Shown here: positions 1 through 64,000 of the stretch, one piece after another | Position numbering within the stretch: the first letter of the stretch is position 1 | Layout of the letters: every line of letters starts with the position of its first letter | NCBI RefSeq assembly: GCF_026210795.1 | Contig: NC_089449.1 | Coordinates: 496,001-560,000, forward strand | Length of the DNA: 64,000 nt | Direction: 5' to 3' | Source: Rhizophagus irregularis | Lineage: Eukaryota > Glomeromycota > Glomeromycetes > Glomerales > Glomeraceae | Made by a program: the position numbers and the translations under genes | The notes under the pieces: generated by a model | Database searches by the model: none | Told to the model about the DNA's origin: nothing | The model's input: the letters and a program-made list of their open reading frames with translations, nothing else

Positions 1-3000
1 ATAAGCTCATTTTATGCACTGAATTGTTGAATAATTTATCTTCAAATGTTCCAGCCGTTATCAATCGATAAACGAATACAGGTTTCGTTTGACCATATCG
101 GTATGCCTAAGTTAAGAAAAAATAAATAACCACGAAACCAAACTTTCAATATTTACAAGTAACTATATTTTGTTTACCCTGCCAATGGCTTGTTCCGCAT
201 GGCTAATAAATAATATTAAAAAATTAAAATGAATGTTTGCGTAGATCTCGGAATGGATATTATTAAATAGCACCTACCTTGGGTTCCATTCACCATCAAC
301 CAAAATAACCCTATTAGCTCCCACTAAATTGACACCTAAAGCGGCAGTCTATAATAAAATTAATAAGGTTTTACGAATCAAACTTAAATAAAAAGATAAT
401 AAAATAAAATAATACTTACCCTGACCGAAATTAATGCGACTCGCCATAATTTAGTACGGTTAAAATCTTTTATTAACATTTGCCGGTTCTATAAGAGAAA
501 CGATAAAACAATTGCGAGTTAAATTTAAGACCAAAATTACAAATTAATCTAATCCTATTCGAACTCACAGAAGAAGCCGTGCTCCCATCTATTCGCATAA
601 AGTGAGAATCACTGTCGGGTTTCCATTTTCGTATTATTTTTTCAATGAAATCTATAATATACAAATTTAAAAATTTTTTTTTTTTTCAAAAATAAAGAAA
701 AATTTAATTAAATAATAAAATTACCTAAAGTTGGAATACTTTTAGAGAAAACTAGTACTTTGTCTTTTTTTAATTCACATTTCTCCAAAATCCTCATCAA
801 CACTTCCATTTTACAGCTCTCAGAAATAACATCCAAATCTTTAAAAAATTTATAACGTAAAGTTAGTTAAGGTTTCATGTTTAATATATAATATAATATA
901 ATATATCAAACCTTTCATGTTGCTCACGATATTATAAATATTTTCTCGAACGGTACTTGGCATCCTTTAAAAATTAAAAAATAAATTATTGAAAAATTTT
1001 TTTTTTTCCTTTAACGAATAAAATAATCATAAAATACATTTTTGATTCTTCCATTGCGGTCACTTCACCATCTTCGCCTGTCAAATCTATAACTTTTAAT
1101 ATTATAGTTCGGTTACTAATAGAAACATAATCAAGCAACTTAACTATGTATTTACGATATAATTACCAATTTTTTCTTTTGTTTTGCTCTCCTTAACCTT
1201 GTAACTTCCGTATCTATTTGGATCAAGGCTTGGCTAAATAAATTAACAAATTAATAAAAATGAAAAAGATAGCATATTAAAGAATTTAAATGTATTCTGC
1301 ACATACCAAGACTATTCCAGGATGATTGCATATAACACCTAAAAGATGTGAATATTGTATATTCGGCCCCCCCTCACTTTTTAATGCATCAATTAAAGCC
1401 TTGTAAATGTCAAGAACGTTTAAGCATGATAACTCAAATGTAATAAATTAAAATACATCGTATAAAGTATTATAAGACACCTTATATATCTCTAATTGAC
1501 GTCCATGCATTCTGCAAGAAATAAGATATTCTACTTTTGTAGGCAGATCCTGTTCTAAAATACTGACATTTTTCCTATAATAAAGACCGAAAACGTTAAT
1601 TTAAAAAATTTTTCTTTATATTAAAAGAATTCAAACTGATAATTAAACAGCTAGCTACCTATGAACAATATCTTCAATAATATTGCCAAGAACGTAAAGC
1701 ATCTTTCTTGAAAGCTATAGCGCATTAATACAATATTCGTAATATTTAATTATATTATATATTGAAAAATAAAGAAAGGGCAAAAATAAATAAATGGAAC
1801 AACCTTTTGATCCGCAGGATCGGCTTGTTTATACAAACCATTTTGAATAGGTAACATATACACTTTTCTAAAATCTTCAAGCTCACCCAAATAATTGGGA
1901 CATACAAATTGTATCTGCAATCAAAATTAAAATCAAAAAAAAAAGGAATCCTATGTAACCCCATATATTATATATTTTTATGTTCATTAAAAAATGTTCA
2001 ACAATACGTACCATGCACCAATACTCAACCTAAAAAAGTAAATGAGAATATAAGTGTCAAATTATCATACACAAAAAAAATTATTATAATTTAAAATAAG
2101 AATGGATTATTATGCCTTACCAAATTGTTTTGTAAAGGTGATCCAGTCAAAATTATTCGACTTGGAGTTTTTAGACCCCTAAGAACATCATTAAGTTTTG
2201 TCTAAAAAAAGTTTCATTATAATTATAATTTGTTTCTACTTTTATATATAAAATGACCCAACTTACATCCTTCGTTTTAAGTATATGGCCTTCGTCTGCA
2301 ACTACTAACGATGGACCGGGATCCAAGAAGAATTTATTGTATTCATCTCTGTGTGGTGAATTTTGTGTTACGAGATGCCTATACATTTCGTACCCAATTA
2401 AAAGCACGCCACCTTCTTGAAACCATAAAGAAATAGTAGAATGACGCTGATTAAGGCTGTTTTCTAAACAATTAAATTAGATAACTTAAATTAAAATATT
2501 CCGAGTTAAGGTTAATGATATAACAAATAACTTACCACTATTAAATTTATGTATCTTAAATATTTTATTCACGTCCTTTAACCAGTAATTAAATTCATTT
2601 TCCCAATTATCAACAACAATTTTTGGACAGAGAATTAAAATCCTGAATACCTAATATGAGAATAATGTTATATAAATGAAACGTAATAAAACTTTTACGA
2701 ACAAAAATATTTTACCTTAAGATGATCAGGTATTACTGTATTATTTTTATATCCTCGAATATGATAAGCCAATGTGAATAAAAATGTTATAATTTGAAAC
2801 GTTTTTCCTAACATTTAATAAAATATAAATTCACATTAACCAAATTTTATACCAATAAAAATATTTTAAGATTCTTTTACTTACCTAATCCCATCGAATG
2901 CGCAAGAACACAGCCTTTATTGAACATTATTATATTCTTCCATAAGAATCGAACACCTTCAATCTAAATTAGTATTATAAGTAATTCCTTGGTTTAACAA

Positions 3001-6000
3001 ATAAAATTGAATAAAATTGAATCTAACTACGAACCTGATGTGATTTCAATTTGCTGCCCAAAACATCGGGAATGTAAATATGATCTTCGCTTTCATGATG
3101 TCCAAGATTAATAACTACCTACAATGGGATGTTAAACATATTACTTAACAAATTGAATATCAAGTCTAACAAATAAGATATAATGCGAATAATTATACCC
3201 CTTCAGAAGGAGTTACAAGTTTTGATTGCCTATTTATTTAATATAAACATCAGTATCAATAATTAACGATATTCCTATATATTCCTATATATAAATAAAT
3301 ATCACTTACATCATAAATCTGTCTCTATAATCCTGCTCAAGCATACTTCTCGCCTTACGCTGTTCAATAACGGTTTCTGATTCTTTAGCTCTCTTTCTTC
3401 GTTTAGATTTTTTTTTGATTTCGTAAGAACTGTCAGAGTCGGAATCCTCATCTTCACTATCTCCAACATAATTTTTTGCAATCTGGGATTCACTCTTCAT
3501 TTCAATTTCTGTGCGTCTTTAAAACGCAAACATTAAATTAAAGCTGTTAAACAGATAAACAATCGATTATAACGCAAATAATTGCATTCAAACCTTTTGC
3601 TCGTAACATAATCTTTCCTCCAAATATAATACTTTTCGAAAGCCTCTTTACTATTTGGTTTTAGTTTACAATTCTTATCACTTCTACATAATATATACAA
3701 ATACATTCTGAATTCATTAAATATACGCATCAAAACTGGCTGATCTGAAAACTCCTGATCACAATCAAAAGCCAGTTTTACTGAAAGTTCAACTATTTGA
3801 TCATACAATTCTAGATAAAAAAAGGGATAAAAATAGAACGTTAAAATTATTATATATATTTAGCAGTTTTGAATTATGCATACCTTGGATGTTATATTTG
3901 AGGAAGGCAGCATCAACTTGATGATGTAATTGTTCTATTTTTTCTTCATATATATCATCATCATCAGTGTAATTAAAGTCTTTTGGTGGAGCGTAAGGAA
4001 CGACAGCCTTGGGCATATCAGACTTAGAACTATTGTTGACCTTAAGTTCATCATCATCTATTTCCATATCACTTGCAATTTCTGTATCACTTTCTACAAT
4101 GATAATATCGGGTGGCTTACTAACAGCTGAAACATCTTTAGGCTCTTTAGGTGGCTTTTCAACTTTAGGAACAACCAAATTTGTTTCTTCCGAAGATGAA
4201 TTTACTTTAATAGCAACGTCTACAGCAGATTGCATATTTTTAACTTCGGGTGATGAAGCTAATATGTCATTTTCAAGCACATTTGATTCGCTCGATTTAT
4301 CAGAAGTATGAGACTTTTCGGAATTGACATTTGCAACAGTTTCGTCTGTTAATTTTGCATTATCCTTTGTTACTTGTTCATTTGACTTTTTAGTAACCTT
4401 AGGCAAATCCGGTAATTTCATCGTTTCAATGGTGACTTAAAAATCGTGAAATAAAATTTATAATTAGATCATAAAATTCATAATTATTTGTATATTTACA
4501 TAAAGGAGGCTTACGTGCAGGAATCCCATATAATTCTGCCCATTCCGAATTATAAGTATCCATGTCAACTGGCTCAGAGTCATCAATGAAATCTGAATCA
4601 TATTCTTCATCTTCATGATCATCAGTAACCTCATCTGAATTCACCTACAACAATTTAATTATATTGTATATTAAATAAACAAAAAAAATAAATAAATAAA
4701 GTTAAAAAATACTTCAACATTATCTACGTTTTTAATTTCTTTCTTTTTTTGAGGAATCTTTGCAGGCTTCTGTGGAACTTCTGGTCTAATCAAGAGCTCC
4801 AATATCCAATCGATTTTGAATACCTGATGCAAAGTCATATCTAACGCTCCACACGCACGTCTTACTGAAGGTTTTTCTAGCGTTAATTTTTTAACTGTAT
4901 TAAGATTTGATTTAACTTGTTCAATTAATTGAGGAAGGCGCTAAATTGACAAAATTTAGTATACGCAATTACCGCATTAAAGCTCAATAGTCAATACAAC
5001 ATAATATTATAAATTGTCATAATACCTCATTTCTTAAATGTTTTAAATCTTGTTGTAAGGTAGACATTCGAGTTATATTTTCAGTTTTTTTTTTCCTCGG
5101 ATAGTATCTTGACCAATAATAATAAGCTCTATTTTCAAGTTGTGGTTTTCTATAAAAGAATAAACTTGTTTTAATATTTTTTTCTCTCTTTTTTTTTTTA
5201 CAATAAACTCTAATAATTTGATATCTACTTTGTAGCGTCCCATTTTTCTCTCTCTTTTGTCATGTATAAATTAATTAAATGATCGATTTGTGATTCCTCA
5301 TCTTCACTTGTTTCTGAAGTAATGCTATCATCACTAGAAGAATAGTCTTTGTTTTCTGAATCTGCATAAATGAAAGGAGGTGACCATTTTCCTGTCTTTT
5401 TGGCCAATATTCTTTCTTCTTCCATAATTTCTTCTTCAAAATCACTTGTTAAATAACATTTTTCTTCATCATCACTATTACCATAAACCTATAAACATTG
5501 AAAAATGTGCTTAAGTATGAATTTGTAAAGACTAATCCCAAAATAATTAATAATTTTAAAATATAATATGCACCGGGAGCAATTCATCATCTTCTGCATA
5601 CATCCACTTTGTTGCATAACCAAACTCTTTTCGTAGTGATAAGATTCTCTCCTCCTCTTCCTTTGAAATCATATCTTTTCCAGCTCTGATAACATGAAAC
5701 TTGGAAAGGAAAACTTCATTTGATTCATAAGTGTCTTTTTTATTATTTAATTCAATGTCATTGTCCCTATCATCTTCTTCCATTATTGTATCTCCCTCAT
5801 CATCCTTAGACAATGCATCATTGTCCTCATAAAGATCACTCCTATCTTCATCACTATCATATTCTTCCTCACTGGAAATAACATCAGAAGTTTCACCATC
5901 ATCAATTGTTAGATTTGTAATATTATTTTCTACTGATTTATTAGGATCTCGATCATTAACTTCATTTGGCGACTCAAATATAAATGATGTTGATGCAGGT

Positions 6001-6443
6001 AAAACTAAAGGAACAATTTGAAGTTCTCCTTCTATAATAATAAACATAAAAAATATTATTATTTGTAATTCATAAACACAAATTGTTTTGAAATTTTGAA
6101 CATTACCATTTTCCAATTGTAAAGCTTGTATCCCATTTAATATTTTAAATCTAGAATTATATGATATGACACCCAAGCGGTTTAACAGAATATTGTCCGT
6201 TATATGATTTAATAATATCTCACCATTGATTTCATTTTCTAAACATTCGGAAAAATATATATATAATAAGGAGCAATTCAGAAAAATATGTATACAAAAT
6301 TATATATACATAATGTATATGCCACGTATACATTTTTTTTTTATCTTTTTACCTTCAAATATCTTTACAACTTGTTCATCAAGTTGTAAAGTATTAGCAA
6401 GCCAAGACTTTACTTCTTCTATACTCCAATTCATAGAACCCAT
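1..6443 (-). CDS. ATRX-type SNF2 chromatin-remodelling ATPase with N-terminal SAM domain (3' end cut by window edge)
   Basis: This is a multi-exon gene reading leftward; its C-terminus lies beyond base 1. The first exon (ATG at 6443, or MNW at 6434) and the next (about 6110-6240) together encode a SAM domain of about 65 residues. Acidic, low-complexity exons follow (about 3300-6050). The helicase half has Walker A SMGLGKT (split by an intron near 2815-2885), GYEMYRHL (near 2390), the DEGH box (LVVADEGHILK, near 2300), LTGSPLQNNL (near 2130-2160), PIQNG (near 1835), VLVFSKS (near 750), RIDGST (near 590), VDGEWNP (near 285), HAEQAIGR (near 190) and YRYGQTKPVFVYR (near 60-108). DEGH and the PIQNG insert are typical of ATRX/XNP rather than Rad54. 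The family slides nucleosomes and maintains heterochromatin. No ADD zinc finger is visible. Exon borders were read by eye. Confidence 0.9.
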
Positions 6444-7387
6444 CTCGATTAAAAAATATATATAAAAATTAAGAAAAAAAAAATTTTTAAGAGAGAGTTG
6501 TGGAATGAAACATATAAAAATTTGGCTTGATTGTTTACTAGCCAAATAAATATTTACTCAAGTTAACAAAAAAAGGAAAGATCATCACGTACCATCACAA
6601 ATTGCATTATGCTCGTTTTGCCGTTTTTATCGGTGATTAAACTACGTGATCGTAAAAACCATAATGATCGGCATTTATACCTTATAAAGTCTTGCTATTC
6701 ATCCTGTGTATTATTTATTCCAAATAAATTTATTCTTAATTTTAGACTTTGTATACTTTGTATTATAATTTTTGCGAAAAAAAAGGAATACCCCTTTTAA
6801 TAGAAATGATCTTGTTCTAGTTGAAAAAACAAAGGTGAAATCGAACGATCGTTGTGTTATTTAGCTACTTAGTTGTTTAGCACACGTTAAGTCAACCTCT
6901 TATTTTTAAATTAAATAAGTAACTATTTTAAATTACCGGTAAATAGGTTTAATATCTGTCTCAAGATATTGGATAAATTATTCAGAATTCTAATATTTTA
7001 CCTTTCCCTTTGTTTTCGCTCATACAGAGGTACAATAGATTTCATGATATTACAATCTCAAGATCGTGTAAATTGATTTTTTAGCAGTTCAGGATCAATG
7101 AATTCTTTTATAGGATTAGTTCAAAGCAAAGAATATTAACGTTGATTATGATTATTTTATCACCATCATTTAAAATATTTCAGTGAAGACGCTAAATAAG
7201 TTAGTAATTTTCTCAGGAACAAATTTAGGGTTGACCATGACTGCTCATATATTAATGTTCAAGTTTCTAGTTCTAATTTGACTATTATCACTCTATTTAC
7301 TTAAGAAATTTTTTATTCACAAATAAAATTTATAATGAAGTTAATAAAAGAATTTTATTAATAATATATATATAAATAAATATTTCC
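6444..7387. other. Gene-free spacer between ATRX-like 5' end and Puf6-like 3' end
   Basis: AT-rich sequence with no recognisable coding exon on either strand. The left part must hold the promoter of the remodeller gene and the right part the 3' end of the Puf6-like gene. Short open frames (for example 6609-6800 +) look random in composition. Confidence 0.6.
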
Positions 7388-10382
7388 TTATCTTTTTCTC
7401 TTTGTACCTCTGTTATTATTTTTATTCCCATTATTAATCCCTTTCTCTTTCTTAATTTCCTTATCTTTTCCTTTGGTTACCTTCTCAAAAACGGTATTAC
7501 TTTTATCATTATTTTTCTTACCGCTATTATTCTCATCTCTAATCGTTCCTTTACTTTCTTCGATAACTTGCTTACTTTCTTTCTTGTTTTCATTCGATTC
7601 TAATTTGATTCCTTCCTTTTCTAATTCTTTTAATATTAAATTTGCACCAGATTTTTTATCTTTTTCAGCTGCCCTTCGGATTTGCTTTAAACCTTTCAAT
7701 AATGCTTCCTTAACATCCTTATTGGTCTCTTTATCTTCTAATAAAGCTAATATTACAAATGAAGCTGAAAGATGACACGCGTAAAATAAAACATATTCTT
7801 TAATACTATCAAATAAAATTGGAGCGAAATGTAATTCAACCTTTTCATCATAATTAATTTGTGGTGATTCATCTTTCTTTGATGAAATATCTTCATCTTT
7901 TTGTAGATTTTTTTGTGGCCTAGGTTGTTTCCAATACCTTCCATGAACTAATGTTTTAAGAGTACGATTAATGTAAGATAACATAATATGATCATCTTTT
8001 GCTTCTTCATTATTTGGATCTTTATTAGCTAATTTTGCAATATTTTCTAAGATGGGTTTCTTTTGATCTAAAGTTCCATCAGCATGTAACAATATTTCGC
8101 AAAGAACTTGAGTCGAATAAGTAAACGAGAACATTGTGGAAGTATTATTCTGTGCATAATCTATTAGTGCTGGTGAAATTGCTTTACAAAGTTCATTTAC
8201 ACGTACAGCAGGATCCTTTTTACTATTGATTTAGTTTACAAAAAGATTTTTTAATATAAAAATATTATTATTAAATAAAAATAAATATAAATAACGTGCC
8301 TTGTCTTCGTACGAATATCATCACCTTGAGCAAGTAAACGTAATGTTTCATTGCTAAAGTATAATTTGGTCCTATGAGCTAATAAATATAAAATTACACG
8401 ATGTCCCCATTTATTTTGAATAATATTCCCTAATTTATTCAATTTAGTCATTTGCTATTTAAAAATTATAAATCCAAAGTAAATATTAAAAAATTTAAAT
8501 AATATCATAAAGCGATATGATAATATATCAACAGAATCTAAAATTAATTACCTCAATAATATATTTAGATACGGCAACGGTATCATCAACAACATCAAAT
8601 GCTCTTAATAACACCAAATGTCCATATTCTTCAATACATATCTTTTCTATATAATCTTTCATGGCTTTTAACATAATTTTCCTATCCTATAAATAGAATA
8701 ACAAAATTTAATTATTAATAATAACAAATAAAGATGATTTTTTTTATAGCATACCTTTGCAGTTCCATAAGAAAAACACATCATCGCTATACGAGAACCT
8801 TCACGTGTATGTAAGAATTCGTGTATATGTTCTCCGATTAAAGCAACTTTTTCACGTATCTTATTCTCATTGGCATAATTAAAATAATCCAATATAATAT
8901 GATGCGGTATAATATATCCAATTAAATCAGGTTTTTTCATTATTGCTTCTATCTCTCTTGAAAGATTTTCAAGAAGTCTCTCTTTATTCGAAGGATTCTC
9001 TTTTATAAGTTCTTCAATACTTAATCCTTGTGTTTCCTATATTAAACAAAAAAAAAAATCACCAAACCATACTCTAATTGCGAAAGATAATTAAATGGAT
9101 CAAATTAATACCTTGAACAAAGAAAATTCTTTTCCATAAAATTCTTGAATTAAAGCGGATCTTTGTCTTGCATTAAGTAATTCATAAGCTTCTAGAATTA
9201 CACTACGAGCTTCTGTATGTTGAATCAGTTTTGCTATATTTCCCTTAAATTCTGATATAATTTTATTTCTATGTTCTGAACTGAAAAATATTTTTTTAGA
9301 ATAAATAAATATAATAAATTTTTTTTTTAAAAACAAAAAAAAAATTTACACTCACCAATACATTAAAACTTTACAAATAACAAATTTAGAATGAGTATGC
9401 TTTGAAGCTTCTAACCATTTTCCTTCCAATTCATCAACAATGATTTTTTTTTGTTCTTTTGTACCATATTTAAGTACTGTTTGTATAATACGTGAAGTAT
9501 CATTTTTAAATAATATTTCGGGTATTTTACCCTTCATTAATTCAAATAATTCACCCATATATTTATTTCTTTTTTCTTTAGAAATATTTTTTATTCGTAC
9601 TTGATTCCATAATTCTTTTAGTCCTAAATGATAAGCCGGATCAAGTTTTTTCGTGACTGTTGGTTTACGTTGAAAAGCTAACTTAATTACATTATAATCT
9701 ATCATGTTAAATAGAAAATGGGTCTGATTAGAGTTTGAAAATTTTTTTTTTTAAAAAAAAGTAATGAGAGTTAAAGCATGTTGCGAGAATCATTACCAAT
9801 TTCCTGAATTCTTTGTCGTTTCGATTTCTTTTCTTCTTTCTCATCATCATCTTCCTCATCGCTATCCTTATCCTCATCCCTATTCCCATCCTTATCTCTG
9901 TTCTTGTCCTTGTTCTCATCCTCATCATCATCATCATCCGATAATTCTTCATACCCAATATTAATATCATCTCCTAAACTCACATATTCATCATTATCAC
10001 CAATATGATCATCGATATCACTATCATCTTCAATATCAAGTTCCACATATTCTGAAGAATCTTCTTTCAAATTAAATAGTTCTTCTTCTAAATCATCTTC
10101 ATTAATATCGATCATTTCAAAATTAATCGAATCATCCGATAAATTGCCGTTATCGATATCCATTTCGTCCAATGACTCTTTCAACTTTAATTTTTTATTA
10201 TTAGATTCGTTAGAATACTTTTTATTTTTCTTACTAATCTTATTATTCATAGCATCTTTTTTTGGAGCTGATTTAATTGAGATTGATTTTTGAGTTGACT
10301 TTTGTGGTGATACTTTCTTCGGCATTGTTTTAGTTACTGATGAAGATTTAGCAATCTTTTTTGATTTTGTCGGTGTAGGCAT
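7388..10382 (-). CDS. Puf6/PUM3-like nucleolar Pumilio-repeat protein
   Basis: A complete multi-exon gene. The first exon (10382 to about 9797) is a Lys/Ser-rich then Asp/Glu-rich low-complexity tail beginning MPTPTKSKK. Later exons carry atypical PUM repeats: a conserved LKELWNQVR entry, KEKRNKYMGELF, KIPEILFKNDTSRIIQTVL and KYGTKEQKK in the exon at about 9370-9690, then further repeats at about 9120-9280, 8760-8940, 8550-8690 and 8300-8450. The last exon (7388-8134 and upstream) matches the CPL/NUC119 C-terminal region (QVLCEILL, HGRYWKQPR) and ends in a basic tail GTKRKR. Puf6/PUM3 proteins bind structured RNA and DNA with little sequence specificity and act in 60S ribosome assembly in the nucleolus. 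Its 5' portion is repeated at 14172-15403. The intron 1 acceptor is uncertain; the best fit joins Glu-Ile to Asp-Tyr-Asn. Confidence 0.9.
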
Positions 10383-11111
10383 CTATTAAAGTATCCTGTA
10401 AAAAAAAAGTAAATTAAAGAATATTGACTCAATTAATGAAATTTACATCGACATCCGACATCTATTCTAAAAAGGGAAACAACGAATAAATTTAAGAAAA
10501 AAAATCAAAAAAAAACTAAGTAAAATAAGAAATAACAGATAAAATAAAACAAATTTTAAAATTACTAAAATTACTTCAATTACTTCAAATCTTTAAATGA
10601 CAAAAAAAATTGAAAAGAGCAAGATTTTATTTGATAAAAAATTTTTTTTTTTTCGTCTCATATTTTTTGCATACGTTACACAGATCTTGATTTACAATGT
10701 CCTATAAGCTAATAGGCTATAAGTTGTAGGCGATATTTTTGATGCTTTTAGGTTCATGATAAATATTCATAATTTTAAGGCGCCGAAACTAACAAAACCT
10801 AAATTGCAACCCCTAATTACACTTTTATTAATCTTTACTTTAGAAATTATTTTTCACAATGTAACAATTTTAACCCAATTTATTAGATATTTTAATCCAA
10901 TAAATTGAGATTTTATTAACCCAAAACTCGTGTCTTATGATTTTTATGTAATAATAAACCAAGTAATGTATTTTATTTAATAAAAGTTCATATTTTATTT
11001 AATTCACTATTACAGTTAGTTGAAAGATGATGTACCTAATTTACAACTATTATAATTTTAAATGATTTTGAGCCAGAGCTTGCAACCTTCCGCCTATTTC
11101 GGCAGGCAACA
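10383..11111. other. Puf6-like promoter side and non-coding spacer
   Basis: The 300-400 bases next to the Puf6-like start are AT-rich, with A/T runs, and are recognisably shared with 15404-15800. The stretch from about 10800 to 11100 has no counterpart in unit 2 and contains no gene I can support; it is either an insertion here or a deletion there. Confidence 0.5.
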
Positions 11112-11515
11112 CTAAACTTCATCTATATCTGGAATGGTAATTTCATCAGTTCCTCTATTAATATTTTCATTTCCTCCTACAATTTTGTCTTCTACTGGTG
11201 GAACAGGGTTTTTTGAATTATCATTTTTTCCTAATGCTCCACACCTGGGTAGTACTAATGTTTCACTAATAATACAAATAAAACACAACAAATCACATGA
11301 AGTTATGAATACTTTAAAAATATCATTAACTTGACAAAGTCCTTTAGGTTGACATCCAATTCCATAGGATAAGACTAATAATTTTAAGGTTTCATTAGTG
11401 AGGGACTGAGGGTTCCCAATAATAATTCAAACTTAACTTGTGAAACTCGCCTAAAACTACCACTTCCCATAGGTTCAGGATTAATTTCGTCAGAACTATC
11501 GGTTGAGCAGCCCAT
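11112..11515 (-). CDS. Small unknown membrane-anchored protein candidate, duplicated at 15915-16310
   Basis: I do not recognise this gene. Reading leftward from 11515, the frame starts MGCSTDSSDE and runs 26 codons (to about 11438). It then needs a 32-nt intron-like step (GTTAAG to CTCAG), unusually short, to enter a second open stretch that starts SLTNETLKLLVLSYG. That stretch contains a hydrophobic segment (KVFITSCDLLCFICII) and a Pro/Asp-rich tail ending at a TAG at 11112. The paralogous copy keeps the hydrophobic segment and the NPVPP tail, which argues that this was coding sequence. An N-terminal Met-Gly-Cys could be myristoylated and palmitoylated, but that is inference. The short step may instead be a frameshift in a decaying gene, or the true first exon may lie upstream. 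Confidence 0.4.
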
Positions 11516-12379
11516 CCAAAATAACTAGATGAAAATTTTAATTAGAGAGTATCAGATAGGAATATTAAATACACGAAAATAATTACTCACGGACTCCAAC
11601 ACACTGCAATGTCAGAAAATACCAAGAGAACTAAAAATAAAAGATTTTGAAATCAACTGGGCACATATTATAAATAACTGCGGTTTTATATAATTAAAAA
11701 AAAAAGAACATACACATTATTACAGCCCAACTTTAAGTAATTATTATTTAGGAAATAATTATATTAGTTATAATCAAAGTATTTAAAACCGAATTAACAA
11801 AAGTGCAATGATTATTATATACTAACATAATATTGTAAATATCATTCTTTATTCTCAAGATTCTCGAGAATGCAATACTTGCTAAATAATTAATATAAAT
11901 TATTATTTTAGATATTATTCTTCAAATTTAAGAAATTAATATAAATAATAATAATCACCTAGTAATAAAGATACAATCCTGATGATACATATTCCGATTA
12001 AACAGCAACAAAGAATTAACGCTGTTTTAGCGGAATTCATTTCTAATCAAATGTTTAGTTTAATTTTGACTTATAAATTTAATTTGTTTGTATGTATTAC
12101 ACGTGTTATTTGGTTATGGATGTATTTGTGTGCTTTATTGCCGCTTTCTCCATTTGCCGAAAGTAATACCTATAATGGTTTTTCTTTCTTAATTTAATTT
12201 TTAAAACTTACCATTAAAAAGTTAAATTTTTTTTTTATAAAATTAGTTCATTTTGTCTGTTGTATTGTGTAATTCCTTATTTCGGCACGATTGGCATCGT
12301 ACCATCGTACCTGTGCATAATTAACAATATTATTTCATACTACATCATTACAATGAATTTAGGTTATTACAAATTCACA
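11516..12379. other. Spacer between small gene and truncated kinase copy
   Basis: Mostly shared with 16310-16990 of unit 2 up to about 12100. The stretch from about 12105 to 12360 has no counterpart there and replaces the region that holds the kinase start codon in unit 2. A 71-codon open frame at 11982-12197 (+) is not conserved in the other unit, and I do not call it a gene. Confidence 0.5.
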
Positions 12380-14171
12380 AATAACAAACTTGGCTTGAAA
12401 AAGTGATAAGAAAAAACATATTAATTTTCATAATTATGGAGATTTTGAAAATATTGAAATTATTGGTAGGGGAGTTTTAAAGGCTGGATGGGTCAATCGT
12501 GATATGTGTATTGCTATAAAAGGCATTAAATTGTTTCCAATGCTGATGAAAAAATTTTATAAAAGAAGTGATTTTTGTTTCCAATTCAACTTTAGTTTTC
12601 TTAAATTTTTTAATTTGATATTTAAAGTTATGTTTGTATACATTTATAAAATATTTTTTAATTTAGTTAAAAAATCATCGAAAGGTTGATCTCCATAAAA
12701 ATATAATTAGGTTTTATGAAATTAGTAAAGGTAATTATTATCTAAAAGGATTAAATTATTCGTTAACGATGAAAATTGATAATACTTCATCAAAAATAGA
12801 TCCAACACTCGGCAAGTATTTAATGATTCTCAAGTATGCGAATCAAGGTACTTTGCGCAATTATTTACAAACCCAGATAGAATAAAGAACTGGAACATTA
12901 AATCTAAATTTGCGAAATAACTAACAAGCGGTGTGAATGTTTACACGAAGAAGGAATAATTCATCGAGATTTAGTAATACGTTATTTTTATGTTTGTGAT
13001 TTTTTATTTATTTTTTTTTTTTGCTAATTTTTCTTCCTTCTAATTTAGCACTCGAACAACGTTTTAGTTCATGATCATACATACCATCAAAATAGCTGAT
13101 TTAGGTTTGTCAAAACAACTCGCTGAAATGTCACATGGAATAAACGAGATTAAAGGAGTACCTTACATTGATCCACAAGCATTCAAAAATAACGAATACA
13201 AACTAGACAAAAAATCAGATGTGTATAGCGTAGGAGTTTTGCTTTGGGAGATATCAAGTGAACGTCCTCCTTTTGAAAAGTCAACAAATAAAGTATTTAC
13301 AATGTTATCAATTGTGACTGGGAATAGAGAACAGCCAGTGACTAATACTCCCTTAGAATATCGATCTTTATACATAAAATGTTGGGACGATGATCCAAAA
13401 AAAAAGACCATCAATGAAAGATGTTTCTGAGAAATTAAAGAAAATGAACCTTAATTATAAATCACAGCCACAACCACCACAACCAATTTCCCCAACACCA
13501 AGTGATAAAATAACGAGTTCATCATCTAGTTATATTAATGATTTTAGTGTATCTATTTCAGATGAATTAGAAGAAATTAAAAAAATGGCGGATGATAAAA
13601 TCAATAATAAAGAAAATAATAATACACAAGGTTCTAAGGAAGATAATGAAAAAATTATTATATCGGAAGATGAAATTTTTTTAAATATTTTAGTCACGAT
13701 TTTTGTGAATAGTATAAATAATGGTGATGAATATTATCAAACAGCAATAAGTCTTTTTTGTTTTATTGAAGAAAATAATAAAGATCCTACTGATATCTAA
13801 AACTACTAAATTTAGCTCAAGCAATTGAACATCATTCATGTATTATTGGACTATGTTACCTATGTGGTTATGGAACTGTCCTGGATAAAACTCATGCGTT
13901 TAACTTTTTCAAATATCTGCTGAAAATGGCAATTCAATGGGTTATTATTTTCTTGGACAATGTTACTTATTAGGAATGGGAACAAATGTGAATTTAAAAA
14001 TGGCATACTCATAATTTTTGAAATCAGTTGAAAGTGAAAACAGTGCAGGAAAATGACTATTTGGTTATTGTTATCAAATGGGATTGGTACTGAAAAAGAT
14101 GATGAAAAAGCTGTAGAATGGTATCAAAAATCAGTCCAAGAAGATAATTCTATGGCGATGTGTAATCTTGC
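12380..14171 (+). pseudogene. Truncated, decayed copy of the kinase-Sel1 gene
   Basis: Nearly the whole stretch aligns with 17010-18833. Compared with the intact copy, the start region is lost and the glycine-rich loop is shortened (the intact copy reads GSGAYGRV; here about five codons are missing). Several single-base indels and stops break the frame, for example after the DDPKKK region near 13400, near 13800 and in the Sel1 part. The gene stops at the duplication junction at 14171, after only about three Sel1 repeats. HRDL and ADLGLS are still readable. No translation product of kinase length is possible, so I read it as a pseudogene left by the tandem duplication. Confidence 0.85.
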
Positions 14172-15403
14172 TACTTAATCCTTCTATATTAAAACAAAAA
14201 AAAATCAAAAAACCATACTCTAATCGCGAAAGATAATTAAATGGATCAAGTTAATGCCTTGAACAAGGAAAATTCTTTTCCATAAAATTCTTGAATTAAA
14301 GCGGATTTTTGTCTTGCATTAAGTAGTAGTTCATACTAAGCTTCTAGAATTACACTACGAGCTTTTCTATGTTGAATCAGTTTTGATATATTTCCCTTAA
14401 ATTCTGATATAATTTTATTTCTATGTTCTGGACTGAAAAACAAATTTAGAATGAGTATGCTTTGAAGCTTCTAACCATTGTCCTTCCAATTCATCAACAA
14501 TGATTTTTCGTTGTTCTTTATACCATATTTAAGTACTGTTTGTATAAAACGTGTAGTATCATTTTTAAATAATATTTCGGGTATTTTACCCTTCATTAAT
14601 TCAAATAATTCACCCATATAAATTTCTTTTTTCTTTAGAAATATTTTTTATTCGTACTTGATTCCATAATTCTTTTAGTCCTAAATGATAAGTTTTTTCG
14701 TGACTGTTGGTTTACGTTGAAAAGCTAGCTTAATTACATTATGATCTATCATGTTAAATAGAAAATGGGTCTGATTAGAGTTTGAAAATTTTTTTTTAAA
14801 AAAAAGTAATGAGAGTTAAAAGCATGTTGCGAGAATCATTACCAATTTCCTGAATTCTTTGTCGTTTCGATTTCTTTTCTTCTTTCTCATAATCATCTTC
14901 CTCATCGCTATCCTTATCCTCATCCCTATTTCCATCCTTATCTCTGTCCTTGTCCTTGTTCTCATCCTCATTAATCATACCCAATATTAATATCATCTTT
15001 TAAACTCACATATTCATCATTATCACCAATAGCACATCGATATCACTATCATCTTCAATATCAAGTTCCACATATTCTGAAGAATTTTCTTTCAAATTAA
15101 AATAGTTCTTCTAAATCATCTTCATTAACATCGATCATTTCAAAATTAATCGAATCATCCGATAAATTACTTATCGATATCCATTTCGTCCAATGACTCT
15201 TTCAACTTTGGTTTTTTATTATTAGATTCGTTAGAATATTTTTTATTTTTCTTACTAATCTTATTATTCATAGCATCTTTTTTGGGAGCTGATTTAATTG
15301 AGATTGATTTTTGAGTTGACTTTTGTGGTGATTGTTCCATCGGCATTGTTTTAGTTACCGTTGAAGATTTAGCAATCTTTTTTGATTTTGTCGGTGTAGG
15401 CAT
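14172..15403 (-). pseudogene. 5' fragment of the Puf6-like gene
   Basis: Reads leftward from MPTPTKSKKIAKSS at 15403 through the acidic tract (about 14800-15200) and the first PUM-repeat exons. It ends at the duplication junction, so the downstream PUM repeats and the CPL region are missing. The frame is interrupted several times (a stop after MDIDK at about 15167, losses in the acidic tract, loss of an intron plus exon edge near 14440). It starts at the same place as the complete gene and keeps its promoter side, so it may still be transcribed. Confidence 0.85.
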
Positions 15404-15914
15404 CTATTAAAGTATTCTGTAAAAAAAAAAGTAAATTAAAGAATATTGATTCAATTAATAAAATTTACATTGACCTCCGACATCTATTCTAAAAGGGGAG
15501 ACAACGAATAAATTTAAGGAAAAAAAATCAAAAAAAAGAAAATATTAAGAAATAAAATAAGAAATAACAGATAAAATAAAATAAATTTTAAAATTGCTTT
15601 AACCTTTGAATGACAAAGAGCAAGATTTTATTTGATAAAAAAAAATTTTTTTCGTGCAATATTTGCATACGTTACACAGATCTTGTTTTTCAGTGTCCTA
15701 CAAGACTACAAGTTAATAAGCTATAAGTTGTAAGCAATGACTGTGCGCGCTTTTAAGCATGATAAATATCATTCATAATTTTAAGGCGCCGAAACTAATA
15801 AAATTTCGAAAATATTATTTTACATTAATTTATTTGTAATATTAAGGACGTAAAAATTACATAAATTTTATTAGGATTAGATAATTTTAATTTAGTATTG
15901 GCCGTAAGTAATAA

Positions 15915-16310
15915 TTAAGACATAACCTCCTCAATTTCAACTTCGTCTACTGCTGGTGGAACAGGGTTTTTTGGATATTCATTTTCTCCTAAAACATCAA
16001 GTAAGTTTGCTTCTAATGCTCTACGCCTGGCTAGTACTGATAGTTTACGATGAAGATAGATAATATAAATTAAACTCAACAAATCACATGAAGTTATGAA
16101 CCCTTTAAAAATATCATTAACTTGACAAAGGCTTTTAGGTTGACATTCAATTCCATAGGAAAAGACTAATAATTTTTAAAGTTTCATTAGTAAGGGGTTC
16201 CAATTATAATTCGAACTGAACTTGTGAAACTCGCCTAATAATACCACTTCACATAGGCTCAGGATTAATTTCGTCAGAATTAACGTCAGTAGAGCTCGAT
16301 TTTCTCTATC
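15915..16310 (-). pseudogene. Second copy of the small unknown gene, probably decaying
   Basis: Homologous to 11112-11515. The C-terminal half is open and reads CQPKSLCQVNDIF, a hydrophobic stretch (ITSCDLLSLIYIIYL), then NPVPPAVDEVEIEEVMS and a stop at 15915. The N-terminal half contains an in-frame stop where the other copy reads PMGSGS, and no clear start. It may be a broken gene, or one whose first exon I have not found. Confidence 0.4.
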
Positions 16311-17003
16311 AAATCCATGTAGATGAAAATTTTAGTATCGGATAGGAAATATTAAATACACAAAAATAATTAATTACTCACTTACATTATGTAACTCGTA
16401 ATCTCAAAAACTACCAAGAGACCTAAAAATAAAAGATTTTAAAGTCAACACTCAACTGGGCACATATTATAAATAATTGCGGTTTTATAGAATAAAAGAA
16501 AGAAACATACCCACTATTACAGCCCAACTTTAAGTAATTATTATTTAAGAAATAAATTATATTAGTTATAATTAAATTATTTAAAAACGAATTAACAAAA
16601 GTGCATTGTTATTATATACTAACATAATATTGTAATTTTCATTATTTCCTTCCTCGTTTCTCGAATATACAACACTTGCTAAATAATTAATATAATTTAT
16701 TATTTTAGATATTATTCTTCAAATTTATTAAAGAAAATTAATATAAATAATAATAATCACCTAATACTAAAGATACAATCTTGATGATACATGTTCCGAT
16801 TAAAAGAATTTGTATTAATTTTTTTGTTTCAGCATTCATTTCTAATCAAATGTTTAGTTTAAATTTGACTTATAAATTTAATTTGTTTGTATGTATTACA
16901 ACATTGCATTCGTTGGACAATGAAACCATTGACTTTTCCTTTTTTTAGGTTCATAATGATTATACAAATTAATATAACAACACAAATTGTCTCCTTAAAA
17001 ATA

Positions 17004-19396
17004 ATGGAACAAACTTGGCTTGAAAAAGCGATAAGAAAAAAACACATTAATTTCCATAAATATGGAGATTTTGAAAATATTGAAATTATTGGTAGTGGAG
17101 CATATGGAAGAGTTTCAAAGGCTGAATGGGTCAATCGTGATATGTGTATTGCTATAAAAAGCATTAAAGTGTTTTCCAATGCTGATGAAGATATTTGGAA
17201 AAATTTTATAAAAGAAGTGATTTTTGTTTCCAATTCAACTTCAGTTTTCTTAATTTTTTTAATTTGATATTTTAAAGTTAGATATGTTTGTATACATTTA
17301 TAAAATATTTTTTAATTTAGTTAAAAAATCAGCGAAAGGTTGATTACCATAAAAATATAATTAGGTTTTATGGAATTAGTAAAGGTAATTATTATCTAAA
17401 AGGATTAAGTTATTCGTTAACGATGAAAATTGATAATATTTTATCAAAAATAGATCCAACGCTCGGCGAGTATTTAATGATTCTCGAGTATGCGAATCAA
17501 GGTACTTTGCGCAATTATTTACAAACCCCAGATAGAATAAAGAACTGGAGCATTAAATCTAAATTTGCGAAAGAACTAACAAGCGGAATGAAATGTTTAC
17601 ATGAAGAGGGAATAATTCATCGAGATTTAGTAATACGTTAATTTTGTTTGTGATTTTTTTTTTATTTTTTTTTTGCTAATTTTTTTTTCCTTCTAATTTA
17701 GCACTCGGACAACGTTTTAGTTCATGATCATACTATCAAAATAGCTGATTTAGGTTTGTCAAAACAACTCGCTGAAATGTCACATGGAATAAACGAGATT
17801 AAAGGAGTCGTACCTTACATTGATCCACAAGCATTAAAAAATAACGAATACAAACTAGACAAAAAATCAGATGTGTATAGCGTAGGAGTTTTGCTTTGGG
17901 AGATATCAAGTGAACGTCCTCCTTTTGAAAAGTCAACAAATAAAGTATCTACAATGTTATCAATTGTGACTGGGAATAGAGAACAGCCAGTGACTAATAC
18001 TCCCTTAGAATATCAATCTTTATACATAAAATGTTGGGACGATGATCCAAAAAAAAGACCATCAATGAAAGATGTTTCTGAGAAATTAAAGAAAATGAAC
18101 CTTAATCATAAATCACAACTACCATCACAATCATTTTGCTTGACACCAAGTATATCAAGTGATAAAATAACGAGTTCATCATCTAGTTATATTAATGATT
18201 TTAGTGTATCTATTTCAGATGAATTAGAAGAAATTAAAAAAATGGCGGATGATAAAATCAATAATAAAGAAAATAATAATACACAAGGTTCTAAGGAAGA
18301 TAATGAAAAAATTATTATATCGGAAGAAGATGAAAAATTTTTAAATATTTTAGTCACAATTTTTGTGAATAGTATAAATAATGGTGATGAATATTATCAA
18401 ACAGCAATAAGTCTTTTTTGTTTTATTGAAGAAAATAATAAAGATCCTACTGATATCCTAAAACTATTAAATTTAACTCAAGCAATCGAACATCATTCAT
18501 GTATTATTGGACTATGTTACCTATGTGGTTATGGAACTGTCCTGGATAAAACTCATGCGTTTAACTTTTTCAAAACATCTGTTGAAAATGGTAATTCAAT
18601 GGGTTATTATTTTCTTGGACAATGTTATTTATTAGGAATGGGAACAAACGTGAATTTAAAAATGGCATACTCATCATTTTTGAAATCAGTTGAAAGTGAA
18701 AACATTGCAGGAAAATGTTTACTTGGTTATTGTTATCAAATGGGATTTGGTACTGAAAAAGATGATGAAAAAGCTGTAGAATGGTATCAAAAATCAGTCC
18801 AAGAAGATAATTCTATGGCGATGTGTAATCTTGCATATTGTTATCAATATGGAATTTATCTAGAACAAAATTATGATTTGGCTTTTGATTTATATCAAAT
18901 GTCAGCCAATGCTGAAAATTCTATGGGCCAATATTATCTTGGGTGTTGTTATCAAGAGGGAATTGCAATAACTAAAGATGTACTTAAAGCATTTGAATTA
19001 TTTGACAAATCAGCTAGGGCAGATAATAAATTGGCACAATGTAAAATTGGTTTATGTTATCAATATGGTAAAGGAACTCCAAAAGATGAAGAAAAAGCCT
19101 TTATTTGGTATCGGAAATCGGCAGAAGCTGGTAATATTATAGCTAAAAATCAATTAGCGTATTGTTATAGTACAGGATTAGGTGTTAAAAAGGATGAAAC
19201 AAAAGCTTTTAAATGGTTCAAAGAATCTGCTGGGGGAGGACATGTATCAGCACAATACAATCTTGGAGTGTATTATAATTTTGGTATTGGAACCAAAACT
19301 GATAAAGTGCAGGCAAAATTGTGGTATGAGATTGCTATTGAAGGTGGACACGATGGTGCAAAAGATAGATTAAAAAAATTATTATCGGTTAAGTAA
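17004..19396 (+). CDS. Protein kinase with C-terminal Sel1 repeats
   Basis: Four exons (17004-17216, 17321-17384, 17454-17629, 17702-19396) join in frame to 715 residues, starting MEQTWLEKAIRKKH. The kinase domain has the glycine loop IGSGAYGRV, the AIK lysine, the EYANQGTL hinge, HRDLHSDN (split by an intron after the Leu codon), a DLG in place of DFG (KIADLGLSKQ), PYIDPQAL, and DVYSVGVLLWEISSERPPF. A Ser/Asn-rich acidic linker follows. Nine or so Sel1 repeats of about 36 residues then run to the C-terminus (for example GYYFLGQCYLLGMGT and AQYNLGVYYNFGIGT). Kinase-Sel1 fusions of this kind form a large family in Rhizophagus. Sel1 arrays are protein-binding solenoids, so a signalling role is likely; the substrate is unknown. 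The upstream in-frame ATG at 16887 is less likely as the start. Confidence 0.9.
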
Positions 19397-20679
19397 GATA
19401 ATCCATTTGAATTATTCTATTTGAAAATTAAAAAAAAAAAATATCGAAAAAATTTATTTTTAGTCGTTTCCAAGACTATAATTTAGTCTGTAGATTAATT
19501 GATTTATTAATATTTTACTTTTCAGATACTACTTTTGTTATTTATCAATATCATAATGCCATTTATAGGAAAAAAAATTTTATCATAATTCTCATCTATT
19601 AAAGGCAGAAATCGGTCTAACTATAATCCATGTTTCATGGATAAAGCACCTGGAATGAAATTTCTTTTTACAAACTGCAACTCTCTACAATTGTAAACCA
19701 TGCATATGCCCGTTTATAGAGAGTAAATAATTAATCATGTAAATTTGGGACTGATCAAAGAGTGCACTTAAAAAGGGAATACACTAATAGAGGTTGCATT
19801 TATAGAGAATTGAATGTACCAGGATTTTTAATACAATGTTTCTTTAATGACAAAAAAGTCAATGTTTTGATTTAGGATAGCAGCTAAGAATTGCTTTTAT
19901 CAATAATTAGGAGCTGATGATAATTGTATTTACCCGTAACACGTGCTACTATTTTCCATATTACTTACTATCAGAATTTTGCAAAATCTCAGGTTTCCGA
20001 AACGATTACCATTCAAAAAAAAAACTTTATGGTAATGATTATTTGAACAGTGAATTTTAATTTTTTGCGTCATACAAGTCGTAAGCGATTCATACGTTAA
20101 TGAAGATTAAGTCGTAAGAGACTATTTCTGCCGAAATGTAAGAAAATTAACTAGAAAATAATTATTTAAAAGAACATTTTAAGGATGATATTTCATATTC
20201 TTTGATGATCTTTGGGTTATTCTCTTTTAAATTTATTACATAAAATATATAAAATATATAAATAATAGTCAATTATTTAGCCATTAACAGTCCGTCAAAT
20301 TTAGTCAAAATCAGCATGATCCTATTAGACAGTTAAGCTTTATTATTTTAATTCTAAAAATTTACTATTTATTATAAATATATATCATCTAATGTAATTC
20401 TATCTCATTTTAGCAATATAAAATGAGGGAATATCGATTACCTCATTCTTAATAAATGTTAAATCTATTCTAATTCTTCTATTAATGGTAACCATCTGCT
20501 AACGTGCTTATTTTTTAACTAGATATATAAAAAAATTATTATCTAGCTCAATTGGTAATTCTGATTGAAATCATAATAAATAATTGAAGTTCAAAAATTT
20601 TATATTAATTATTTAATAATGTATTAATGTATTATCATAATCTCTAGATTAAATATTTCAACGACAACGTTAACTATTT
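19397..20679. other. Spacer between kinase-Sel1 and carboxylase genes
   Basis: Convergent 3' ends face this region. Apart from the MITE-like remnant at 19671-19817 I see no gene. The stretch near 20080-20125 contains two similar GTCGTAAG words but no larger organised repeat. Confidence 0.5.
19671..19817. mobile_element. Diverged pogo/Tigger-like MITE remnant
   Basis: The right end (19795-19817) is close to the reverse complement of the terminal repeat seen intact at 46126-46200 (TTTATAGAGAATTGA). The left end (19671-19690) holds the matching AACTCTCTA word. A further internal inverted pair lies at 19679-19724. About 147 bp, non-coding, clearly older than the copy at 46126. Confidence 0.45.
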
Positions 20680-23600
20680 TCAATTTTCAACGACAATATT
20701 AACTAAATTCTTATTTTCTTCAACAAAGTCTCCGACATTATAAAATATTTTTTCAACTTTTCCCGTTGTTGGTGATTTGATCAAATGCTTTATTATTATA
20801 ATATTAAGTTAAAATGAGCATAATTTCAAGTTATATAAAACATAAACTAATTAATATCATCTTACCTCCATTTTCATAGCCTCTAGTACTACCAATGGCG
20901 CTCCCTTTTCGACAATTTGTCCTGGTTTTACAAAGACCTACAAAAAAATTTTATATTAGATGAATATTTAACAAAAGGTTATATATAAAATTAAGTAATG
21001 GTAGTACGGCGTGACTACCAACATTTCTATACTAGATGATAATAAACAGGAGCTAACATTCATAATTGCTCGGGTTCTAATACTTTTAATCCAGGTGACA
21101 ATAGATGGAAACTCCATCTTACAAATAAAAAAAATATAGAAATAAACTGTACCTGAGATATCTTGCATGGCATTGGAGTTTTTATAGAGCCAGCCACATC
21201 AGCTAATTTAGATTGAAGGTAAGAAGGTTCTGGAATTTTTAATACTCTTTTACCTTCCTATATATATTAAAATTATATTAATGTACATATATTTAAAATC
21301 AATTGATTTAAATGATGCGTATTACTTACGTTATCAAAAATGACAACTTTAGAATTCTTTTCTAAGATAACATGACTCTTCACTCGATGATTTTCAATTT
21401 CAGCGATTATTTGTTGTTCCGCTTCATTCCAACTACCAAGTACACTCTTAAATACAATCGGATTTAAACCACCCCTAACAATAGTAATATCGAAGGAATT
21501 ATCATTATTGAATCTCATTTTAACATTAATGTCACCCTCCTTATCGTCATAAAATCTAATAGTCTGAACATGGTTGGTATTTAAACGAGAGAAAGGTAAT
21601 GAAGTCCAAGGTGAAAATGGATCTAAGCAGGTTAAAACAATTATAAGTTTCAGAGAATTAAATAATTAAACTAATAATTGTAAGGTTTTACCAAAAGGAC
21701 TAATATTTTCATTCGTAATATTTTGAAGTTCACTTAATATAAGTGATAACGAAGCTTGAATAATAACATGCGGGGGTGTTTCCTTTGATCTAAATAGCTC
21801 TTCATTATGTTTCTAAAATAACAGAAGCATAAGTATCTTCACAACTAATTTATACATTAAATATCACATACATAACATGATTTATTACCGCTATAAAGCC
21901 CGTTTCAACCTCTCCAGCAATAAAGGCATCGTGTGAAACAACACTTTTCAAAAATTCGATATTAGTATTTAAGCCAACAACCTAATATTAATTTTTAAAT
22001 AAATAAAATGGTATTAAAAGAAAAAATAAAATAAAAATTTCATAAGTGTGAATATACCTCATATCCATTTAAAGCTCTTTTTAAAATCCCCAAAGCTTCC
22101 GTACGATTTTGACCTTTTACAACTAATTTTGCAATCATAGGATCATAGTGAACATTAATCTCATCACCCTGTTCAAAACCAGTTTCAATTCGAACATTTG
22201 GCGATGGAGATGGTGTACGAAGATGAAGTAAAGGGCCAGTATCAGGAAGAAAATTATTTGCGGGATTTTCTGCATAAATACGCGCTTCAAAAGCATGCCC
22301 TTCAAGTCTTAAATCTTTTTGTGTAGCAGGTAAGGGATTACCCGAAGCAACCTAGAAAGAGATTAGAATATATTTTAAATTATCAAAGCAATATTATATT
22401 AATTCATGATACTTACTTCTAATTGCCATTGAACCAAGTCTGTAGAAGTGACCATTTCCGTGACAGGATGTTCAACTTGTAATCTCGTATTCATCTCCAT
22501 GAAATAAAATTTCTTATCTACATTGTCCATAATAAATTCTACAGTACCAGCACCAACATAATTTACAGCTTTAGCTGCTGCAACAGCTTTTGCACCAAGT
22601 TCCATTCTTATTTCATCGCTTAACCCTGGTGCCGGTGCTTCTTCAAGAATTTTTTGATGCCTTCTTTGAACAGAACAGTCTCTCTCAAAAAGATGAACTA
22701 CGTTTCCTTGCATATCAGCAAAGACTTGTACTTCAACGTGACGAGGAGTTAAAAGATATTTTTCTATAAGTACTTGATCATCTCCAAAAGACTTCATTGC
22801 TTCTCTTTTAGATGATTCAAGTTGAATATCAAACTCTGATGGATCATTTACGATACGCATTCCTTTACCGCCACCTCCCTTAATTGCTTTGATTAATACT
22901 GGATATCCAATTTCCGAAGCCTTTTGTTTTAGAAATTGAGGATCCTGATTTATACCATGATATCCTGGAACAACAGGAACATCTGCAGCAATCATAATAT
23001 CTTTTGATTCACTATATTAAATAAATAATTACTTTTAATCAATTAATTATTAATCAGCATTTTTCATTACAAATTATGAAAATACCTTTTAGAGCCCATT
23101 GACATAATTGCAGATGCTGGTGGACCAATAAATGTTATATTCTCTTTTGTTAAGAGTTCAGCGAAATTTGGATTTTCAGATAAAAATCCGTATCCCGGAT
23201 GAATAGCCTAAAAAAATAAAAATTAAATTTATTATTATAAAAAGTATAATCAATAATCAACAGCGCAATGATTTTAATTGAACTTGAATGAAGATACCTG
23301 AGAATTGCTCATCTTTGCAGCAGATATGATTTTGTTGATATTTAAATAACTTTCTGCTGATGGTGCGGGTCCTATTAAATATGCTTCATCTGCCTTAAGA
23401 TGAAAGTGAATGAATACAAGATTTAAGTCATTAAAATTATTCGAGTATTCGAGACATTTTTAAGTTCTAATCCGGAATAATTGGTATACATGCCATTTTT
23501 ACATGTAAAGCATTTCTATCTGCTTCGCTATAAACAGCTACTGTTTTTACACCTAATTTCTTAGCTGTTCGCATTACGCGACAAGCAATTTCACCCCTAA

Positions 23601-23909
23601 AAAAAAAGCGCGAACCCAACAGTTAAATATTATAAATCTTGACAAGAAAATATGAATATATATTATATTAAAATACCGATTTGCGATCAAAATCTTGTCG
23701 AATAAAGGTTTACGTTCTATGAATTTTCAAGAATTAGAATAAAGTTGAGTTTAAACCAAATTAATAAACGAAATACCTATGCTTGAGAAGAAACGACGAT
23801 TATAAACAGTGAATGGAACATTGTGGACATTATATATTATATTATTACGAATAAAAGAAGTAAAGTTATTAGCTTTTGTATGTGTATATAATAAATAACG
23901 AGTCGACAT
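20680..23909 (-). CDS. Methylcrotonyl-CoA carboxylase alpha (biotin) subunit, mitochondrial
   Basis: A multi-exon gene starting at 23909 ([14 protein letters not shown], Arg/Ser-rich, ending NRRFFSS), which looks like a mitochondrial targeting peptide. The biotin carboxylase exons read [16 protein letters not shown], then [19 protein letters not shown] (ATP grasp), [26 protein letters not shown] and [14 protein letters not shown] (22399-22995). The C-terminal exons end in a biotinyl domain with AMKMEH, the last codon being split off by an intron near 20800-20875, and the stop at 20680. [14 protein letters not shown] plus the short size fits MCC alpha better than acetyl-CoA or pyruvate carboxylase. 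The enzyme carboxylates 3-methylcrotonyl-CoA in leucine breakdown and needs a beta subunit not in this window. Fragments of its first exons were copied into the phosphatase array. Confidence 0.9.
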
Positions 23910-24055
23910 GTTATAATAATGATAATGAAATAAAGTAAAATAATTTATTGAATTTTTTTGATTTTAGATCTTATTCGCCACGTGATACATAATGAAATCT
24001 GCGGATCGCGGTTAAAATTTAATTAATATTAACAAATAAATAGATAAATATAAAT

Positions 24056-25328
24056 CTAAGGTCTAGGAGTAAAAAATCCTGTATAAACTATTTTAGGTTC
24101 AAGAGCCGTAGTAGAATCAATAAATTCATAAGTAAATTTATCTTCTGTTAAAATAGTATGTAAAAATCCCAATGTACCAACTGGTGCACCCCAATCACTT
24201 CCATCACAACCTATTCTTGTTTTACTACCAGCACCTGATAAGAAATACGTAACAGGCTGACCGTCTTTTGCTGTTTCTATTGCTAAATTATGTTCATGTC
24301 CCGAGAAATAAGCAGCTACACGGTATTTCTCGAAAAGCGGTCTCAAGCTCCCCATATAATATTGGTTTGCGCATGTAGCAACAAGAGGATGATGACCTAA
24401 TAAAAGAATTTTTTTTTTTTTAATATTTGCAAGAAATTATTCGCGAACAATATTATGTTATAGCATATTTACCAACAACGAAAATCCATGTTGAATTTTG
24501 TTGTTCAATTAATCTATCTTCAATCCACTTTAATTTATCTTCAATTGTTTGTACAGTATCCCATCCAACTTGTTTAAGTTGTGTCATCATGTCTAGTTTT
24601 TCAGGGTTTGATGGTTCATAGTAGAAAATATTTGTATCGATATGAATCCATACGACTTTCGTGTTTTTTGGACCAAAGTACAATTCACGAACATAAAATG
24701 TTGATGGTAAGAAGAAGCGCTTATCGTAATTTAAACTATAATCAACTTGAGCAGTAATATTCCCATACCTAAATAAATTTATACTAGACTGAGATTTTTA
24801 TTTAGAATTAAAATTAAATTCATATTAAACGATATTTACCAATCATGGTTTCCAGCTACGGAGTACCAAACAATTTCAGCTAATCTGCCTTTATATGCAT
24901 CTTTCCAGACTTTATTCCATTTCGGATCATACACACTATTAACTCCTTCATGGTCTCCATCATAATTAATATAAAAGCTGTCTTAAATATAAAAGAATCG
25001 AATGTTAAATATTTTTTGCATAATAACAAAACACCTAATTAATTAAATAATATTTACCACCAGTATTAATTATAAAATCACTACTATAATATTCAGCCCA
25101 ATCCTTCATAGCCATAGATACGATACTTTGATTTCCATATATTTGACCTGGTTCAATCCCATCGTAACCCCAATCACCAACGGTTAGAAAATCCAATTTT
25201 TCGGATTGATATTGTTCAATATAAGATTTATTATGGGGTTCAACCAAGTCACCCGGAAAAGCATTCGTGTTGGTCGTTAATATAACGACGCATAATATAG
25301 AAAAAGTAACATATAAGTATCGGTTCAT
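24056..25328 (-). CDS. Secreted purple acid phosphatase, tandem copy 1
   Basis: Starts at 25328 with a clear signal peptide (hydrophobic core then TTNTNAFPGD). About 330 residues after removing introns, close to mammalian tartrate-resistant acid phosphatase. The metal-site blocks of the family are all present: GDWG, GDSFY (split by intron 1; copies 2 and 3 have GDNFY), GNHDW, VVGHHP and GHEHN. SGAGSKT and DSTTA in the C-terminal exon also fit TRAP-type enzymes. These enzymes use a Fe-metal pair to hydrolyse phosphate monoesters at acidic pH. Signal peptide, several N-x-S/T sites and no anchor suggest secretion or vacuolar delivery. For a mycorrhizal fungus, use of organic phosphate is a reasonable inference. 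Confidence 0.9.
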
Positions 25329-26395
25329 TTTAACTCTGAGTGAAATAAGTTAATTCATAATTGAAGCGTCTTTTATACTCCTTAAAAGTAATTTTTACAT
25401 ATTTAGATATTGTAATAGTAGAATTATTAATTTGAATTAAAAATGGAATAATCATACTAACGTTTCTGCAATTGATAAGTTGCAAATCTCAAATCGGAAA
25501 ATTTCAATAGACCATGTGTATCATCGTATTATCATGATTCACTTAAAATTTTAAAGAGTACCATTTATTTTTTTTTTTTGGGAATAAAAATTGCGCGTCA
25601 ACCCTTAATTCTTGGAATATCTAATTGATTTCTAAATTCGATTAGACATTTTATAAATTTTGTAATTAAAAGTTTTCGGTATTTCAGGCATATTAATCAA
25701 GGATAATATCAGATATTTATTGTACATGGCTAGATAACAACGTATCCGTTATCGTTACGTTCAAAGGGAATAAGGGAATAAGGGATAGAGAAAAGTTTGA
25801 GCTACAGTACATACGTGTGAGGCATGTGAGGCACTGGATAATGTAAACAAAATCACGATAATCATTTCCGTATTAGTCCACAAGTCCTTAAAGATAATCC
25901 CTAAATCGTTCATCATACCTGATACACTGATACAAAAAAAATAGCAAGTAAAGAATTTCAAACGAAATGACAAAATTACGAAATTTAATTCTGAATTTTT
26001 GAAGCAATTAAATTTATTTTTTGCACTTTTTATTAAAAGGCATATACTTTTGCTCACTCGGATTTCAAGAGAATTAAAAAATTCATGGATTCATAATATT
26101 CAAAACACATACAAGTTGTTGTTTGACAAAGAAGAGATAATCTACACAAATTTCTCGTCTCAAATGGAATTAATTCCGTGTCAATTACAATATAGATCTC
26201 GTGCAAATAAAAAATATTTATCTTAAATGTATCTGTTAAGATTCTATGATGGAAATGTGTTTATTAGATGGTCAATTATTGATTGGAATAAAAATTATTT
26301 AGCGTAGAATCTGAAGTCATTAATACACGAGCTTCTTTATCAAAGTCGATGGAAATACACGGTATTGGTCTAACTTTATAAGAAATGATGCCGAA
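25329..26395. other. Upstream block of phosphatase copy 1, shared with copies 2 and 3
   Basis: Contains the promoter side of copy 1. Similar sequence occurs upstream of copy 2 (about 28106-28955) and copy 3 (about 30674-31745). From about 26030 to 26390 the + strand has coding-like pieces, such as QISRLKWN, shared between units but interrupted. They look like a relic of an unidentified host gene. Confidence 0.5.
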
Positions 26396-26399
26396 TTTA

Positions 26400-26525
26400 T
26401 ACCGATTTTCGATCAAAATCTTGTCGAATAAAAGTTTACGTTCTACGAACTTCAATAATTAGAATAAATTAGAGTTTAACCAAATTATAAGCAAAATACC
26501 TATCTTGAGAAGAAACGACGATTAT
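26400..26525 (-). pseudogene. Copied 5' exon fragment of the methylcrotonyl-CoA carboxylase gene
   Basis: Close match to 23680-23805: the exon encoding the KPLFDKILI region, the intron and the end of exon 1 (RRFFS). It lacks the start codon region and the rest of the gene, so it cannot make a carboxylase. It marks the left border of array unit 2. Confidence 0.8.
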
Positions 26526-26795
26526 AGATAGTAAATTAAACAATATACATTATATATTTTATATATTATATTAACCAATAGTTATTATAATGGAGTAGGA
26601 ACAGAAAAGAATTTGTAAAAAGCCTACATACTAATACAATGTTTAATTTAGCTAATAGTTATTAATAGTTATTATATAATAGAGAAGGAACAGAAAAGAA
26701 TTTAGAAAAAGCCTTTCATTGGTATTAACAAATGGTTTGTGGATCCACAATGAAATATGTTATATTTAATTGCGATTAATAAATAAATAGTCAAT

Positions 26796-28105
26796 CTAAG
26801 GTCTAGGTGTAAGAGATCCTGTATAAACTATTTTAGGATCAAGAGCCGTAGTAGAATCAATAAATTCATAAGTGAATTTATCTTCTGTTAAAATAGTGTG
26901 TAAAAATCCCAATGTACCAACTGGTGTACCCCAATCACTTTCATTACATCCTACAAATGTTTTACTACCAGCACCTGATAAGAAATACGTAACAGGTTGA
27001 CCGTCTTTTGCTGTTTCTATTGCTAAATTATGTTCATGTCCCGCGAAATAAGCATCTACACGGTATTTCTCGAAAAGCAGTCTCAATCTTCCCATATAAT
27101 ATTTCTTTGCACATGCAGCAACAAGAGGATGATGACCTAAACATAAAGAAGTTTTTTAATAATTATATACTGTACCTGCAAGAAATTATTCACGAATAAT
27201 ATTATGTTATAGCATATTTACCAACAACGAAAATCCATGTTGAATTTTGTTGTTCAATTAATCTATCTTCGATCCATTTTAATTTATCTTCAATTGCTTT
27301 TATAGTATTCCATCCAAATCTTTTAAGTTGTGGTAACATGTTTACTTTATCAGGATCTAATGGTTCATAATAGAAGATATTTGTATCGATATGAATCCAT
27401 GCTACTTTTGTTATTTTTGATCCAAAGTACGATTCACGAACATAATATGTTGATGGTAAGAAGAAGCGTTCATCGTAATTCAAACTATAATCAACTTGGG
27501 CTGTAACATTTCCATACCTAAATAAATTTATATTAAAGTGAGATTTTTAATTAAAATTAAAATTGAACTCATATTAAACGATATTTTACCAGTCATGATT
27601 TCCGACTACGGAGTACCAAACAATTTCAGCTAATCTACCTTTATATATACCATTCCAGATTCTATTCCATTTTGGATCATTCACACTTTTAACTCCTTCG
27701 TGATCTTCATCATAACTAATATAAAAGTTGTCTAAATATAAAAGAATTGAATATAAAAGAATTGAATGTTAAAAATATTTTCACGCAATAACAAAATTAC
27801 ATCTGTAATTTCAAATTAATTAAATAATATTTACCACCAGTATTAATTATAAAATCACTATCATAGCTTTCAGCCCAATCCCTCATAGCCATAGCTACCT
27901 TACTTTGATTTTTATATATTTGACCTGGTTCAATCCCTTCCCAACCCCAATCACCAAAGGTTAGAAAATCCAATTTTTCGGATTGATATTGTTCAATATA
28001 AGGTTTGTCATGAGGTTCAACCAAGTCACCCGGAAGAGCATTCGTGTTGGTCGTTAATAAATCTACACATAATATAACAAGAGCAATATATAAGTATTGG
28101 TTCAT
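26796..28105 (-). CDS. Secreted purple acid phosphatase, tandem copy 2
   Basis: Same exon layout and length as copy 1. Starts at 28105 with a signal peptide (MNQYLYIALVILCV). Metal-site blocks read GDWG, GDNFY (intron-split), GNHDW, VVGHHP and GHEHN. The second exon has DEDHEGV where copies 1 and 3 have DGDHEGV. Open throughout by eye, so probably functional. Its promoter side is shared with the other copies, so similar regulation is plausible; no regulatory motif was identified. Confidence 0.88.
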
Positions 28106-28955
28106 TTTAACTCCAAGTGAAATAAATTATTTCATAATTGAAGCGTTTTTTATATTCATTGTAACTTGAAAGTAATTTTTACATATATAGTTATTATAAT
28201 AGTAGAATTACTAATTTTAATTTTGGAAATAGAATAGTCATATTAATATTTTTTGCGATTGATAAATGAGTTGAATTCATCAAATCGGAAATTTTTAACA
28301 GACCATAGTTGTATTACCAAGATTTACATAAAATTAAAGAGTGACAATTAAATAGCGCGTTAGAGCCGTTAGACCCTTAATTCCTGGAATCTGAAATTGA
28401 TTTATAAGTTCAGTTAGATACTTAAAAATTTTCGGTATTTCGGGCATCATTGGCAGATATTTATTGTTCATGGGAAAACCTGATAACAATTTGTTCGTTT
28501 ATCGTTGTTAATCAAAATCAACGATAATCATTTCCGTATTAGCCATAGCTCACTCTATTTTATTGATAAACATGACTTAGATTATTCAAAGACATACTTT
28601 TGTTCGCTTGGACCAAGAGATTTGAAAAATTCATGGCTTCATAATATTTAAAAACTCACACAAGTTGTTGATAAAGGAAATTATTATTGGGATTTACCTA
28701 CACAAATTTCTCGTCTCAAATGGAATTCCGTATTAATATTCATTATTAAAGTGAAATGTATCCGTAAAGATTCCATGATGAAAATGTATTATTAGATGGT
28801 AGTTGATGAATAAAAATTATCAATATCTGATATTTAGCGTGGAATATGAACTCTGAAGTCATTATTAGAAGAACTTAATACACGAGCTACTGGTGTTATC
28901 AAAGTCGATAGAAAAACACGATATTAGTTTATAAGAAATGATACCGAATTTATAC
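28106..28955. other. Upstream block of phosphatase copy 2
   Basis: Homologous to 25329-26395 and 30674-31745. The + strand around 28600-28780 reads CSLGPRDLKNSWLHNI and QISRLKWN before stops. The same words occur, more decayed, in the other units. No intact gene. Confidence 0.5.
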
Positions 28956-28964
28956 TGATTTGCG

Positions 28965-29085
28965 ATCAAAAAACTTGTTTTATGTTCTATGATTTTCAGT
29001 AATTAGAAGAAACTTTTTAAACTAAATTAATAAGCAAAATATCCTAATACTTGAGAAGAAATGACGATTATAAAAATAGTATTAT
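28965..29085 (-). pseudogene. Second copied 5' fragment of the carboxylase gene
   Basis: Similar to 23680-23800 and 26400-26525, but with more indels (part of the KPLFDKI codons lost). The AGAAGAAATGACGATTATAA stretch at the former exon 1 end is still recognisable. Not able to encode protein of use. Confidence 0.7.
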
Positions 29086-29214
29086 TTATTATATTATTAC
29101 GTTATTAGTTTTGTATAATTTTAGATCTTATTGACATTGTGATACATAATGAAATCTAAGGATCGCGGTTAAATTTAATTATGATTAATAAATAGAAGTA
29201 ATTATAACATAGGC

Positions 29215-30673
29215 TTAAGGTCTAGGAGTAAGAGATCCTGTATAAATTACTTTAGGATCATTAGCCGTAGTAGCATCAACAAATTCATAAGTGAATTTAT
29301 CTTCTGTTAGAGTAGTGTGTAAAAATCCCAATGTACCATCTGGTGCACCCCAATCATTTCCTTCACATGGTGGATCTGTTTTACTACCAGCACCCGTTAA
29401 GAAATACGTAACAGGTTGACCGTCTTTTGCTGATTCTACTGCTAAACTATGTGTATGACCCGAGAAATAAGCAGTTACACGGTATTTCTCGAAAAGCGGT
29501 CTCAAGCTCCCCATATAATATTTATCTGCACATTTACCAATAAGAGGATGATGACCTAAGACATAAAAGAAATTTTTTAATAATTATTCATATGACAAAG
29601 TAGAAAATTCATTCACCGTCAAGGCAGAACCTCATTCTCCAAATAGACAAAAGGAAAAATTCACTCTCCGAATAGACAAAAGGAGAAATTCACTCTCCGA
29701 ATAGACAAAAGGAGAAATTCACTCTCGAATAGACAAAAGGAGAAATTCACTCTCCGAACTGCAAGAAACTATTTACGAACAATATTAAGCTATAGCATAC
29801 TTACCAACAACAAAAATCCATTTCGTATCTTGTTGTTCAATCAATCTATCTTCAATCCATTTTAATTTATCATTAATTGTTTGTACAGTATCCCATCCAA
29901 CTTCTATAAGTTGATTTATCAATTTTGGTCTATCTTCGGTATCTTCAGGTTCATAGAAGAAAATATTTGTATCGATATGAATCCATGTGACTTTTGTTTT
30001 TTTTGGTCCAAAGTACGATTCACGAACATAATACGCTGATGGTAAGAAGAAACGATCATCTTCATTCAAACTATAATCGACTTGAGCTGTGATATTTCCA
30101 TACCTAAATAAATTTATATCAAAGGTGAGATTTTTAATTAAAATTAAAATTAAATTCATATTTAAACGATACTTTACCAATCATGATTTCCGGCTACGGA
30201 GTACCAAACAATTTCAGCTAATCTACCTTTATATGCACCTTTCCAGATTCTATTCCATTTTGGATCATTCACACTTGTAACTCCTTCGTGATCTCCATCA
30301 AAACTAATATAAAAATTGTCTAAAATTACAAAAGAATTGAATGTTAAACTATTTTCATATAATAATAAAATCACATATATCTGTAATAATAATAATATTT
30401 ACCACCAGTATTAATTATAAAATTACTAGTATAATTTTTAGCCCAATCATCCATAGCAATAGATACTTTACTTTGATTTCCATATATTTGACCTGGTTCA
30501 ACCCCTTCGTAACCCCAATCACCAAAGGTTAAAAAATCCAATTTATCGGACTTATATTTTTCAACATAAGGTTTATCATGGGGTTCAACCAAATCACCTT
30601 TAAAAGCATTTGTGTTGGTCGTTAATAAAGCAACGCATAATATAGCAAGGGTAACATATAAGTATGAGCGCAT
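29215..30673 (-). CDS. Secreted purple acid phosphatase, tandem copy 3
   Basis: Starts at 30673 (MRSYLYVTLAILCV, signal peptide). Blocks GDWG, GDNFY, GNHDW, VVGHHP and GHTHS are present; the last differs from GHEHN in copies 1 and 2 but keeps both metal-binding histidines. The region after the active site differs most (SKTDPPCEGNDWGAPDG, and DTEDRPKLINQ in the middle exon), so substrate preference may have shifted. The intron before the GHHP exon (29559-29803) holds a 29-bp minisatellite. Open throughout by eye. Confidence 0.88.
29640..29756. repeat. Minisatellite, 29-bp unit, in an intron of phosphatase copy 3
   Basis: About four copies of a unit starting ATTCACTCTCCGAATAGACA and ending AAAGGAGAA, with a degenerate first unit from about 29610. 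Copies 1 and 2 of the phosphatase have a short intron here without it, so the expansion came after the triplication. Confidence 0.9.
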
Positions 30674-32193
30674 TTTAATTCAATATGAAATAGGCTAATT
30701 AACATTGAATCAAAATCGAGTATCTTTTTATACTTTTACATTTGTAGATATTAAAATAGGTAGAATTACTAATTTAAAGTTGAAAATGGAAAATTTATGT
30801 TAATGTTTTTGCGATTGATAAACCATTTTGTAATCTTTTTTTGTACCATCAAATCGGAAACTATCCAGCAGAATTTAATTACTAAGTTTCAAATTAAAAT
30901 TAATGAAAGAGCTAGATTGAATTTTTTTAAGGTAATATAAATAACGCGTTGGACCCTTTAGAATGTAAATTGATTCCTATATTCGGTTATAATTAAAAAT
31001 TTTCGGGTATATCGGGCATTACCAGCAAATGGACAATATCAGGTATTTATTGTTCATGGAATTATTAGATAACAATGTAACCGTTATCGTTACGTTCAAA
31101 AATTTTGTAATCCGAGTTAGGGTTAGAGAAAAGTTTAAGCTCATGTTGTTACATAAGTTTGAGCAACCATGCCATGTAATTAAATCACGGTAATCATTTC
31201 CGTATAAGACTATATTAATCTTTTTTCCGGTAAATCGTTATATTTCATTTTCAAGTACAAAAAAAATAATAAAGAACTTTAAAATGAAATAACGAAACAA
31301 CGAAGTTTAATTCTGAATTTTTTTTTTAGGTAATTAAATTTAATTTTTTTACAAAGACATATATATACTTTTGTTCACTCTTGAGAAGAGATTTAGAAAT
31401 TTTGTGGATTCATAATATTCAAAATACCAACATTAGTTGTTGACAAAAGAAAATTACTATTTGAGAGATAATCTACATGAATTTCTCGTCTCAAATGGGA
31501 ATTAATCCCGTATCAAATATTAACTTACCTTTTAAAGTGATTGTATCCGTAAAGGTTTCGTGATGGAAATGCGTTATTTGAGTTATTAGATGATCAATTA
31601 TTAATTTGAATTAATAATTATTATTATTTAGCGTGAAATCCGAACTCATTGTTCGAAGGATTTGATACGCGAGCTTCTGGTGTCGATGAAAATACACGAA
31701 TAATGGTCTAGCTTTTATAAGAAACGATTACTGAATTTTTTATAAGCATTACCAAATGAATATAGTGGATTAACCGAAGATAATCCATGATTAGATCATC
31801 CTTTAACCGAATTATAGATCACAAGGGACAATAACATAAAGCTTTTGAAATGTTGGTAACCGAAAATAGAAATCATTATACAAGGAAATCATTATACAAA
31901 GAAATGATAAAGGTGTTGTAATAGGTAAATAATTTATTGTTATACGTGAAGATATGATTGCTTTATTATTTTACATCCTCCATTATCTAATTGATCTATC
32001 TTTTCCTTGAATTAGAGAAAATATTAGAAAAATGAAAAAAAAATATTCTAATAATAATATTTAAATGGAAATAAAAAATTAAAAAAAAGGAATGTTTATT
32101 ATATATTACAATTACGAAATTATATTTTTTTTATATTTTTTTTTTTTTGCCACCTCCCATGTAAATTATTACCTTATTATCACGAATATCTCA
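30674..32193. other. Upstream block of phosphatase copy 3 and unique spacer
   Basis: Up to about 31745 it is the third copy of the shared upstream block; near 31455 the + strand reads LRDNLHEFLVSNGN before a stop. From 31745 to 32193 the sequence is unique and AT-rich, with no gene seen. Confidence 0.5.
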
Positions 32194-33723
32194 TTACCAA
32201 TTTCCCAAATCATATTTCGGAATAATAAAGACATTATAAATTTCTTTTAATTCTTTGAACTTAAGACGATGATTATTTTTCAAACAATTTAATCCCAAAA
32301 ATCTTAAAGAATTCGTTTTCTTTGTATAATCGATAATATAATCGAAATCTGAATCGTTATATTCTACTGGTTGATTAATAATTATAGTTTCCAGTGAAGC
32401 TTTACAATTTTTAAATAAATGTTGAAATTTATCAGTACTAAAAGATCTTTTTGGCTTAAATAATTGACCGATATTAATATATTTTAAAGAAAGAGGTAAA
32501 TGTGAACCTAATGAATTATAAAATTGATCGATTTCACTATCTTTTAAAACCATATCCGTTAAAGTTAACTTTTCTAAAAAGTTTAAATGATCTAATAGAT
32601 TAAATAAATTATTTGATTCATTATATTCTAATTCACTAAAATGAAATTCTACAATATTTGAACATCCTATTGAGATTGATCGAGGTGCAGCATTTTTTAA
32701 CACATTAAGATAAAGATATTGTAAAGTGTTGTTATTTCCAAGTGTTTGAACAAGCGTTACTATATTTGAAGAAGATCTTGATGTTTCTAAATGTAATTTT
32801 TTTAAACGGAATTTTGATTTTAAAGAACTTCCAAAAGTGGAACATCTGCAATCTAAAAATTTGAGACTTTCTAAATTAACACATTCTGATAAAATATCAA
32901 AAATATGATCATTAATAAAGACTCTACAAAGGAAAAGAGAGGTTAAACTATTTATTTGTGATTTCAAAGCTGGTAAAATAATTTCTTCCCTATAAATCAT
33001 ATCATTAGGTCCATAATATTTGAAATCTTGAAGATTTGGTATAGCGAAAATTATATCTTTCATCGCTTTATTAACAGCCGTTGAATCACATTGTCTAAAA
33101 TCTAAAGATTTAATATCTTTACAAACTGCAGGAAGGAATTTTAAAAGATCCAAAGTATTATTATTACTTTCTTTGATTCGATAAGAACATTCGTCAAAGA
33201 ATAAACATGAAAATTTGATAATTCTTGATAAATGAGGAGATTGAGAAAAAATTGTATAATCTGGCATATTTTTTGAAATAATAGAAAGAGCTTCTAATCT
33301 TGAACATTTTCTCATTAAAAGATTACACAAGGCCTTTGTTATCCCATACACTTTCGGATTATTAGGTGAAGAAGTAGATAACTGATCTTTAATTTTAATC
33401 CATAATTCTACAGCTGACTTTAATCGATTATATTTAAATTCTGTTAAATAACTAGCATAATCGAAAAAAGGTTTTGGTAAATCAGGAAGAATAATATCTT
33501 CTTCTATTAAAGACTTGTCTTCATCCTCTAAACATGAAATATAAGTTTTAATAAGTTTTGCTTCTTTGGATGCCGTGCTAAAAGGTCGAGCCCATAAATA
33601 AGGTATAGCATTTCTGCACCAAGAACGACTCACAAGAATACAAGAATGCAAACACTGTATATCATTTGCTATATTTTGAAATATCATGAGAAGACATTCA
33701 GTCGGTATGAGAACTGGTGGCAT
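32194..33723 (-). CDS. F-box protein with leucine-rich C-terminal region
   Basis: A single-exon gene of 509 residues. The start MPPVLIPTECLLMIFQN is preferred over an upstream in-frame ATG at 33795, because the extra residues are encoded by low-complexity DNA. Residues 1-45 form an F-box (LIPTECLLMIFQNIAN, then SCILVSRSWCRNAIPYLWARPF). The rest is rich in regularly spaced Leu and short LRR-like segments (LKSLDFRQC, SLKFLDCRC, LEKLTLTDM). Such proteins usually recruit targets to SCF ubiquitin ligases through Skp1. This F-box/LRR type is expanded in Rhizophagus. No substrate can be inferred. Confidence 0.88.
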   Translation of the reverse strand: MPPVLIPTECLLMIFQNIANDIQCLHSCILVSRSWCRNAIPYLWARPFSTASKEAKLIKTYISCLEDEDKSLIEEDIILPDLPKPFFDYASYLTEFKYNRLKSAVELWIKIKDQLSTSSPNNPKVYGITKALCNLLMRKCSRLEALSIISKNMPDYTIFSQSPHLSRIIKFSCLFFDECSYRIKESNNNTLDLLKFLPAVCKDIKSLDFRQCDSTAVNKAMKDIIFAIPNLQDFKYYGPNDMIYREEIILPALKSQINSLTSLFLCRVFINDHIFDILSECVNLESLKFLDCRCSTFGSSLKSKFRLKKLHLETSRSSSNIVTLVQTLGNNNTLQYLYLNVLKNAAPRSISIGCSNIVEFHFSELEYNESNNLFNLLDHLNFLEKLTLTDMVLKDSEIDQFYNSLGSHLPLSLKYINIGQLFKPKRSFSTDKFQHLFKNCKASLETIIINQPVEYNDSDFDYIIDYTKKTNSLRFLGLNCLKNNHRLKFKELKEIYNVFIIPKYDLGNW

Positions 33724-35283
33724 TTTTTTTTGGAAAAAAAAATTTTTTTTTTTTGTACGGAGACAAGGGGTATATATACATATATTTTGGTCCAAATATG
33801 GAAATTATATACAGTAAGTATTTTTGGATTCCGCGATTCCGGGAGTAAATAAGCCACGCCTAACCTAAAAAATTTTTTTTTCCCGAACGTATTGTCTGCG
33901 TTTGTTGTTTTTTTTTATTGCATTATTTGCATTTTGTATTTGTTCATTTTTTTGTTACATCGATAGCAGTTTAAATTCCGAACTTTTTTTGGGCTGAAAA
34001 TAATTAGACCCATCGGACGCAGTAAATTTATACTAAAACGTCATCAAGTTGCCAAATCTGTGGGCTCTGTGTACTTATTATTATTATTTAATATTATTTA
34101 ATTTTTTTTAAGAATTATCATTATTATTAAACAATGTAGTGTAATTAAATAAATTCAATTCATTATTCAAAAAATTTCATGATATTTTTATCGATGAAAA
34201 CAATCCTTATTTATTTTATAATATTAAAATTCTGAATAATAATAATTTGGTAGAAGAAATCATCCTAGGAATTCCGGAATTAGACCCGGATTAATCCGAT
34301 TTGGAAAAAAAAATCGGATTTAATTCCGAATTTATTAAACAATTTCAAATTTCAGATCAGGTTTAGAGAAATTCTGGAAGAATCCGGATTCATGCCTTAC
34401 TAAAACGATAAAAACAAGAACAGATAACATAATAGTTTTTTTTTAACGGTAAATCTGTAATAGTAAGCAATTAATGAAATTTGTAAATCATCATATATAT
34501 ATCGTATGATTTTTCTCGTAATACACGAGCCAAAAACTTCACGTATCTTTGGTGAGCTCTAGCCTTAAATGGAGTTGAAATTTTACAATCGTATTACTCT
34601 TCCATTGGTAATAATTTTCTCTCATAATAATCTATTAATAAATTTTGATGTCACTTTTTGACTTTTTGACTTTTTGTGGTGTGAAAATATAAGTTTCCGC
34701 AATGACCATTTAGAATAAATCTTTTTATAATTTTTTGGATATTTTTATAATGATATATTTTCAATCATTATTAAATCACGAAATATGTATTTTTAAAGGT
34801 ATACCATTTGATAAATATAAACGAATCCAAGTTTCTTAATTTATACTACTCAATGAAAATAATTGGTTGGAATTTTACTTTAGCTTGTGATAAAATGCAT
34901 AAGATGTTTAACTTTATTTTTTTTATGATGTATACTGTATATAGTTAATTACGTATTGAATTACCTAATCACCAAGAATTTTGAGTTGACTTGCAGTATT
35001 GTCTATTACATATAGCGTAGTTTATTTATTTATTTATTTTATTTTTATTTATTTATTTTTCATTATTTACTTATTGTTTGATACTAATCATACTATATTA
35101 TATACATATTGCAGCACTTTTCTCAATATATATATATAACTTTTAAAAAGTCAAGTCACGTGATTTTTGGATCCGTCATGTCCCTATAAATCTGTAAAAG
35201 CGTAACATTATTTAAACTTTTCGTAGATTTTCAGTAGGTTGGGTTTTAGTTTTAGATAATAATAAAGATATTTCTCGTCTTGG

Positions 35284-35330
35284 GGAAGCCGTTTGACTTA
35301 GGGAAGCCATTTGACTTTAGGGAAGCCGTT
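35284..35330. repeat. Three-copy tandem repeat
   Basis: Three near-identical copies of GGGAAGCCGTTTGACTT(T)A, the third one broken after GCCGTT. Direct reading of the sequence. No function inferred. Confidence 0.8.
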
Positions 35331-36847
35331 CGAATAAATAAAAATAAAATGTCGCATCTTGACTACGTTGGTTATGTAAAGTTTGAAGTGAAGGGGTATC
35401 ATATTTAATGGATAAGTTGGATATACAGTACGTACTTTTAACCAGATCGAGTTCTACACTTTTATGGTGAATAAGAAAACTAGCTATATTATTATATATA
35501 CCGGCACCTTGTATGAATCCTCGCCGATTCATGAAGACAAATAATTTTTTAATTTGGAAACTTATTGATTGAACACTTCGCTTCATAAAATAATATCACA
35601 TTCGAACGACGTCAATAATGAACAAAGCCGAAAAAAAAATTTATTAAGAAAAATTTTAGGTAACTAGAGTATCTATTATTTTTTGAAAAGGGATGAATAT
35701 TATTAATTATTTGAAATATTTATAGCTCATAAGTCGTTTGATTTACTCTTCTTAAACAGCTTGATATTACACCTGTTAAATTATCATTTGAAAATTTGAG
35801 CGAAAATTGTTTAATGCATTGTGTTCGTGGGCTTCAATCATAATTTATTATCGGCAAGTATAGTCATTGATATTTATGTGATCGAAAAATTAGTCGAAAA
35901 ATTAGTCAAAAATATTTTTTAGTATTAGTTGTGAGTGCGATCTACGAATAATGCTTAAATCATTACTAATTAAAATTTGGTTTAGACAAGGATGAGGCAT
36001 GATACAATCTTAACAGTTTAAGGAAAAGAAATGATTCGAGATGTTCTCACTCCAAAGGGCACAATAAAATTATATTACGTAAGAGGATGTGACATCACTA
36101 TTTTAAAAGGTGGAGTTATGACACTGACATGACGAATTTTTTCAAATCATTACGAACCTTTGATACTAAGATTATTAAGAATTTGTAATAAAGAATGTAA
36201 AAAATTTTGTTCTGGTCTGGGAATGTTTATAATTATAGAAATTAGAAATGCAAAAAGTCGTATCGTCATCTCATGTAGATGTATCATTTGCTATTTATGT
36301 TGAATAATTATTGTACTCTCTTATATTAAATAATCCCGTGAACTAAATAATCCGTTAACGTCTTTGAGTAACCATATATTACGCAAAAACTTGGACATTA
36401 CCTAAAAAATATGATGAAAATGACATTTCTTTGATCTTCTGAAGATTAGGTGTTCAAATTACATCATGATTATGATATGATTATGATATATATGTATGCA
36501 AGTGTACGAAATTTGGCTGCACGACTTTAATATTTTACTATCTAGATCTCTATGCTTTCGCATACTTTAACAATATACCAGGTAATCGCATGTGCGTGTC
36601 TCCGAACCGCATTATGAATGATGTATAATTGAAATTTTAATTATAATTTGTTTGTATTGTTCTTCTTTGGACTCCTTGAAGTGTTTTAATAGTAGTATAA
36701 TACTCACTATATATAACAAAACGTAATAACCGAGAATTTTTATGGAAATAATTATAATAATTACCAATCGCTATTATTAGATAGCGATATTCCTATGGTG
36801 TGTTTCAACTTTCGGTCATTAGGAATACTGCGGTGACCAATAAGAAT

Positions 36848-37015
36848 TAATGTTTACTAATTATTACAATATTAAAACATTATTGTTTCACCTCCTGACC
36901 TCCTGAACGAATAATATTAAAACATTACTGCGTAGCGGCCGAGGATAATAAGCAGGCGTAAATCCTCTTTCAACCGAAAGGATTATTATTAGGATAATTA
37001 CATTAGTAAACATTA
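36848..37015. mobile_element. Possible small inverted-repeat element
   Basis: TAATGTTTACTAAT at 36848-36861 is exactly inverted at 37002-37015. The interior has a direct repeat AATATTAAAACATTA (36867-36882 and near 36910) and a GC-richer core (GCGTAGCGGCCGAGG). Size and layout fit a MITE, but no clear target duplication is visible and only one copy is in the window. Confidence 0.35.
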
Positions 37016-38244
37016 TTTATTTTGTTAATAATTGGTAGAATGATTGTTTTAATTTTTTTACAATATTAAAATATATATTAATAAATAAATAAATTATATG
37101 ATAATAATAATAATAATAATAGTATTACTTTTACTGCGTGGTTACACACTAAGTACTTATTGAGTACTATTGAAGTTTTACCACGATTAGCATTTACCGC
37201 GTTTTTTTTTTTGACTTACTTTGTATAGGTATATTTATTAACTTTTGGTGGATTGCAGATCAAAAATTAAAAATAAATACAAACTCTTCTTTTGATTACT
37301 TAAAATTGAATAAAACCTGAGACTTGGCGTTTTTTGATTGTGGCTTTGCCCCGAGGCTTTAACATTTGGTATATAAAAATATAAAAATCAATAATTAAAA
37401 AAAAATGAAAATTTTACCTTTAACGTAAATTAAAGATTCCCGACCGAAAATATTAATATTGATCAAAAACTTAATTTCTTAATAAGTAAAGTACATTCAG
37501 GATAAACGTTGTACAAATCAATTTGAATGAAACCAAGATTATATTTTCCAAACAAGTTTAAAATGAAATTTTGAATGAAAATATTGTAAAGGCAAAGTTA
37601 GGAACAAATGAAACGCCATACATTTTTAAAAATCGTGTAACCATTGTAACATCCCTTTTTACATTGTTTCTTTTCTTTTCCTTAAAGATTCATTTTGATT
37701 TACCATCATTTAACAAGAAACATTACCTGAAAACGGAAAGTTATAATTGAAATAATTTTTTTTTTTCAAATATGTTGTGTACAATATATTAAATTTGATA
37801 TATTATTTTAACATAACACATGGATATTTAACTATCCAATCCTTATAATTCTCTTTTCATAATAAAAAAATATATTCAATTATGTGTTACTATAAAATGT
37901 TTCTAAGAATTTTTTTACTGGTACACTTTTGTTTTTGTACGATTAGATTACGTGATAAAAATATATATATAATGAATAAAAATAAATTTTTTTTTTTCAG
38001 CTGACCTTTATAAAATTATAAACTTTTTAGTTAAATCCAAAAGAAATTTCTTTCTTTCTTTCTTTTTTTTAAAATAAAAAAAAAAGATAGAAAAAAAATC
38101 TGAATTTATTTAATCGAATATTTCAAAAAGAAAATATATATATGTAATAAAAATATATATATATATATTTTATTTATACACATTCTCTTATATTATTTCT
38201 TCGAACAACTCACAGCTAATGGTTGCTTTATAAAAAAAACGTTG

Positions 38245-39281
38245 ATGGAACTATATACTCGTCCATTAATCTTTCGCTCTTTAAAGGGTTTACAACTTTT
38301 ATTCGCTCTTGTATGTCTATCTCTAGGTAATTTACATTTTTCAAATCTTTTCAATCATTTTAAAAGTTTTTAAAATTTTAAAAATTTTAATTTTATTTCA
38401 ATAATAAAAAAAAATATGTAGAAATAACACAAATTGTTGAATCTTCGAAATATACATCGATTCCATTTAAATACTTTGGAGATTTTAAGTAAGTTGATAA
38501 AAAAAAATCTTTGGCTTCATAATTATAAAAAAATCAATTCATTAAATATGTCATTTTTTTTAAATTTATTAGTAATCTCGGGATGAAGGTATTCTTTTAT
38601 GTTATAATTCCGATAACAATACTTACTGTTGGTAACTATTGTTTTTTTTTTCAAAGAATTTGACATTTTTTTTCTATTTGATTCATATTTAATTATTCAA
38701 ATTTTAAATGATAGGATGGTATTTAATAAATTTTGATTCTTATTGGAGAAATCCGTCAGCTTATAGAAATGTAGGAATTGATAGGTAACGATAAATGATA
38801 ACCATTAAAAAATTTCTTTCTTTTTTTTTATTAAAAAAAAAATTATTGCTAAAATTTTTTTTAATTTTTTTTTTAAATAAAATTCATTTAGCTTTTTAAC
38901 AATATTATGGGTAGTTTCAGGTATATAAAAAATATAATTCAACAAATATATATATATATCATTAACTAAAATTAAACGTTCTTCCTTTTTTTTTTAGGAT
39001 TAACAAATATAATTCCAATATATTACGGAATTATGTTAATATGTCCAACGACAATGGCATCACTTGATCATATTTATGAAAGACAATTAGTATGTCAAAC
39101 ATATATAGCGAGTATGTCAATTGGATGGGCTAATGCAGTATTATTTATGGTATCGACATTATTTTCATGGAGATTATCAAAAGAATTAGAATGGAGAGGT
39201 GCAATAACTTCATTTAATAGACAATCTTCTATTAGTCAATTTAGTAGGAGAAACAGTAATCGAACATCATCAATTCCATAA
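38245..39281 (+). CDS. Four-TM small membrane protein, cluster member 1 (divergent)
   Basis: Six exons (38245-38326, 38422-38488, 38573-38631, 38715-38784, 38892-38920, 38998-39281) join in frame to 196 residues, with intron phases 1,2,1,2,1. Predicted helices: FRSLKGLQLLFALVCLSL; NLGMKVFFYVIIPITILTV; FLTILWVVSGLTNIIPIYY; and after the loop, SMSIGWANAVLFMVSTLFSW. The TM3-TM4 loop has the family's cysteine pair (ICPTTM then LVCQTY) but lacks the Cys cluster after TM2 and the R-x-x-N motif. The tail is Ser/Arg/Asn-rich and probably cytosolic. Family unknown. It belongs with the cluster mainly by its identical exon plan. Confidence 0.8.
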
Positions 39282-40261
39282 TATTAATTGCATAAATTCT
39301 TTTTGATCTAGAAAAATGAACAATTTATAAACGTTTAATTATTATAAATCCGGCATAATATAAAATATATATTTACATATACAGTATATATATACACATA
39401 TAATATTAGTCGTTACTATTTTTTTTTTATAATTGTAAATAATAAATCCTTAAATGTATTTCTTGCTTATATTACGTAATTTGTAATATTAAAAAAAAAA
39501 ATCATTTTTTTTTTAAATAAGTTTTTTCCATATGTAAGAAATTAGAAGGGAAGGATGTAATACCATTCTTCATACATATTGCATTATACGTCCTACAAAT
39601 AAAATCATTTTTTTTTTGTTGTTATCTAATCTACGAGGTAATAACTGAATATATTCTTTGTTTAAAAAAGATGAGAAATTTGAACGCCCCTGTGTTACAT
39701 ACATATTATTTATATATATATATATAAAACATTACACTAAAATAACGTATGATATTTAATTTTTGTGTTAGATGATAAAAAAAAAAAGAAGAGTTTTGAA
39801 TTGAATAAGATAGATAATAAAAAAGGGGTTTATCCAGCGGTTATACTCTTTTATATAAATATCGTTATTTTCTTGAATGTATATATTTTTATTTTTATAA
39901 TAAAGTTTTATTCTAATAATCTTTCTAAAATTCCAAATGCATCATAGAAAACTTACATTACATACTGTGTTATAATCGTTAAGAAATGCATAAAATGCAT
40001 AATGGCGCATATACATTTATGACTCACGTGATAACCCATTTTTGTTTTTTTTAAAAAGAAAAATTTAATTTTTTAATAATTTTTTAATTACGTTCAATAT
40101 AGTCATAATAGCATAAGTGCATAAACACCTTCTAATATATATGCACTCTTCCCCCCTTTTAGAATGCACGCCATGTACAATATAGTACCCGAGTTTCTTT
40201 TTACTCCCGAAATTTTTATTGTATGTACATAAATAGTATTTGATACTATATAGAACGTTTT

Positions 40262-41321
40262 TTACGGTTCTGTAAAAATTTTACGTTCATTTTCCTGCCC
40301 ATTGTTTTCACCTTTTTCATCTATTATGACACTTTTTAAAATTTGTCGTACGAAACAACAAGCGCAAATCATAGTTAATAATGAACAAATACCTAAAATC
40401 CATAAACTAATTAAATTTATAGTATTAATTTTACAAATATGAAGAAGTACTGGATATTTATAAGGAAAATTTGATGGGCACATGAATGGTATTCCAATCA
40501 ATTCTTTATATGAAATGATCGTATAAATTCCTACAATAAATAAAATAAAAAAATTACTTGTTATAAACAGTACGGTATATATATATAAAATAAATAATAA
40601 ATGTCATTTTTATTATTATTACCTGCGAATATTATCCAGCATAAAGAAAAACAACTATAAAAGAAAAGAAATGAATTACTTAATTAATATATATATATAT
40701 ATGTAAAATATACGTATACGAATATTTATTATATATACGTATACAAATAATTATTATATTATACGAATATTTATTATATCCGTATACAAATATTTATTAT
40801 ATACATATACAAATATTTATTTTTTACCTTATTCCCAGAATATACGATTGTAATGATCTTTTCTTTACCATAGAATAACATACACGTCCAGAAAATACTA
40901 TAAGATAAGATTCATTTAAAAAAAACTCGGATAGTCGTATCAATATTCATTTGTTATTTATCGAAAAATAAAATTTTAAATATTTACCGATATTTAAAAA
41001 TCCAAGAAGAAAATAACTGTTTTACGAAAAAAAATCGTTATTAACTAATGAGAAGAATAACGAGAAATAACGAGAATAACTTTTTTTAACATGCGATAAC
41101 TCACGCGAACTCCAAATTAAGATTCTTTAATTGGATATTATACATATTAAATTCAATTAATTTCCATAATCCTAAAAAAAAACGGAAATTTATCGTAAAA
41201 ATGAACTCGTAAACAGAATATCATCATAGATTAGGTATTTACCAATAATAAAACATATAATTGTTACAGGGAATTGGATCAAAATCATTAAATTTAATAA
41301 GAAAGAAAATTTTGAATCCAT
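40262..41321 (-). CDS. Four-TM small membrane protein, cluster member 2
   Basis: Six exons, phases 1,2,1,2,1. Starts at 41321 (MDSKFSFLLNLMILIQFPV) and ends at 40262. The second exon reads GLWKLIEFNMYNIQ. The TM2 segment is followed by CYSMVKKRSLQ, then SLCWIIFAGIYT (TM3), the loop ELIGIPFMCPSNFPYKYP, then HICKINTINLISLWILGI leading into TM4. A Cys-rich end (MICACCF) follows TM4, with a charged tail. The loop motif and paired cysteines match members 3, 4, 6 and 8. Convergent with member 1. Function unknown. Confidence 0.85.
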
Positions 41322-41819
41322 CGTAATAATAATGTAATAATTTTACAGAATATTGGATGAGAGAAAAAAAAGAAAAAATCTGTAAACAGTAGAAGAAATT
41401 TTAAACGATTCCATTTATACCATTCTCAATCAAATGTTTCAAGTTCTTTTTTAGAGTTTGAAGACTTGTTGACTTTTTTTAATATAATAAGTAAAATACA
41501 ATATCCATAGTTGAACACAAACCGATAATAATGCTTATCTAGGTACGACAAGCGTTGTACAAGTGAAAAACATTCAGATACGCGTATCGTAAGTTTCGGT
41601 AATTTAGTGTTTAAGGCTTTGAAATTATATAATATTATATAATTCAGATATGTTAAATATGTGATAATATGGGATATGGGATCTCCAAGTGATCTCCACA
41701 ACCGAACTGATCGCTGCCTTCTAAAATTGTCAATTATTAATTTATTATTATCTAATATATACAATATATGTTACATATTATGAAAAATTAATCTATTGTT
41801 CGCAAAATAATATGATTTG

Positions 41820-42822
41820 TTACTTTTTTATATTTTTCGATTCTTTATCCACCTTTTCACTTTTTTCTGAATCGTTATCTTCAATACCAAACCCAAACCA
41901 TTCGTTATATTTAGATTCAGGAATATGCATTGCAAAAGTTGCAAGTATAGTACTAATAAACATTAACCACATACAAATTATATTTGATATTCGTATTTGA
42001 CATATGAATTGAAGTCTTGGAAATGAATATTTATAATTAGATGGACAAAAAATGGGTACATCTCCTAATTCACCAATTGTTTTATATGTATAAACAACTT
42101 TTTTTTAATAAATGGTGAGTAAATTAATTAATAATTTCAATTTTTTTTTTTTTTTGATATAATAAAATATAAAATTTATAATCCTTACTTGGAACAATTA
42201 TCCATAATGATGTTGCTACACTATGAAAAGAGATAATTAAATTAGAAATAATGAAAGTAATTAAAAATAAAATAAAATAAAATAAATCAAGTAATATTAC
42301 CTAAATTTCCAATTTAATTGTTTTACATTATTGTAACAACAACAAAAACATAAAGTTATCGTCAAAGCTAGATTTTATTGAATTTATTAAATTAATTGAA
42401 AATTACAATTATATAATATGCTTTGTTAATAATTATACTTACATATTTGAAAGAGTAAAAGGATAAAATACCTTGTTTTAAATAAATAAAAAAAAATCAG
42501 ATGAATTAATTTAATAATAATAAAAATAATAATAATTTCAAATATCTGATTCTACTTACGAATATTCTACATTTTCATTAATTGGTAAATTATATTCTTT
42601 AAATAATATGATTTTCTTGTATTCTATAATAATATCGCGTAATTTCAATTAGATTTAATTATTTGGTTAAAATAAAAAAAATGTTATTCATATATTCATA
42701 CCAAGAATTGGAGTAATAAAAATTAATGGAAATTGAATCAGAATGATAAAACACACGAAACATATTGTAAAGGTCATTGCTAAATAATTTGGTTGTTTAC
42801 GTGCGGTTGTATGAGTGGCCAT
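41820..42822 (-). CDS. Four-TM small membrane protein, cluster member 3
   Basis: Starts at 42822 (MATHTTARKQPNYLAM), six exons. TM1 is FVCFIILIQFPLIFITPIL; exon 2 reads YKKIILFKEYNLPINENVEY. TM2 is followed by the strongest cysteine cluster in the family (LCFCCCYNNVKQL). TM3 is ATSLWIIVPSIVYTY. The loop is GELGDVPIFCPSNYKYSF then FICQIRISNIICMWLMFI into TM4. The tail is acidic, then Lys-rich, and ends at 41820. By the positive-inside rule the loop would face outside and the Cys cluster the cytosol (inference). Same strand and orientation as member 2, about 0.5 kb apart. Confidence 0.87.
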
Positions 42823-43970
42823 AATGATTGTTTTCTTGTTGTAATTCTTCAATTATCTTGTTGTTTAATCAGATCGTTATTAAAATTAAAAAGAATATCT
42901 TCTTTTCACATATTATATTTTTTTTGATTTCTCTTTTTTTATCGTAAAAGAAGCCACTTTCTTGTATGTAGCCCTTTATATCAAGCCACATATCTAATTT
43001 ATAATTTAAAGGCTTTTTTTTTTTGATAATCAGTGATGAAAGTTTCTTAACCAATTATTGCGTTTTTTAAATTACATATTTACTGTATATTGTTATAATT
43101 ATTATTTTCTTTCTTTATGCGTAAAAAAATTGAATTTACTTAAGATGTCGTGTCAGAAAATCAGAATAATCGGATGTCGTGCATCAATTAACTTGGGGAT
43201 CTTCGTCACTTTCAGGTTTGGACTTTCAACTGTTGAAAAAGTCAAGAAAAAAGTGATATTATTAAGAGACAATAAACTATTTGTAATATATATTTTAAAC
43301 AAATCTAACTAATTTTAACTATTTTATCATATATATATATATATATATATATACGCCCGATTTCATGCTATTTCATAATTTAGTTAGTATATATGCATAT
43401 TCGATGTTCTTATTTACCATATAAATCTAGATAGTATCATAGAATAAGGCGTTTTACAGTAGAATTTGCCGGACCTATAAGTGATACGAAATAATATGAA
43501 TACACTTTCTACTGAATCGACACAAAGCGCAGCATACAAATTAGCATAAATTTATTAAAGTCTTTGAAGTTCAAAAAAAGTATTTCGATTTTTCTTTTCT
43601 TTTTTTAGTTACAAAGAAAAAAATTTGTGACAAGATTCGTGGCAAAAAAAATATATAAATAAATATATTATATATGTTTTTCCTAATAATTATAATAACT
43701 TTACCTACGTGTCATTTGACAAGCCTTATTTATAGATTATCTCTAAATTGGTTATGTGTTTCCACATAATTGAGGAATATGTCCTAGTTTTTATAGAATG
43801 TTCGTTCCAAGGACGGTATTAAAAATTATATATATATATCTAAACCAAATCAATTTTTAAATTTTCAAACCTTTTTTTTTTTCTTTTTTTTTTCTCAAAA
43901 AAGAAAATTCATTCTATAACTTCTATTACTTTTCGGTTTCTTGATAATCTTTTAGCATTTAATCGATCAC

Positions 43971-44899
43971 CTACACTTCTATTCCTTTATAAATTTTGTC
44001 AGGAATATACATTGTAATTGTTACGAGTGAATTGGATAAAAACATTAACCACATACAAATTAAATTTGCTGCTCTAACTTGACATACAAAGCGTGCTGCT
44101 TTAGATGAATAACCATAATCAGACGAACATAAAAATGGAGTTTCCCCTAATTCTTTTCCGGTAAAGTAAGTGTATACGGCTTGATTATCGTGAATGTTAA
44201 CCGTTAAATGAGATTATTTTTTTTACAACGATAAAGAAAAAAGAGTTTGATTTGAAAAATGTATTCATTTATCTTCTTACTTGCGCTGATGAGCCATGAA
44301 ATTGTCGCAAAACTTTAACGAAAAAAACAAATCACTTTCCGTTATTAATATTATTAATACGAGTCAATAAAGGAAATGTCATAAAATAACATCCATACAT
44401 GAATTCCTTAATCAACCGTTTATTTTTAGTAAAACAGTAACCACAAAGAAGATTGTACGAGACTAAAATAAAATAATAAAAAAATTATTAAATGTCTAAA
44501 AAAAAACTCGATAATTCCATTTACTTACCTAAATTAATCAAATTAATGCCTAAATACCTGTTATAATTAAGTAAAAAATTACCGATTAATTGAAATCAAA
44601 AAAAGAAATCAAATTTAGCAACATAAAATAATACTTTACGTGTATTCTACAGGTTTATTTAAATAAAGATCACGTCTTTTAAAGAGTTGAATTTTCCAAT
44701 ATTCTTTTATATTATACAATCCAAGCATAAAAATATTATTAAATTTATAATTAAAAGTACCGAATCGATATCTCAAAACAAATTATATATTTATATACTA
44801 ACCGAGTAAACCGAGTAAAGGACAAATGATTACTAAAGGGATAGTAATAAGACACACACAAAATATGAAACAACCATACAAAAAGTTTTTTATGGGCAT
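43971..44899 (-). CDS. Four-TM small membrane protein, cluster member 4
   Basis: Starts at 44899 (MPIKNFLYGCFIFCVCLI), six exons; exon 2 EYWKIQLFKRRDLYLNK. After TM2 comes LLCGYCFTKNKRLI. TM3 is ATISWLISATVYTYF. The loop is GKELGETPFLCSSDYGYSS, then FVCQVRAANLICMWLMFL and TM4. Short tail, stop at 43971. Divergent from member 5; the 980-bp spacer must hold both promoters. Its loop has CSSD instead of CPSN. Confidence 0.85.
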
Positions 44900-45879
44900 T
44901 TTTATATTTAAACCTTGATGATTTTAAATTTTACGCGGAAAAGATAAACGCGATAAATTCGATAAACTATATAAATTTGATAAACTATAAATTTTACAAG
45001 CTTTACATACTGTTAAATGACGTTCGATAAGATACATAAGATACACAAATTGCACTTTGAATACTTTGGATAAATTGTCAAAATACGCGCCACTTTTTGT
45101 GAAAATTGATTTATATTAAGCCTTAAAATGTTGCACGATATTAATCTTGAGATATAAATGTTTGTGGCGCTAATAAAATTTATTACAGACCACTGAAGTA
45201 AAGTCATTGAAAAAAATATATAATGAACGTTTCGAAGGATTTATATATATAAAACGATTTCGATAAAGACAAGCCATCGTTATTGTTGAAAAACTTGATT
45301 GTCAATTCTTCAAATGTTCCTGTTTTATTTATTTTTATGTTATTACAAAAATATAATTGATATTCAAAAAATAAAAAAGTGTTTTTTAGGTATAATAATC
45401 TTTACGAAACCTTTACTTTCTAATAACATTTAGAAAGAATTCAAAGATGATTAATTAATACACCCGCAGCGATTTGAATCGCGAAATATCACGTGAGCAA
45501 GAGAGAGAATACCAGTTTTGCGACACAGCCGTAAACTTTGCCACATTTTATAATAAATTAAGACAATAAAAAGGCTGGCTATTTTAACTATTTTAAACAG
45601 CAAATTTTATGTCAGAATCGCATTAAACTGTATTTTATGTATAATCAGCCTTTATAGGCTTAGGCGCTTAGCAAATGAAAATGAATTACATTCAATATAA
45701 TTTATATATAAACACAACGAATAATAAACATGTGATGATTTATAGCTTTTTTAAGTAGAAAATTAAATGTTGTAAAAAAAAAAAATTACTTAATCTCTTT
45801 CACTTTTTTTTAGTATGAATATCGGTTAAAAAATTTAATGAGTTAATTTTTTTTTTTTTTAAAGAAAAATACTATCACT

Positions 45880-46919
45880 ATGTCACTTAAGTCACTTGTT
45901 AGTTTGATCCTCGGTATACCGTTTACGATACTTATTTTCGTTTGCCCAATTTTAGGTACGATAAAAAATTCTTGACAAATAATTTTCTTTCTTTCAATAA
46001 TAAAATTTCTAATTTTTTATAAATTTATTAGAAATTGGAAAAATTGAATTATTTAGCAGAACAAATGGAATACTTATATATGATACGAACGTTGAATATA
46101 CGTAGGTTTATTATCTTTTTCGATACAGTCAACTCTCTATAAATGCACACCCTTTGTAATTGCACAGTCCAAAGGGGGTGCATTTATAGAGAATTGACTG
46201 TAATATATATATATATATATTTATATGTATGTATATTTATATGTATGTTTACAAGATTTTTTCAGATTGTATACTTAAAAAAAGAATCTTTTTTATTCGT
46301 ACTAAATTCAGCTACTTGGTTCTCTCATTAATTGCACCTAGTAAGTGTAAAAATAATTTTCGCGTTTATTTTAATTTATTAACCAATCACGTGTCATTAT
46401 GTTTTTTGCAGGTGTGCTGATATTGGTGTATTTTTTTAAATGTCATTGGGATAATGTTTCACCTATGACCGCAAAATTACTTTTAGTTGCTTATCTATTT
46501 GGTTGTATAGGAATTTCTAGTAAGTTATTTCAAATTTAATGCATATTTTTATTAGAGTACTCACAATTAATAATTAATATATCGTAGTCGCATACACAAT
46601 TTTCACAATTAATGAATTAAGGGGAATACCATTTGGATGTCCAGATAGTTACCATTATGCGTTACCACAAGTTCAAACAGCATGTCAAGCACGTGCAGCA
46701 AATTTTGTATCAATGTGGGCTTTCGTGTTCTTCTTAATATTGAATGTCATATTATTAGTATTTGGAATGGGTCCATTAGAAAGTGAATTATTCGCTGATA
46801 TTGGTAAGCGAAAACTACCAAAGTCTGACACTTCCACACAGCCTCGTGACAGTGGTAGTGAACCATTTAGTCAGATCGAATCAGGGCAACAACAACAACA
46901 GAAAGACGAAAAAGAATGA
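45880..46919 (+). CDS. Four-TM small membrane protein, cluster member 5 (one intron lost)
   Basis: Five exons (45880-45955, 46032-46101, 46312-46340, 46412-46519, 46588-46919) join in frame to 204 residues. Exon 4 spans what are exons 4 and 5 in the other members, so one intron was lost precisely (or never gained). TM1 is LVSLILGIPFTILIFVCPIL; exon 2 EIGKIELFSRTNGILI. After TM2 only one Cys is left (YFFKCHWDN). The loop is NELRGIPFGCPDSYHYALP then ACQARAANFVSMWAF and TM4. The tail is Ser/Gln-rich. Intron 2 carries a 75-bp MITE (46126-46200). Confidence 0.87.
46126..46200. mobile_element. Pogo/Tigger-like MITE in intron 2 of cluster member 5
   Basis: Terminal inverted repeats of about 31 bp beginning CAGTCAACTCTCTATAAATG, with about two mismatches between arms, almost no internal sequence, and TA on both sides. 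TA duplication and a CAGT end fit Tc1/mariner elements of the pogo/Tigger branch. It is non-coding and lies wholly in an intron. A diverged relative is at 19671-19817. Confidence 0.85.
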
Positions 46920-47537
46920 AAAATACTTGAATTGCAAATTCGTATATTAAGACTAAAATTTTTGTGATTGATCCAATTATGAAAATGTATAATATATTTA
47001 ATTCTCCGCGCGGGTAACCGTAGAAATAGATTGAATGTTGGTGAAAGGGAAGCTAATAATAGTGATGAACGATTTCAATATTTTTATTTTTATTTTATTA
47101 TTTTTTTTTTTGGTTTATTTTATAATTGTAATTTATTTAATCATTTAATTATCACGTGATCAGTTAAGTTACGTGAAACTTTTTATTTTTTTGAATCCGT
47201 TTAATAAATCACTGTAGTTAATTATTATACAATAATTTTCCCAGTTTAACTCAAATTGGTTTATTGAGAGATAACGTGTGAAAGACACGATGTAAATTTA
47301 ATGGTGGCTGAGGTCGCTAAGCCGATTGACAAAAAAAAATAAGCCTGAATTTTTGTGGCTATGTAATATTTTTTTTTTATAAAGCAAGTTTCTCTTTGAA
47401 ATTAAAATTTATCAATTCGTGAAACAAATTTGTTAATTTGATTATAAAACATTATGATAATTACACAAAAATAATTTTTTCTAAGTTCATCTTATTTCTC
47501 ATCAAAAATTGAGAATTAAGAAGTAACGAAAACGAAG

Positions 47538-49028
47538 ATGGGAAGTTTTATAAGATATATATTAGGTGGATTAGTTGGAATATGGTTATTATTGGTTATA
47601 TTGGCTCCAATAACAGGTACTTTATACCACCATTATGAATAATATATATTAATAAATCTTTTTTATGTATTTTTTTTATTTTTTTTTTAATTTAAAAAAC
47701 TTTTTTTAGAATTTGGGAAAATATTAATTTTTAAGATGGTTAGTAAAGCAGAATTGAATCGCGTTATTGAATATGTGTGAGTAATATGATTAATTAATTC
47801 ATTTAATTGAAATTTCTAAAATTTCTAAAATCAATTTTTATTTATTTATTTTTTATGATAAAAAGTTATTTCTTAATTTCATTTCTTGTGCCATGTAAGT
47901 ATTTTGGTTTTTTAAATGATTTTTTTTAGTTTTTTTTTTTAATCATATTATTATATATATATATATTTATTTACTTTATAGGGTGGATAGTTGTTACAAA
48001 CTGTTGCGTATGTTTTGCACAAAAAGGAATATTAACTCCTAAAGAATTAATAAGAAAATTAATGTAAGTATTGAAAAAATTAGATTTATATATTATATAT
48101 ATATATACTAATTATTCTTATAAATTTTTTCTAGTTTCATGGTTATAGTTTGGATAGCTATTTCAGGTATGAATAATTAAAAACTCAAAAAAGTTGATTT
48201 ATAATTTACAAGTTGATTGATTTTTTTTTATACATTCTTCACATACTTCACATACTTCGTATACTTCATATACTTCAATATATACTTCATATATACTTCA
48301 TATACTTCATACACTTCGTATACTTCGTATATTTCATATACTTCACATACTTCACATACCTCGTATACTTCATATATACTTCATATACTTCATATATACT
48401 TCACATACTTCATATATACTTCGTATACTTCATATATACTTCACATACTTCACATACTTCATGAACTTCATATATACTTCACATACTTCATATATACTTC
48501 ATATACTTCATATCTTCACATATACTTCACATACTTCACATACTTCACATACTTCAAATACTTCAAATACTTCAAATACTTCACATACTTCACATACTTC
48601 GTATTCTTCATATACTTCATATACTTCACATACTTCACATACTTGTATACTTCATATATACTTCACATACTTCACATACTTCGTATATTTCATTTACTTC
48701 ATATATACTTCATATACTACATACTTCATACACTTCGTATATTTCATATACTTCACGTACTTCACATACAAAAGTTTTTTACACATATTTTACAAAAAAT
48801 GATATTGGAGATATTCCATCTAATTGTCCACCAGATTATCCATATTCAGAACCAAAACTTCGATTAGCATGTATTATGAGAACAGCAAATTATGTTATTA
48901 TGTGGACGTATACAAGTTTATTAATTATATTTTTAATTTCTGTTTTGAGTGGGGTTTTACCACAAGAAGAGGATATGAAAAAGAAGGGAAAAGATTTTAA
49001 TATTAAAACTGTTGTTGAAGGTGTATAA
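47538..49028 (+). CDS. Four-TM small membrane protein, cluster member 6 (minisatellite in last intron)
   Basis: Six exons (47538-47616, 47710-47776, 47866-47894, 47982-48063, 48135-48166, 48775-49028) join in frame to 180 residues, phases 1,2,1,2,1. TM1 is LGGLVGIWLLLVILAPI; exon 2 EFGKILIFKMVSKAELN. After TM2 comes TNCCVCFAQKGILT. TM3 is FMVIVWIAISVFYTYF. The loop is NDIGDIPSNCPPDYPYSEP then LACIMRTANYVIMWTYTS and TM4. The last intron (48167-48774) is filled by a tandem repeat; its acceptor AAAG is weak but keeps the frame and the family motif. Confidence 0.87.
48230..48770. repeat. Degenerate ACTTCATATACTTCACATA minisatellite inside an intron
   Basis: About 540 bases made of 9-bp and 11-bp words (CATACTTCA, TATATACTTCA), with local blocks (AAATACTTC, CGTATACTTC). 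All three + frames are open because the unit contains no stop codon, giving repetitive Tyr-Thr-Ser type translations that should not be taken as protein. Confidence 0.92.
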
Positions 49029-50402
49029 ATAAGAACGGATTTTAAAAAAAGGTAATTATGAGATAGAAGAGTAAAAATAATTTATTAATAGAGTTAAATC
49101 ATTTTTTTTTTAAAAAAAAAAACATTTTAATTTATATATATTTTTTTTATACTGTATATGGTTTTATAAACTTTTTTTTTTATACTTATAATGAGCTTTA
49201 ATTCCGGAGATGCATTTTTCGACGTGATATGACGTGACCATCACATAACTACGTGACTTTATGGCGTAATAACCTATAAATAGGGCTGGCCTGTAATGTC
49301 GTAATTTGAGAGAATTATTTATAAAGATTTTTGATGGCTTATGTTTATTATAAACGCGTGTACGGCGTGTACGGCGTGTACGTAAACATATCGTTAAGCC
49401 ATAATAAATGGCTTGTATTTTGAAAAGTATTTGATTATGTTATAATCCGACATCCGACGTAAACTAATTTTTGAACGATATTATTTTGATTTCATTCTTT
49501 GATTGGTAGAATCGAACGTAATGAACGTAATTTTTATACTGTTCATTCGACAGATAAATAAATAAAAAAATATTTTGCTTAACTTTTTAAGTATGGTCAA
49601 AGTTTTTTCTACGGTTTAGCAAGAAACATGAATTAGGAATTGTCAACAAATATGTGATGCTACATGATGAACAAAAGAAACTTTTAAAAATAAGATTTTG
49701 TATCCTAAATCCTAAACCTAAACCTAATTCGGTAAAATTTCTCTCAAAAAATGAAACATGTATTCATTGATTATCGATTCGGATAGATTTTGTCATCTGA
49801 CATTCATTCAACGGATATCTTTCAATCTGGCAACAAATTTTGTTCGAATAATATAAATAAATAATAGGTAATATTTTCTTTTATAAACCAGAAAATAAAG
49901 TTTACTAAATTTATTTGACTACATTAATAACAGAAATATTTAAAACTGCATGTTATTTATGTTATATACAAACCAAACAAAAATTATCCGTAACGGATAG
50001 CGCCCTTATATTCATTCTATCGGATGGCCGGATTGGATCTTTACGATCTGTTATGAAATTGACGCAGTAATTTAAAGGGCTTATCTATCTATAGATGTGA
50101 ATTTACATAATAAATCGAAATTTTTTAGTGGCGCTCTCTTTTCTATTTATTGGCCAATTGAACTTTGCCATATTTGTTCTAGTTTAATAGATTTTTTTTT
50201 TCTTTACCGTAATTTCCGTAATTTGAACAAAAATTCAACACTCTTACCTTTTTTAAAGATAACGGATAATTACATTTAACTAAATTATTGTTTAATAATA
50301 AACACATGTATTGATTAATTTATTGGAGACTTGCTTTTCTTTTTTTTTAAAAAAAAAAATTTCTTTTACAAAAAATAATTTTTTTTTGTAAAAGAAAAAA
50401 AA
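49029..50402. other. Spacer between cluster members 6 and 7
   Basis: No gene seen. A small tandem repeat GCGTGTACG lies at 49358-49382. The 50097-50279 frame (+) is unlike any family member. The promoter of member 7 should lie at the right end. Confidence 0.5.
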
Positions 50403-51383
50403 ATGACAGGTTTTATAGTCTCAAATTTATTTATTGTTTTTATTATTATTCATATTCTCTTATTATTTGTTTGTCCGTTTTTAGGTGTGTTTAATTTTAT
50501 ATATTATATTTGAGGAATTTTTTTCAGTCTTAATTTCCATGTTTTACATATTTATTTTATTATTATTTTTTTTTTTGAATAGAAATTTGGAAACTAAAAT
50601 TATTTAGTGACAATCAACTTTCTACTAATTTATTAGAATATATGTAAGTATATTTAAAATATATTTTACTAATAAAACTTAATAAACAAATTCTTTTAAT
50701 GAATTTCTTTATGTAATTACAGTTATTTAGCTCTTATTTCATATCAGATTGGTAAGTATAAGTTTATATCATGATTCATTTGGTCTATCATATTTGACAT
50801 ATTTAACATTTTGTTAACATTTCTCTCTCTCTCTTTTTTTTAGTTATGCATGTTATTATCTGTTGTTTTTTTAATTGGCTTAGTTCTAATGGATTAAAAT
50901 TGATTTTTATGTAAGAATTTTTAAAAAATAATTATATGAATTATATTTTTATAATTAACTTTATTAAATTTTTTTTTTTGTTTAAAAAAAGTGTGTCAGG
51001 GATACTTTGGTTAATCATTCCAGGTAAAAAATATTATAATTTATAATATTAAAATATAATATATTATTAATTATATATCTTTTCATTTTAAAGCCATCTA
51101 CACAAATTTTACCATTAATGAATTAGGAAATGTTCCATTTCTTTGTTCACAACTTATTTGTAAGATTAGAGCAACAAATTTAATTATAATGTGGATTGGA
51201 TTTATTACGATATTTTTTATGACAATTTGTATCGTTTTTTTTGAAAATGAGAAATTAAATTTATTAATGGGTAAAAAGAGAAAAATTAATAATAATAAAA
51301 AACAAAAGAGACCAAGAAAAAATAGTAAATGTAGTGAAGTAGGAGCAAAATTGGTAAGTTTGGATAATGATGTTGAAAGTTAA
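50403..51383 (+). CDS. Four-TM small membrane protein, cluster member 7
   Basis: Six exons (50403-50484, 50583-50643, 50723-50751, 50844-50910, 50992-51023, 51094-51383) join in frame to 186 residues, phases 1,2,1,2,1. TM1 is FIVFIIIHILLLFVCPFL; exon 2 EIWKLKLFSDNQLSTN. TM2 ends VIICCFFNWLSSNG. TM3 is VSGILWLIIPAIYTNF. The loop is shorter than in its relatives: NELGNVPFLCSQLICKIRATN, so the two cysteines are only a few residues apart, then LIIMWIGFITIFFMTICI. The tail is strongly basic (KKRKINNNKKQKRPRKNSK), suggesting a cytosolic C-terminus. Confidence 0.87.
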
Positions 51384-51407
51384 AAAGTTAAGTATTATTA
51401 TTATTAT

Positions 51408-51535
51408 TAATTATATCACGTAAACTTCACGTTAAAAATTCACGTAAAATATCGTAAAATTCACGTAAATTCACGTAAATTCACGTAAAATATCACGTAA
51501 AATACCCCACGTAAAATATCATGTAAAATACACGT
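51408..51535. repeat. CACGTAAA-rich degenerate tandem repeat
   Basis: At least eight occurrences of TCACGTAAA or CGTAAAAT words with irregular spacing, directly downstream of member 7. It may be a 3' UTR repeat or simple expansion. CACGT words also occur widely elsewhere in the window. Confidence 0.7.
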
Positions 51536-51988
51536 ACTTGTCATTACTTGTCGTATTGTATAGTGTATAAACTTGTATATATTATAATATATGTATATAT
51601 TTAATATCATATATATATCTATTTATTTAATTCTTTTTGAATAACTGTAAATATATTTTTCTTTCCTTCTTTCCTTCTTTCTTTCTTTTTTCTTTCTTTT
51701 CTTTCTTTTTATTATTTATATTTTTTTTTATTTTATTTACTTTTATTTTTTTTTTTACCTTTATTATTATTAATATACGGTATTATTATTAATTAAAATT
51801 TATAAAAAATTATCAATTTAAATTACAAAATTACATCAGAACTTTTTCCCCACGAATTGCAAAGATTTCCCCTTTCCTTTACTTCCTTTTCTTTAATACT
51901 TTAATACTTAGTTCATCTCTAACTATCACTTCCTCTTATCCTTCGCGATCGGGCTTGAATTTTTAAATGTTAAGAATGAAAAAAAAAA

Positions 51989-52937
51989 TTAATCCCTACC
52001 ATCATTATCAATTCCAACCATATCTTTGTAAGTTTTTTCAGGAACGCACATTATTATAGTAGCTATTAATGTAATTACAAACATTATCCACATACAAATT
52101 AAGTTCGCTATTCTTATTTGACATAAATGTAAAAGTTTTGAATTTTTATAAGGATAATTTGATGGACAAAATAATGGAATATCTCCTAATTCATCAATTG
52201 TATAATAAGTATAAATACCTAAAAAAAAAAGAGAATATTAAAAATTTTTAAAACATGAAAAAGAAAAATATTATATATATATAGTATATATATTATTACA
52301 TATATTTACTTGGAATAACAAACCACAAAATTGTCGAGATACTAAATATAAATAAGAAAGAAATATTTAAATATTTTTTTAATTTTCAAGAGATGTTTTT
52401 ATTAAAAAATAGTACCCAAATTCCAGATCAAGTTGTTTTCTTTCGAAAAAACAGCAAAAAACAATCAATAATAAATGTAAAGCTAAATGAATAAATAATA
52501 TTCATTAATACTTTGATAAATAAAAATATTTATATTATCATATATACATATATTTCTTACCAATATGAAAGAACGTTAACATCAAATACCTTTTATGATA
52601 ATTCAAAAAAAGAAATATGGTGTGAGAGGTGTAAGATTAAATAAAGAAATCGAAGTACTTACATATATTCTATAGGTTTTCTAATTGGAATTTCATTCTT
52701 TTCGAAAAATTGTAATTTAAAAAATTCTTTTTTTTTAAAAAAAAAATATAGATAAATAAATATAAAAGAATTTACTCTTCGTTACATTAATTAATTAATA
52801 AAAAAAAATTTATTTATTTATGATTTTTTACCAAGAATTGGACATATAAATATCAAAGAAAATTGAATTGTGCATATAAAACAAAAAATTATTGTAATAG
52901 TATATATCGTGGCATAATTTGGTCGAGTCGCCGCCAT
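51989..52937 (-). CDS. Four-TM small membrane protein, cluster member 8
   Basis: Starts at 52937 (MAATRPNYATIYTITIIF), six exons, stop at 51989. TM1 ends QFSLIFICPIL; exon 2 EFFKLQFFEKNEIPIRK. TM2 is followed by VFCCFFERKQLDLEF. TM3 is ISTILWFVIPSIYTYY. The loop is DELGDIPLFCPSNYPYKN, then HLCQIRIANLICMWIMFV and TM4. The tail is short and acidic. This member matches the family consensus best. Convergent with member 7. Confidence 0.87.
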
Positions 52938-54146
52938 AAGTATATCTTCAACATTTAATAATAAAAGATTTTTGTAAAAAAAAAAAAAATTTTTTTTTTA
53001 TAATCCCTTTTTTTAAAAAAAAATTATAAATTCTTGTTTAAATTCTAGTTAAAATAAATAAAGAAATTTCCGAAAAAAAAAAAATTATATAAACCAAAAT
53101 TTTTATTTTCACACCGTCTTTCATTATTGCGCCAATAAATAAATAAAGATAAATTTTCTAATATCTTGAGATATCTTGACATATTTATTTATTTATTTAT
53201 TAATTAAGGCTTAAATTAACTAGTCATATTAGGGATTATTTCATATGGTAAATAATCAAAATAAAACTTCTCGTGTTTAACAAGTTTTTAAGAAAATCCT
53301 TGAAATATTTGAAATAAAATTATAAAATCGCACCCCTTGGGTTTTTATATCCCCTGATCGGCAAATGTAAGTTATACCTAACTGGCTAATGTATTTATCT
53401 ATCCGTTCCTAGGAGATTTTGCGGTAAAAATTAACTATTGATTATACTATAATGAACGGATTTGAAAATTTGCATTTTCCAAATGAGAAAAACTTTCTTT
53501 TAATTTATTCGTAATCTCATTATTATTTTTCAAGTGTAATTGTAATAGTTCCAAAGCTTTTTAAATTTTAATCATTTTTTTAAATTCTTTTAAAATGAAA
53601 AAAAAAACCAAGCGAAAGAAAATAAGATTCAACAATAAAATATACTATATTTATACTCAAACCACTTACTATTGTGTAAATGGCCAGTTATAGGCCGGAT
53701 TCTAAAGTAAATTTTACTATTCCAATTAGCCAGGATATAACTAATACTATATATGCCCGAACTATGGGCGAAACTTTATTAATATTTATATTTCAAGCAG
53801 AGAACTACGAGAATTGCTATGATATAGCATTACAACGTCATATGACTCGTAGCGCAGTAAATATTAATTCTGGCCCGAACAAATTATAAAATTACATATG
53901 CATATAAATGCTTGCCCAAAGTGAAGAATTCTTAATGCAAAAGAAATATAACCTAATCTACAATATCACCAACGCGTAATAATGGTATACTTTTTGGAGT
54001 CATTTGACTCGAAATTAGTTTGAGAATAAATCGATTGTACAGAATAAATAATGTTTTAAAGTACAAATTACTCTTATTCTTAGTTGCATACATAATCATT
54101 TGATATTCACGTTAAGAACTTAAAATTTGAACTCAAACCTGCCACA
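52938..54146. other. Spacer between cluster and SAM-NYN gene
   Basis: AT-rich. A 69-codon frame at 53680-53889 (+, starts MASYRPDSKVNFTIP) is of fairly normal composition but has no family resemblance or visible partner exons; I leave it uncalled. Confidence 0.45.
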
Positions 54147-55434
54147 TTACGAAAGTAACAACGAACTATACCTGCCTTTTTGGAATTCATGAACTTCAGG
54201 ATATATTTTCTTCACCCAACACTTTGCTTCCCTCCATTGCTCGAGATTATCAAAATACATGTGAAAAGAATGACCATCGGGCTTGTACCACCAACAAAAC
54301 GTGTTCAAGTTCATATAACATTCCATCACCTGTTCGTTACCCCAAGTTTCAACCGCGTCTCCATTGATTTCAAGAAACTTTTTGTCCCGAGAGTTTTCGC
54401 GTCCATAAGCATACATAAAAAGTGTATAATAAGAATCTAAATACGTGATTCTTGTTTGTAAATCAGGGCGATAAGGCACATTTATCCATTTACAATGTTG
54501 AGACATTCCTAAAAGGTAGATTACTTTTAAGCACATAAATTTTAATAACCAATGATTACATATTTAATTACCATGATCCCAGAACCATATCTCGACGATC
54601 CAGTCTCTCAACAGAGCTCGTCTTAATACAGGACGATAATCTCCATCACCACTAACAACTACAATTATGCCGGGTCTTTTATGTTCTTGAATTGCGTCAC
54701 TAATAGAAGCCCCTAGCTCATTCTGATCAAAGACTGTTACTTGACATCCAAGATTTTCAAGTTCTCTCCATATCGAATCGTTCGTCGGTGGACACGACCC
54801 AACAATAACCGGGTTATCGCCTATTTGTCGTCCGTTCAGAACCGTTTTCAGAAGCCGACCGTAATCGATATAAAGTTGATCCTCATAAACATTTTCAAGG
54901 TTGCTAATTAATTGCTTTCCCTCGATTTCAATATTAGGATTATCAATAAAAATGTGTACTAGTCCGGTGGGTTCTCTTGAAAAACCTACAAGGAAAGATA
55001 TTTACATAAATCCTGCGAAACAACGGTTATCTAAAAGTTAAGCCAAGACGCGTTCACTCGCGTTCACTTACCGGTTGCACCGGATTGCTCTACAATGTGT
55101 TTTTTTCGGGCGGTTTGACGATAAGATGCAGTAAAGAAAGCACAAGATTAGTAAGTATTCGGTATTATATAACAGAAACTATTTTTAGAACCTTACTTTG
55201 ATTATTTAACTTATTAATTAAGTTGACAAGCTTAGCTCTTGGCCCCATTCGAATGTTACATTCTTTAAACCTTTCTTCGTTTAACATAAGAAAGCTTTCA
55301 CCATCAATCCCTTGATCACGAAAAATTCCAAGTTCATTTTCGGTAAGGCCAAATTTTCCTTTCATGAAAGCGATAAGAGCCTCCATGTCATATTTTTTCA
55401 CATCTTCATACGTAGCAATTGGAGTTGTAGACAT
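54147..55434 (-). CDS. SAM plus NYN domain protein (putative RNA-processing nuclease)
   Basis: Four exons. The start is MSTTPIATYEDVKKY (55434); an upstream in-frame ATG at 55470 is less likely. Exon 1 is a SAM domain (residues 5-75; FRDQGIDGESFLML). A tiny exon (about 55080-55096) leads into the NYN/PIN-like domain: VHIFIDNPNI (first catalytic Asp), NPVIVGSCPP, FDQNELGASISDAI and VVVSGDGDYRPVL (second acidic site), then a Trp/Tyr-rich C-terminal exon (54147 to about 54510). The acidic residues typical of NYN nucleases are present, so activity is plausible. SAM-NYN proteins are a recurring type in Rhizophagus. No partner gene is adjacent. Confidence 0.85.
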
Positions 55435-58400
55435 TACTATAGTGTGGCAAAAGTGCAGTCTGCGTTGCACAGTCCAGAAAAAAGAAAAATTTTGTTGAAA
55501 AGAATGGAAAAAAAACCTTTTTAAATATATTTATGAGAAATTGGTGATTAACTGATGATGATTAGTAGTTAATCAGTTACTTCTGTACTTCTGTGACGCA
55601 GCAGCCAGGATATGATTTTTATTCGAAATCCTATTGGAAGAAGTTCGACAATTTCATTAATTAAGGTTTAACTATTGATTGGACTTTACAACATGGTAAA
55701 ATGAAAGAAATCATTAAAATCCCAAGACAATGTTCTTTTAAAAATATCATTTGGAAAGAATACAACCGTAAAAAATTTTAAATTTACGTAATCATGAAAA
55801 GTTTTCGCTCCCGAAAATAGAATCATGAGGTACTGTACGTTTATCGTTAAAAAATTTTTATGGTATAAACTATCGTAATTAAAATATCTCTTTCTCATTT
55901 TTTAGTGGATCATCGAGTAGTACTACTAGAAATTAAATAATTAAAACTTTGATACATAAGATCTAATATCATCTTATATTTATACGTGCAACCTTAGCCA
56001 ATCTATTATTGTTAAATAGAAAAAAATATCTTATCTAATGAAAAGTTATGATTTATACGTGCAATTTTGTTGGTGGAAAAAAAAGTATGTATTTTGCATC
56101 AGTAGATACAGTAGGAGTTACGGTCACGCTGTATCACGCCAATTCGAAAATTTTTTGTTATTATTTTAAGTTTTTTAGGTGATTCAGAACTTTATCGTAC
56201 TTCCTTATGGAAAATTACATTTGATAAAGATTACGCTACTATTTGATACTCTTATGACTTTATAACAACGATTGATAAATTTCTTGGAAATATAACTATC
56301 ATACTTCTAAATATTCCAGTAATTCATTAGGAATGACATTATTACTCTTAATATTAAGAATGAAATATGATATGAATTTCACGTGGTCATAATTTTCAAG
56401 TCAATGTTAGAGAAGTATATAGCGAAAGTCATTTGCCATAATAAAGATAAAGGAATAGGTGTAAATGATAATGATTATACAGTATGTAATTTATCAATTT
56501 ACTAATTATATTCGAAGAACTTATCGAGTAAATCTAAATCTTTTAAGGCAGAAAGAAAACAAAGATCTAATATAATTATATTTGTTTATTTCCATGAATG
56601 TTTTAATCGTGTTTCACCCAGTCCTAAAATTTCATTGGCCATTACACGCAACGTGACAGAGAATTAAAACATTTTACGTAAGTATTGTTATATACCTTCC
56701 TTATGTTAAGGATCTTTCTCACAATCTTCATACAGAGCTCCAAAAGGATAATGAGAATGTATATTCTTCCGTTTGTAAATGTCTCATTTTTCGCCTATCA
56801 TATTTGCCAATAATATCAGATACCTAATTTTAGAAATATATATATATATATAAGAAATATATCGTGATAGAATATTTTATAATAAAAATATATTTCTCAA
56901 AAGTTCAAGATACGAAAAAAAAAATGGCAAGGAAATCCACTAATTATTTGTTAAACAATCATGATTTCATCGTGACACGTTAATCTACATAAATCGAGTT
57001 TTTTAAGCATACTATTTTCGAATGAAGCTCAACAAGAATATTACTAAAACAGGAGTTATTTTACTTTCCTTTCTCCCTCCCTCACCCTACTATTCCTTTG
57101 CTACTACTATATTCGCCTTTTCTCCCCTGATCTATTTTACTGCACCGTGATCAAGTGGTAACAAGTTTTTTAAAGACAGTAACGAAATATTTAAGTATTT
57201 TATAATAATAAATATACTGTATAAACTTTAATTTATTAAACTGCTTATCATAACGAAATCTTTTTACGTACCCTTGTAAAAAAAGTCGATCCGGTTTTAA
57301 TCCGTAAAAGGTTCATATTTCCGGAATTAATAACCTTATATCACGGAATTTATACATTTTCCGTGAATGGATCCCTTTAATTAGAAGGTACATGATTTAA
57401 AAATTAATATTAAAATATTAAAATATTGTCTAAAATATTTTTTTTTTAATTAGAGATTATCGAAAAGAAAATTCAGTAAAGAGTGAAAAAAATAATTATA
57501 TACATCAAAAGTACAATTTCCGTTTAGAAATATTATCTTCCATTTCTCATGATGTCTTTGAAGCCTTCTTGTGGATGATTTAATTATGGAAAGAATTAAT
57601 TATTCCATTAGAATCCCATGATAAAAATGTTGATGAAAGGCTCATTTTTATGGAGTTTTTACAGAATAACGGATAAAATTTTTTTTATAATTGAATACTG
57701 AATTCTTATTTTTATGCAAATGCAAAAATCTACAATTGAGCGGTAAGAAATTTTGTACAATACTTAAAATTAAAAGAATTAAAAGTAAATTCTTTTATAA
57801 TTCACTTTTATGTTTAGGGCACTGTCAGATATTACCTAATATCACTTTAATATAAGAGCTTACCCCCCAAATAAGATATATTTTATATATAATTCCTTAT
57901 ATAGTATTATATGTAACCTAAGATCTTTAGTTCCCCTCCCCTTAAAATATTAGGTAATATCTGAACAGCAAAAAAAGTAATGATGGGTATGTCCGTGAAA
58001 ACATTTTGGGATCATTTTTTTTTAGTACCGCTTTTATAGCATTCATAGACAATGATGATTTGTCCAATAGGCACCTTTAATTATTGGAATTTTTTTTTTA
58101 CATATAATTTTTAAATAAATATAATTCATAATCACGTGACTTATCATGAAATTATAATAAAAATGCCACTTGCGTCAGAAATTGCAGTAAATATATACTA
58201 CTAATGAGTGATGATCATATTATATTCTTAATTATTAGTTATTATCTAATTTTGTTTAAAATAAATAATTTTGGGGCTACTAAAGATGACTAGGAAATGG
58301 ATCAGAATATCAGGGTTCCATATTCCATATGTTCATAGAACTTCGATCATCCCGACTCAATGACTCATCAAATGAGTGGAAAAATAGTTACCCGACCCGT

Positions 58401-59260
58401 AACCCCTATAAAAAAATTTCATATGATATCTTAAATTTTTTTTTTGTGCTTAAAATATATTAAAAATATGCTGAAATTAAAAAAAAATTAGGTATAATTT
58501 AATTATAATTTAAGTATATAATAATATACTTAAAATATTCTTAAATATATACTGAAATTAAGTATAAATTAAATATGTAATAGTTATATCACGAATATCA
58601 TGATTTTCACGGCTGCTGATTTATCCTAGGATATCCGTACCATAAAGCCCATTAATATACTTATTTTATTCCAATATTGATAGACTTTTTACCCATCTTT
58701 TTAAATAAACACCCGTGAGAATATCACAAATTTTAACTAGGAACCGTGGGAGATTTTCAGGTTCAAGTATAAAATAAGGAAAATTAAGTACATTTTAAGC
58801 CTATATTAATTATATTAATTAAATATATTTTTAAATAAATATTTTTTATTATTAAGGAGATTGATCAACAAAATTTAAAATAAATTTTATTACGTAATTT
58901 TATTATCTGAATGAAATTCTCCGGATTGGCAAGGTGTGACGTGACGTGAATCGGAGTTTTTGAAAATGTGTCGCCATATGAAGTTAACGTCACCGCCAAG
59001 AATGAGTGTAATGAGCGTCCTTAAGGGTTCCCTGAAATAAATTAGTACATAATTGTATATAAATGTAGTTTTATTGAATAAGCCAAGATACCTAAAAAGA
59101 GAAACTGATACAGGTGAATGCAACGCGGAATCACGGGCTGCATGAAAAAGTAAATATTTATATTAAAAGGTAATACCAAGAGTTTTTTTTTAAAAAAAAA
59201 TAATACTCTTCATTTTTGAAATTTTTTTTTTTAAAAAAAAAACTGTAAAAAAAAACCGCA
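55435..59260. other. Gene-poor stretch with a MITE
   Basis: About 3.8 kb without a gene I can support. It contains a direct repeat TTTATACGTGCAA (55979 and 56052), a pyrimidine-rich patch (57060-57130), a MITE-like element (57819-57968) and T/A-run hairpins near 59187-59245, just upstream of the MIR gene. Coding-like pieces around 56160-56700 are too short to name. Confidence 0.5.
57819..57968. mobile_element. Short inverted-repeat element (MITE-like)
   Basis: CAGATATTACCTAATAT at 57826-57842 is exactly inverted at 57946-57962. The match extends outward imperfectly (GCACTGT against GCTGTT). The 100-bp interior is non-coding. Target duplication unclear. Confidence 0.65.
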
Positions 59261-60554
59261 ATGGATATCCCAAAATATATTGGAGATATACACCCAGAAG
59301 ATTATATCAAAGAAATGAGAATATATTGTAATTTTAAACAAATTACAAATGATGATGATGTTTTAAAGTTTAGTAAATTGATGGTAGATTCAACCATTGA
59401 TTTTCCTTCTGAAAACATAGAATCGTGTGAAGATCTTATCAAAGAATTAAAAGAACATATTACATTTTTGATTTTTAAAAATTCTAGTATAAGAAAATTA
59501 CATTTATTAAAGTATCAACTTGAACGAGATGGTGGTGATACGCCAAAATTTATTGCTAAATTTCGTTCACTTTGTCGTAATGCTGAGATTAATGATATCG
59601 ATAGACAAAAACATTATTTATATTACACACTTCCAAATGATTTTTTTAGAAATGAATTTATCAAACATTATGATGATATTAAAACTATGAATGATTTGGT
59701 TATTTGTTTTGAAAGAACTTTAAATGAATATTCTAGATTTATTCTAAATGGTTCTGTTGTAGCGTTAAAACATGTTGCTACTGGAAAATATCTTACTAGT
59801 AGTATTAAACATTACGAGACAGGTTCAAAAAATCAATTGGTTTGTATTATTTCTTTACTGATTTTTGAAATTTTTTTTTTGTAATGATATACATATATTT
59901 ATAATTGTTTGTAATTCAGGTTTTTTGTGGGAAGTCGTTACGTGATTCAAACTCTGCTTGGACTATCAAATGCCTTCAGAGTCCTGAATTTCTTCCTTAT
60001 GAAAGTATAATCTATTTACAACATAATAATACCAACAATTTTCTTGAAATTTGTACTGACCGTCATAATCTATCTCCTGTTTCTAAACATACTGAAGGTA
60101 AACAACTTAATTTTATATTTCTCAAACTTAATATTTAAAGATTTATCAAGCTGCTTACAAATATATATATATATATATTTTTTTTGTTACATATACAGTG
60201 AGCTGTGGATCTAATAATAATTATAGCGATTATACATGGATTCTTGATCGTAGTAAACCCGAAAGTAAAGATGAATTTTTAAAAACACAAGATATTATTC
60301 TTCTTAGGAATAAATATCCCGATTATCTTACTAATAAGCAAAAAGAAGAGATTTTGGGTTGTAAAGATATTATGTTTACCGTTGGCGAAGATGAATATCA
60401 AGAAGTTTATGCTCATTCTAAAGACAATATTGACGAATATGACGAGGTAATTATAATTTTTTTTTATTAACTTTTATTCTTGTAAAGAATTTAAATCAAA
60501 TTAATTAACAATTTATCTATTTTCATACAGTGGTGCATTGAACTTATCGAATAA
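59261..60554 (+). CDS. MIR-domain protein with unassigned N-terminal region
   Basis: Four exons (59261-59839, 59920-60097, 60199-60446, 60531-60554) join in frame to 342 residues, starting MDIPKYIGDIHPEDYI. Residues 1-160 are helical and charged (KFIAKFRSLCRNAEIND, QKHYLYYTLPNDFF). A MIR-like beta-trefoil begins at about residue 168: NGSVVALKHVATGKYLTSS, then QLVFCGKSLRDSNSAWTIK, continuing to the TWILD segment. MIR domains occur in protein O-mannosyltransferases, SDF2 and IP3 receptors and often bind ligands or sugars. Here there is no transmembrane segment or signal peptide. This pairing is a known expanded family in Rhizophagus to my recollection. The N-terminal part has a spacing reminiscent of retroelement Gag capsids, but that is only inference; the gene itself looks whole. 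Confidence 0.85.
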
Positions 60555-61960
60555 TTGTTGTAATTGCAAAAATTACTTTTTAATTTATCATCTACTTTCT
60601 ATCCGAGATTGATGTACTTTTTTTTTTGTAATCTATTTAATAAATGTTTAGAAATTATTAAATTTGTCATCATTTGGTAATGATTCTTTTATTATATGCC
60701 TGTATTAGTAGTCCAACTTAAAATTTTGATTAAATCTAAGAAAAGTTGCATCCATGATCCTTTACTTTCAAAAAGATATTTCCCGCCATTACGTTAACAA
60801 TTAATAAAGAATAAATGTAGATAAAGTTAAGCCACCTTATTGTTTGAAGACAAAGAAGCATGTACAATTGTTATGTTGGTACATAAAAAATCACATGTAT
60901 AAATAAAGTAAATAATAAAACTTTGTACAACTTCTCTAGTACCGAAGTATCTTAGGGACCGCCTCTTATTGTTGATAATAAACGGTTAAAATCATAACCT
61001 AGGGACAGATTCACGTGGTCTATAATAATGCAGATAAGCCAACTCTAACCAGTTATAAACCGGTTAAATTAACTGGTTAAATTTATAAACTTATCCAGCT
61101 TAAGGTGACAAACGGTATTATAGTTATTTTTATTCATTAGATGGTAAAAAGGGCCCATCTCGATTTTTGATAAAAATCTGGAACATGACATGTGTCAGTT
61201 TGTATACTGTTGTTACTGCACGTGCAACGTGGTATTAATTCAGATGATTTTATTGTGAGTTGTGACCATTAACCAATCATATTTAATCAGGCAATCATAC
61301 GATTATTGGTTTTTCGATGACAAATCGAACAATGTTGATTTTTTTTTAGAAAAAAAAAGAAAGGGAAGAAAAATGCCAATGTATTTGATAAAGAAAAACA
61401 ATTATTTCCCTCCCAATAATCCTTCTTTACATTTCTTATTTCTTCTCGTCAATTTTCTCGTCAATTTTCGTGATTAATCCATTCTTTCTAGATAAAAGAT
61501 TTTAGATGCGCCCTGTAAAAATTGAATACATAATCCAAAAAAAGAATATATATTTCCATAATTCAATTTTAATCACCTTGACGATAAGGATCAAGCCCAC
61601 TACCAAGAAAGTGTTAATTATCAACTTCATCATGTAAATCAATAGAAATATAGAATCATTTTCAAAATTTTACTTACCCTTGAAGAGAACTTGATAATCC
61701 GCTTTCAAGATTTTTTTTGTTGAAAAGGAAAAAATAGAGAATTATAGTATAAAAAGTTCAGAATAATATTAAAAAAATTTATTAATGATTTTTTTTTCAA
61801 GGAAAGAGTGAATTAAATTGGTTCTAAATACATTTAATATTAAGTAATTAAAAAAAAACTAAACTATTTGTAACGCGGGTGCTGAAATTTTTTAAAGTTA
61901 ACCCAGTCTAAATGTTAATTAGTAGTATATATTATTTTTGAGAAGGGGGATTTTTTTTTT
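60555..61960. other. Spacer between MIR and BTB genes
   Basis: No gene seen. Near 61040-61090 there are repeated and inverted AACCGGTTAAA/AACTGGTTAAA words. The frame at 61262-61477 (+) is low complexity. Confidence 0.5.
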
Positions 61961-63004
61961 TCATTTGTAAATTAAAAATTTAGCAAGAATATAATCATTT
62001 TGAACAAAAATATATTCGCTCTTTAGTTCTCTACTTATTTTAGATATTTCATCAATACTTATTTTCATATGTTTGCCTCTTCGAGATAATCTAGATTGAT
62101 GTCGTGGAGCAAAACAATGCCGTAAATATGGTTTAACTTCACTAGAAAAGTCCTCACTTGAAATATTACCAAATCTAATTAATTCGACATAATCTTTTAA
62201 AATTTCCCATAATTCATTAAAGTCCTTCTCCTCCCATTCGTTAACGTCCCTTTCACTATTAGAACACTTATGAATCCCCCATTTAACAACATATTTCCAT
62301 ATTTCAACTTCGTCCATCTCTATATCATCTCTTTTCAACAGGTCAATCAATAAATCTCCACTTAAATTAATAAAATCACTAGACTTAAATATTAATTCGG
62401 GATTCTCACTCATCTTTTGAATGCAAAATTCTTGAAGATTTTTACATTCCACAAATCGATGAGCATGAAATTGAACTTTGATAAAATCTGTTTTAATCCA
62501 AGTATCAGCGAGAGATAATAAATGAGATTCTGCAAAATTCATTAATTCCGTTAACATAAATTCATCAGTAGCGCATAGTAAGTCTAGTAGTTCACAAGGC
62601 GTAAGCTCGTCGAGAGACACAGTACCACTATACAAATGTCTATTAAAAAAAAAGATTAAAAATGAATAAACAAATAAATTTAAATAAATAAAAAAATAAA
62701 AAATAAATAAATAAATAAAAAATTTTTTTTCTTACTTGAGGATAATTTCAAAATTTTTTGGTGAAATATTTGGTTTTTCAAAAACTATTTTATCTCCTTC
62801 CTTCTTAATCCAACCGCTTGATAAAGCGATTCTAAAATAAGTTGATTGTGAAGTTAAAATTAAAGCATGAGCGAAAAATGTTTTACTATTTGAACCATTT
62901 CCAACTTTAATTATCGTATCATAATTAATATTTGGGTTTTGATATAAATAATCGAAATTTTTTATTAATCTATTTACTAATATTTCAGCTGACTTAGATG
63001 ACAT
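61961..63004 (-). CDS. BTB-BACK domain protein
   Basis: Two exons (62736-63004 and 61961-62639) join to 315 residues, starting MSSKSAEILVNRL. BTB/POZ is at residues 10-120 (NGSNSKTFFAHALILTSQS, YFRIALSSGW, then HLYSGTVSLDEL and ELLDLLCATDEFML). BACK is at about 130-235 (FIKVQFHAHRFVECKNLQEF and LIDLLKRDDIEMDEVEIWKYV). The protein ends soon after BACK, without the Kelch or TLDc domain many relatives carry. BTB-BACK proteins usually act as substrate adaptors of Cul3 ubiquitin ligases. BTB proteins are a very large family in Rhizophagus. Substrate unknown. Confidence 0.9.
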
Positions 63005-64000
63005 TTTTTTATAATGTTTGTATTTTTTTTTTGTTTTTTGTTTTCTTTTTTCTTTGTTTTTTATGCTTTTTATGTTCGGGAGTAAAAGATTTTTTTTTTA
63101 CAAAATGAGTATATTTATCAATTTATTTGGTCCTGCATTACCCACATTAGCCGAATTCAATTTTCCCAAAATAATCAATCAATCATGTGATACGGGCTGA
63201 ACAACGCTTTTCGTCACCGGTCGGTACCGTTTTGTTGATTGATGAACAAAAACTTTCTATTTTGAGAATCTAAATGAGGTTGTGCTTTTTGATTTTTACT
63301 TTTTTTGAAAATTATATATTAGCTTCTTTTTGGCTTAGGATAATTATTATCACTTTGTTTTAGTAAATTAGAGATCCGATAATTCTTTTTTTTTTTGTCC
63401 TTAATATTTCATAAATCTTGTGATCTTTATTTCTCGCATTTTAATCATGAGAACTTGGGGTAAAAGAATTTATTAATAGTTTGCATTACCCCGTGTAGCA
63501 AGATATGATTGAATCAAAAAAGTTTGATTAACAAATTTGTCTGTTGATCGATCCTTCGATAATCCATTTTTTTTTTTCGAAACCGTCCGTCTGAAACAAA
63601 TCCATTACGATCTTTTATAAACAAAAGTTAAGTTTAAATGCTTTTTTTATACAGATCTTATTTATAATATCTTATTTGGGGGTTTTTATATCCGGTGAAT
63701 ATTCATCACGTAAAATTACTTTTATAGCGCCCAATTAAGAATTAAGGTTAAATGACATTATTATTTGTAAATGTCTTGTCTTCCTTCTATAAGGATTTTT
63801 ACGGTTTAAACTTCTCATGCATTCGTAGTTGTGCAAATAACCTACTTAACTATATAAATATATTTTATTTTCGGCATCAAAAAAGTAACTAAATTGTGAT
63901 TGAACGAACTAAACAGATCTTATGTTTATGCGATTATCTTTGACGGAATAACATTGTCAAATGTTTATACTAAAGTTTTTTTTATCATTTTAATCATGTG
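63005..64000. other. Right-end spacer
   Basis: Upstream region of the BTB gene, T-rich. No gene or organised repeat seen to the window end. Confidence 0.5.

What the first reader, a model, noticed from the sequence alone, without database searches (positions are those of the whole stretch)
38245..52937. Cluster of eight paralogous four-helix membrane protein genes
Eight genes of about 180-205 codons lie in about 15 kb with no unrelated gene between them. They point both ways (+,-,-,-,+,+,+,-), so they did not arise by simple head-to-tail copying alone. All have four predicted helices, a cysteine pair in the TM3-TM4 loop and a charged C-terminal tail. I cannot place them in a named family. A MARVEL-like four-helix fold is the nearest architecture, by topology only. 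A dense, strongly diverged family of small surface proteins in a symbiotic fungus could be a recognition or membrane-organising system.
Basis: partly seen in the sequence, partly recalled or inferred. Interest (0 to 1): 0.82.

Follow-up and report, generated by a model that had tools for sequence, protein, structure and literature searches.

The report
MARVEL-type four-helix protein gene cluster
A fungal chromosome carries eight neighbouring genes, part of a larger family on the same chromosome, for small four-helix membrane proteins that look like diverged relatives of the known MARVEL family of membrane-organising proteins.

Summary
In detail: eight related genes (five introns each, four in E) lie at 38245-52937 in the stated orientations, with no recognisable foreign gene between them. 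They can be placed. Gene A belongs to a 12-member subfamily of which 8 hit Pfam MARVEL at E up to 1 (best 2e-6); its consensus passes Pfam's cut-off. B-H belong to a 16-member subfamily that Pfam misses (0 of 16), joined to the first by profile comparison (hhalign E 2e-8, score 60; controls at most 32) and by intron phases. So this is a diverged MARVEL-superfamily branch, in a genome matching Rhizophagus irregularis by size and contig number. Of 28 modelled members, 22 lie on one chromosome that is 2.6% of the genome. In B-H and relatives the outer TM3-TM4 loop is the most conserved region (43% identity), the inner loop and tail the least (13-17%); an aligned invariant cysteine marks the inner end of TM2. 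That speaks against a diversifying recogniser and for a membrane adaptor with a constant outside and a variable inside, probably S-acylated (inferred). Structure was not predicted; expression and presence in other fungi could not be tested.

The parts
38245..39281 (+). Gene A (196 aa), subfamily II. Exons 38245-38326, 38422-38488, 38573-38631, 38715-38784, 38892-38920, 38998-39281
   Evidence: gene model; Pfam MARVEL E 0.0023, 18.4 bits, under the cut-off; 10 of 10 splice sites recovered from the C6 paralogue
40262..41321 (-). Gene B (181 aa), subfamily I. Exons 41321-41243, 41171-41105, 41016-40988, 40897-40828, 40654-40623, 40530-40262
   Evidence: BLASTP to H E 6e-25; least certain model, 4 of 10 splice sites recovered from a paralogue
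41820..42822 (-). Gene C (196 aa), subfamily I. Exons 42822-42702, 42623-42560, 42471-42443, 42367-42301, 42220-42189, 42097-41820
   Evidence: BLASTP to H E 3e-61, 49% identity; 10 of 10 splice sites
43971..44899 (-). Gene D (164 aa, or 161 if the first donor of exon 1 at 44812 is used), subfamily I. Exons 44899-44803, 44703-44640, 44557-44529, 44462-44399, 44312-44281, 44179-43971
   Evidence: BLASTP to H E 5e-44; 9 of 10 splice sites
45880..46919 (+). Gene E (204 aa), subfamily I, lacks intron 4. Exons 45880-45955, 46032-46101, 46312-46340, 46412-46519, 46588-46919
   Evidence: BLASTP to C E 2e-25; 8 of 8 splice sites
47538..49028 (+). Gene F (180 aa), subfamily I. Exons 47538-47616, 47710-47776, 47866-47894, 47982-48063, 48135-48166, 48775-49028
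   Evidence: BLASTP to E E 5e-24; 10 of 10 splice sites
48237..48769 (.). 9-bp minisatellite, about 57 copies, inside intron 5 of gene F
50403..51383 (+). Gene G (186 aa), subfamily I, shortened TM3-TM4 loop (C-x4-C). Exons 50403-50484, 50583-50643, 50723-50751, 50844-50910, 50992-51023, 51094-51383
   Evidence: BLASTP to H E 4e-32; 10 of 10 splice sites
51989..52937 (-). Gene H (175 aa), subfamily I. Exons 52937-52832, 52726-52663, 52589-52561, 52482-52416, 52341-52310, 52218-51989
   Evidence: re-predicted from C with the same exons and protein; 10 of 10 splice sites

Best explanation
The eight genes are part of a diverged MARVEL-superfamily of four-helix membrane proteins that grew mainly on one chromosome of what is probably an arbuscular mycorrhizal fungus. 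Shown here by computation: common descent of the eight and of at least 20 more loci, the MARVEL relation of gene A's subfamily, the homology of B-H to it, the cysteine pair in the TM3-TM4 loop, the aligned invariant cysteine at the inner end of TM2 in subfamily I, and the unequal conservation of loops and tail. Inferred: N- and C-termini are cytosolic; the loop cysteines form a disulphide; the TM2 cysteines are S-acylated and hold the protein in ordered plasma-membrane or vesicle domains; the shared outer loop supports packing or a common partner, while the variable inner loop and tail recruit different cytosolic partners. On this reading the proteins are membrane-domain adaptors, comparable in role to Nce102 (eisosome, sphingolipid), HAM-8 (hyphal communication and fusion) or oomycete MDP1/2 (vesicles, haustorial membrane).
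For: Gene A hits MARVEL over residues 13-158. In its subfamily 8 of 12 members hit MARVEL at E up to 1, best 2.1e-6, and no other Pfam family is hit by more than one member; of nine of them scanned singly at E up to 0.1, five hit, four of these at 3.2e-5 or better. The subfamily consensus scores 34.5 bits against the cut-off of 32.8. The two subfamily profiles align over 143 columns including both loop cysteines, E 2e-8, score 60 against 22 (two reversed controls), 16 (best of 30 column shuffles) and 32 (best of 30 block shuffles). Hand-spliced A and six of B-H (E lacks one intron) share intron phases 1,2,1,2,1; over all 28 models 21 have the full series. CC dipeptides occur in 14 of 16 subfamily I proteins, in 12 of them at the inner end of TM2; 25 dipeptides in all against a shuffle mean of 5.4 and maximum of 14; none in subfamily II. 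TM3-TM4 loop identity is 43% against 27-31% in helices, 13% in the inner loop and 17% in the tail, for 15 of 16 rows; the loop beat the helices in all 500 subsamples.
Against: No B-H type protein (0 of 16) hits MARVEL at E up to 1, nor does their consensus; their place rests on the link to subfamily II. No member of subfamily II that I saw scored singly passes the Pfam cut-off, and four of nine gave no hit at E up to 0.1. A single partial MARVEL protein of the same genome gave only weak profile matches. No structure was predicted. Net loop charges only weakly favour cytosolic termini (means +1.2, 0, +1.2, -0.1, -0.1). Intron positions outside the window come from models guided by paralogues, and seven of 28 depart from the full series. 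Palmitoylation, localisation and expression are untested. B's exon model is uncertain.
Confidence: 0.55

Rival explanations
1. A diversifying surface recognition or allorecognition system: many outer-loop variants that tell self from non-self or sense the plant.
For: Dense cluster with strong divergence; in gene A's subfamily the outer loops do vary more than the helices (EL1 15%, EL2 22%, against 30-40% in helices; tail 16%), and its TM3-TM4 loop was below the helices in all 500 subsamples.
Against: In the seven cluster genes B-H the TM3-TM4 loop is the most conserved region (43%) and the tail the least (16%). The one young pair tested has dN/dS 0.16, though it is not in the cluster.
Confidence: 0.12
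2. A neutral or dosage-type expansion: ordinary duplicates kept by drift, with no joint system.
For: Broken copies exist: hits with in-frame stops at C21 620.8k and 668.3k and C16 306.5k. Other window genes include F-box and BACK proteins, which I recall as expanded in this fungus.
Against: All eight cluster genes have intact frames and splice sites although B-H pairs are mostly 25-45% identical. In the 16 subfamily I proteins C77, Y102, C132, N138 and W143 are invariant and T103, T106, P114, C117 and R135 nearly so.
Confidence: 0.25
3. Not MARVEL: B-H are an independent four-helix family (for example tetraspanin-, claudin/SUR7- or DUF1218-like) that only resembles it.
For: 0 of 16 members hit MARVEL; the families hit by most members, SLC3A2_N and WBP-1, are hit by 2 of 16 each at E 0.016 or worse. 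The subfamily I consensus has its best, weak Pfam match to DUF1218, E 0.011 over 42 residues.
Against: hhalign to subfamily II far above controls; shared intron phases; no tetraspanin, claudin or SUR7 family among the Pfam matches at E up to 1 of the 28.
Confidence: 0.1

Closest known systems
MARVEL domain family, Pfam PF01284
   Same: Four helices. A, L010, L011, L015 and L017 of subfamily II match profile positions 7-9 to 133-135 of 135; L016 from 50. The subfamily consensus passes the cut-off.
   Different: Members scored singly stay under the cut-off; subfamily I is not recognised at all. Five introns in most models, whereas the two hits of the Pfam profile in this genome (C25, C9) are read in single open frames across most of the profile (that search goes exon by exon, so MARVEL genes rich in introns would be missed).
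Nce102 (fungal eisosome MARVEL protein)
   Same: Tetraspan plasma-membrane protein of fungi, reported to respond to sphingolipids and to have a cytosolic C-terminus (PMC9431316, passages read).
   Different: No sequence comparison was made here. The C9 gene with CRTQRAANAFGW looks to me closer to the classical fungal type (recalled, not tested).
HAM-8 of Neurospora crassa
   Same: Described as having four transmembrane domains characteristic of MARVEL proteins; needed for cell communication and fusion (PMC6455062; PMC4184795; passages read).
   Different: 597 residues, one gene described; no sequence comparison made here.
PiMDP1 and PiMDP2 of Phytophthora infestans
   Same: MARVEL proteins of a filamentous plant-associated organism, on vesicles and the plasma membrane (PMC12457093, passages read).
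   Different: Two MARVEL domains each, oomycete, two proteins; no sequence comparison made here.

Membership tests
MARVEL (PF01284) | Profile match over the curated cut-off (32.8 bits) | tested here: inconclusive
   Gene A 18.4 bits; best member of its subfamily 28.3 bits; subfamily II consensus 34.5 bits. B-H: 0 of 16 subfamily members match at E up to 1, nor does their consensus.
MARVEL (PF01284) | Four transmembrane helices spanning the domain | tested here: met
   22 of 28 by hydropathy; of the six with three calls, L012 and L018 are partial models; C, L003, L006 and L007 each miss one helix at threshold 1.3.
MARVEL (PF01284) | MARVEL fold in a structure | not tested
   No structure job was sent (spliced proteins are not contiguous translations of the window). 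Sequence search of PDB: subfamily II 0 hits, subfamily I one hit at E 3.9, not significant.
MARVEL (PF01284) | Common descent of B-H with the MARVEL-matching subfamily | tested here: met
   hhalign E 2e-8, score 60 against at most 32 in controls; intron phases 1,2,1,2,1 in 9 of 12 models of subfamily II and 12 of 16 of subfamily I.
MARVEL (PF01284) | Cytosolic N- and C-termini | tested here: inconclusive
   Mean net charge N +1.2, L12 0, L23 +1.2, L34 -0.1, C -0.1 over 22 proteins.
Tetraspanin | Large TM3-TM4 loop with CCG motif and Pfam match | tested here: not met
   No tetraspanin family among the Pfam matches at E up to 1 of 28 proteins; the loop region is 23-35 residues in subfamily I with one conserved cysteine pair. 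CCG as the defining motif is recalled.
Claudin / SUR7 | Conserved W and cysteine pair in the TM1-TM2 loop and Pfam match | tested here: not met
   No claudin or SUR7 family among the Pfam matches at E up to 1 of 28 proteins; no invariant W or C in the TM1-TM2 loop; the pair is in the TM3-TM4 loop. The claudin motif is recalled.

The most novel reading that the evidence does not exclude
One chromosome is a nursery for a MARVEL-type family in which one branch (B-H) keeps a fixed outer loop and lipid-anchor cysteines but varies its inner loop and tail, while the sister branch (gene A) varies its outer loops. Together they would be a combinatorial set of membrane-domain organisers used at the contact surfaces of the symbiosis (hyphal fusion or the arbuscule membrane).
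Probability: 0.15. Interest if true: 0.7.

Novelty: new variant of a known kind. Interest (0 to 1): 0.48.

Why it matters
In the passages I read, MARVEL proteins of fungi and oomycetes are treated as single genes or a pair. An expanded, chromosome-concentrated family in a probable arbuscular mycorrhizal fungus would give named candidates for how such a fungus organises its plasma membrane, vesicles or hyphal fusion. A fixed outer loop with variable inner parts is a concrete, testable design. The gene models and the conserved residues would also let others annotate these genes; Pfam misses the B-H branch.

Tried and rejected
Tetraspanin, claudin and SUR7 were considered and rejected on Pfam and cysteine position. 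A phage or virus link was not supported: PHROGs gave one of 16 subfamily I members a hit at E 0.017 to a family without a name, and a scan of viral contigs with H, which reaches close relatives only, confirmed none of 9 pattern matches. The same scan of prokaryote genome contigs confirmed none of 45. No fungal collection was at hand, so relatives in other fungi remain uncounted. PDB sequence searches gave nothing useful. Hits left out of the 28-member set because weak, fragmentary or broken: C21 620.8k, 668.3k, 866.2k and 1132.4k, C22 784k (fragment, 5' part inverted), C16 306.5k, C13 2013k, C32 2229k, C9 2692k. L012 and L018 were kept as partial models and dropped from the region counts; L006 was dropped there as a near-copy of L007 but kept in the CC count.
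Full report
THE OBSERVATION. The window is C21:496001-560000 of a 146,748,485-base genome in 32 contigs. Size and contig number are close to the R. irregularis DAOM197198 assembly GCA_026210795.1 (32 scaffolds, 146,773,001 bases; table passage of PMC10234402). The species is thus an inference, not a lookup. I spliced the eight genes by hand. Re-predicting each gene from its best different paralogue returned 71 of 78 splice sites, with B the weak one (4 of 10); scores were 195-439. Six of the queries on the reversed window, with a shorter maximum intron, gave at most 74 in 86 segments. The window showed no further member: the best other segment scored 77.

WHAT THE PROTEINS LOOK LIKE. B-H match each other at 25-49% identity, E 1e-13 to 3e-61. 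A matches only H with E below 0.01 (2e-4). Hydropathy calls four helices in 22 of 28 family members. The cysteine pair lies in the TM3-TM4 loop of all eight. C-x14-C is the spacing in 13 of the 16 subfamily I proteins; G, L028 and L042 differ (read). In all 16 an aligned cysteine sits at the inner end of TM2 (column C77 of H). Fourteen of 16 have a CC dipeptide, 12 of them at that place: 25 dipeptides in all, against a shuffle mean of 5.4 and maximum of 14. D and E have none, and subfamily II has none.

FAMILY SIZE AND PLACE. Seven protein queries (parts of E, A, H, L010, L019, L007 and L020) were run over the whole own genome. From their hits and the window I built 28 gene models: 16 of subfamily I (A3) and 12 of subfamily II (A2; two partial). 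Twenty-two of 28 lie on C21, which is 2.58% of the genome. Counted as separate places, 10 of 16 are on C21 (binomial P 9e-13, assuming independent places). Query choice could favour C21, but the query from C6 found, besides itself, six hits, all on C21. Counts are lower bounds, as the tool states. Broken copies occur: hits with in-frame stops at C21 620.8k and 668.3k and at C16 306.5k.

RELATION TO MARVEL. Gene A matches Pfam MARVEL over residues 13-158, E 0.0023, under the cut-off. Eight of the 12 members of its subfamily match MARVEL at E up to 1, best 2.1e-6, and no other Pfam family is matched by more than one. Of nine members scanned singly at E up to 0.1, five match (0.033, 3.2e-5, 2.5e-5, 4.9e-6, 2.1e-6) and four do not. 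The subfamily consensus scores 34.5 bits, above the 32.8 cut-off. Subfamily I is different: 0 of 16 match MARVEL, nor does its consensus. The two subfamilies are nevertheless homologous. Profile-profile comparison gives E 2e-8 over 143 columns with both loop cysteines aligned. The score of 60 compares with 22 for two reversed profiles, at most 16 in 30 column shuffles and at most 32 in 30 block shuffles. Introns run in phases 1,2,1,2,1 in 9 of 12 models of subfamily II and 12 of 16 of subfamily I. The first and fourth usually fall in the same alignment columns of both, the others mostly three to nine columns apart. E lacks intron 4, L006 intron 1; L019 kept one intron; L028 and L042 depart; L012 and L018 are partial. 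Models outside the window were guided by paralogues, so the independent part of this evidence is hand-spliced A against B-H. The tree separates the two subfamilies on one branch with 100/100 support, but it is drawn from the midpoint, 14 of 25 inner branches are open, and the program warned of long branches. A single partial MARVEL protein of the same genome (C9) gave only weak matches to both profiles.

HOW IT EVOLVED. Within the clades, some cluster genes pair with genes elsewhere: A with C27 (98/90) and F with C16 (96/89); C with C21 961k is weaker (94/84). So the cluster is not one recent tandem burst. A young branch (C21 608k and C29 731k) has dS 0.27 and dN/dS 0.16 (one pair). Two of its relatives (C22 784k, C21 668k) have sequence from upstream of the last exon in inverted orientation relative to that exon. 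Local inversion is therefore seen in the family and could explain the mixed orientations; this is inference.

HOW IT LIKELY WORKS. In subfamily I (15 of 16 rows) the mean pairwise identity is 43% in the TM3-TM4 loop, 34% in the TM1-TM2 loop, 27-31% in the helices, 13% in the inner loop and 17% in the tail. For the seven window members it is 43% in the TM3-TM4 loop, 21% in the inner loop and 16% in the tail. In 500 subsamples the TM3-TM4 loop exceeded the helices by at least 10 points. In subfamily II (10 of 12 rows) that loop is 22% and lay below the helices in all 500 subsamples; its tail is 16%. The region limits were set by me on H and A. The design of B-H is thus constant outside and variable inside, if the topology is the usual MARVEL one, which does not suit a diversifying recogniser. 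I infer a MARVEL-type adaptor: a cysteine-paired outer loop, S-acylated inner cysteines that favour ordered membrane, and divergent cytosolic parts that recruit different partners. The functional parallels are Nce102 in eisosomes (PMC9431316), HAM-8 in cell fusion of Neurospora (PMC6455062, PMC4184795) and MDP1/2 on Phytophthora vesicles (PMC12457093); I read passages of each. No sequence comparison with these proteins was made. Hyphal fusion is reported for Rhizophagus intraradices in PMC6455062, so a fusion role is possible but untested.

LITERATURE. "Rhizophagus irregularis" with "MARVEL domain" gave 0 papers. "MARVEL" with "Rhizophagus" gave 4. In the one I opened (PMC6455062, passages) the word stands in the account of HAM-8 and in a reference; the other three were seen only as listings, with titles on other subjects. 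These searches cover only the held open-licence library, so I do not claim absence from all print. Of PMC10234402 I read passages and one section; it maps gene age along chromosomes, but the passages I saw do not speak of this family.

VERDICT. The cluster is real and of a known kind (MARVEL superfamily), but notable in scale, chromosomal concentration and constraint pattern, and subfamily I is a branch that Pfam misses. That it is a MARVEL relative is, in my judgement, about 0.85 likely; the adaptor mechanism as worded about 0.55. Expression, structure and taxonomic spread remain open.

Noticed in passing
window 48237-48769: A 9-bp minisatellite of about 57 copies (CTTCATATA) fills most of intron 5 of gene F and makes that intron 608 bp.
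   Followed up: partly
L034 (C22 784k) and L040 (C21 668k), compared with L007: In both loci sequence matching the part upstream of the last exon is inverted relative to the last exon, with different breakpoints.
   Followed up: partly
window 44803-44812: Gene D has two possible exon 1 donors 9 bp apart; the alignment with its relatives favours the shorter form.
   Followed up: partly
C9:2724435-2724914 and C25:1022177-1022650: Two places found by the Pfam MARVEL profile in the same genome, each in a single open frame over most of the domain; the C25 one passes the cut-off, the C9 one does not.
   Followed up: no
window 54567-55001, minus strand: Beside the cluster lies an ORF with a NYN-domain match (24.1 bits, just under the cut-off of 24.2).
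   Followed up: no
window 32197-33804 (-), 61964-62731 (-), 22402-23016 (-), 7391-8230 (-): Other window ORFs: F-box protein, BACK-domain protein, ATP-grasp domain as in biotin carboxylases (enzyme name recalled), CPL-domain protein.
   Followed up: no
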